Positions 1 to 64,000 of a DNA stretch of 64,000 nucleotides are shown here, piece after piece. Position numbers and translations under genes: made by a program. Positions within the stretch are counted from its first letter, which is position 1. Each line of letters starts with the position of its first letter. This stretch comes from Selaginella tamariscina (Eukaryota; Streptophyta; Lycopodiopsida; Selaginellales; Selaginellaceae): NCBI GenBank assembly GCA_003024785.1, contig PUQB01000137.1, positions 1 to 64,000 of the forward strand, written 5' to 3'. Under the pieces are notes generated by a model. The model saw nothing but the letters and a program-made list of their open reading frames with translations. It did no database searches and was not told where the DNA came from.

Positions 1-1220
1 TGCCACATGTGCCGCTACTGCCACATGAGCTTGAGATAACGTGTCCATGTCCACCATGCTAGATCCTGGTCGATGAACAACCTAAAATCGATACCTTTGC
101 ATAATTAAAGCCCAACGTGCAAGTCATCCCCTCATATTTCTCCTCTTCATGATCAAGTTGATTACAGCATGATCGGTTTCCAACAATCTGTCATAGCCAT
201 GTAAATACGCATAGAACTTCTGAAAGGCCCATACGACTGCCAGGAATTCCTTATCCGTGGTGGAATAGTTTTTCTCTGCATCATTAAGGCTTTGACTTGC
301 ATAAGCAATTGGGTATCGTTGACCATCGGGAGTCTTTTGCAGTAGATATGCTCCCAACCTGACATTGAAGCATCAGTCTGAAGAATAAAGGATCTATTGA
401 AGTCCAGATATCACAACAAAGGTGGAGATCCTAGCCGCACCTTAACGTCCTCGAACGCCTTTTGACACTTCTTGGACCATAGGAATCAACCTCCTTGTTT
501 TAACAATCCTCGCAATGGGGCTGTCAAATTCGAGAACCACAGAACAAATCTCGTTAGCTATGTTGCCTTCCCCAAGAAATGTTGCAATTCCACCACTGAC
601 TTAGGAACATGAAATTCTCATATAGCCAAGGTCTTCTCGGGATCCGGCTTCACATTCTCTACCGTGATGATGAATCCTAGGTACTTCATGGAGGTACATC
701 CGAACTTGTAGTTTTGCTCTTTCAACTTCAGTCCGTATTACACCAATTGTTGCAAGACCCATTCTAACTGTTGAAGGTGTTCTTTCCATGTAACAGAGAG
801 TGAATCAGAAAGTCGTCAATATATGCACGTGCAAATTCTTTAAAGCCATCCAATAATCCATCATCTGCTGAAAGGTTGTTGGGCCCTAACCAATCCAAAT
901 GGCATAACTGTAAACTCGTATAAGCCGGATGGTGTTTGAAATGCTGACTTTGCTGCATCTTCAAGAGTCATAGGGATCTACTAATAGCTAAAAGCCATGT
1001 CAATGATAATGAAGTATCGGTTGTTCCCAATACATTGACCAAATCATCAACCCTCGGTAGTGGATACGAATTTGAAATAGAAACATTATTTAAATGGTCG
1101 AAAGTCGATAGTGAAATGTGTAATCCCATCCAGCTTAGGAACTAGGTATTGTTCTGCCGCCCATGGACTTCAGTAATTACATATCACCTTAACTCCAGCA
1201 TCCGGAGTGTCCAAGTCCAT
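1..1220 (-). mobile_element. Ty3/gypsy pol fragment of array unit A (RT and RNase H), decayed
   Basis: The minus strand carries gypsy pol pieces in order from right to left. A reverse transcriptase remnant lies at about 850-1190. RNase H lies at 124-357, with the motif YPIAYASQSLNDAEKNYSTT followed by DKEFLAVVWAFQKF and a THAV-like 'ETDHAVI' segment, all typical of gypsy RNase H. Frames are broken by many small indels. The same block recurs at about 13141-14360 and 22627-23870 with high identity, so it belongs to the tandem unit. Its left end is cut by the window edge. It is a relic with no complete ORF. Confidence 0.8.
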
Positions 1221-1419
1221 AGTAATGCTCGTACTTTATTACTGTAACACATACACAAGCATAATCAATAGCAACCTCTAAATTCAAGGGCTGGGATTGA
1301 AGATTTGTGGCTGAGGTGAAGCTTTAGGAAACCTGTATAAGACTGAGAAATAATTTAAATCATTGTACCTTTTGATAGCTTGATTTTTCTAGGGACCGGT
1401 AGGGGAACCTTACTTATCT

Positions 1420-1800
1420 TCAAGAAAGCTGAAGGTTCGCTGTACACTTTGGTAAGGCTGAAAGAGTAGAGCAGAATAAATAGAAACTGCAAGGGCCATC
1501 TATAACATAAAATGAAAAATCAGAACATGGCTTCTTAAGTACTACAAAATGTCCAACAAAAAAAAACAAGGATACTGTATACAATATGTATATATATGTG
1601 TGTGTCCTACAAAACAAGTTACACACACGTGTATATATATATGAAAGAGAGAAGAGAAATTAACGATGAACTTTATTGCAGCATAATGGAAAGGAGTATT
1701 AATGTTATTATATTGGACAAATATTGACATTGTCACTTACTATGTGTCATTGACATAATAAAGAGTGTTTAATTAAAATATCTGCCACAAGCATAAAATG
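1420..1800. other. Unit A spacer downstream of the subtilase, shortened
   Basis: This AT-rich stretch joins the gypsy fragment to the 3' end of subtilase copy A. Units B, C and D carry about 650 bp here (for example 14690-15350) that A lacks. The A junction runs from 'cctacaaaacaag' directly to 'ttacacacacgtg'. No gene is visible. Confidence 0.6.
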
Positions 1801-1806
1801 CACTTC

Positions 1807-4391
<2,585 letters not shown>

Positions 4392-4399
4392 CGTACTTG

Positions 4400-5850
4400 G
4401 AGATGAATATGCAGGCAGCCAGCCATTTAAGCAGCCTCTTCAGTTTCTCCGGCTACATCTCCAATGCTAATTGGTTGTTTGTTTGTGACCACAATTGTTT
4501 AGAGCCAGTAAATAAATTAATTGTATCTTAGCTTAGTAAGGAAAGAACAAAAAAAAAACTTAAAATATGTAAAATGGCTAAGTTTTCTCTATTGGTGAAG
4601 GTTTTAAATTACATTAATATTTCTTGTGAATTCTTAATTGTTTTTCTTTTCTAATGTAAAAGGGGTGATACTATCACTCGCGTTCTTAAAAGAAAGGGAA
4701 TGGCAAGGACAATGACTTTCCCTTTAAATTTTAACCCTAATTCGGTGATGTGATAGTCTGTAATAATACTATTGAGAAAACTTTAGTAATATGAAAAATC
4801 AACATTTTTAAACTCATAAAATTAAAAATATCAGAAGTTAGGTAAGAAAAACTAGATTAAACAATATAAAGAGTTTTATATAAAGTCACGTTTAATTGAA
4901 AACACATCAACTAAAAAAACGTATATATCAGAATGACATATAATAGCTTATATCAGAAATTTAAGTAATAAAATTAAACATGTAAACATACATAAAAGCT
5001 ACATAAAAGAATTTAAAAACACCAACATATAAAGACTTTCCCCTTATTGTCACAATTGCTAATAATTCGGTGATTTTAATTATGTGTAATAATATTATTG
5101 AGAAAATTTTATGAATATGAAAAATTAACATTTTTAAACTCATATAATTAAAAACATCAGTTAGGTAAGATTATACCATATATTAGAGTTACACATCAAC
5201 TAAAAAAAACGTATATCAGAATCACATAAAATAGCTTATATCAGAAATTTAAGTAATAAAATTAAACATGTAAACATACATAAAAGCTACATAAAAGAAT
5301 TTCAAAACAGGAATATATAAAGAACTATATAAAAGGCTATAATAAAATTCAATTTAAAAATGAATTAATAAAACATTAATTGTGTGAATCGTTGTATATA
5401 AAAATCAGATTGGGATTTTTGATTTTGTCTGTGATTTTTGTTAAGGTTTTTCATTTAAAAGAAAAATAAATCATATTTTTCAATTTCATAACAGAACATA
5501 TTAAAAACTATGTAAGAAGACCAACTTATTTAACAAAATTTAGTTTAAAATTGACCAATAAATTATTAGAAAAAAAATAATAATAAATCGGGAATTTCAA
5601 TATGACTTTTGTATATAACGATTCACACATTAATTACTTATACAAAAATACTATTATTTTAACTTCCTGCATTAAAAAGTAAAATACAATATCATGCAGA
5701 AGGCTGGTTGAATTTCTGAATTGGTGGAAGCGTAACTTGCCAAAAGGACAGACACGTTCGACCGCGAATATCAAAAAGCTCTTAAATACAGAGGTTGCCC
5801 TCGGAAGCTTGGCGAGAGCCTGACTATAGAATGCTGAGGTGCTTGTTAGA
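4400..5850. other. AT-rich 5' flank of subtilase copy A
   Basis: This is very AT-rich noncoding DNA upstream of copy A. The stretch at about 4961-5160 is imperfectly repeated at about 5215-5330, sharing 'aagtaataaaattaaacatg' and 'cataaaagctacataaaaga'. It is nearly identical to 18100-19540 in unit B, and related to 27650-28680 (C) and 37890-39000 (D). No gene or RNA is visible. The subtilase promoter should lie at its left edge, but I see no convincing TATA box. Confidence 0.6.
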
Positions 5851-5854
5851 TGTG

Positions 5855-6425
5855 TCTAAAGATGCTGAACAATCACTCTACACGTAAGAAAAAACTTAAT
5901 TAAACACTTGAATTGCTAACCATTATAGAATTATAAATTTAGATTAGAATAGCCATTACAAACGTTGTAACTAAAATGAAAATAATACATGAAATTGAAA
6001 ATATTAAAAAAAAAATTAATTAATACTTATGTATAAATTATTAATATTTTAAACATACATTTTAAAAAATATTCTTTCTTTAAACATATATTATTCTAAA
6101 ATTATTTTTTATATTAAAAAATATTAATTAAATAATTAAAATTATTAATTATTAAAAAAATGAGATTATATACATTTTCATTTTAGTTACAAAGTATATT
6201 ATTGTTCTTTCAATATTGCACATAACCTTTACTATATGATCTATTTGGGAGTCCCTAGTGCCAAAATTACATTTGAAGTTTTTATATTGGCAAAACTGAA
6301 TTTTTATAGTCAGCCTTGGTTAATAATCAGGGAATTGCATTTTTAAATGTCTTCCAATTCTTAACAACCTCCATAGATTTTTGTTGTCCCCCCTAAATCT
6401 TTGGATAAAGCACGTGTGAGATATA
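5855..6425 (-). mobile_element. hAT transposase 3' scrap in array unit A
   Basis: Blocks at about 5860-5980 ('aaagatgctgaacaatcact') and 6240-6420 ('gggagtccctagtgccaaaa', 'caacctccatagatttttgt') match the C-terminal part of the hAT relic at 39885-40160. An AT-rich insertion of roughly 250 bp separates the two blocks. The same scrap is in unit B at about 19550-20130. The match shows that this end of the tandem unit was copied from a hAT-containing locus. There is no coding capacity. Confidence 0.65.
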
Positions 6426-6430
6426 TACGT

Positions 6431-6518
6431 TGTTACATGACATACCTTGCCACATATACATTTTAGGGCTTTCCGTTTGTGTCCGTTAGCACGGTGCGCT
6501 TGGATCCTGATTGTCTCA
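6431..6518 (+). repeat. 5' LTR of copia element 1 (88 bp)
   Basis: It starts TGTTACATGAC directly after the target duplication and ends GATTGTCTCA directly before the primer binding site. It is very short for a copia LTR and has no TATA box that I can see. Its last 23 bases recur at 10679-10701. Confidence 0.85.
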
Positions 6519-6542
6519 TGGTATCGGAGCTCGGATAGCGCC

Positions 6543-9500
6543 ATGGAAGGAAAGCCATCCATCCGCGAGTTTGATGGAGAAGGATTTGAGGGATTCAAGA
6601 TCCATCTTGAATCCTTTCTCTTATTTCATGGGTTGTTGGGGATTGTAGATGGAACAGAGCCGTCGCCAGCTCCAGGTTCTACTGCTGCTGAGGTACGTGA
6701 CTGGAATCTCCGGGATTCCAAGGCTAGAGGAAGTATTGCAATGTGCCTGTCCTCGAATGTATTATTTGCTGCTCCATCCATTCCCAAATCCACTGCAGCA
6801 GCACTTTGGAAATGGTTGAGCGACACCTATGGCATCAAGAGTGAAATGGATGTCTTCAACATCCATTCACAGCTAGATTCCTTGAGGCTAGAGGAAAATG
6901 GTAGTATCCAGACTCACATTGCCAAGCTCCAGGGATTTTTCACACAGCTTGCGGCTGCTGGGGCGAAGCATTGTCTCACGGATGAGCAGCAGAGGCTGCG
7001 ACTCTACAAGTCCTTGCCGGCTAGTTGGAAGAATGCAGTTGAGAGCTTGCTTCTCCAACCAGGGATGACTTGGGCAGATGCCGTGAGGAGTCTTCGCAAT
7101 ATTGAAGCCATGCGAAGTGAGAGGGCGGAAATGCCACATGCTATGTATGCTTCACAGGCTCTTGGTGATGCCAAAGTGGCAAAAACGTATGCAGCAGCAA
7201 ATGCCCAGAAAGGGCAAAATTCTGGGGCAGTAGCAAATGCCCAGAAAGGGCAAAATTTCAGGGTAGCAGCAAATGCCCAGAAAGGGCAAAATTCTAGGGC
7301 ATTTGGGCGTGCCAAGGCCAGACTTGCTAAGAATCAGTGTGCTCGTTGCTTGGAGATGGGCCATTGGGCTCAAGATTGCACTGCTCCAAAGCCTGTCAAA
7401 CGACCAATTGCTATGACGGCGAAAGCTAATCTACTCGAGAGCAATGGGACTGCTACAACAAATGAGGTTGACGAGGAACTCTACAACGCAGAGGCAGTTG
7501 TAGCACCGAGTAGGTGGCTTCTAGACTCTGGTTGTACTAATCTTATGGGCAATAAGAAAAGTCTTTTTGAGTGTTACCAACCGAACATTGAAAAGCATGC
7601 TGTTCATTTAGGTGATAATACCACCATCCCTGTGGAAGGCATCGGGCAATTTCGGCTCTCACTTGATCATGGGCGGACCATGACATTTGATGGTGCCATG
7701 CACGTCTCCACCTTGCGACGTAATTTAATGTCCATCGCCAAGATATGCGATCAAAGTGCAGTGGTAGTCTTTGATGCAAAGGGAGTCTCCTTGGTTGACT
7801 CTAGCGACTTTCACATGCTTGGTACACAGTTGCTTCGTGGGAAACGCATTGGGGACTTGTACGAGATTACTGCTGCCGACTCAGTTCAGGCCTTTCAAAC
7901 TGTGGAGGCAGATTCTCGTGCAGAGCTCTGGCACAAGAGACTCGGTCATGTGAATTACCAATCTCTTCAACGAATGAAATCACAAGGCATAGTTACTGGA
8001 TTGGATTTCCGACGTATCCCATCTACGTTTTGTGAAGCTTGTGTTTTAGGCAAGCATCACCGCCGAAATTTCTCGCCGAGTAAGCATCGAGCGATTGGAC
8101 TTTTGGACTTGGTCCATTCTGATCTTTGTGGTCCCATGGACGTGCCAAGCCATGATGGTGCGAAGTATTTCATCACATTCATTGATGACTATAGCCGTCG
8201 GACATGCATTCACTTCTTGATGCGCAACGAAGTTGTTGCGTTTCAAACATATAAGGCCTATGTTGAAAATCTCCTTGGCCGAAAGATAAAAGCTCTTCGA
8301 GTTGACGGTGGTGGTGAATACCTCAACAATGAGCTTCGGGGCATCTGTCGTGATGTAGGCATACGACTGCAAGCCACGGCTCGCTACACCCCCCAGCAAA
8401 ATGGTGTTGCAGAAAGGAAGAATCGCACTCTTGTCAATGCTGCTCGTGCTTTGTTAGCTGATGGACATCTTGACAAGACGTTTTGGCAAGAGGCCATAGC
8501 CACAGCAATGCATGTCCAAAATCGCCTTGCTACGGCTGCTTTGGATGGAAAAACCCCTGAGGCATTTTGGACAGGGTCTACTCCTGATGTGTCTCACTTT
8601 CGAGTCTTCGGTTGTGCGGCATACGCACATACCCCTGATCAACTTCGGAAAAAACTGGATCCCAAAAGTAAAAAATTCATCTTCATAGGATATGCACAAG
8701 ATGACACCATCGGGAGAAAAGCTTACAAGTTGTGGGATCTTGCATCTCATAAGGCTCTTGTTAGCACGGATGTCATGTTCAACGAAGATGACTTTCCCAT
8801 GCGCACAGAGGCTCTTCAAGATCCTTCTTTCATTGATGAGACTCAACTTGTTCCTTTGATACCACTTATGGGAGATGGTCCACTCTTGCCTCCGCCTTTA
8901 GATCCTATTCATGAGTTACCACTAGAGATTCCACTGGGGAATCCTCCACTTCTAGACATGCCTGAACCAGTTGATGCTCAAATTGAGGATAGGCCTTCGA
9001 CACCTCCACCTCGTCGACGTCGTGGCATGCCTGATCCGATGCCAATTCTTGATCAACCCCGGGAACGTCGACCTTCATTGAAAGTCCGAGAAAATATTGA
9101 AGTAGATGCTGCGGAGCTCGATGATTTTTGTGGTCTTGTTGATGCTGGCATCCCCATGACCTATGATGAGGCCGTCTCAGGGCCTGAGGCTCCATATTGG
9201 ATGGAAGCCATTGCGGAAGAAGTTGCTTCCATTCGGGTTAACGGCACCTATGTTCAAGTGGATTCAGCACCACCGGGACGACGTGTTTTGGATCCAAAAT
9301 GGATCTTTTCCAAAAAGTATGGAAAAGATGGTCAAGTGGTACGTTATAAGGCACGGTTAGTTGTTCGCGGATTTCGCCAAGTCCATGGCCTTGACTATGA
9401 TGAAAACATTCTCACCAGTTGTAAAAATGGCCAGCCTCCGTACCCTTTTTGCACTTGCGGCTGCTCGCAAATGGCAAGTCCACCATATGGATGTCAAGAC

Positions 9501-10680
9501 AGCCTTCTTGAATGGGGATTTGCAAGAGGATATCTACATGCATATACCTCTTGGTTTGAGGATGATGTTGCCTCTAGTGGCACTATATGGCAATTGCGGA
9601 AAGCTTTGTATGGCTTAAAACAAAGCTCCCGTGTTTGGTACCAAAAATTTGATGCTACCTTACGTGCTCAAGGCTTTTCTCGCTGCCATGCTGATCCCAA
9701 TGTGTATGTGAAAGGCCATGCCAAGAGCATGCTCATCGTGGCCCTCTATGTTGATGATTTGCTCATCATGGGTGATGACACTGATGCCATTGCTGCTCTA
9801 AAAGTTTCTCTAGCCAGCAATTCCAGATGAAGGACCTTGGCCAAGTTTCTTACTTTCTTGGCTTTGAGGTCACACATGATCCCAAGTCTGGTAGCTACAT
9901 GCTTAGCCAACACGTAAGGTCGAAGTCTTGCTGGATCGGTTTGGTATGCGTGATTGCCACCCTGTCAAGACCCCAATGGTTGTCGGTGCCATTGACCTCA
10001 CAATTGAGCAACCCGGTGAGCCTCTACCTGCTGGGACTCCTTATCGGCATCTCATCGGTTGTCTCACATATTTGTCCCTAATGACTCGCCCCGACATCGC
10101 ATATGCGACTATTGCCTTAAGTCAGTATAACACGTCACCAACCACCATGCATTGGCAAGCTGCCAAGCGTATCGTCAGATACCTTCGGGGCACTATGGAT
10201 TGTGGCATTGCTTATTCGGGAGGTGATGCATCGTTGACATGCTACACAGATGCTAGCTTTGCCAACAACAAAGGTCATCGCTCAACTTCTGGCATTTGCC
10301 TTTCCTTCTCAGGAGGTGCCATTGCGTGGGCTTCTAAGCGACAATCTGTGGTGGCACTTTCTAGTGCAGAAGCTGAGTACATTGCACTCACTTGGTAGCA
10401 GGGAAGTGGTTTGGGCTCGGGGGCTACTTGCTGAGCTGGGATGTCCACAAGCTGGCCCACTCCTTCTTGGTGCGACAACTTGAGCAGCATTGCCATGTCC
10501 AAGAACCCCGTCCACCATGCTCGCTCGAAGCACATTGAAGTCCAATTCCACTACGTGCGTGAGCTAGTTGATGGTGGCACACTGGCCGTCCAACATCTTG
10601 GGACAAAGGACATGCCAGCTGACCTTCTCACCAAGCCATTGGGGCCACACCAGTTTCAACTCTTGCGCCACGGATTTGGC
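6543..10680 (+). pseudogene. Copia gag-pol polyprotein, frameshifted
   Basis: The ATG at 6543 (MEGKPSIREFDGEGFEGFK) follows the primer binding site. Domains in order are: copia gag; three 12-residue repeats starting NAQKGQN (about 7198-7305); zinc knuckle CARCLEMGHWAQDC (about 7339-7380); protease WLLDSGCTN; integrase with HKRLGHVN, VHSDLCGP, RVDGGGEY and NGVAERKN; reverse transcriptase with ALYVDDLLIM; and RNase H with ALSSAEAEY. The frame is open from the start to about 9410. An extra A there is compensated by a lost T near 9556. Further single-base shifts lie near 9826, 9925, 10398 and 10480. The integrase residues are present. The element is recent but not autonomous as written. Confidence 0.9.
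7198..7305 (+). repeat. 36-bp tandem repeat, three copies, in copia gag
   Basis: The core 'aatgcccagaaagggcaaaa' recurs with a 36-bp period at about 7200, 7236 and 7272. It encodes three 12-residue units starting NAQKGQN, just before the zinc knuckle. It is in frame, so it looks like a low-complexity linker expansion. Confidence 0.9.
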
Positions 10681-10709
10681 GCTTGGATCCTGATTGTCTC
10701 ATACGTAAA

Positions 10710-11090
10710 TATAAAACTTTGAAGGATATATATGTGTAAGGTTCTATAGTATATATGTAGTATATACACCATGTAAACTTGTGAGGTTCCATGGTATATA
10801 TGCCTTAGACTTGTAAGGTTCCATGGTTATATGCAGCTATGTAGACTCTACCATGGAGATGCATGTGACACTAGGATTTACTTAGCACTAGATACACTAA
10901 TATGGGTGTGCTAATCAGTATAAATGCCTTGTATGAGTCAGACCTAATCGAATCATATTTGGTAATCACATCTCTCTAATTGGTGGAGATGTTGGGTGGG
11001 TAATACTTTAAAGATTTAGTTTTTTTTAATATTTTTTTAAATATTTTTTTAGTTTTTTTTTTGTCTTCCTCTCCCTTTGTTGTTATTGTT
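10710..11090. repeat. Unit A/B junction with about 32-bp tandem repeats
   Basis: The motif 'acttgtaaggttccatggta' followed by 'tatatgc' recurs here about twice, and three times at 20190-20300 in unit B. The stretch continues into a T-rich tract before the gypsy gag block. It may be the remnant of a gypsy LTR or leader, but I could not pair it with a second LTR. No gene is visible. Confidence 0.6.
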
Positions 11091-11149
11091 CATGATGGCA
11101 AATGAAGAAAGGTGGTTATAATTGTTTGATGAGCTACAGTTGAGCGTGG

Positions 11150-12760
11150 TGAATCATATTGCTCTTTTATAAAATTCACTAAGGTATGTAGCAAAATGCT
11201 AGTATGCCGCAGAGTGCCACTCCACACCTTTTGAGTTTGAATCCACGTGTTTGTCCAAAGTTCTTCAAGGGAGAGCTGGAGCGGATGTGTACCATTGGTG
11301 GGAACACTTTCAAGGGATTGTTGATTATCATGGATGGTCTGGATCTCAACGGTTGCAAGCGTTCCCAATGTGTCTGCAAAGACTTGCCTTGTAATGGTAC
11401 AATGGTGTCCTCGTTCTCAATCGACAAAATTGGAACATCTTGTTCTATCGATTCAAGCAAGTTTTTAATAAGCCCAAGGATTCTGCTGTAGCTTTTCGTG
11501 AGCTCCATGGCTTGAAGCAAGTGTCGAGAGAGATTATTCAACGATTTGGGATCAAGTTTCAGAACTTGGTCAATCGTGTGGATCTGAGCATGAAAGAATG
11601 TGTACGGTTGGCTTGTTGTGGCCGACTCTTCACCCTGATTTGGCTGGCTTGGTGGAGGGATTTGGTCCTCAACTATAGAGGAGGCTTGAAGGATTGCACA
11701 ATGATTTGAGAACGTTGGTGCAACACAACGTGTATCCTGTACCAGCACTTATTCTTGGAACTTCTTCAATATTCGATCCTATTCTAATGAAAGTGGGTGC
11801 TATCTAGATGGAGGACAAGTCCTCAGGCCGCAGGAGGGGCTAAGGCCAATTTGCTGGTTGGCGTGGTCATGGTTGTGGTTGTGGGTGAAACATTCAGTGC
11901 TATGAGTGCCAAGGTTGAGGACATGTTGCACAAGCATGTGCAAATCAACATCAAATAGCTGCCATTGAGACTACAAAAGAAGTTGAAATGCTTTCTCAAC
12001 CGGAAAATGGGAGTAGTGCACGGGGTGTCAGAGGACCCATACACTAGGCACATTGCACCACCTCTAAAGAATTTGACTTATGTGCATAGTCAACACTTCC
12101 CGAAGCACCTTGTTCTTCATGCTTGTGCGGGCGTAGGGGTTGAGTTATTGGACATCGACCGATTTATGTTTGTGTTCTCAAGCATAGAAGAAACTCCTGT
12201 TTCAGTCTTGATGAACTTCGGATCCGGTATATCTTTTATCAATCGATCGGTAGTTGAGTCCCTGCACTTGCACACAGTACCTGTCGAGAGAACTTTAAAA
12301 GTAGTGTTTACTGATAAGAAGTCATTTGCTCAATCACATCGAATTGCTCACGTGCTATGGTGCTAGGATGATACCTATATACTTTCGTTGCAGGTGATGT
12401 CGAACCAAGTTCATGACATCATCCTGGGTGTCAATTGGCTCCGTGCAGTCAAGGCGAGATGACGTGCACGTTGTCTATCTTAGGATGTCCCCATTGTGGG
12501 CTACATGACATGCACCGCATGGCATGGCAACGACATTGCAAGGCATCATGGCGTTTAAGGAAAAGTCTTCTTCGAAGCCGAGCCAAGATATCAAAGACTT
12601 GTTGGCGAGGTATCCAAAACCTATTCAAACCCATTGTAGGAGCTGTGATCCCTTAGTAACTACTCGGCTCACATCCTGACTAGTACACTCGCCCAATCAA
12701 GGAGAAGGATATCCTAAATTTGCATGAGGGAGATGTTGGAGTTGAAGGTGATATATAAGT
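11150..12760 (+). mobile_element. Ty3/gypsy gag-protease remnant, unit A/B junction
   Basis: On the plus strand the order is: gag (about 11260-11700, with HWWEHFQGIVDYHGW and RFKQVFNKPKDSA); a CCHC zinc knuckle at 11898-11939 (CYEC, then QG-stop-GHVAQAC); a retropepsin-like segment at about 12195-12330 (SGISFINRSVVESLHL); the ILGVNWL motif at about 12420; and the linker before RT (about 12590-12730, IKDLL, ARYPNLF type). Frames break often. The zinc knuckle contains TGA at 11916-11918 where a residue is expected. The same stop occurs in the copy at about 21380, so it predates the duplication. Confidence 0.82.
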
Positions 12761-14360
12761 CCCGAAGTCTTGGGCGACACTCTGGACATGTATGAGTACA
12801 TTCATACGTGTCCTGCATGAGTATTATCGCAGGTCTTGCCACAATGGGGCCAATACAAGTGCTTCGAATTCGTTGGAATCTCATATGTCCAGACATTGGG
12901 TTGTTATGAAAGAATTGTAACTAAGAGTTAATGTTAACCGGTGGTGCCACCACATGACACTTGAAATCGTCTCCAACAAAACAAGCATGTCATCCATCAA
13001 TTGAAAGACTGTGCATATGTACGAAAGTTAAGATCCTCACCTCTCAAGACTTCACGCAACCTTCTGATCTACAGCTTTGCCTTCTGGGCCTCCTAGTGTC
13101 TTCCCGCCTAAGAAGGATGCGATCGGGGAGGGTGTTTGGTGCCACATGTGCCGCTTCCGCCACAAGAACTTGAGATAACGTGTCCATGTTCACCATGCTA
13201 GATCCTAATCGATGAACAACATGAAATCAATACCCTTGTAGAATTAAAGCCCAACGTGCAAGTCATCCCTTCACATTTCTCCTTTTCATAATCGAGTTGA
13301 TTATAGCATGATCAGTTTCCAACAATGTGTCAAAGCCATGTAAATACGCATGGAACTTCTGAAAGGCCATACGACTGCTAGAATTCCTTATCTGTGGTGA
13401 AATAGTTTTTCTCTACATCACTAAGGCTTGACTTGCATAAACAATTGGGTATTGTTGACCATGGGAGTTTTGTAGTAGATATGGTCTAACTTGAATCTGA
13501 AGTATCATGAAGAATAAAGGATCTATTGAAGTCCAGATATCACAACAAAGGTGGAGTCCTAACAGCACCTTAACATCCTCAAATGCCTTTTGACACTTCT
13601 TGAACCATAGGAATCAACCTCTTGTTTTAACAATCCTCGCAATGAGGCTGTCAAATCTGAAAACCACAAACAAACTTCATTAAGTATGTTGCCTTCCCTA
13701 AGAAACTGCAACTCGCCACTAACTGAGGAACAAGAAATTCTCATTAGCTAGGGTCTTCTCGGGATCCGGCTTCACACCCTCTACGTGATGATGAATCCTA
13801 AGTACTTCATGGAGGTACATCCAAACTTGCACTTTTGCTCTTTCAACTTCAATCCATATTGCACCAATCGTTGCAAGACCCATTCTAATTAATGAAGATG
13901 TTTTTCCCATGTAATTGAGAGTGAATCCGAAAGTCGTCAATATAGACACGTGCAAATTCTTCAAAGCCCTCCAATAATCCATCATCCGCTGAAAGGTTGT
14001 TGTCCCGACCAATCCAAATGGCATAACCGTAAACTTGTATAAGCCAGATGGTGTTCGAAATGCTGACTTTGCTACATCTTCAAGAGCCATAGGGATCTGC
14101 CAATACCAGAAGCCATGTCAAGGATAATGAAGTATCGATTGTTCCCAATACATCAACCAAATCATCCACCCTCGGTAATGGATACAAATTTGAAATAAAA
14201 CATTTTCAATGGCCGAAAGTCGATAGTGAAATGTGTAGTCCCATCCGGCTTAGGAATTAGGTATGGTTATGTCGCACATGGACTTTTGGAATTACATATC
14301 ACCTTCAACTCCAGCATCTCCCTCAGGTCGACGTGTCCGGAGTGTTAAGTCGATAGTAAT
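12714..14360 (-). mobile_element. Inverted Ty3/gypsy pol fragment of array unit B
   Basis: The minus strand holds, right to left: a reverse transcriptase remnant (about 13920-14320, with KSAFRTPSGLYKFTVMPFGL), RNase H debris (about 13300-13480), and a short segment resembling the zinc-binding start of integrase (about 12720-12960, TYECTHTCPEC). It lies head-to-head against the plus-strand gag-protease block. Both carry the start of RT ('gagatgttggagttgaaggt'), so the two halves overlap by some tens of bases as an inverted repeat. Confidence 0.75.
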
Positions 14361-14689
14361 CCTCATACTTGATTACTGTAACACATACACAAGCATAATA
14401 AATAGCAACCTCTAAATTCAAGGGCTGGGATTGAAGATTTGTGGCTGTTTAAGAAACATGTATAAGACTGAGAAATAATTTAAATCATTGTACCTGTTGT
14501 AGGGGAACCTTACTTTATCTTCAAGAAAGCTGAAGGTTCACTGTACACCTTGGTAAGGCGTGAATTCTGAAAGAGTAGAGGAGAAGAAATAGAAACTGCA
14601 AAGGCCATCTATAACATAAAATGTAAAATCAAAAAGACAAGGATACTGTATACAATATGTATATGTGTGTGTGTCCTAAAAAACAAGAC

Positions 14690-15350
14690 AATGGATATTA
14701 TTGTTAGACATTCTATATCATGGTAATAACTGTGTTTGTACAAGTGTGAATTTTATGTGGCTTAACGAGTTTATGTTTGTCTGTACGTCATTACATAATT
14801 CTATCAAATGATGAGTAAAACATATTATTAATTACATGTGATTGTTTTTTTTTCACATGTTTTAATAAAATATAGTGTCAAAGAAATAATATACATTTAA
14901 GAATAAAATTAAAAAAAGTTTAATATGTATGGTCTGTTTAACGAGCATAAGACGAGAAAGTACTTAAATGTTACAAGAGGTACATATACGTAACATTTAT
15001 GCTATGTATAAATGTTAAGTTATGCACCACACATTGCTAAAGAAAACGTTACGTATATGTACCTCTTGTAGCTATTATATGTATACACAAAGTACATAAA
15101 CCATACAAACATATAGACATAAAATGTAAAATTTTATAATAAATTTTCAAATTAAGTCCACCACACATTGCTAAAGAAAACGTTACGTATAATGTAAAAT
15201 TTTATAATAAATAAGTATAAAGCACGAACATTACCGGGCCAGAGTTCCAGGCGGAGATCCCACAAGTATTAAATTTAGCAAATCATAAAGAACCGCTTGG
15301 TTGTCTTACTATATGGCCTCATCAAGTGAAAGTAAGTTCCATATCTCTCC
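14690..15350. repeat. Hairpin-bearing spacer segment present in units B-D
   Basis: It contains an inverted repeat 'tacaagaggtacatatacgt' (about 14973) against its reverse complement ending 'gtacctcttgta' (about 15071), with a loop of about 55 bases. It also contains two direct copies of 'caccacacattgctaaagaa' followed by 'aacgttacgtat'. The same segment is at about 24500-24770 and 34810-35060, but is missing from unit A. It could be a small nonautonomous element. No gene is visible. Confidence 0.6.
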
Positions 15351-15533
15351 TGTTCACACACACGTATATATATAGAGAGAGAGAGAAATTAACGATGAAC
15401 TTTATTGCAGTATAATGGAAAGATATTAATGTTATTATATTGGACAAATATTGACATTGTCACTTACTATGTGTCATTGACATAATAAAGAGTGTTTAAT
15501 TAAAATATCTGCCACAAGCATAAAATGCACTTC

Positions 15534-18091
15534 TCATATGGATACAGCAATGGGGCTCCTCACATAGTGGATACCGTCACTCCAGCCCAAGGCAGAGTAG
15601 ATCCATGTAGTACTGTTGTCTCCACCAGAAGCAGCCGTCAGTGTTACAGTGTAGGAGAGCTTCTGACCGATGCTAGTGAAATTCAACACTTTGGGGCTCA
15701 CATCTATGGACAAGCCTTGAGTCACTTACAGCTTCTAATGTGTACATATATACTGACTTCTCTCGTCCAACGTTTGTTAGCGTCCTTTCAACTATTTGGC
15801 TTCCATTTAGAGCATTGAATCCGATCGATGGATAGTTTAGGTCGAATCTTGTTAAAGATGCATTCTTTGGACATTCACTTGACTTATCTCCAGTAATGTT
15901 ACGTATTTGCTCCGAAGTATAACCAATCCTGCAGAGATAAGTCATGTAGTCTTTGGGCTGGATATCATATACTAGTCCTGGATCAATGGCCTTTGCTGGC
16001 TGGATATGACCTGAACCATAGCTGAACACTGTAACTGGTCCTCCATTGTAAGATATGGTTTTGTTGGTGTTGTCCAAAGTCGTTGCTGCCATTATTTGGT
16101 TTTTTAAAGCATGTATTATCAAATTTAATCTTTTTAGTTATTATATGATCAGGATTGAGATAGCACGAGTCAAGAACAGATTATCTAACACAATAATGCA
16201 TTCATCTACAGTTTATTTATTTTTGTTTATTTATAATAGATGTATATTAATAAATACTACGTACCAGTTGTCATGAGTGCTGATTTTAGTGCAGCAGGGC
16301 TCCACGTTGGGTGATAAGATTTTAAGACTGCCAATGCTCCACCAGCATGAGGTGTTGCCATCGATGTTCCAGAAAGCAATGCATATTCAGAATATATAGA
16401 TTTACTGCCTATATAGACGGGAATATTACTAGGCCAAGCTGCCAATATATCTACTCCAGGAGCTGTGACGTCCGGCTATGTAATATCAAATTGTAGAAAA
16501 CAAATAGCGAAAGAAATATAATATAAGCACTTACTTTTATAATGTTTGAATCCAAAGTGTTTGGTCCTCTAGTGAAAACCCTGCCATTACTGGAGCAGGC
16601 TTATAGTTATTTATTTGAGTGCCCTGCACGATGTGGTTAATAACTGAACCATTCATAAAACTACAATAACCTTGTCTAACCTTTTGTGTATCGATTAATC
16701 TGTCGATGGTGCTAGCAGCAATGGTGAAAACCAAGGTGCTGCATTTATAACTGACTGGTGATAATAAAGTTTCCAGCACCAGCAGCAACAGAATTCCTCG
16801 CTCACGGCATGGTAAGCACCAATAGCGATCCATCAATACTGTACAAAATTGGTGGTCCTCCAATTGAAATTGATATCACGTCAACTCCATCGTTGACTGC
16901 ATCGTCCGAATGCAGCTAGTATGTCGGATTCATCACAGATTCCCAACATGCTTTGTACACAGCAAGCCTTGCAAAGTCTGCACCTCTCTCGAGCTGTCCC
17001 ATTCGCAAGTCCTTCCATGCTTACATTTTTTTACTGCTCTTCCCGCTGCAGTAGAGGCAGTGTGGGTGCCATGACCATTGTTGTCCCTCGCGTTATGGTT
17101 AGGTTTGGGACCGAATCCCTTGTATATAACGGGCTCCAATAAGCTCTGTCGAGATTGTGTCAAGGGTTAACAGTGAGCGCACCCTTTGTAGTATTAAGCT
17201 TGATGTGTTTAACCTGTTACAGTTGACCACAAGAGTAGCATTCAATCCAGGTGGGTTCACACACGTTCCTTTCAACGAGATGGAACAGGTCCCATGCCAA
17301 AATCCCTCGAAGCTTTTGGATTCTGGCCAGATACCTGTTTCCAATTCTAACTATTGTTAATCCATGTGCTCACTTGTATGCAGTGATTTTCAGTACACAC
17401 GCACACACAAGGAATATCATATTTATAGCTATTTTGAATAACCTGTGTCTATCATCCCAACAACTACGTCGTATGAGCCTCCCATTTGGTTGCTTCAGAT
17501 AAGAAAAAGGAAGTATAGCCAATGAAGTCTCACGAACGAGTTGTAAGGACACTGTATGTTTTGCTGGGATAGATGTTGATAACATCAGGCATATCTGGAA
17601 ATTCAAACAAACATAAGAACGTAGGATTCTAAAATTATGCCAGCCTTAACTGGATAAGTAATCAGCTTGCTCTACCGTCAACCTTGCGGAGAACCCACTG
17701 AACGAGTATTTGTAGCTATAAACCATTGCTTCAGCGGCAGTCCAAACTGGTCAATATAAATATGAATATATTTTCAAAATTATCGAAAGTAGTAGCCTAG
17801 CTTAGGCGATATGTCCATATATATATATATAGTTTATTAGTTGCAACTGCTTACCTTCCCGTTGCTTTTGAGAGCATAGCATGGTGCTCTAAAGACAATG
17901 ACTCTGCATTTTTGTTTCTTGTACCTCCTAGATATACTATGTACGTCTGAACTCGTGGAAGCTGTATACATGTCAATTGTATGAAATATAATATATATAA
18001 TAGAAAGAATTACTTGAGTTGAAGATTTGGATGGTATTGTAGCAGAATTCATATACAGCAAAGTCGCAAAAAGCATTACTCGGAGAAGCAT
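15534..18091 (-). CDS. Subtilisin-like serine protease, array copy B, frame-disrupted
   Basis: The eight-exon layout matches copy A, starting at the ATG at 18091 (MLLRVMLFATLLY). The triad motifs are readable: GMIDTG near 17450, [10 protein letters not shown] near 17070 and SGTSMATPHAGG near 16370 (Ser codon 16372-16374). Copy-specific lesions include an extra G near 17488 and another near 17509 in the Asp exon, an extra C near 16906, a shortened stretch near 16935 ('atcacagattccc'), and an extra A near 15711 before the terminal domain. The intergenic flanks are almost identical to unit A, so duplication is recent. As with A, decay and consensus error cannot be told apart. Confidence 0.83.
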
Positions 18092-18099
18092 CGTACTTG

Positions 18100-19540
18100 G
18101 AGATGAATATGCAGGCAGCCAGCCATTTAAGCAGCCTCTTCAGTTTCTCCGGCTACATCTCCAATGCTAATTGGTTGTTTGTTTGTGACCACAATTGTTT
18201 AGAGCCAGTAAATAAATTAATTGTATCTTAGCTTAGTAAGGAAAGAACAAAAAAAAAACTTAAAATATGTAAAATGGCTAAGTTTTCTCTATTGGTGAAG
18301 GTTTTAAATTACATTAATATTTCTTGTGAATTCTTAATTGTTTTTCTTTTCTAATGTAAAAGGGGTGATTACATCGCGTTCTTAAAAGAAAGGGAATGGC
18401 AAGGACAATGACTTTCCCTTTAAATTTTAACCCTAATTCGGTGATGTGATAGTCTGTAATAATACTATTGAGAAAACTTTAGTAATATGAAAAATCAACA
18501 TTTTTAAACTCATAAAATTAAAAATATCAGAAGTTAGGTAAGAAAAACTAGATTAAACAATATAAAAGAGTTTTATATAAAGTCACGTTTAATTGAAAAC
18601 ACATCAACTAAAAAAACGTATATATCAGAATGACATATAATAGCTTATATCAGAAATTTAAGTAATAAAATTAAACATGTAAACATACATAAAAGCTACA
18701 TAAAAGAATTTAAAAACACCAACATATAAAGACTTTCCCCTTATTGTCACAATTGCTAATAATTCGGTGATTTTAATTATGTGTAATAATATTATTGAGA
18801 AAATTTTATGAATATGAAAAATTAACATTTTTAAACTCATATAATTAAAAACATCAGTTAGGTAAGATTATACCTATATTAGAGTTACACATCAACTAAA
18901 AAACGTATATCAGAATCACATAAAAACATAAAATAGCTTATATCAGAAATTTAAGTAATAAAATTAAACATGTAAACATACATAAAAGCTACATAAAAGA
19001 ATTTCAAAACAGGAATATATAAAGAACTATATAAAAGGCTATAATAAAATTCAATTTAAAAATGAATTAATAAAACATTAATTGTGTGAATCGTTGTATA
19101 TAAAAATCAGATTGGGATTTTTGATTTTGTCTGTGATTTTTTGTTAAGGTTTTTCATTTAAAAGAAAAATAAATCATATTTTTCAATTTCATAACAGAAC
19201 ATATTAAAAACTATGTAAGAAGACCAACTTATTTAACAAAATTTAGTTTAAAATTGACCAATAAATTATTAGAAAAAAAATAATAATAACGGGAATTTCA
19301 ATATGACTTTTGTATATAACGATTCACACATTAATTACTTATACAAAAATACTATTATTTTTAACTTCCTGCATTAAAAGTAAAATACAATATCATGCGG
19401 AAGGCTGGTTGAATTTCTGAATTGGTGGAAGCGTAACTTGCCAAAAGGACAGACACGTTCGACCGCGAATATCAAAAAGCTCTTAAATACAGAGGTTGCC
19501 CTCGGAAGCTTGGCGAGAGCCTGACTATAGAATGCTGAGG
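18100..19540. other. AT-rich 5' flank of subtilase copy B
   Basis: This is noncoding DNA nearly identical to 4400-5850. No gene, RNA or transposon terminus is visible. It ends in a less AT-rich stretch (about 19400-19540, 'ggaagcgtaacttgccaaaa') shared with A and D, whose origin I could not identify. Confidence 0.6.
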
Positions 19541-19549
19541 TGCTTATTA

Positions 19550-20130
19550 GATGTGTCTAAAGATGCTGAACAATCACTCTACACGTAAGAAAAAACTTAA
19601 TTAAACACTTGAATTGCTAACCATTATAGAATTATAAATTTAGATTAGAATAGCCATTACAAATGTTGTAACTAAAATGAAAATAATACATGAAATTGAA
19701 AATATTAAAAAAAAAATTAATTAATACTTATGTATAAATTATTAATATTTTAAACATACATTTTAAAAAATATTCTTTCTTTAAACATATATTATTCTAA
19801 AATTATTTCTTTATATTAAAAATATTAATTAAATAATTAAAATTATTAATTATTAAGAAAATGAGATTATATACATTCTCATTTTAGTTACAAAGTATAT
19901 TATTGTTCTTTCATTATTGCACATAACCTTTACTATATGATCTATTTGGGAGTCCTAGTGCCAAAATTACATTTGAAGTTTTTATATTTGGCAAAACTGA
20001 ATTTTTATAGTCAGCCTTGGTTAATAATCAAGGAATTGCATTTTTAAATGTATTCCAATTCTTAACAACCTCCATAGATTTTTGTTGTCCTCCCCCCTAA
20101 ATCTTTGGATAAAGCACGTGTGAGAATATA
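19550..20130 (-). mobile_element. hAT transposase scrap in array unit B
   Basis: It matches 5860-6425 and, in two blocks, the C-terminal region of the hAT relic at 39885-40160. The uninterrupted target TACGT for copia element 1 lies just beyond it at 20131-20135. Confidence 0.6.
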
Positions 20131-20189
20131 TACGTAAATATAAACTTTTAAAGATATATGTGTAAGGTTCTATAGTATATATGTAGTAT

Positions 20190-20300
20190 ATACGCCATGT
20201 AAACTTGTAAGGTTCCATGGTATATATGCCTGTAGACTTGTAAGGTTCCATGGTATATATGCTTGTAGACTTGTAAGGTTCCATGGTATATATGCAGCTG
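20190..20300. repeat. About 32-bp tandem repeat, three copies (unit B/C junction)
   Basis: Three copies contain 'acttgtaaggttccatggta' followed by 'tatatgc'. The matching place in unit A has fewer and more degraded copies (10780-10840), so the number changed after duplication. Confidence 0.75.
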
Positions 20301-20599
20301 TAGACTCTACCATGGAGATGCCATGTGACACTAGGATTTACTTAGCACTAGACACACTAATCTGGGTGTGCTAATTAAGTATAAATGCCTTGTATGAGTC
20401 AGACCTAATCGAATCATATTTGGTAATCACTCTCTCTAATTGGTGGAGATGTTGGGTGGGTAATACTTTGAAGATTTAGTTTTTTTTAATATTTTTTTAA
20501 ATATTTTTTTATGTTTTTTTTGTCTTCCTCTCCCTTTGTTGTTATTGTTCATGATGGCAAATGAAGAAAGGTGGTTATAATTGTTTGATGAGCTACAGT

Positions 20600-22250
20600 T
20601 GAGCGTGGTGAATCATATTGCTCTTTTATAAGAAATTCACTAAGGTATGTAGCAAAATGCTAGTATGCCGCAGAGTGCCACTCCACACCTTTTGAGTTTG
20701 AATCCACGTGTTTGTCCAAAGTTCTTCAAGGGAGAGCTGGAGCGGATGTGTACCATTGGTGGGAACACTTTCAAGGGATTGTTGATTATCATGGATGGTC
20801 TGGATCTCAACGGTTGCAAGCGTTCCCAATGTGTCTGCAAAGACTTGCCTTGTAATGGTACAATGGTGTCCTCGTTCTCAATCGACAAAATTGGAACATC
20901 TTGTTCTATCGATTCAAGCAAGCTTTTAATAAGCCCAAGGATTCTGCTGTAGCTTTTCGTGAGCTCCATGGCTTGAAGCAAGTGTCGGAGAGATTATTCA
21001 ACGATTTGGGATCAAGTTTCAGAACTTGGTCAATCGTGTGGACTGAACATGAAAGAATGTGTACGGTTGGGCTTGTTGTGGCCGACTCTTCGCCCTGATT
21101 TGGCTGGCTTGGTGGAGGGATTTGGTCCCTCAACTATAGAGGAGGCTTGAAGGATTGCACAATGATTTGAGAACTCGTTGGGTGCAACACAACGTGTGTA
21201 TCCTGTACCAGCACTTATTCTTGGAACTTCTTCAATCGATCCTATTCTAATGAAAGTGGGTGCTATCTAGATGGAGGACAAGTCCTCAGGCCGCAGGAGG
21301 GGCTAAGGCCAATTTGCTGGTTGGCGTGGTCATGGTTGTGGTCGTGTGGGTGAAACATTCAGTGCTATGAGTGCCAAGGTTGAGGACATGTTGCACAAGC
21401 ATGTGCAAATCACATCAAATAGCTGCCATTGAGACTACAAAAGAAGTTGAAATGCTTTCTCAACCGGAAAATGGGGAGTAGTGCACGGGGTGTCAGAGGA
21501 CCCATGCACTAGGCACATTGCACCACCTTTAAAGAATTTGACTTATGTGCATAGTCAACACTTCCCCGAAGCACCTTTGTTCTTCCATGCTTGTGCGGGC
21601 GTAGGGGTTGAGTTATTGGAACATCGACCATTTTATGTTTGTGTTCTCAGGCATGGTAGAAGAAACTCCTGTTTCAGTCTTGATGAACTTTGGATCGGTA
21701 TATCTTTTATCAATCGATCGGTAGTTGAGTCCCTGCACTTGCACACAGTACCTGTTGAGAGAACTTTAAAAGTAGTGTTTACTATAAGAAGTCATTTGCT
21801 CAATCACATCGAATTGCTCACGTGCCTATGGTGCTAGGATGATACCATCATATACTTTCGTTGCAGGTGATGTTGAACCAAGTCCATGAATCATCCTGGG
21901 TGTCAATTGGCTCCGTGCAGTCAAGGCGAGATGACGTGCACGTTGTCTATCTTAGGATGCTCCCCATTATGGGGCTACATGACATGCACCGCATGGCATG
22001 GCAACGACATTGCAAGGCATCGTGGTGTTTAAGGAAAAGTCTTCTCCGAAGCAACGAGCCAAGGATATTAAAGACTTGTTGGCGAGGTATCCAAACCTAT
22101 TCAAACCCATTGTAGGAGCTGTGAATCCCTTGGTAACTACTCGGCATCACATCCTGACTAGTACAACTCGCCCAATCAAGGAGAAGGATATCCTAAATCT
22201 TTGCGTAGGGAGATGTTGGAGTTGAAGGTGATATGTAAGTCCCGAAGTCT
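20600..22250 (+). mobile_element. Ty3/gypsy gag-protease remnant, unit B/C junction
   Basis: This is a near-identical copy of 11150-12760. The order is gag, a CCHC knuckle with the same internal TGA (about 21380), the retropepsin-like segment and the linker (about 22070-22200, IKDLLARYPNLFKPIVGAV). It stops within the start of RT at about 22250, where the inverted pol fragment begins. Frames are broken throughout. Confidence 0.82.
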
Positions 22251-23870
22251 ATGGGCGGCACTCCGGACATGTATGAGTACATTCATACGTGTCCTGCATG
22301 AGTATGTACTCATGTAGGTCTTGCCACAATCGGGCTAATACAAGTGCTGCCGAATTCGTTGGAATCTCATATGTCCAGACATTGGGTTTTATGAAAGAAT
22401 TGCAACTAAGAGTTAATGTTAACCGGTGGTGCCACCACAACACTTGAAATCGTCTCCAACAAACACAAGCATGTCATCCATCAATCTAAAAGACTGTGCA
22501 TATGTACGAAAATTAAGATCCTCACCTCTCAAGACTTCACGCAACCTTCTGATCTACAGCTTTGCCTTCTGGGCCTCCACAGTGTCTTCCTGCCTAAGAA
22601 GGATGCGATCGGGGAGGGTGTTTGGTGCCACATGTGTCGCTACCACCACAAGAACTTGAGATAACGTGTCCATGTTCACCATGCTAGATCCCAGTCGATG
22701 AACAACATGAAATTAATACCCTTGTATAATTAAAGCCCAACGTGCAAGTCATCCCCTCACATTTCTCCTCTTCATGATCGAGTTAATTAGCATGATCAGT
22801 TTTCAACAATGTGTCAAAGCCATGTAAATACGCATGGAACTTCTAAAGGCCCATACGACTGCTAAGAATTCCTTATCCGTGGTGAAATAGTTTTTCTTTA
22901 CATCACTAAGGCTTCGACTTGCATAAGCAATTGGGTATTGTTGACCATCGAGAGTCTCTTGTAGTAGATATGGTCTCAACTTAACATCTGAAGTATCAGT
23001 CTGAAGAATAAAGGATCTATTAAAGTCCAGATATCACAACAAAGGTGGAGATCCTAGCAGCACCTTAACATCCTCAAATGCCTTTTGACACTTCTTGAAC
23101 CATAGGAATCAACCTCTTTGTTTTAACAATCCTCGCAATGAGGCTGTCAAATCTAAAAACCACAGAACAAACTTCATTAAGTATGTTGCCTTCCCTAAGA
23201 AACGTTGCAACTTCGCCACTAACTGAGGAACAAGAAATTCTCATACAGCTAGGGTCTTCTCGGGATCCGGCTTCATACCCTCTACCGTGATGATGAATCC
23301 TAAGTACTTCATGGAGGTACATCCAAACTTGCACTTTTGCTCTTTCAACTTCAATCCATATTGCACCAATCGTTGCAAGACCCATTCTAACTAATGAAGA
23401 TGTTTTTCCCATGTAATTGAGAGTGAATCCGAAAGTCGTCAATATAGACACGTGCAAATTCTTCAAAGCCCTCCAATAATCCATCATCCGCTGAAAGGTT
23501 GTTGGGTCCCGACCAATCCAAATGGCATAACCGTAAACTTGTATAAGCCAGATGGTGTTCGAAATGCTGACTTTGCTACATCTTCAAGAGCCATAGGGAT
23601 CTGCCAATAGCCATAAGCCATGTCAAGGATAATGAAGTATTGATTGTTCCTCAATACATCGACCAAATCATCCACCCTCGGTAATGGATACAAATTTGAA
23701 ATAAAAACATTATTCAATGGCCGAAAGTCGATAGCGAAATGTGTAGTCCCATCCGACTTAGGAATTAGGTATGGTTATGTCGCACATGGACTTTTGGAAT
23801 TACATATCACCTTCAACTCCAGCATCTCCCTCAGGTCGATGTGTCCGGAGTGTTAAGTCGATAGTAATCC
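22250..23870 (-). mobile_element. Inverted Ty3/gypsy pol fragment of array unit C
   Basis: This is the best-preserved copy. RT at 23484-23860 on the minus strand reads IPKSDGTTHFAIDFRPLNN, then YPLPRVDDLVDVL, LDMAYGYWQIPM and FTVMPFGL. RNase H debris lies at about 22790-22970, and an integrase zinc-finger-like stretch at about 22260-22440. The RT active-site block and the rest of integrase are not intact. Confidence 0.82.
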
Positions 23871-24069
23871 TCATACTTGATTACTGTAACACATACACAA
23901 GCATAATAAATAGCAACCTCTAAATTCAAGGGCTGGGATTGAAGATTTGTGGCTGTTTAAGAAACATGTATAAGACTGAGAAATAATTTAAATCATTGTA
24001 CCTTTTGATAGCTTGATTTTTCTAGGGACCGGTAGGGGAACCTTACTTTATCTTCAAGAAAGCTGAAGG

Positions 24070-25066
24070 TTCACTGTACACCTTGGTAAGGCGTGAATTC
24101 TGAAAGAGTAGAGGAGAAGAAATAGAAACTGCAAAGGCCATCTATAACATAAAATGTAAAATCAGAAAAGACAAGGGATACTGTATACAATATGTATATA
24201 TGTGTGTGTGTCCTAAAAAACAAGACAATGGATATTATTGTTAGACATTCTATATCATGGTAATAACTGTGTTTGTACAAGTGTGAATTTTATGTGGCTT
24301 TACGAGTTTATGTTTTGTCTGTACGTCATTACATAATTCTATCAAATGATGAGTAAAACATATTATTAATTACATGTGATTGTTTTTTTCACATGTTTTA
24401 ATAAAATATAGTGTCAAAGAAATAATATACATTTAAGAATAAAATTAAAAAAAAGTTTAATATGTATGGTCTGTTTAACGAGCATAAGACGAGAAAGTAC
24501 TTAAATGTTACAAGAGGTACATATACGTAACATTTATGCTATGTATAAATGTTAAGTTATGCACCACACATTGCTAAAGAAAAACGTTACGTATATGTAC
24601 CTCTTGTAGCTATTATATGTATACACAAAGTACATAAACCATACAAACATATAGACATAAAATGTAAAATTTTATAATAAATTTTCAAATTAAGTCCACC
24701 ACACATTGCTAAAGAAAACGTTACGTATAATGTAAAATTTTATAATAAATAAGTATAAAGCATGAACATTACCGGGCCAGAGTTCCAGGCGGAGATCCCA
24801 CAAGTATTAAATTTAGCAAATCATAAAGAACCGCTTGGTTATCTTACTATATGGCCTCATCAAGTGAAAGTAAGTTCCATATCTCTCCTGTTCACACACA
24901 CGTATATATAGAGAGAGAGAAGAGAAATTAACGATGAACTTTATTGCAGTATAATGGAAAGGAGTATTAATGTTATTATATTGGACAAATATTGACATTG
25001 TCACTTACTATGTGTCATTGACATAATAAAGAGTGTTTAATTAAAATATCTGCCACAAGCATAAAA
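24070..25066. other. Unit C spacer downstream of the subtilase
   Basis: It matches 14520-15530, including the hairpin segment (about 24500-24770). No gene is visible. Confidence 0.6.
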
Positions 25067-25074
25067 TGCACTGC

Positions 25075-27630
<2,556 letters not shown>

Positions 27631-27649
27631 CGTACTTGGAGATGAATAT

Positions 27650-28680
27650 GCAGGCAGCCGGCCATTTAAGCAGCCTCTTCAGTTTCTCCGGCTACATCTC
27701 CAATGCTAGTTGGTTGTTTGTGTGACCATAATTGTTTAGAGCCAGTAAATAAATTAATTGTATCTTAGCTTCAACAAAAAAAAAAAAATTTAAAATATGC
27801 ATTCGAATGTAAAATGGGACCTTTCTAAAATGTCTCTTCGGCATTGGTGAAGGGTTTTAGATTACATTTAAGGAATATTTCTTGTGAGTTCTTAATTGTT
27901 TATTTACTTATTGTATTTCTTTTCTAATGTAAAAGGGGCGATACTATCACTCGAGTTCTTAAAAGAAAGGTCTCGAGGACACCTTGGATTGTTTATTGAT
28001 GCAGTAAGGACAATGACTTTCCTTAATTATTGTCACAATTGCTAATTCACGGTGATTTTAAGGATGTGTAATAATATTATTGAGAAAATTTTATTAATAT
28101 GAAAAATTAATATTTAAAATTGAATTAGAAACATATTAATTAAAAACATCAGACCATATATTAGAGTTTTATATAAAATCACATTTGAAAAACAAGTATA
28201 TCAGAATGATATAAAATAGCTTATATCAGAAATTTAAGTAATAAAATTAAACATGTAAAGCTACATAAAAGAATTTCAAAACAGGAACATATAAAGAACT
28301 ATATAAAAGGCTATAATAAAATTCAATTTAAAAATTAATTAATAAAACATTAAAATTGTGTGAATCGTCGTATATAAACAAATTGGGATTTTTGATTTTG
28401 TCTGAGGTTTTTCTTTTAAAAGAAAAATAAATCATATTTTCAATTTCATAACAGAACATATAAAAAAACTATGTAAGAAGACCAACAACAAATTCAAAAA
28501 TTTAGTTTAAAATTGACCAATAAATTAGAAAAATAAAAAATAAACCTGAAATTTTAATATGACTTTTGTATATAACGATTCAAACATTAATTGGTTGCTT
28601 TTTTAGAAAAAATACTATTATTTTTAACTTCCTGCGTTAAAGAGCAAAATAAACAAAATACAATATCATGCGGAAGGCTT
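27650..28680. other. AT-rich 5' flank of subtilase copy C
   Basis: It is a diverged version of the 4400-5700 flank. Similarity to the other units ends at about 28686, inside the 'gcggaaggct' block, which marks a breakpoint of the array. No gene is visible. Confidence 0.55.
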
Positions 28681-28699
28681 GGTTGAATTCTTATGTTCA

Positions 28700-29130
28700 T
28701 TATGTGTAGATGTTGAAATTTTTGTGTATGTATGTATGTATGTTGATATGTATATTGTATATAATACACACATATGCGTAAATGTATCTATATTTCTTGA
28801 GTGTTTAATGGGTTCAGCAGGCATTCGTTGAGAATTATTACTACTCGCTTACTCTCCACGGTGCTAGATCCTATGTATCACTCACACACACACACACACC
28901 GTGTGTGTGTGTCCTGCAAGTCTTCAGAGTAGTTTTGAAAACGTATAATTTAATTCACTTTTTTATCCATATATACAAATATTGATGTTTGTGGTTCTGC
29001 AAGTCTGTCAGAGTAGTTTGAAACGTATAATTACTTAACTCTTTTATCCATATATACAAGTAGTGTCACACTCACGCACGCACGCACATATACGCGTAAG
29101 CTAATTTGAGGACTTTTTTTTTTTTTAGGA
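28700..29130. repeat. CA/TG palindromic microsatellite and a tandem duplication
   Basis: A CA run flips directly into a TG run at about 28884-28912, which can fold back. Two imperfect copies of a block starting 'ctgcaagtctt' or 'ctgcaagtctg' and ending 'tatccatatatacaa' follow at about 28914-28978 and 28997-29059. The phosphate transporter reading frame starts just after. Confidence 0.7.
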
Positions 29131-29133
29131 AGG

Positions 29134-30760
29134 ATGGCACTAGAAGTGCTCTCAGCCTTGGACAAGGCTAAAAACACAATGGTACCATTTCAGGGTTTCT
29201 TCACGGACGCCTACGATCTCTTCTGCATATCCACGGTCACGAAGCTCCTGGGGAGAATATACTACCCGGATCCCACCGGAAGAAACCCGGCTCCCTCCCG
29301 CCAAACGTGTCGGCTGCAGTCAACGTGTCGTACTCTGTGGTACACTCGCTGGTCAACTCTTCTTTGGGTCGCTCGGAGATAAACTCGGCCGGAAACGAGT
29401 GTACGGACTCACTCTCGTACTCATGGTCGTTTGCTCGATTGCTTCCGGGCTCTCGTTCGGACACACGACAAAGTCCGTCATCACCACGCTGTGCTTCTTC
29501 AGGTGTTGCGTGTGCGTGGGTTGCAGTAACGTGGTGTTAAACAGACTACCCGTTGTCCGCAACTATCATGTCCGAGTAGTGAACACAAAGACGCGAGGGT
29601 CCTTCATCGCTGCAGTCTTCGCGATGCAAGGTTTCGGTATTCTAGCCGGCTATGGTCTCTCTTGTCGTCTCGGCTGCATTCAAGAACGCGTACCCGGCAC
29701 CGCCTTTCAAGTGAACGCGGCTGCTTCTCTTCCTGCACAGGTACGTGTGTGTGTGTGTGCGTGTGTGTGTGGTGCTTATGTTTTGCATACAGGCTGACTA
29801 CGTGTGGAGAATCATCTTCATGCTTGGTTCGATTCCGGCAGCTCTTACTTTCTACTGGCGGATGAAGATGCCTGAGACGGCTCGGTACACCGCTCTCGTG
29901 GAGGGAAATCTTAAGCAGGCAGCACAGGACATGAGCAAGTACGTGTGTGTTTGTGCGTGCGTGCGTGTGGCATTTCTATAATATACTACCTGCAGAGTAA
30001 TGGAGGTTCAAGTAGAAGCTGAGACAGCAAAACTAGAGGGAGTGAAGACCAAATACGGGCTATTTACAAGAGCTTTTCTGAGGCGGCACGGTTTACACCT
30101 ACTGGGCACGACGTCTACGTTGACGTGGCTTTCTACAGTCAGAACCTGTTCCAGAAGGACGTGTCACAGCCGTCGGATGGATCCATGCTCCAAAGACGAT
30201 GAGCGCCCTTGACGGTTTTCAAGATCCCGGAACCAGGACCCTTATCGCGCTCTGCTCCACGGTACCGGGTTTCATAGATCGCATCGGACGGTTCACAATC
30301 CAGCTCATGGGTTTCTTCTTCATGACGGTGTTCATGTTTGCACTGGCTATACCGTACACCACACTTCGAGGCCACAAGTGTGATAACGGATTCTGCGGTG
30401 GACATCACGTAGGATTCATCATACTCTACTCGCTAACATTCTTCTGGGCAAACTTTGGGCCGAACAACACCACGTTTATCGTTTCCTGCAGAGCTTTCCC
30501 TGCGAGACTGAGGTCGACCTGCCAGGGTAATATCGGCTGCCGCCGGTAAGGCAGGAGCGATAGTCGGCGCGTTTGGTTTCTTGTACGCGGCACAGAGCCC
30601 CAACAAGGTGGATGACGACCCCGTTTACCCGCCGGGTGTAGGTATTCGGACTTCACTTTTGTTGCTTGGGGATGTAATGCTTTGGGGATGCTCTGCACGT
30701 TCCTTGTGCCTGAGACTAATGGTAGGTCGCTGGAGGACTTGTCTGGGGAGAGGAAGACTT
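29134..30760 (+). pseudogene. PHT1-type phosphate transporter, decayed
   Basis: PHT1 proteins are plasma-membrane H+/phosphate symporters of the major facilitator superfamily. The ATG at 29134 gives [14 protein letters not shown], then [11 protein letters not shown] and [12 protein letters not shown]. Further on come [42 protein letters not shown] (other frame, about 29549), [64 protein letters not shown] and VPETNG. Two small introns fit (29741-29792 and 29939-29995). Frames shift at least near 29260, 29320, 29500, 29570, 30100 and 30530. Residues are missing before [10 protein letters not shown] and around VPG/FIDRIG. It sits between array units C and D, outside the repeated unit. Confidence 0.8.
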
Positions 30761-30999
30761 GCCTTTGAAATTGTTGAATCAGACATTTTGTACGTTTTCA
30801 AAGCAATGAGACAGGAAAGTACTGTATATTTTGTCAACTCTTCTTTGTTGTTGCCTCAGGATTCATCTTCAGATTGGTTCTCCGGAAAACGAGGCTTCAG
30901 TTTGCAATCACGAGTAACCCGTGCTATCCATCCCATCTCATATGCTGATAACTCATAGTAATCCTCGTACTTGATTATTTGTAACATCCTATTCAGGAG

Positions 31000-33945
31000 T
31001 GTGATCTCCTCAAAGGAGCCAAGAGTGTCCTGCAGATCCCTAGGAGTGGGAATTTGTACGAGATTCCTGAGAAACATGCTGACTGCATGGCGGCCGGCAC
31101 ATCAACTGCAATTTGGCATGAGCGTTTGGGCCACGCTCACCTTCCTCTTCTACAAAAGGTACAAAAGCTGCATCTACTAGACGGCTTCTCCTCGGAACCT
31201 CTCCAGAATCTTGACCTATGCCACGGATGTGTTCTTGGCAAACAGACTCGCTCTCAATATCCGGCTTCCACATCCTGCTCCTCTGATCTACTTCAGCTCG
31301 TTCACTCTGACATTTGTGGCCCCATGAGAGTCGAAAGTCACTCTGGCAAAAAGTACTTCATGACGTTTGTGGATGACTTTAGCCGACACTGCCAGGTGTA
31401 CTTCTTGCGCTCCAAGGACCAAGCCCTAATGCTTTTAGGGATTACCTGTGCACGGCTCAGAATCAAACTGGAAGAAGGCTTAAAGTTCTACGCAGTGACT
31501 CTGGAGGAGAGTATACCTCGCTAGCTTTCAAGAGCTTCTGCTCGCAGGAGGGGATAATTCACCAACGCACATGCCCGGGTACATCACAACAAAACGGCAT
31601 AGCAGAACGCAAGCACCGGAGCATCATGAACACAGCCCGTTGCTTCTTGCACTCGTCAGGTCTTCCTCTGCACCTCTGGTCCACAGCTGTGAAAACGGCA
31701 GTTCAGGTCCAGAATCTCCTCCCTCACTCTGCAAAACCTGACCATTCCAGAAGAAACATGGACAGGCAGAAGGCAAAAGGTGACTAGATTGCGACGCTTT
31801 GGGTTGGGTGTCTCGCCTTCATACGACAAAGTCCTGACGTAGGAGGAAAATTAGCGCCTCGCAGTAAGCCAACGTTCTTGGTTGGCTATGAAGACCATAT
31901 CAAGGGATACTGTCTTTATGATCCATCTAATGGCAGAATACAGGTTAGTAATGATGTAGTCTTCGATGAACGGATAGTCTATCGTGATTGTCGCACCAGC
32001 TCGCCAATACCACCAACTGATGCTTCACGTGCATGGGAGCCGAATGCTTGGCTATGGGAGGATGACCCTACTGAGGAAGACAGGTCGGTTGCCGAGGAGG
32101 AAAGGAATGTCATTGAAAATGAAGGTTTACCTGACACTTCACCCACTGCACCTGCCAATTCAACAACCGAGACTGAGTTTGCCGTAGACGACCAAGTTCA
32201 GGTTAATATCCCTAACTTGCAGGCCGAGCAGCTAGAACTGAATGCACAACCTACAACACGACGAGCTCCAGAGGCTGATCGCTTGGCGCGGGGACTTCCC
32301 TTTGATCTTCAACCTCTTGGACGTAACCATGCAGGTAAACCAACTCGGATTCCCAAACCCAAGGCATTATTGGTCACTCAACCAAAGGTGTCAACTCCGA
32401 ACAACTTTCACGAGGCACAGAGCTCACCTGAAGCTGCAGAGTGGATGAAGGCCATGCAGGACGAACTTGACTCTCATCGAGCCAACCAAACCTTCACACT
32501 TGTTCCGGAAGAACCACACCAACAGGTCATCGGAGGACGCTGGGTCTTCAAGAAGGTACTGAACGCGGACAGCACAGTCAAGCGATTCAAGGCTCGCTTC
32601 GTTGCCAAAGGATTCTCCCAGGTGCCGGGACTGCACTTTGACGAGACCTTCTCACCCACTGTCAAATCCGCAAGCATTCGAGTGCTCATGGCTTTCGCTG
32701 CACAGTTCGGGCTTGCTGCACATCATCTCGACGTGAAGACAGCCTTCTTGAATGCACCTCTCAAGGAGAAGCTCTTCATGACACAACCCGAAGGCTTTGA
32801 GCAGACAGGAGCTAACGGGGAGAAGCTTATATGTCAGCTCCAACGAGCAGTATACGGTCTCAAGCAGGCGTCGAGAGAGTGGTATAGGTGTATCGACAGC
32901 TTTCTACATGAGCATGGCTTTACCAAACTCGACTCTGATGGAAACCTCTATCAAAAGGAGACCTCCGAGGGCTTCCTGGTCATTGCTGTATACGTCGACG
33001 ACTGTTTGCTCGTTAGCAGCAGCCAGGCCCTTCTCCAGCGCTTCAAGGAGCTTATGAGTCAACGGTATCAGCTCTCAGACCTTGGACCAGTGGAGAAGAT
33101 CGTTGGCATTCAAGTAGAACGAAATGAAACTGCTGGAACAGTGAAGCTCAGCCAACCTCAATACGTCAATGAACTGCTAGAGCATTTCAACATGCTCAAC
33201 TGTCGGCCTGCTCCAACTCCGATGGTCACAGGCCGGAAGCTGGTACGTGAAGGCACGCATGTGTTTGAGAATCCAAGTTTGTATCGGTCCTTGGTAGGCG
33301 GGCTTCTCCACTTAGCGAACACCACCCGACCTGACATCTCGTTTGCTGTGGGAGTTCTCAGCCGCTTCAACTCAGGGCCTCTCCAAGATCATTGGCACGC
33401 TGCCAAAAGAGTCCTCAGGTATTTACAAGGAACTCGTCACTTCGGTTTGCTGTACTCCAAGAACACCAGAAGTTCCATGGTGCTTCAAGCTTTTACTGAT
33501 GCCGACTGGGCTGGCGATCCAGACTCACGCGTTTCCACCACTGGCGTGTGTTGCTTGCTAAGCGGAGCACCTGTCTCGTGGCTGAGCCAGAAACAGACTT
33601 CTGTGGCACTTTCAAGTGCTGAAGCTGAGTATGTAGCCGCATCAACAGCTGCCAAAGAAATCATCTGGCTGAGACGTATGCTCACAGAACTTCGTCATCA
33701 GCAACACGATCCCACCATTCTGCGCTGTGACAACAAAAGCACAATTGCGATGACGAGAAATCCAGTTCTTCACGCGCGGAGCAAACATATAGAGATCCGC
33801 CATCACTTCATACGGGAGAAGGTGGCGGATGGGGAGATAGTGCTCGAATACATTCCCTCCCTAGACAGTTGGCTGATATCTTCACCAAACCACTGTCGGA
33901 GAATGTTTTCTTCAAGTTGAGATCCTCGTTAGGAATTTCAGCTTG
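31000..33945 (+). pseudogene. Copia pol of element 2 (integrase, RT, RNase H), frameshifted
   Basis: Translation starts inside the segment before integrase (SGNLYEIPEKH). Integrase shows HERLGHAHLP, CHGCVLGKQ, LVHSDICGPM, FVDDFSRHC, then SDSGGEYT and NGIAERKH in a shifted frame (31432-31780). A long open stretch from 31878 to about 33858 covers RT (HHLDVKTAFLNAP, AVYVDDCLLV) and RNase H (FTDADWAGDPDSR, ALSSAEAEYVA, HARSKHIEIRHHF). A last shift near 33858 puts the tail (RQLADIFTKPLSENVFF) in another frame. The long intact RT/RNase H suggests a young insertion. Confidence 0.9.
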
Positions 33946-33954
33946 AGGAGGGAG

Positions 33955-34217
33955 TGTTAGGAATCAAGTATCGAGCACTACGAGATACAATAGGATGCGA
34001 TACGATCCCTGGGTGTCAGACCGTTGGGATTGCAGGAGATTCACCCTGCAGGGTTATATAAGCAGTTGAACAAGAGATGTAACTGTACAGTTACATCTCT
34101 TGTTCAACTGCTTATATAACCCTGCAGGGTGAATCTCCTGCAATCCCAACGTCTGACACCCAGGGATCGTATCGCATCCTATTGTATCTCGTAGTGCTCG
34201 ATACTTGATTCCTAACA
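33955..34217. repeat. 263-bp near-perfect palindrome (head-to-head U3 arms, TG...CA ends)
   Basis: The left arm is 33955-34086 (132 nt) and the right arm 34087-34217 (131 nt). The right arm is the reverse complement of the left with a single one-base gap ('gaccgtt' versus 'gacgtt'). The centre is AACTGT/ACAGTT with no loop. Each arm holds TATATAA (left copy 34055-34061). The centre lies about 25 bases past it, where transcription would be expected to begin. Confidence 0.95.
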
Positions 34218-35060
34218 TGTTACACATACACAAGCTAATCAATAGCAACCTCTAAATTCAAAGGCTGGGATTGAAGATTTGTGGCTGAGATGAAGTTTAG
34301 GAGACTGAGAAATAATTAAATCATTGTACCTTTTGATAGCTTGATTTCTTCTAGGGACCGGTAGGGGAACCTTACGAATCTTCAAGAAAGCTGAAGGTTC
34401 GATGTACACCTTGGTAAGGCGTGAATTCTGAAAAAATAGAGCAGAAGAAAATAGAAACTGCAAAGGCCATCTATACATAAAATGTAAATCAGAACATGGC
34501 TTCTTAAGTACTACAAAATGTCCAACAAAAAAGACAAGGGATACTGTATACAATATGTATATATGTGTGTGTGTCCTAAAAAAACAAGACAATGGATATT
34601 ATTGTTAGACACTATTGGTAATAACTGTGTTTGTACATGTGTGAATTTTATGTGGCTTAACGAGTTATGTTTTGTCTGTACGTCATTACATAATTCTATC
34701 AAATGGTGAGTAAAATATATTATTAAATTACATGTGATTGTTTTTTTTTTTTTTCCACATATTTTAATAAAATATAGTGTCAAAGAAACAATATACATTT
34801 AAGAATAAAATGTTACAAGAGGTACATATATGTAACTATGTATAAATGTTAAGTTATCCACCACACATTGCTAAAGAAAACGTTACGTATATGTACCTCT
34901 TGTAGCTATTATATGTATACACAAAGTACATAAACCATACAAACATATAGACTAAAATTATATAATAAATTTTCAAATTAAGTCCACCACACATTGCTAA
35001 AGAAAACGTTACGTATAATGTAAATTTTATAAATTTTCAAATTAAGTATAAAGCATGAAC
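34218..35060. other. Unit D spacer downstream of the subtilase
   Basis: It resumes the unit sequence ('acacatacacaagctaatca') interrupted by copia element 2, including the hairpin segment at about 34810-35060. Only short gypsy-derived sequence remains here. No gene is visible. Confidence 0.6.
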
Positions 35061-35367
35061 ATTACCGGGCCAGAGTTCCAGGCGGAGATCCCACAAGTAT
35101 TACATTTAGCAAATCATAAAGAACCGCTTGGTTATCTTACTATATGGCCTCATCAAGTGAAAGTAAGTTCTATCTCTCCTGTTCACACACACGTATATAT
35201 ATAGAGAGAGAGAAGAGAAATTAACGATGAACTTTATTGCAGCATAATGGAAAGGAGTATTAATGTTATTATATTGGACAAATATTGACATTGTCACTTA
35301 CTATGTGTCATTGACATAATAAAGAGTGTTTAATTAAAATATCTGCCACAAGCATAAAATGCACTTC

Positions 35368-37881
<2,514 letters not shown>

Positions 37882-37889
37882 CGTACTTG

Positions 37890-39000
37890 GAGATGAATAT
37901 GCAGGCAGCCGGCCATTTAAGCAGCCTCTTCAGTTTCTCCGGCTACATCTCCAATGCTAGTTGGTTGTTTGTTGTGACCACAATTGTTTAGAGCCAGTAA
38001 ATAAATTAATTGTATCTTAGCTTAGTAAGGAAAGAACAAAAAAAAACTTAAAATATGTAAAATGGCTAAGTTTTCTCTATTGGTGAAGGTTTTAAATTAC
38101 ATTAATATTTCTTGTGAATTCTTAATTGTTTTTCTTTTCTAATGTAAAAGGGGTGATACTATCACTCGCGTTCTAAAGAGGGAATGGCAAGGACAATGAC
38201 TTTCCCTTTAAATTTTAACCCTAATTCGGTGATTTTAAGGATGTGATAGTTTGTAATAATATTATTGAGAAAACTGAAAAATCAACATTTTTAAACTCAT
38301 ATAATTAAAAATATCAGAAGTTAGGTAAGAAAAACTAGATTAAACAATATAAAGAGTTTTATATAAAGTCACATTTAATTGAAAAACACATCAACTAAAA
38401 AAACGTATATATCAGAATGACATATAATAGCTTATATCGGAAATTTAAGTAATAAAATTAAACATGTAAACATACATAAAAGCTACATAAAAGAATTTAA
38501 AAACAGGAACATATAAAGAACTATATAAAAGGCTATAATAAAATTCAATTTAGAAATTAATTAATAAAACATTAAAAGTTTAATTGTGTGAATCGTCGTA
38601 TATAAAAATCAGATTGGGTTTTTTTGAGTTTTGTTAAGGTAAAGAAAAAAAATTCATATTTTTCAATTTTATTACAGAACATATAAAAAACTATGTAAGA
38701 AGACCACAACAAAATTAACTTTTGTAACAAAATTTAGGTTTAAAATTGACCAATAAATTATAAGAAAAAAAAAAGTAATAAATCTGGAATTCCAATATGA
38801 CTTTTGTATATAACGATTCACACATTAATTCTTTTTTAGAAAAATACTATTATTTTTAATTCCTGCATTAAAGAGCAAAATAAACAAAATACAATATCAT
38901 GCGGAAGGCTGGTTGAATTTCTGAATTGGTGGAAGCGTAACTTGCCAAGAGGACAGACACACGTTCGACCCCGTATATCGAAAAGCTCTTAAATACTGAG
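37890..39000. other. AT-rich 5' flank of subtilase copy D
   Basis: It corresponds to 4400-5830, with internal deletions. At its right end the shared 'gcggaaggctggttgaattt' block continues further than in A and B, into unique sequence from about 39010. Confidence 0.55.
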
Positions 39001-39009
39001 GTTGCCCTC

Positions 39010-39860
39010 GGAAACTCATTTCTGGAGGATTTTATTACGAGAGACTGACTATAGAATGCCGAGGTGCTTGTTAAATCGTCTTCTGTCCTGCGGACTAAAT
39101 CAGTTCATGAACTTCATGCTGATGGCAAAACTAGAAGACCTGAGCGAATATATACGTGTATGGACAACTAGTACTGTTATCAATTCGAGAGCGGCATTGG
39201 AACGCGAATAGGATTGAACACGGAGCAGGTTTGCTCGGTATAAGCAACCTGTCACACACAAAACACTTGTCACAAAGAGAATCAAGAAATTTCACAGTAG
39301 AGATGGCCAATGATCCAACACTCTTCATTCCCCGACATGGCACAGACTGGCTTGTTATTACGTGACAGGTGGACACATTGTAGTCCTGCAGTTTGCTACC
39401 CGGAAGCGGTCCATTGGGTCCAAAAAGGTAAACCACTCTTGTGACACTTGCAACAATACAAGAGTGAATTACATTACTCTTTGTATTATTTCCATGCAAA
39501 AATGTGGAATGATAAACAAGGATAAAATATAATGGATCTCTTTTAAAGCGAACAACGATGCATAGCTTCGAGAAACACAAACACGATACGGCATTAAAAT
39601 GTTTAGACACGAAATATGGAAATGAACATGAATAAACAGGGATCAAAACACAAATATTCTTTATAATATTCTATTCATCACTCATCTTGAAGCTCATTAG
39701 CATCGTGATTATCTTTGTCTTCTCAATATTAACATTGTCAATACGAAGAATATTTCCTGCCTAGCTCAATTCCATAAATTTTTGTAGGAAGTGTGTTTGG
39801 TTATCAACTTGGTATTATTCCTCACAAGTACTAAATATGTGGTCTAGATCACTGCTAAAC
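39010..39860. other. Unassigned region right of the subtilase array
   Basis: There is no recognisable gene. The longest open stretch (39131-39646, minus, 171 codons) has no motif that I recognise and lacks a plausible splice or promoter context. It is treated as uncharacterised intergenic DNA. Confidence 0.4.
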
Positions 39861-40880
39861 AATTCCTCTTTTTGAAGCAACTTGTCCAAAGATGCTGAAC
39901 AATTGCTCTACGTATGAGGAAGAACTTGCTTGATTAAGCACTTGAATTGCCAACCTTTACAAATTTGAACTAGAATAGCCATTGTCCTCTCATTATTCAT
40001 TTGGGAGTCCTTGGTGCCAAAACTGCCTTTGCACTGGCAAAGCTGATTTTTTTATAGTCGACCTCTATTAATAATCAGGAACTGCATTTTCAAATATGTG
40101 TTCCAATTCTTAAAAACCTCCTTGGATTTTTCTTGTCCTCGCCCCTGAAACTCTGAATTAAGCATGTATGCCATAGAGTGAAAAATGTTATGATAATCTC
40201 ACAACTTATTTGAAATTAGTTGTACCTAAGATCATCTTCCTTTAATTGACTCGCACATCTGGTCCATCCCCTCATAGACCTTCCCAACCACAAGCACGTC
40301 TCCATCAACCATTTGTAGCAAATACATCACCCTCCTCAAAACAATAAGCATGTGTTCAACCTTGTCCTAGCATTTAATGTTGAACACAGTTCCTCGGCAT
40401 CCTTTCCCAATGTCTGTCCCCGACTCTGGCTTTGCATTGTAAGTGTCACTCACAACATCTACTATAGCTTCGGCCTCAACTCCACCAAAAGAAAGTTGTT
40501 GTTGGATCATGTTTTGTTAAACTTTAACACTCGTCATGAAGAGAAGGATGCTAAAATTGTCACCAAATGTGAATAGTTCCAAAGGAAGCCAATAAGAGCC
40601 TTCCCGTCGTCTAGAAGCCTAACCATCCATGGTAGTTTTGTGAAATCCTTGAGAATGTCATTCAAATAATAAGTGAAGCAAGGAGCTCACACAATCTTTG
40701 GCCTTGCCTCTAGAATCTTGAGAGCAACCATGTTTGAAGCCTTATTGTCCATGACAATAAGAAGAACATTCTCCTCTCTGACAATCTTGATACCTCACTC
40801 CCATGTTGCAAAGACATTATTGACAGTCTTCCCACTAGAAAATATATCAATGGTCTTAAGGAAAGTTGATTGTCCTTTGT
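39860..40880 (-). mobile_element. hAT-family transposase relic
   Basis: The minus strand, read through several frames, gives the order of a plant hAT transposase. The DUF659-like part (about 40560-40860) has ENVLLIVMDNKASN, KILEARPKIV, LKDFTKLPWMVRLLDDGKA and SHLVTIL. The middle part (about 40220-40480) has KVEHMLIVLRRVMYLLQMVDG and VGKVYEGMDQMCESIKG. The dimerisation-side part (about 39900-40180) has LNSEFQGRGQEKSKEVFKNW and NNERTMAILVQICKGW. There are many stops and frameshifts, and I see no terminal inverted repeats. Scraps of its 3' end also occur in units A and B. It is dead as written. Confidence 0.75.
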
Positions 40881-41072
40881 TGCATAGCCTCAAGGAAAGT
40901 TGATTGTCCTTTGCTATATGCAAAGCCCCATGATATGACAATTCCTTTGAGGTACAAACTTAGAAATCCCTTTTGCAAAATATCTAGGCTTGGTTTTGTA
41001 AAAATCATAAATTATTTTTACCTTTCACAAGACTATTTTTTACCTTTTACAAGACTTGAACCAAGACCTTTC

Positions 41073-41734
41073 TGTTAACACATATATGTTAGCCAACTTG
41101 TCCGTATGGAAGAATGTTAAAAGTTTATTCATGGAGCGAACAATTCCAAATTTTTCTCCCCTACATTCTACGCCACCTAACTACCTCTCTAGCTACATCA
41201 AAACACTATTACACCTTAGCTTCCTTAACACGTACGTCACCAGCCATGTCATCACCACTGAGCAGCCACATCATCCCCTATGTCAGCAGCCACATCATCA
41301 CACACATCAGCAGCCACATCATCACATACATCATCAGCCATGCCATCACATACGTCAGCAACCACATCATCACACTCGTCAGCAGCCACATCATCACGGA
41401 CGTCAGTAGCCACATCATCTGCCACATCATGGAGCTAACTTGTTCGTGATCCTGGATGCTGAATTACATCATCAACAGCAAGGCATATATTCATATGCAT
41501 GTTCCAGACCAATTGTGGACCATATATTCCAGACCAGTTGTGGACCACACAATCTTCAGGACCTCAGATATATAAACAGGACTCCAGTTTCAGGTTTCTT
41601 AGAATCATTCAACACTAGTCTTCGGCATTGTGTTTTATTTTGTTTCATTTTTCTCTTAAAAACAATCTCCTCATTTCAGCTCAAAGGTTCCGCCCTTATT
41701 CTAAAGGTTTCGCTCTTTACACAAGGTCGTGACA
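41073..41734 (+). repeat. 5' LTR of the gypsy element, containing a 24-bp minisatellite
   Basis: It is about twice the length of the 3' LTR because of about 340 extra bases between imperfect direct repeats AGCCAACTTGTCCGT (41091) and AGCTAACTTGTTCGT (41433). The extra segment includes about eight 24-bp units of the type 'cagcagccacatcatcacac' (about 41236-41425). Confidence 0.8.
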
Positions 41735-41839
41735 GTTTGAATGATTCTGAAGTAGTGACAAGCTTTTACTCCCGCTTGTCATCGATCCCATTTTTTTTCT
41801 TTTTTTTTTCTTTTTCGATTTTCTTCTTTGACTCATCAT

Positions 41840-44800
41840 GTCCGAGCATGCTCTTTGTGAGCAAGTTGCTGCCCTCTAGTAGCAGATCGAACAACTACAC
41901 CTGGAGAATGATTAGCTCCGACAATATGCGAATTCTCTAGAGCCTAAGATTAGCATGCCTAAAAAGTTTGATGGTACCCGATCGAAGTTCCGAGGTTTTC
42001 TCAATCAAGTTTGTCTGCGGATCGTGATGCAGCCAATGCACTATAGCACAGAACCTATTAAGGTCGGATTGATCGGGTCGCTGCTTTTCGGTTCTGCTCT
42101 TTCGTGGTTCTTAGCCTTGCTGAAAAATAATGATTTGATCCTTGGGAATTTTGAGGTGTTATGGAATGGTTCACGGCGATGTTCAGTGACGTGGATAGTC
42201 AGAGTGCTTCCATCACCAAACTCCGCCAGCTTCACCAAGGGGGTACGTCGGTAGCAGAGTATGCGTCGAAGTTCCAACTCCTTGCTTGTGATGTCACTCG
42301 GGGAGATCGTGTTTTCAAGGAAGTTTTCCGGTTGGGATTGCATGACGAGATCAAAGACATGTTGCTGAATTTTGCTGTTCTGGAAACCCTCACCTATGAC
42401 AATCGGTTAATCGAGTAGAAACAAGAACGTCGACATCTTTCTTTCTTCCGGTCCGTCTTCTTTTATTTCTCCAGTCCCTGTTTTTTCATCTGCTAATCCA
42501 TCATCTTCCTTAGTAGAACCATCCCCAACCCTCTGATCTTCTTCATCCTCTTCCCATTCCTTCTGCTCCTTGGAGATTCATTTCTATGGATTTCCTTACC
42601 ACAAGCTGGAGAATTGTCATCAATGTCCAAAGCAAGCTCATGAAGTGGCCCTTGCTGTGCTACTGGGAAACGAGAAGATCCAGAATAAGAGCCGTCCGGC
42701 TGGATTGATGTGGAACAACTCATGTTCCTTAAGGCTCTTCACTTAAAACATCTTCCCTTCCTCATCTTGGATCATTCCATCCATGAAGGTGTGCAAGCCG
42801 TTCCATGTTTCGGTGCAGCTAAAGATGCTAGAGGTAGAGTTCTTTGGTAAAGCTTTGGTGGATAGCAGAGCGAACACAAATTTCATCGACAAGAATTTTG
42901 CTGTCAAGCACGGGATTCGTTTACATCCTTTGAAGACTCCTGGTTCTGTACGGGTCGTTAATGAACGAGATATCAAATCTGGAACGATAATAAATGACAC
43001 AGAGTTCGTTGAGGTCGTTGCTTGCAGTGCTGTGTGCAACATCTCCTTCAATGTTGTTTCTATTTCGAACTCTAAAATTATCCTTGGTTTGCCGTGGATC
43101 GAGTTGGTGGATCCTGGTTGGAGAGAACGTTTCATAAACAGTTTCCCAGCTGTTTCAACTCCGGCCACACTCTTTGATTCCGATCCTGTTCCAGTTCCTC
43201 CTCCGCTTCAAGTCTTGCATATCACCTTGAAGCAGTTCAAGAAAGATAGCCGACATGACTTAGCGTCCATGTTCGCGATCACAGTCTATCCCTACTCTAC
43301 TAAAGATGTTTCTGTTCCTGTTCCTATTGCCTTACCAAAGCAGTATGCTGATTTTACAGATGTCTTTGATAAAAAGAACTTTTGCCTTGCCACCGCACCG
43401 TGGTACAACTGTCTTATCGATCTCATTAAGGGTAAGCAACCATCCTCCGGTCCCATCTATGGTCTCTCACTGACAGAGTTGGACATTGAGGAAATACATT
43501 GAGGAGAATCTTGTCATTGGATTTATTCGCGATCACCGGCTGGTTCCCCAGTAATCTTTGTTTCCAAGAAGGATGGAAGTCTCTGGCTCGTGGTGGACTA
43601 CCAGGATCTGAATAAGGTCACCATTCCAAATAAGTATTCTTTCCCGTTTGTCTTCGACATGCTCGAGCATCTTTTGGTGCCCGGTATTTCACAAAGATCG
43701 ATTTAAGAGGAGTGTACAATCTCATCCGAATTCGAGAAGAAGACGAGTGGAAAACAGCATTTTGTACACGTTACGGACATTTCGAGTACATAGTAATACC
43801 ATTTGGCCTGACAAATGCACCTGCTGTTTTCCAACACATGGTTAACGATATTTTTCAGGACTTCTTGGATTTGTTTGTCATCATGTACCTAGACGACATC
43901 CTGATATTTTTCCAAGACTCGAGAAGAACACGAACGGCATGTACGGTTAGTCTTGGAGAGCTTCGGAAAGCACCACTGTTTGCCAAGTTGGAGAAGTGCT
44001 CTTTCAGTCAATCTGTTGAGTTCCTGGGGTACATTTCAGCTGAAGGTGTTCACATGGATCCTGCAAAAGTCCGGACTGTATTAGAGTGGGAGAGATCATC
44101 AAATGTTCTATGATGTTTGATATTTCCTCGGGTTTGCAACTTTTATCAATGTTTTGGTTTGGGATTTCTCCAAGATTGCATTGCCATTGACGAAGTTGAC
44201 TGGCAAGGATGTTCCATTTGTCTGGTCCTCTGAGGCTGAAGGCGTTCGAGTTCCTAAAGAAGGCGTTCACCTCGGCACCTGTTCTTATCCATCCTGACCC
44301 TGCGAAGCCATATTTCGTGGAAGCTGATGCCTCTGACTTCGCCATTGGTGGAGTGTTGTCCCAGGAAGGTCCAGATCATCTTCTCCATCCCATTGCTTTC
44401 CATTCCCGCAAGTTCACTGCACCTGAGATCAACTACGATGTCTACAACAAGGAGCTGCTGGCGATCGTCGATGCCTTTGAGGAGTGGCGCAGATTCCTTG
44501 AAGGTTCCCCGCATGTGGTTAAGGTGTATTGTGATCACAAGAACCTCCAGTACTGGGCAACAGCACGAGTTCTCAATCGACGTCAGGCGCGATGGGCACA
44601 GTCTTTGTCCCGGTTCCGATACGTGATTATTCATCGTCCCGGTCGTCTAAATGGCAAAGCAGATGCCTTATCTCGTCGCAGTTACCTAGCTCCAGTACCA
44701 GGTGAAATCCGATTTGATCAACAAGAACAAGTCATCCTGAGCTCCGACCAGTTGTTGGTGAACGCGCTTTCCCGTTCTTCTGCTCCAGTTGACACTTCGT

Positions 44801-45895
44801 TTTTGGATCTAATCCGAGAAAATCTCCCTCAAGACGAGTTTGCTCGTGATGTCCTTGCACATGTTCGACGAGTTCAGCCATTGTCTTCAGGGTCACAACT
44901 ACGAGATTATGCTGCTTTCCATCTTCATAATGGGTTGCTGTACCACCACATCCAAATCTATGTTCCGGACGGAGAACTGAGGTTGCGAGCTGTCCAACAC
45001 TGCCATGACAACACAGCAGGACATTTTGGCATTCGAAAGACGATCGAGCTGGTACAAGGTGTTCTGGTGGCCTCGGCTTCGCATGTTATGTTGAGAAGAT
45101 TTGTGCGATCTTGTGACACGTGCCAGCGTACAAAGCTTCCTCGTCATCGACCGGTTGGACTACTACAGCCTCTTCCTATTGCTCAGCGGCCATGGTCTCC
45201 ATCACCATGGATTTCCTCATGATTTACCGCCTTCTAGAGGGTTTGATGCTGTCCTAGTCATTGTTGATCGGTTCTCTAAGATGGCGCACTTTGTTCCTTG
45301 CAACAAACATGTTCGGGTCCTGATGCTGCAGATTGGTGTACCGGGAGGTGTTCCGTCTTCATGGTCTTCCTGATGAACTTGTCACTAATCGAGGTCCCCA
45401 GTTCACTTCAACATTCTGGTGGAGATTCCTAGATCAGCTAAATATCACTGGGAAGTTGTCTATTGCACATCATCCTGAAATAGATGGCCAAACGGAAGTA
45501 GACAGCATCCTGAAACAGATGGCCAAACGTTTCAGGATGATGGCCAAACGGAAGTAGACAGCATCCTGAAACAGATGGCCAAACGGAGCGCACAATTCAG
45601 ACTTTGGAACAATATCTCCGATGTTTCATTTCTCATATGCAAGATGATTGGGTTGATTTCCTTCCTACTGCCGAGTTCGCGTACAACAACATGGCATACT
45701 CATCCATAAGTACACAATTCAGACTTTGGAACAATATCTCCGATGTTTCATTTCTCATCTGCAAGATGATTAGGTCGATCTCCTTCAACAACACGGCACA
45801 CTCATCCATAAGTGTGTCGCCATTTTTCGCGTTCTCTAGTTACCCAAGTGTGGCTCCTCCGGCATCATTGGCCAACCACACATCCCTGTGATAAG
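41840..45895 (+). pseudogene. Gypsy gag-pol, frameshifted
   Basis: Gag (about 41840-42420) starts MSEHALCEQV-like and shows MPKKFDGTRSKFRGFLNQV, FTAMFSDVD and AEYASKFQLLA. The protease (about 42783-43130) has ALVDSRANTNFID, where DSRA replaces the usual DSGA, then IILGLPWIE. RT (about 43550-44110) has TKIDLRGVYNLIRI, FGLTNAPAVFQHMVNDIF and MYLDDILIF. RNase H (44209-44690) has VEADASDFAIGGVLSQ, YDVYNKELLAIVDAFEEWR and LNRRQARWAQSLSRF. Integrase (about 44980-45890) has [21 protein letters not shown] and HHPEIDGQTE, with internal tandem duplications. The SR in place of SG in the protease and several shifts make it inactive as written. Confidence 0.88.
45471..45820 (+). repeat. Two nested tandem duplications in the integrase region
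   Basis: Copies of a unit of about 62 bp ('gatggccaaacggaagtaga') lie at about 45484-45530 and 45541-45587. Copies of about 125 bp starting 'cacaattcagactttggaac' lie at about 45591-45713 and 45714-45815. The second pair encodes the same integrase stretch ([12 protein letters not shown]) twice. Confidence 0.85.
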
Positions 45896-45963
45896 GGGGA
45901 CTATCAACGCTTGGGCCCATCTCGATGATCAACGCTCTGAGCCCTTTGAACCCGAGACCTTTC

Positions 45964-46271
45964 CGTTAACACACATATGTGTTAGCCAACTTGTCCGTAT
46001 GATCCTAGATGCTGAATTACACCATCAATAGCAAGGCGTATATTTATATGCATGTTCCAGACTAGTTATGAACCACACATTCCAGACCAATTATGGACCA
46101 CACAATCCTCAAGACTTCAGTTAGTTCCAAGTTTCTTAAATCATTCAACACTAGTCTTTGGCCTTGTATTTCATTTTGTATTCATTTCTCTCTTGAATAC
46201 AATCTTCTCCTTTCAGCTGAAAGGTTCCGCTCTTGTTTTAAAGATTTCGCCCTTTGCACAAGGTTGTGATA
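45964..46271 (+). repeat. 3' LTR of the gypsy element (short form)
   Basis: It aligns with the 5' LTR except for the missing 340-bp minisatellite segment, and retains one hybrid copy of the direct repeat at the junction (AGCCAACTTGTCCGTATGATC). Confidence 0.8.
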
Positions 46272-46274
46272 GGT

Positions 46275-46510
46275 TTGGTGAGAATTAGCAATGCATGAGT
46301 TCATAAACTTGTCCCTAATCAAATATCAGGAATTAGCGATGCATGAGTTCATAAACTCATCCTTGATCAAAATCAAACCTAAGACCACTCTGATACTAAA
46401 TGTCATAACCTTTCTCTATTTTCTTAAACCAACAAGGTAAAGGGTCAATTGGTATTTATGAGAGGGCCCTTGTCATGACGACCCATGTCCGCTTGAGTCT
46501 TTTTCTTATA
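46275..46510 (-). repeat. LTR-like fragment with primer-binding-site remnant, minus orientation
   Basis: Read on the minus strand, LTR-like sequence ends 'gaaaggttatgaca' and is followed by 'tttagtatcagagtgg', which resembles a Met-tRNA primer site. A 35-bp block ('gaattagcaatgcatgagtt') is duplicated at about 46281 and 46330. It pairs, in inverted orientation, with 48090-48380. Confidence 0.6.
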
Positions 46511-48090
46511 TATCTCACAATTTTTACCTAGGTGGTCAACCACCAAGTTAGAACTATAACATCTAGTGTAGAACTTTGGGAAGCAACAAAATCTCACACC
46601 TGTTGCTTTAGACACCTTTAACACATGTAGAAATTGCTTGTTTCTTGCTTTGGTGTCTTCCAACCAAAACATGATTATCAATCATTTTAGTCATTTCCCT
46701 GAGTTGTTGTCTCTTCTCTGCAAAATGACATTGCAACTTAAGATGTCATAACTAGCTTCCCTGAGAGATGCCCCTTACACATTGTACACTTGAAACCTTG
46801 TCTCTCAACGAACATCACTTAATAAGACTAGCATCGATGCCCCCACTATAGTAGTTTGTTTGATAGATAAGGATCACCTCTTCTCACCAATGGGATGATG
46901 AATGTCGCCTTGTTGATGTAGTCATCCAGCTTTAGCTTCCAGACACCATCACCTAATATTTTCCAACCTACTCCAAAGCCTGGCATGCAATTGCTTGGGG
47001 ACGACGATGTAGATGCCATGTTGCTGCTGCTCCAAACATGCACACACTACAATCCCAAGCTGCCATAGCACCACCCAGCCCTAGGCAGCAACCCCTTTCC
47101 TCCCCAAGAATGAATCATGCTCGCTCAAAGCTCGTATAAGAGTTTTTTTTTTTACACTGTCAAATCAATTCACGGTAACATAGTGTTTGACCGTGTTTTA
47201 GAGCATTGACTAGGCCACTGTACATGGTCCGTGTTAACACGACTCCTAACCATGTTTGCAAGACCATGGCAACACGCCGTGGTTCACAACTTGTTTTGGA
47301 GCTATGCAACGATGAGCAAAAGAATTAACATAAATTTAGATTAAAACAATATCTAAAATAGATTGGATGACTTAGTTGTGTTTGAAGTCTAACATATCAT
47401 TATTGACAAAATAAAACTTCAAAGGCATGTTACATCAATTAGAAAAGCAAGAAACAATAAAATAAAGAGTTGTTGGTTTCCTTTCAAACAACTATGTGCA
47501 CACATTGGTTACAAGTATAATGATTTAAGTGATGTATACAAGATCTTTTATGATTACAAATGGAGACAAATGGACTTATATAAGTGGTTATCATAAACTC
47601 TTGAAAGCTTTGAGATTCAATGAGATATACAACAATTTAGATAAGGATTGTCACCACTTAAATAGATGTTGCTACATGATGACAATCTAAATAGTTTGTG
47701 ATGCTATTTCTTTAAGTGGGAGTTTAAGTATTTAATTACAGTAATAAGATTAAACTCACATTTGAAAATAAAGCAATCTTGAAAGAACGGTCGACCTTTG
47801 CAAGTGCAAAAGATTTGAGTTAAAACTAAGTTATTTTGTATGAGAGGGATATTTTGGACATGTAAATAATGATGACACAGTCAAATGTTATGTTTAAAGG
47901 ATTGTTCTTCTTCAAGAAGACTACAACACATATTCAATAATTTAAAACTATATATGAATTTTGACATGTATAATGTAAGTATAATAAATATGTAAGTTAC
48001 CTTAATAAATATACGTAATTAACATATATATAGAGGTTAATTGTCATAATTTTAACTTGGTGAGTTGATCACTTGATTAAAAATTATAAA
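46510..48090. other. AT-rich DNA between two inverted LTR-like fragments
   Basis: There is no recognisable gene. A minus-strand ORF at 46846-47043 has no recognisable motif, and a short block at about 47040-47110 is proline- and serine-codon rich without homology that I can name. Confidence 0.45.
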
Positions 48091-48380
48091 ATATATAGGA
48101 AGAGGATCCAAATGGACCTAGGTCATCATAATCGAGGGCCCTCTTATAAACATTAATTGACCGTTGGGTTAACAGGAAAGAAAAGGTTATAACATTTAGT
48201 ATTAGAGTAATCCCGAGTTTGATTTTCATCGAGGGGTGAACTTATAAATAAAGCTTAGGCTACTAAGATTAGATTGATTGACCCCTTTCATCGAGGGGTG
48301 AACTTATAAATAAAGCTTAGGCTACTAAGATTAGATTGATTAACCCCTTGGGTTGGGTTAAGGGGAGAGGAAAAAGTTAT
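48090..48380 (+). repeat. LTR-like fragment, plus orientation, with 60-bp tandem duplication
   Basis: It holds 'cgagggccctcttataaaca' and 'ggttataacatttagtatta', the inverted counterpart of 46388-46500. The block 'catcgaggggtgaacttata' plus about 40 bases occurs twice in tandem (about 48228 and 48289). Confidence 0.65.
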
Positions 48381-48444
48381 GACATTAATCCTATAATAAA
48401 GATAATTTATTAGATAGTCCAAATATAATTAAGAATATGTATAT

Positions 48445-48775
48445 TTTTTTTATATTGACTTCAATATAAAGGTTATCTTCAATTTTCTCGTCTTCTTTGT
48501 GTTTTTATTGTATGTTGTTTTGGTTCCTTACATATATACGTTAATTACTTACACTTATTAATGTATTTATTGTAAATACTTTACACATTTTATTATTTAT
48601 TTAATTAATATTGACTTGAATATAAAGGTTATCCTCAATTTCCTCGTCTTTTTTGTTTTTATTATATGTTGTTTCAGGTTCCTTACATATATATGTTATT
48701 TACTTACACTTATTAATGTATTTACTGTAATTACTTTACACATTTTATTAATTATATAATTAAGATTATTTAAAT
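48445..48775. repeat. Tandem duplication of about 160 bp, AT-rich
   Basis: Two copies start 'atattgactt(c/g)aatata' and run through 'aaggttatc(t/c)tcaatt', 'tcctcgtctt'-like and 'cacttattaatgtattta' blocks, at about 48451-48606 and 48608-48770. They are similar over their full length with small indels. Confidence 0.75.
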
Positions 48776-48779
48776 TAAA

Positions 48780-50550
48780 AATATGTATTTTTAATTATAA
48801 AGAACATTATAATTAACACAGGAATATGCTTGTAGTTTATATTAATATTTATTAAACATTATTTAATATTTTATTAAAAATGTTAAATTAATAAATAATA
48901 TTATCTGCTAAAATTAATTTGACAACAATATTATCTAAAACTTTTATAGTTAATGATCACCAAATAATATATATACAGTTATATAAAACCTGCAGATGAT
49001 GTCACTGAGTATTATTAACATGAAATGCATGAATAGAATTGACCTTTGTAAGCCTTTGCAAGTCACTCAATGTACTTTAATGGAGCATAGTATATAACGT
49101 TAAACCTCTTGACAAATGAAAAGCAATATGTAATAATAATATAAATAATATATATATAATAATATGTACGGATGTCTTTACTTCCTCTCTGACCTTTAAA
49201 GTGGGGTTAATAATCAAATTGTTATTTTATGTACACGCTATAGTTACTTTTAATTAAATATAGTTTATTATGGTATTCATGAATATGATAGCTTAACTTT
49301 CTGTTTAAAATTGGATATATTATCGCATAGTTTACAGTCCTAAATCATATATTTATGCATATTTTATTCATATATTCATGCTTTATGAAGACCTATTAAC
49401 AAAATTAACTTAAGTCGTGATCTAAGTCATTAAAAAAAAATCATAATGTTATATATATAAAAATTTAAATTAATTTATAAAGATTTTTAATTATACAGTT
49501 TTCAAAAAATAATACAAGCGCGTTGTTGTACTGTTCCCACTGTGCATCAACTCTATCTACTCAATTCGTACACGCACGCGACATGCAGACACGCACAACT
49601 TTATATTCACTTCACACACGGAAATTTAACCAGCTACTCCAATTCGTAAACATAATCCAAACTTATCCATTCGGCCATTGACCGAATTATACTTGGAATA
49701 TCCAGCTTGGCCTGAGAAAAACCATATGTGTATATCTTGCACAGTGCTCGTGTGTGTACGCGTGTCCTTGAATTAGCTAGAAGGAACGTGCGTGCATGCA
49801 TGGGTGCGTGTGTGTCAGCAAACACACATTTAAGTATAGTTGAATTATTAAAGAATTTACTGTGTGTGTGTACTTGAAAAAGTATAGTTGTGTGAGTTTC
49901 CACACATGATAAATTTGGGATCAATTTTATTTAAGATTTATTATTATTATTATTGAAATTATAAAAATTTTTTTATTATTACTATTGAAATTACAAGAGA
50001 AAATGTGTGCGTGTGGTAATATTATAAATATACAAAAGATTGGTTAGTAAGTACACATGAGGTGTGTAAAATCCCTTTTAAATCTAATCCATCGTTTCAG
50101 TGGAGACAATAATCTGATTGGATTGCAACAACTGTCAGTCAGCGTTGAATATTGTATTTTTGTCTAGTGTTAGGGTCAAAGATGACCTCCAGGTAGAACC
50201 GGGAACAATAGTACTTGTTTGTTTGAAATTGTGTCAGGGTTGTATAATGATGATTTAATTAAATATATTTTCTTTTACATATTTAGCACCAAGTGTTGCT
50301 ATGTCCGATTACATATTGCTCTCAAACATATTTTTCAAACTGTCATGTAATATAATATACATCATGTACTCCACAACCGATGTGATGTAACTGATTAGTG
50401 TAGTTTTATACAGAACCCGAGGGTGTAGAAAGATGAGAACAGAGTTGAACCGGACACAGATATTCATCTCTCACTGGAAAAATTCATAGATTGGCACATA
50501 GCCAATGTCAGCTGCAAACTAAAGAACATATTTGGAAACAATATAGACCA
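48780..50550. other. AT-rich intergenic region
   Basis: No gene is recognised. There are short TG/CA and TTA runs (about 49740-49900 and 49930-49990). Confidence 0.5.
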
Positions 50551-50553
50551 AAA

Positions 50554-50871
50554 TTAACACACCAACAATTGCACTGAGGTAGTGCAAGCTTTATTTATCT
50601 GTGGATAAATACGCACAGCAATCTTAAAACGGTAGCAGGGACCAGCACAGTTGCACTTCCGGTTGTGGCAGACACCATGGGCGCATTTGGCACAGCTACC
50701 CTTCGAAAGAAAGTGACACTGCTTGCAGTAGTGATCGCAGCGACGATCACCACCCTTGAGACACACCAAGCTATGCTCCACGCACTTCTCCTTGGCCTCG
50801 GCCATGTTCAGCAGGCTTCCGCTAATGACCAGAAAACAGAACAGTACAAAGAGCAGTGAAACCTTAGCCAT
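50554..50871 (-). CDS. Small secreted cysteine-rich (defensin-like) peptide precursor
   Basis: It has 105 codons from the ATG at 50869-50871. I chose this start because it opens a signal peptide (MAKVSLLFVLFCFLVISGSL) and lies about 60 bases after a TATA box; the in-frame ATG at 50955 lies upstream of that box. After the signal come about 13 cysteines. The spacing includes CDHYC (C-x3-C), GVC and CNC (C-x-C), which is the pattern of cysteine-stabilised alpha-beta peptides such as plant defensins, with extra cysteines that could form additional disulfides. It then runs on to a 25-residue tail with two more cysteines. It is a single exon, unlike many plant defensin genes with an intron. The GASA/snakin pattern does not fit. 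The exact family is uncertain. The role is probably apoplastic, in defence or signalling. Confidence 0.75.
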   Translation of the reverse strand: MAKVSLLFVLFCFLVISGSLLNMAEAKEKCVEHSLVCLKGGDRRCDHYCKQCHFLSKGSCAKCAHGVCHNRKCNCAGPCYRFKIAVRIYPQINKACTTSVQLLVC

Positions 50872-50930
50872 TGTGTGTATTGTTGAGAGAAACAAGCTTC
50901 TGATCTTCTTTATAACACGGGGAAGCCATT

Positions 50931-50938
50931 TATTTATA
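50931..50938 (-). promoter_or_regulatory. TATA box of the cysteine-rich peptide gene
   Basis: TATAAATA on the minus strand lies about 60 bases upstream of the chosen ATG, leaving room for a 5' leader of about 30 bases. Confidence 0.6.
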
Positions 50939-50959
50939 CTCCTGTTGCAGGGCATGGCT

Positions 50960-52180
50960 TACCATGTTATGCCATCTGTGCTGTCTAGATAGACACGTTG
51001 CGTGCCACCGACACTGCACTTTTTCCATCTTTACTTGCATCTTTTAAATTATGTATCAATAGTGGGAAATATATATTATAATGGACTTTCGAAATCCACC
51101 TTTCAATGTGGTAAAGATTTTAGAACGAGTCTCTAAACCTTGTTAACTTTAACTTTGTCGGTACATTCACACGAGCCATGTGAAGGATATCCCCTCCAGG
51201 ATATCTGATATATTCCCCGTGTGTGTGCGTGTGTGTCCGCGTGTGCGTTTGTGATAACTATATACAAGTGTGTGTGACACTTGCCTTTGACATGCAAATG
51301 ATTTTCATAATGGTGTGTGTCTGAAAAGATCGATGCAAGTGGAAGATTATTTTTAGTTATACCCCTAAAACAAATTTATGTTTATATAGCGACTGTAGGA
51401 GTCAACTGTTAATATCGGATATAATATTAGATAACACCTGTTGGCCAGGCTTAACCAAGGACCCATCCTGCATGTAGACTCACGTTGAAGACTTAGATAT
51501 GTATTATTAATTACAGTTAAAACGAGAATTTAAATAAGTAAATATTTTTTATATATTAATATAAAAATAATAAAAATTTTAATAAATTATGAAGCTTAAG
51601 TCAAGTTCATTCTTAACGAACAATAATATTATACTTTAAATGAATCTCCAGGTCTATCTTGACATTAATAATAATATATTAATTTAATTTAAAATAGAAG
51701 ATAAAATCTCTTTTGACATTTAAAAGTACATATATAAAAATAACTATAAAATTAAACTATACTATTATTTTTTCTTATGCATCACATCCTCGTAACAATG
51801 GCATCCACCATAAATCAATAATAAAAAAGATTTATGGTTAAATTTAAGTTTTTTTTCTACAACAGTGCACCACACACACACACAACAAGAATGTACCTGT
51901 ATACCATGTTTATATGTAATCTAACGACTTATTTTCAGGCTTGGTGAGATACGAACAGAGAAAGGGATGAATGGGTGGTTATTTGAATTTTCTTGTTTTA
52001 AAGGACATTTTATGTCGATTATATATAGATTTTTCAATACTATATTTATTTATATGTCATCATTAGTCTATGTATATACGAGGCTTAAATACAAGACTAT
52101 GTATAAAATTATTACATTCTTGCATAGAAAAATTTTGAATTAATAATTAGGGTTCTTGGTGAGGGTTTAGGGTTCTTGAA
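50960..52180. other. Intergenic region between peptide gene and oligopeptidase gene
   Basis: AT-rich with a TG run near 51220-51280. No gene is visible. Confidence 0.5.
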
Positions 52181-52182
52181 AA

Positions 52183-52523
52183 ATGCGCCGCTGTGCGGCG
52201 TTCTGTGTGCGACTGCGGAGGTATTCTACGGCGCATTCAAGTCCTGAAGCATTAGCAGGTGCAGCATTATTACAAAAAATTGCAAATGCCGAGGAGATGA
52301 GCAAAAATGCAGGTAATACACGGACACGCACATGTATACATTGTGTGTGTGAAACAAACTTTTGTTTTGAAAAATCTGGAGAGAATATACTATGAAATAC
52401 AAATTTTAAGTACGTGCTATATATGTGTATGTTCATGTGTTTGTATGTCTGTATATGTGAAATCGAGCAATAATGCAGCCACTAACAACACACACACACA
52501 CGCAACAGTAGATCTGTATATAT

Positions 52524-52557
<34 letters not shown>

Positions 52558-55500
52558 GTGTGTGTGTGGTGTGTGTGTGTGTGTGTATGTATAGTTTAAA
52601 TAACACATAAGAGATACTTACAATGTGTGGACCGTATACTATGTACAGTTCATATTGTATTTAACATATACTGTGTGTTACGCAAGTAAATGTTCATACG
52701 TATGATACAGGAATAAATGTTCAAATGTATGATACAGGAAATATGATCCTCCTCCAGAGGCACCAAGACGGCCCTTCATCAGAACACATCATGGGGTGAC
52801 CTGGGATGATCCATACCACTGGATGCGTGATTCCAAGGACCCGGATGTCCGATGGTGTCTCCACGCCGAGAATCGATATGCAGAGTCATTCATGTCTGAG
52901 ACGAAGGCTCTCCAGAAGGAACTCCCCTTGACATGGCTACCAGGATAGGAAGGAGCAATCTACCCTCCTGAGCGCTGGGGAGACTGGTAAGTATGTACAT
53001 GAAATATCACACCAAAAAGTATATAATTTTGTACGACACACTTATACAAAATATATCGATATATACATATATCATTGAAACATACTTAGATACACACATC
53101 AGACCGCATAGTAGCGCTGCATTCATCTTGCATAAACATATTTTGATGGATGCATTAATTGAATGGAAAAGAGTGTGTGTGTGTGTTTGGTAGCGTATAT
53201 ATTCATTTATTCCAAAGATATCAATGAAAGTGTAGGTTGTATGCTGTGCATGTTCCTCAGGGAAAGGAATTTCCAGTTTATACAAGAAGAAAAGCCTTAC
53301 TCAAGGGGCAGAAAGTTGGAAAATGGAAAGCTTTCTGTAGAGATGTTCTTGGGTGGGAGTTCAACAAGAAGAATGATGAAGTTCTCATCGATCTCAACGC
53401 CATTGCTGAGGAACATGGTAAAAATTTGTGTGTATTATGTATATGTCTTTAGGTACATATATGTATTAGTAACACATTTTAGTTAAACTTAAGCGTTTCT
53501 TTTACCAAACTTATAATAGCAGGCTATGCAAACCTGGGAGTGTTCAAGTTATCTAAAGACCACAAGATGCTGGCATATACAGTTGACTTGACGGCCAAGA
53601 AGTATATACTCTTTTTCATCAAGGATCTGGAAACTGGGAATATTTACAGGAATGATGTCATTGATGGTGTGGTGAGCGTTGAATGGTCAGGTTTGGGCAA
53701 TCCGTTTATTACACTTCTACGAATGACTCCAGACGTCCTTTACAGGTTATTCATAGGTGCATGTGTATATAGACCTCTAAATATCACCTCGCACACACAC
53801 ACGAACATGTTCACTGACGCCTTTAAGTCTGATATTACAGTGTTTCTTTACATAACCTTGGAAGCAAAGGAGAAGACATTCTGATTATAAAGACGACGAT
53901 GCAAGGAACTTTGTTGACGTTACAAGAACAAAAGATTGGCGTTATATTCTGGTCAATGTGAACTCAAAAACTTCTTCTGAGGTAGCGTTGTATGTGTAGT
54001 TTATGTATACTTTCTATATACATTTTATTTTTTGCCATTATATTACAGTTATAGTATGCTTTTACTACATTACTGCTACGTTACCTGTTGTATTATAAAA
54101 ATACTCATATAGCATCAGCTAGTTCGTGTTCTTCAAGGCTGATATTATCTTACTATTTTTGCAGGTTTTCTTATAGAAACAAAGATTTCAGAAAGAAGTA
54201 TACGAAGAATTCAAGCTAGATCCGATGGTATACAATATTTTGTGGAGCACCGTCAAGGGTATTTGTATATCCTTACGAATCGAGCTGATAATGGTAAACC
54301 AACATCAACAGGTAACTATCGCCTGGTTCGATGTCATGTTGATAATCTACATTCCATAACTTGGGAGGTAAGCGATTCCATGCGTGCGTGTGTGCATTTT
54401 TAGTGAAGAATTCTCGCAGGAAATTATTGCAACAGATAGTGAGTGTTGGATTGAGGACATAGATATCTTTGAGAAGCACTTGATTGTGTACAGACGACGA
54501 AATGGCCTCCCAGTTGTGCAAGTAGTTAATCTGGAGGTAACTCCATATTTTTATGTATGTAGGTGTATATGTAACACTATATGTATATAATGTCATATGT
54601 ATGTGCACACTCACATGTGTATATATACGTATACATATATACGTTATATACTCCCAGAGCTAACGTTTCATGCACAGGACAATCATATATGGACTGTGAA
54701 TCTTCCAGGGCACGCTGCAGTTCTTACGCCCGGTGCCAACAGTGATTTCCACTCGTCAACTTTGCGACTGTCAGTCTCGTCACCAGTGGTTGGCTAAATG
54801 ATACTTACAACACACACACACCACACACCACACATCACACATCACATAATACATGTTTAGCAGAGAAACATATATCTGGATATATTGCTACGTTATATAC
54901 GCTATATTTATGCAGATGCCTGAAGCAACATACGACTTGGATTTGAACACAAGAGAAGTTAAGCTTTTGCAGCAAGTTGAGGTCCCTGGAACAGATGCAT
55001 ACATAATGGAGCATCGAACAGTCACATCCCATGACAACGTGAGTGTCCCTCTAACGATTGTCTACTCCAGACACCTTGAAAAGCAAGGAGCCAATCCTGC
55101 ATTGGTACTTGGTTACGGTGCGTATGGTGAACTGCTTGACTTGAGCTTCTCTGGCAATAGGCTAAGCCTTCTAGATCGTGGTTGGCTACTTGCAATCGCC
55201 CATGTGAGGTATCCTATGCGTATGTATGCATGTAGATCAACCACGGCAACAAGGAACTGAGCACGTTAGGTGGATAATAGTACATACAAACAAGGCACCT
55301 ACCATGGGCATGCATATGTTATAAGCTCGTTTTGGTCTGGTTGAACGTGTGTTTGTGTGTGTTGCTGTGTGCGCGTGTGCTTGTTCGTGCGTGTGCGTGC
55401 ATGTGTGTGTATGTGATAACATGCAAATACAGGGGTGGGGGAACATTTGGAAAGGCATGGCATGCTAATGGAAAGCTGTTGAACAAGAAGAATTCGTTTA

Positions 55501-56282
55501 AAGACTTCTTAGCAGCCGTTAATTATCTCATTGAAAATAAGTATGCATCTAGCAGTAAGATTGCTGCTTGGGGAGAGAGTGCTGGTGGCCTTTTAGTCGG
55601 AGCATCAGTGAACATGGAGCCACAGCTCTTCACAGCAGTCATTTTGAAGGTAATTAAGTAGAACTTTTAGTAAAGTGAATTATTATATGTCATATATGTA
55701 TATGTATATATATACAACGGTTACACAGCATACAAATACGTAAGTTTGCTATAATGATTGCTTAATGGTTTGTTACAGGTTCCGTTTGTCGACATTCTCA
55801 ACACTATGATGGATGCTTCTCTGAGTTTAACCGAACATGAGTACGACGAATGGGGGGATCCATCTGATAAGCGTTTTTTCGATTATATTCGAGAATATTC
55901 TCCATATGATAATATTAAACCTGACACTTCTTACCCTGCGATGTTGGTGGCTGCTTCTTTCTTAGATACGCGGTATGTTTGTTGAATTATTGTTATTCTC
56001 AACCTGCACACACGCACGCACATAGAGAGGGGGAAGGGATGATGTGGGTGTGCATGTGTGTGTGTGTTCATCTAATGGTGTTGATCCGGTTTTTACAGTG
56101 TTGGTTACTGGGAGGCTGCAAAATGGGTTGCTGCTCTGCGTCATGCTAATCCAAACAGTAGTAAACCATTGCTGTTGAGGACCAACATGTATGGAGGACA
56201 CTTTGGAGATGGTGGTCGCTACTCTCACCTCAGGGAGATTGCATACGACTATGCGTTTCTTATACACGCAATGGACAAGTAA
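52183..56282 (+). CDS. Prolyl oligopeptidase (S9A, oligopeptidase B-like) family protein
   Basis: The order of motifs matches the plant oligopeptidase B-like family. Exons: 52183-52312, 52738-52986, 53236-53417, 53523-53745, 53841-53981, 54165-54367, 54420-54536, 54678-54788, 54916-55208, 55433-55649, 55779-55972 and 56099-56282. The start MRRCAAFCVRLRRYSTAHSS is arginine-rich and could be an organelle-targeting peptide. The beta-propeller part begins HHGVTWDDPYHWMRD. The hydrolase domain has LVLGYGAYGE, then nucleophile GESAGG (exon 10), acid DTRVGYWE (exon 11/12) and histidine GGHFGDGGR (exon 12), so the triad is complete. Damage: in-frame TAG at 52946-52948 in exon 2, a shift near 53881, a lost T near 54168, and the exon 1/2 phase is off by one. 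The stop at 56280-56282 overlaps a good splice donor, so one more small exon is possible. Confidence 0.85.
52480..52590. repeat. CA-TA-TG compound microsatellite in oligopeptidase intron 1
   Basis: A CA run (about 52486), two TA runs and a TG run (about 52558-52588) follow each other, so the flanks are complementary and can form a cruciform. Confidence 0.85.
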
Positions 56283-56289
56283 GTATTGC

Positions 56290-57000
56290 ACTTATTTCAC
56301 TTGATTACTTCTAAAGTCAAAATTTTGAAAACTTTATACGGTAATGCATAAAATGTGTTTAGTCTGGGTCTAGGCCTGGTAACTACATTAGTACGGTAGA
56401 CTACTTGATTACATAGATAAACTATCGCTATATATACAACACTTGTACTAAGCTATGTTCTCTTATGAAGGCGCACCAAAACCATCGTATCAGGAGCTGT
56501 TGCAGATAATGGGTAGCCGATGGCTGAAGATTTCCATGCAGGAAAGGTATGTGTGAACATCCACTCATCTCTCTCTCTCTCTCTCTCCCCCTTTATATAA
56601 TATAAGAGAGAGAGAGAGATCTGAAGCTGCTATCCTAACACCAGACACGCATTCTTTGCGAGTACACCAGCGACCCGTATACACTTGCTACTTGGAAACC
56701 ATCAACACTGCCGAGCACTGACTTGTGCGCCCTGGTTTCCAGTGCATTCGCTTGTCTGGTACCTCGTTGAATGGCGCTCCTTGTCCTGGTGCCTTACAAC
56801 AAGAGCTCCAGGTCGATGACCATATTATAACCTTTATACTCGTCCCCTTTTATACATAAAAATTTAATGTCATATTTATATATTATTTTGTCATGTATAC
56901 TTTTTACTTACATTATTCATTTCATGTAAGTTCGAAGCGTAGAGGTGATTATTAAATAAGTTTATATATAAGCATCAAAGACAACGTAAGTACTTTTCAC
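56290..57000. other. Intergenic region between convergent genes
   Basis: About 700 bases hold the two 3' ends and the CT/AG hairpin. A stretch at 56460-56545 could be a further exon of the oligopeptidase gene, but the frame does not settle it. No other gene is visible. Confidence 0.45.
56555..56622. repeat. CT/AG inverted microsatellite between convergent genes
   Basis: A CT run (about 56568-56587) and an AG run (about 56605-56618) flank a short 'cccctttatataatata' loop. It lies between the 3' ends of the oligopeptidase and acetyl-CoA synthetase genes. Confidence 0.8.
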
Positions 57001-57007
57001 TTTCGAC

Positions 57008-60000
57008 TACATCTTGGATTTAATAATCTGAGACACAATAGATGGATCTGCAAGGGTACTGGTATCCCCCTGCACAATTAATATAATGAAGTTATATACA
57101 CATACGTATACATCTCACGTATATATACACATAAACATACCAGGTCAGATTTGTTAGATGCAATTTTCCGGAGAATATTCCGCATCACCTTCCCACTTCT
57201 AGTCTTCGGGAGTCCCGGGACTATATGGACAACATCTGGAACTGCAAAAGCTCCAATCTGCACAAACATAACAAATATAAACATGTCTGTGCGTGCGTGC
57301 GTGCGTGTCTGTGTATGTTACATAACAATAACGTATATTTTGATATTCTGGATAATATATGAAACTTCTATGAATAAGTTATGATCTCTCTCTCTCTCTC
57401 ACACACACACACGCACACGCACACGCACACGCACACGCACACGACACCATGACCTCTTTCCTGGCAAGGCTTTTGAGAGCCTTGATCAGCTCCTCAGTGT
57501 TTTTATGCTTATCCATTTGAATGATAAATGCATAGATCCCTTCTCCTTTAACCTGCCCTTATTAAAATGATTAACTACGATACAAATGTATACGATTTAT
57601 AGTTAATATTACCTCGTGAGGGAACCCCACAACAGCGACTTCAGCACATCCTGGGTGAGAGGCAAGTGCAGCTTCCACTTCCCCAGTACTTATTCTGTGA
57701 CCACTGCTCATAGAACATATATATGAGTAATATAATGAATCAAAGATAATAAGATTATACCTGATATTAATAACATCATCCACACGTCCTGTAATTGTTA
57801 TATATCCATTCGAGTCCCGTCGACAACCATCACCAGCATTATAGTAACCCGACCATGTACCAAAATAAGTCTCCTCATATCTCTTATGATCACCGTATAT
57901 AGTTCGAGCAATTCCTGGCCAAGGTTGTTTCATAACGAGATAACCTTCACAAGGACCTGTGAGCTCTTTTCCTTGCTGATCTACAACTGCAGGCTGTACA
58001 AAGTATGTGTGTTTATACATGTGTATACACATGTATATGTATATGAGTATTATTTACCTCTACTCCAAAGAATGGTAATGTTGCTGAGCCTGGTTTAAGG
58101 GGCCAAGCACCAGGAAGAGGTGTGAGCATAACCCCACCGGTTTCGGTTTGCCACCACGTGTCGAGGATCGGACATCTCTTGTCACCAACAACTTCAAAGT
58201 ACCACTGCCATGCTTTTGGGTTGATTGGTTCTCCAGCAGTTGCTAAAAGCCTCAGGCTCGACCTTGAGTATTTCTTAACATGCTGCATTACATAAACAAG
58301 TCACACGCGCGCGCGCACACACACACACACACTACTATACGTAAGTATCACCTTTGGATCATGAGCTTGTAATGAACGGATGAGTGTAGGAGCTGTGTGT
58401 AGAAAGCTGTGACCCTGTATTTATCAACTATCTCCCAACACCTCCCTGGATGAGGCCAACTAGGCACCTAAAAGATATGGCGTGAAATTACTGTATATGA
58501 ACATTTGCTAACTAAGTAATACCCCCTCGTAGATTAACGTTGTTGTTCCGTTAAGTAGAGGTCCATAAGCCACATACGTATGTCCCGTTATCCATCCACA
58601 GTCTGCACTGCACCTGTTTACGAAAATGAAAAATAAGTGTACATTCATGTTTATGTACACTTTGCGCGTATGTGTGCGATCAACTACATACTAACCATAA
58701 AATGTCCTCAGGACGGGGAACAAAGCAGTATTTAAACGTTGTTGCAGCATATACCATATATCCTCCAACTGTATGGAGCACACCCTGCAGTAATGATCAT
58801 CTCTTTCCTTAATTACCAAATAACCTTAAGCAAATTGATAAATTATAATACCTTTGGTTTTCCTGTAGAGCCACTTGTATAAAGCATAAACAATGATTCT
58901 TCTGATTCCATCCATTCAATGTGTGCAGTCTTACTACATCCCTTCACGGAATCCTGTTAAAGTAAGACAGAATCAGCACATGAAAAAGCTAGCATAAGTA
59001 TCACCGTATATTATGTGTATATAATATCTAGTAAATTTTATATATACGATGTTTATATTATTTAATAAAAAATATAAATTTAATCACCTGCCACCAAACA
59101 TCTCGTCCAGATTGCCATCTCACGTCCTTACGAGAGATTGCTGTGCCGTTGTCATACACAACACATGCTCCTGATGAAAAAATTAACATGTTTTATTTAA
59201 GCCTACATAGTATAATCATATAACCACATAATCATATAACCACAAAATAACTTAATGTAATATAGTGTTGTATGATTATATACCAACGAGAAAGCCCGTT
59301 CTTTGAGAGCACAATTGCAAAGCCTGGTCAACTATCTCCTTCAACATGAGCACTTTATCGGCCCTCTGAGACGCGGAACATGTGAGAATGACTTTTGCTT
59401 CACAGTCGAGTATTCTGCCTGCGAGTGACTCTGCAGAAAATCCCGCAAACACAACCTGGTAGATATGCATTGTTACTTAGCATCATATATTGGAAATCAT
59501 ATATATAATAAGAACATATTATTATTTGGCTTACCGAGTGTATAGCCCCAATTCGTGCACAAGCCAGCATTGCAACTGGAAGCTCAAGTATCATAGGCAT
59601 GTAAATACAAACTCTGTCGCCTTTCTTGACTCCACGTGAACGCAGCAAGTTCGCAACCTACAGAAAAGTTCCAACTTAACCGAAAGTTTTGACGGCATAT
59701 ACATGTGTGTGTGTGTGTGTGTTAGGACTCACCTGACAAACATAGTCCAGTAATTCTTTGAAAGTTAAGCGAGAATTGTATCGAGGGTCATTCCCCTCCC
59801 ATAACATGGCCACTTGGTCTCCTTTTCCAGCTTCAACATGCCTGTCGATTGCATTGTAGCACACATTTGTATATCCTCCACGAAACCACTATCAAATGAA
59901 TCAATTTTAGTCAGTCGTGCATTAGTTTATCTCTTATATACATTCATAATGCAATTTTGAAGCAATATAAAGATTCTTCGCGTGTGTGTGTACGTACTTC

Positions 60001-60743
60001 AACGAAGATAGGTCCTTTACGCTTGTCAAAGTTGAATGTGCAAACTGGACGATGCTCATCCCATGGTGTTTTCCAATACAGAGATTTCGCCTCGTGTGCC
60101 CAGAAACTGTTTGGATCCTTGATGGATTTTGCATGTAGTTCCTCATACTTGACGATATCAATTGCTTCATTTTAGTACTCAAAACATTAAGTCTATTTCT
60201 TATATACATGTATCTGCGTGTGTCTGTGTGCGCATGTTGTGTGAAAGAATCACGAAGGCGACATGCTGAATGTGTAGGTGCGAAAAGTCAATGCACATAC
60301 AGTACACAATGTGTGTAAATGTGCAAGAATAACAGAAGATAAGCATGAACGAACAGTACATATAAGTACCATATACACATATGAACACACAAAACATATA
60401 TACAATGTTTCATTTTATGGGTCGTACTACAAACTTTATATGTAACATGCTTCGTAGCTATGGAACAAAATGATTCTATATACTTAGTCATAAACTGTTC
60501 AGTAAGACTAGCTATTCACACACACACGCACACGCACACACCGTTTACCTTGTTTCTAGAAGTGATGGGGGCATCGTTGAACAAGTGCGAGGGAACAGAG
60601 ATAAGATCTTCTAGCTCATGATGTGAAGCATAGCACTCTTGTGCAGTTAATTGACAGGAATCAGCACTAGGATCTGAATTAAGAAATCCCAACAGGCTGC
60701 AAAGCCTTCGAGAAGCATGAGTGTGGCGATCGTGGTCCACCAT
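57008..60743 (-). CDS. ACS: Acetyl-CoA synthetase (AMP-forming)
   Basis: It makes acetyl-CoA from acetate, ATP and CoA. Sixteen exons: 60549-60743, 59998-60147, 59733-59888, 59535-59657, 59284-59455, 59088-59170, 58852-58953, 58696-58784, 58523-58613, 58352-58467, 58058-58282, 57771-57993, 57613-57713, 57454-57552, 57141-57257 and 57008-57069. Motifs in order: [20 protein letters not shown], the AMP-binding loop [11 protein letters not shown] (exon 7), [10 protein letters not shown] (exon 11), LTGRVDD-type [10 protein letters not shown] (exon 12), and the C-terminal [17 protein letters not shown] with the acetylatable lysine context (exon 15). It ends near [12 protein letters not shown]. Length and order fit the plant enzyme, usually plastidic. 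Exon 10 has two extra bases ('ac' in 'ctacacacagctcc', about 58395-58410) that shift the frame. The short N-terminus ([13 protein letters not shown]) is weakly conserved; targeting is uncertain. Confidence 0.9.
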
Positions 60744-61052
60744 AGCCACAGAAAAATGCGAACGAGAGCAAATTAATATATATAACCTATTATTGAAATA
60801 TACTCACATTCCACATGTTAGACACACGTCCTTAAACAACACTTGATGTGTACTAGGTGTTTTGACCAAAACTTATATCCTGTATAATACTCTATTAAAC
60901 CAGTCAGTTTCTAGAATTATTTTCCACAACGAATATCTTAAATATATATACTCCAGCCAGCCACTCCTTTGTAGTCCAGTCTATAGACGTGTGCTTGACG
61001 AGAGTGTATATATAGTCACGTTCTCCTAACAAAGGCCAGTACAATCTCGACG
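60744..61052. promoter_or_regulatory. Shared head-to-head promoter region
   Basis: Only 309 bases separate the start codons of the acetyl-CoA synthetase gene (minus) and the basic secretory protein gene (plus). A TATATATA box for the plus gene lies at about 61007-61014. No clear TATA box is seen for the minus gene. Confidence 0.55.
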
Positions 61053-61835
61053 ATGAATACCAACACAGTAATTATATTATTGAGCTGCGTCTCTCTCCTT
61101 GTTGCAGGAGCTCATGCACAGGTGCTAGTCGGAGCTAACAACGCTGCAAACACAGACGGGGGCAAACGGTTCGACTCCGAGCTAGGTATCCAGGGAGCAC
61201 TTACAATCCTGAGGACACAATCGGCTTTGTGCAGTCTATCTTCCACTATGGTTCAGATGGTGTTCCTCAGAAGCAAGTCACCAAGATCACCTTCACAGTC
61301 AGCCGGATCTTAAGTGCCATTGCGTTAACAAGCGGCTCCGGTACTGAATCCACAATCCAATATAATGCAAAATCTGTGGGCACTGATAATGTAGTGGAAG
61401 AGATCAAAGGTAACACATCTGTTTTCTATATTTACATCCATTGACCAAAGAGTGTGTGGAATCCACACTGTGGATATATACATATGTACTAGTAGTACGT
61501 GGTAACATGTGTGATGATTTCAGGCGTGCTTTACCATGAGATGACTAAGGAACAGCGATATCAGCAGTGATTGAAGGGATTGCTGATTATGTGAGGCTGA
61601 AAGCTGGTCTTGCACCGTCTCACTGGAAGAAGGCTGGGGAAGGGGAGCGATAGGATCAGAGCTATGAAGTGACGGCTTTACTTCTTTGATTACTGCACGA
61701 GCCTCAATGGTGACTTTGTGTGGGAGCTGAATAAACAGCTTTACAACAACCAGTGGGATGAGTCCATTTTCCAGCAGCTCCTGGGAAAGAGTGTTCAAGA
61801 CTTGAGGATTTTCCCGTGGGGTAGTTTTATGGACC
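61053..61835 (+). pseudogene. Plant basic secretory protein (BSP family), damaged
   Basis: BSP-family proteins are secreted, pathogen-inducible proteins related to zinc peptidases. Exon 1 (61053-61409) has a signal peptide (MNTNTVIILLSCVSLLVAGA) and GGKRFDSELGI. After a shift near 61214 come GFVQSIFHYGSDG, VTKITFTVSRILSAIALTSG and TDNVVEEIK. Exon 2 (from 61524) gives VLYHEMT, then in another frame IEGIADYVRLKAGLAPSHWK, and then DYCTSLNGDFVWELNKQLYNN and FQQLLGKSVQDL. The family motif HEMTHVWQ is cut: the sequence goes from HEMT to K and then GTAIS, so the second histidine of HExxH is gone. At least three frame breaks occur. The end runs into a foldback arm at about 61797. Confidence 0.8.
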
Positions 61836-62527
61836 TCGCCCCTTTTTCTTTCCAAATAATTATTATAATTAATATTATTTTAATATTTATTTTAATTTTT
61901 ATTTTAAGAGGAGCAATGAAACAGTGCCGCAAGGTTTGTACAAGGCCATGCACGGATTTTAGCGGCAAACTAGGATATCCTTAATAATCCGACAGATTAT
62001 TCAAAGGCAAATACAAGGCTTTTGGAAAATCATAAAAAAATACATGGAACGTGCAAAGAACACGCTAAATGCTTGGTACATTGATACTGAAGGACCCACC
62101 AAACCGCTCCCAGGTGAGTATGAGTATTAAAATGTAAGTGTATAAAAATCGTCCCTATTACTTTGCAGAGCATGCCGTTTTTTAAAACATTGCAGGAGGC
62201 TTTAGCAAGGACGGGTATTCAAGGTAAGGATATGGTATCTGCTTAATAATTACTGATCATGCTTAAATTTCCTTATTTTGCACGTTCCATGCTTGTATTT
62301 GCCTTTGAATAATCTGCTGGATTATTAGGGATAACCTAGTTTGCCGCTAAAATCCGTGCATGGCCTTGTACAAATCTTGGCGGCACTGTTCCTAGCCATA
62401 GGCATCTCTCCTCTTCAAATAAAAAGTTAAAATAAATATTAAAATAATATTAACTATAATAATTACTTGGAAAGAAAAAGAGGCTAGGTCCATATAAACT
62501 ACTCCCACGGGAAAATCTTCAATCCTG
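61797..62527. repeat. Foldback structure with inverted arms of about 250 bp
   Basis: The left arm (about 61797-62054) and right arm (about 62280-62527) are reverse complements at roughly 85-90% identity with small indels. The left has 'gaggattttcccgtggggta' and 'ccatgcacggattttagcgg'; the right has the complements. The spacer is about 225 bp. The left arm overlaps the end of the BSP coding region. Confidence 0.9.
61915..62223 (+). other. Coding-like segment with splice sites inside the foldback, unknown product
   Basis: Plus-strand reading gives QCRKVCTRPCTDFSGKLGYP, then after one or two small shifts DYSKANTRLLENHKK and YMERAKNTLNAWYIDTEGPT, ending at a good donor (62113/62114). A 28-base mini-exon (62196-62223, GFSKDGYS) with AG and GTAAGG borders restores the frame. 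I do not recognise the protein. The right arm contains a shortened version. It may be captured host or transposon coding sequence. Confidence 0.4.
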
Positions 62528-62529
62528 TG

Positions 62530-63640
62530 TTTCCACGGCAATTCACTATGAAATTTTATTCTGTATTGATCAGCAACATTATCATAGATAGCTTGCAATT
62601 CCTGTAAACTCGTTGGACACCTGACAAATTAAATTAAATATGCAATTTTAAAAGTTATTATGATACCTTTTAAAAGATTCTTCAGAGAAATCCTTCTTTC
62701 CCTAAAGTTTTTGATGGTCCTCTTTAGTTCTGATAATGGTTGAATGATTCTTCTGTGACCTTACCATTCACCACAGTCACGTATCCGAACAAGTCCTAAA
62801 TTCCATAGAAACACTTCACAGTACTCCAAACCTACATCATGTAAGTTTGCATCATAATCACCTTAAAACAGCACATTATAGTCACCTCAAAGTAAATACG
62901 TCTTACTTCCAGCTGTTAATAGATGCCTGATAAAGTTTTTTTTTGTGTGTGCTTCATCTTCTTTAGCCTCGATAAGGACACGAGGAACCCAAATTTTAAT
63001 CTCTTTACTCGATTTGTTAATGGTTGTCATCTCTAAGTATACTAGCGCATATTTATTCCACCTTTGGTAACCTACCATTTAAAATAATAAAATAATAAAG
63101 CTGCACATACCCTGGTTTTCGCTAGTCATGTGAAAGCTCTGCACTTGTTTTCGTGCTTAGAAGTGACACTTCACGATAATTATTATTTTTATTAACGATG
63201 AAATATCTAATAAGGGACTAAGTTGCAATAACCTACATACGAGTCTATTAGAACAAAACCCAATTCTTTTTACAAAGTTAAATACTTTTTCATTGCACCG
63301 ACGACTTTAATAAGAACATCAACTATTGGTCGATTTTGCTCTTCATTATAAGCTTCACCAAAACCATGTTTATAATACAGTTTTGATAAATATGGTGTTA
63401 TCAAGACCGCGTTGGTGACAACATTATTGACAACAAGAGTTTAATTATGATCTAACTTGTTATTCTATGGTAGATCTTTTATAACAACCTAAAAAACGAG
63501 TTAAAACTTTGTGTACAGAAATTATGAAATACTTATTTAAAAAAAAATAAATTGAAACATGTGAATTTGTTCGGTTGCAAAACTTAATCTTGCAGAAATT
63601 ACTTTTAATTTATCATGTTAACATATGAGTGGGAAAAAAC
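62530..63640. other. Intergenic region, nothing recognised
   Basis: AT-rich DNA. A minus-strand ORF at 62887-63078 (MVGYQRWNKYALVYLEMTT) has no recognised domain. No RNA gene is seen. Confidence 0.4.
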
Positions 63641-63737
63641 TAAAAAGGAGTGAAACTACAGTCGGAAAAACAAATTTGCTGGTATGTCGTCCTAGCCGAG
63701 TCCAGGGTTGTGGTTGTTCTGGTGATATTCCTCTACC

Positions 63738-63940
63738 TCATAGTACATCATATGACTCACATTTTCCCACCCGCGCAAGAAACATCGCACATTGCGGGTA
63801 CATCTTATGACTCACATTTTTTCCACCCGCGCATTGCATAAGGAACATCCACATTTCGGATACATCTTATGACTCACATTTTTCCACCTGCGCATTGCAT
63901 CAGGAACATCGCACATTGCGGACAACCCGCAGCAGCGCCG
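63738..63940. repeat. Tandem repeat of about 60 bp, three to four copies
   Basis: Units contain 'cttatgactcacatttt', 'ccaccCGCGCA', 'aggaacatc' and 'cacattgcgg' blocks, starting near 63745, 63803 and 63867 with length variation. They are more GC-rich than the surroundings. Confidence 0.75.
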
Positions 63941-64000
63941 GCACGTTCACTCAACGTCCGCTTCTTGGCCATGACCTGAGATTAGGACAAAACGGAACTT

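Follow-up and report, generated by a model that had tools for sequence, protein, structure and literature searches.

The locus described here raises the question of how a Copia element came to end in a palindrome where its 3' long terminal repeat (LTR) would be expected, and of how such a molecule entered the chromosome. It lies in a stretch of 64,000 nucleotides, here called the window (C413:1-64000), which belongs to a genome of 300.7 Mb in 1391 contigs. We consider it probable, at odds of roughly two in three, that the insertion stems from an aberrant cDNA which a young Copia family produced and which was joined by its ends into a double-strand break. This reading draws on a comparison of the sequence with the family's normal copies and with empty target sites.

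A palindrome at the end of a truncated Copia element

The palindrome spans 263 bp (33955-34217), and the spacer between its arms is 0. The arms are reverse complements from end to end, and their sole difference is a one-base indel, with no substitution: the left arm has CC at 34021-34022 where the right arm has a single C. The motif around this position was recovered at 29 of 39 further LTR loci that were read, all 29 of them with CC; the single C of the right arm may be an error in the reads or else a deletion private to this copy. The preliminary description had given these arms at exactly the right positions and had correctly reported the TG and CA termini, the purine tract in front of the left end and a TATATAA in each arm. 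As a single strand, the palindrome has a folding energy of -165.1 kcal/mol against a shuffle mean of -27.1 (z = -37.1), and none of 200 shuffles folds as low. Elsewhere in the window, no other perfect inverted repeat of at least 16 nt was found with spacers of 0-6, 8, 10, 15, 20 or 30, low-complexity arms having been dropped. Imperfect, longer inverted pairs do occur there, for example 61802-62017 with 62292-62522 at 87%.

The palindrome occupies the place of the 3' LTR in a Copia element, as had been proposed. The pol remnant in front of it (Table 1) contains an SH3-like domain (PF25597, E = 5.3e-8) and a Copia-type reverse transcriptase (RVT_2, PF07727, E = 5.5e-72) with the integrase upstream, which is the arrangement of the Ty1/Copia group; of the two upstream matches, PF13976 lies above its curated cut-off and PF00665 below. 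The reverse transcriptase frame has 5543 protein homologues, the best of which by E-value shows 36% identity, and the top identity among the best 120 of these is 46%. The pol frames are broken and are not safely interpretable. With up to three mismatches allowed, the window contains no other LTR start; the element is without a 5' LTR and without its 5' portion. The match to six of seven pol pieces from the genome begins at 30998, inside pol; the match to the seventh, L045, begins further in.

We take the TATATAA of the left arm to be a TATA box, and the transcription start of the left U3 is predicted at about 34085-34092. At the centre of the palindrome stands a perfectly self-complementary 12-mer, AACTGTACAGTT. 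Counting from the first T of the TATA box, it begins 26 and ends 37 bases further on. It thus sits where the transcription start is expected, at the predicted U3/R border.

Table 1. Coordinates of the insertion, its parts and its flanks in the window
Feature	Position	Strand	Evidence and remarks
Left target flank, native	30749-30997	.	94% to L050, 92% to L057, about 250 bp; contiguous with the right flank where the site is empty
Whole insertion: 5'-truncated Copia element with palindromic terminus	30998-34217	+	3220 bp
Pol remnant: gag_pre-integrase and start of integrase core	31054-31524	+	PF13976 E = 3.3e-13; PF00665 E = 1.6e-5
Pol remnant: SH3-like, Copia reverse transcriptase (RVT_2), C-terminal part	31878-33920	+	Pfam
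Polypurine tract GAGGAGGGAG, directly before U3	33945-33954	+	Sequence
Left arm: U3 of the family LTR	33955-34086 (132 nt)	+	100% identity at eight other places, followed there by normal R-U5
TATA box (TATATAA) of left U3	34055-34061	+	Sequence
Self-complementary 12-mer AACTGTACAGTT, palindrome centre	34081-34092	.	Native to the LTR
Right arm: inverted U3, without R-U5	34087-34217 (131 nt)	-	Ends at the LTR border CCTAACA
TATA box (TATATAA) of inverted U3	34112-34118	-	Sequence
Right target flank, native	34218-34420	.	90% to L050 (203 bp); 95% to L057 (first 65 bp)

Normal members of the family

A search of the same genome with the left arm, as the preliminary description had advised, gave at least 42 matches, 22 of which form 11 direct pairs spaced 4.3-4.4 kb apart. 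The surroundings of all 42 listed matches were read by script and make up 40 loci (L001-L040), of which L007 is that of the window. The family LTR runs from TGTTAGG to TTTTCTATCT; it measures 186 bp in C1293 and mostly 176-186 bp, within a range of 156-205 bp, at the 19 sites outside the window that were measured by script. R-U5 is present and inversion absent in the normal LTRs measured. The arm corresponds to the first 131-132 bases of such an LTR, up to the predicted transcription start, with R-U5 missing. In normal copies the arm continues via AACTGTACAGTT into the remaining LTR (TTGCAAAA... in several of them), whereas the window copy reverses immediately past this 12-mer. The 12-mer is exact in 15 of 26 parsed LTRs (from 34 family LTR loci), including all eight whose U3 equals the arm. 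Since normal LTRs extend past the arm, the suggestion of two U3 regions joined head to head, with the fusion at the predicted U3/R border or in its immediate vicinity, is well founded. The palindromic joint itself has one place in the 300.7 Mb at up to three mismatches, in a search that scores best candidates only, and exact arm patterns had no match in the collections genome_contigs and viral_contigs.

These comparisons refute the idea that the palindrome is the family's normal LTR, which we hold to be virtually inconceivable. It does start with TGTTAGG behind a polypurine tract, as a normal LTR should, but its right end is the inverted U3 start, ...CCTAACA, in place of ...TATCT, and the lengths and structure at the 19 other sites, like the restriction of the joint to the window locus, speak against it.

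In other respects the family appears regular. The polypurine tract is exact before 14 of 16 other 3' LTRs and variant before two (L024, L031). Directly 3' of the 5' LTR copies stands TGGTATCAGAGC, or a near variant of it, which is presumably the initiator-Met primer-binding site. An exact 5-bp target duplication is found at 14 of the 17 normal sites that are testable at both ends, two of them solo LTRs; it is off by a one-base shift in C673 and C522 and by one mismatch in C1370. C702 and C1358 had one end only, and C610 and C47 have common flanks and may represent a single insertion event. Judged from the positions of the target duplications at the sites measured by script, the family LTRs end in TG...CT rather than TG...CA; no paper on non-canonical LTR ends was found in the open-licence PMC literature. 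One further LTR, the 3' LTR of L006 (G000:C522, at about 192505), is 277 bp long, with its TATA-R-U5 part partly duplicated in direct orientation. ATAGT follows its outer end and matches the 5' flank save for a one-base shift. It is another aberrant LTR of the same Copia family.

The window element is closely related to these copies. Against two pieces of C522 (L006 and L047), which jointly cover 30998-34092 (3.1 kb), it shows zero substitutions and differs by gaps only, and because of this lack of substitutions the insertion is taken to be recent. Eight further pieces, each compared over about 1.5-1.6 kb, carry 0-11 substitutions apiece; gap positions relative to the window number 1-34 in all ten pieces compared. 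L045, which stands outside this ten-piece comparison, has 15 mismatches.

An undisturbed target site

The right flank, used as a query, is found at nine places in the genome, the window's own included, and the left flank was compared with the loci retrieved in this way. Two of these, L050 and L057, are paralogous empty sites in which both flanks run on uninterrupted, and they are the only two of the nine target copies with an intact, uninterrupted site. L055 is a third copy that has both flanks, rearranged at the insertion point, and five copies (L051-L054, L056) are without 19 bp at the site and keep little of the left flank. When the flanks of the insertion are joined at 30997/30998|34218, the result is identical to L050 and L057 over 37 nt across the joint. 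The target is neither duplicated nor lost, and a single A is shared (an overlap of 0-1 bp), so that either the A at 30998 or the A at 34217 may be derived from the target. In L050 and L057, the target (30980-30997 plus 34218-34224) forms a native hairpin, TGTAACATCCT-ATTC-AGGATGTTACA, with 11-bp arms.

Because the flanks rejoin with neither duplication nor loss, standard integration is unsupported. The 5-bp target-site duplication is absent, and in place of two direct U3-R-U5 LTRs there is an inverted U3 where R-U5 should stand. The integrase-type joining that the ends of the palindrome had suggested is not supported by the empty sites, although an integrase-joined right end may have been followed by a left-side deletion that chanced to rebuild the target. 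The lack of a target duplication, the little microhomology and the truncation are what is expected of a cDNA, here the presumed donor, captured by end joining.

Several other readings of the flanks were discarded. TGTAACA/TGTTACA might be taken for a target duplication on the basis of three tandem copies in the window; those copies lack the 19 bp, and the apparent duplicates are the two arms of the small native hairpin of L050 and L057. The same empty sites refute the view of 30986-30997 as filler partly copied from U3. Derivation of the target from the LTRs of related families (L036-L040) was dropped, at uncontrolled alignment scores of 8-13. The end of the inverted U3 (34191-34217) resembles the target region at 14356-14384 and 23864-23892 (GTAGTGCTCGATACTTGATTCC / GTAATCCTCATACTTGATTAC); 0, 2 and 2 of 500 shuffles reach the observed score in the three copies, and 2 of 500 do so in the left flank. 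The comparison is post hoc, and this likeness was set aside as evidence.

A tandem array occupies 1-6430, 10701-18732, 20130-28689 and 34191-38919, and its unit holds a subtilisin-like protease, the plant-like C-terminal domain of which was tested in the fourth array copy only; related places occur on contigs C604 (four) and C1237 (one). To the left of the insertion lies a decayed transporter-like gene fragment (29134-30750), which by eye we take to be a plant phosphate transporter; Sugar_tr matches at 30199-30546 (E = 3.6e-7), and 29134-29379 has no Pfam match. An open frame on the minus strand at 30855-30995, which may be the final exon of a host gene adjoining the insertion, matches no Pfam family above cut-off. 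A second and distant Copia element, running from gag to reverse transcriptase with 32-40% identity in matched protein stretches, is located at 6441-10680, and a repeat search of 6000-12000 revealed no LTR pair for it. Gypsy-type pol pieces with RNase H and an integrase zinc-binding domain lie at 42747-45222, together with a protease match below cut-off.

Origin, possible effects and known systems

Three features have to be explained: the centre of the palindrome at a self-complementary 12-mer, a mirrored arm whose end coincides with the U3 border, and a target left intact. All three are present in the sequence itself; the steps that follow are those we infer to have produced them. The plus-strand DNA of a retroelement starts at the polypurine-tract cut, which makes the TG of U3 its 5' terminus. 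If such a U3 strand had its 3' end inside AACTGTACAGTT, this self-complementary stretch could let it pair with the corresponding site of a second plus-sense template, or with itself in a fold-back. The strand would then be extended as minus-strand DNA via U3, the polypurine tract and pol, and the copying of this minus strand would yield, in order, pol, polypurine tract, U3 and inverted U3, with the TG/CA border as the exact end. A halt of minus-strand synthesis in pol, or trimming of the molecule there, would leave no 5' LTR. Finally, the linear product would be end-joined, with at most one base of microhomology and not by concerted integration, into a double-strand break in the small hairpin-forming target. 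On this account, the fusion point falls at the U3/R border because the 12-mer there is self-complementary, the mirrored copy ends exactly at the U3 border because plus-strand U3 begins at the polypurine-tract cut, and the target is undisturbed because a 5'-truncated molecule was end-joined into a break. In the minimum-energy fold predicted for the 138-nt U3 strand, the 12-mer does not form a hairpin. Intramolecular snap-back is therefore not the predicted fold and annealing between molecules has to be assumed, which makes a hairpin within one strand appear the less attractive variant. Aberrant reverse transcription, one of the sources named in the preliminary description, would accordingly be the best-supported origin, and the palindromic insertion is probably a one-off accident. 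The other source it named, inversion at a broken LTR, is disfavoured by a mirrored copy that ends exactly at the LTR border.

That same border bears on a different course of events, in which repair of the break itself built the unit: the broken end would have copied pol, polypurine tract and U3 from a linear cDNA or an element, changed strand at the 12-mer, worked its way back along U3 as far as the template end, and been joined to the opposite side of the break. Such repair would suit the missing target duplication, the microhomology of at most one base and the hairpin-forming target, and it would place the strand switch at the self-complementary 12-mer. A stop exactly at the TG border, however, is not expected from a chromosomal LTR, and a linear cDNA end would seem to be needed anyway; we regard this route as unlikely. 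Rather improbable, too, is an origin from two complete family members in inverted orientation. Inverted LTRs have a 12-bp direct repeat in common because AACTGTACAGTT is self-complementary, and a deletion between the shared 12-mers could have left U3, 12-mer and inverted U3, a second deletion removing the 5' part. The centre and the exact right border would thus be accounted for without an error of reverse transcription, but at the cost of a nested or adjacent inverted insertion and two deletions, one of which would have had to restore the empty site exactly, all without substitutions accumulating. Moreover, no other close pair on opposite strands occurs among the matches listed (at least 42), where C593 is the only other contig with matches on both strands, and these lie 700 kb apart.

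An assembly artefact, whether a fold-back chimera or collapsed inverted repeats, must also be considered. Perfect palindromes are difficult templates, and the differences of all ten pieces from the window, consisting of gaps (1-34) and few substitutions (0-11), look like long-read indel errors. A fold-back read should nevertheless have extended the mirror image into the polypurine tract and pol, whereas here the mirroring ends at the LTR border, beyond which comes native target sequence that is in register with both empty sites. We consider an artefact extremely unlikely.

As to possible effects, the two U3 promoters of the preliminary description point to the centre, and divergent transcripts would start near it and read away into the opposite arm, with the leftward one running antisense to pol. 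An RNA that covered both arms would form a promoter hairpin. The boldest extension would make the palindrome an active 'LTR killer', with divergent promoters, antisense pol RNA and a 131-bp promoter hairpin, transcribed by read-through from neighbouring host sequence, that feeds small RNAs silencing the family in trans, and would make it, by way of the self-complementary U3/R border, a recurrent by-product of reverse transcription in the family; this we rate as a long shot.

The wider interest of the locus is that of a readable fossil of a likely error of reverse transcription, readable because normal copies and empty sites allow comparison, in which the fusion point, the priming sequence, the cDNA end and the insertion site can all be identified. 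It suggests that, given a self-complementary U3/R border, a cDNA end with a palindrome could arise from plus-strand DNA, and that break repair can fix palindromic cDNA molecules in a chromosome. The locus also offers a candidate for setting off small-RNA silencing, namely a promoter hairpin from a family that is young and was active recently.

Retrotransposon cDNA is captured at double-strand breaks by end joining, in the case of yeast Ty1 and in tobacco, and the window insertion resembles these events in its truncated, presumed cDNA, its lack of a target duplication and its little or no microhomology; we know of no U3-U3 palindromic terminus from reports of such capture. Palindromes also arise from self-primed (snap-back) cDNA, when strand ends re-prime on complementary sequence. 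The window palindrome differs in having no loop asymmetry, since the priming site is itself self-complementary.

Template-switch complexes of cereal Copia elements carry a third direct LTR and 5-bp target duplications (Sabot and Schulman 2007, PMC1950507). Like the window insertion, they show an abnormal LTR arrangement in a plant Copia element that is ascribed to template switching during reverse transcription and judged by its flanks. Unlike them, the window has one inverted partial LTR, a 5' truncation and no target duplication, and thus lacks the target duplication and similar outer LTRs that mark such complexes. The words 'inverted' and 'palindrom' are absent from the main texts of PMC1950507 and PMC12786077. 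In maize, Mu killer is an inverted duplication of MuDR sequence, with a proposed hairpin RNA of about 4 kb, that is reported to silence MuDR (PMC3440606). The window palindrome is likewise an inverted duplication of a transposon's own sequence; MuDR is a DNA transposon for which silencing is reported, whereas the present case is known from its sequence. Within the open-licence PMC literature, no report of a U3-U3 palindromic LTR or terminus was found.
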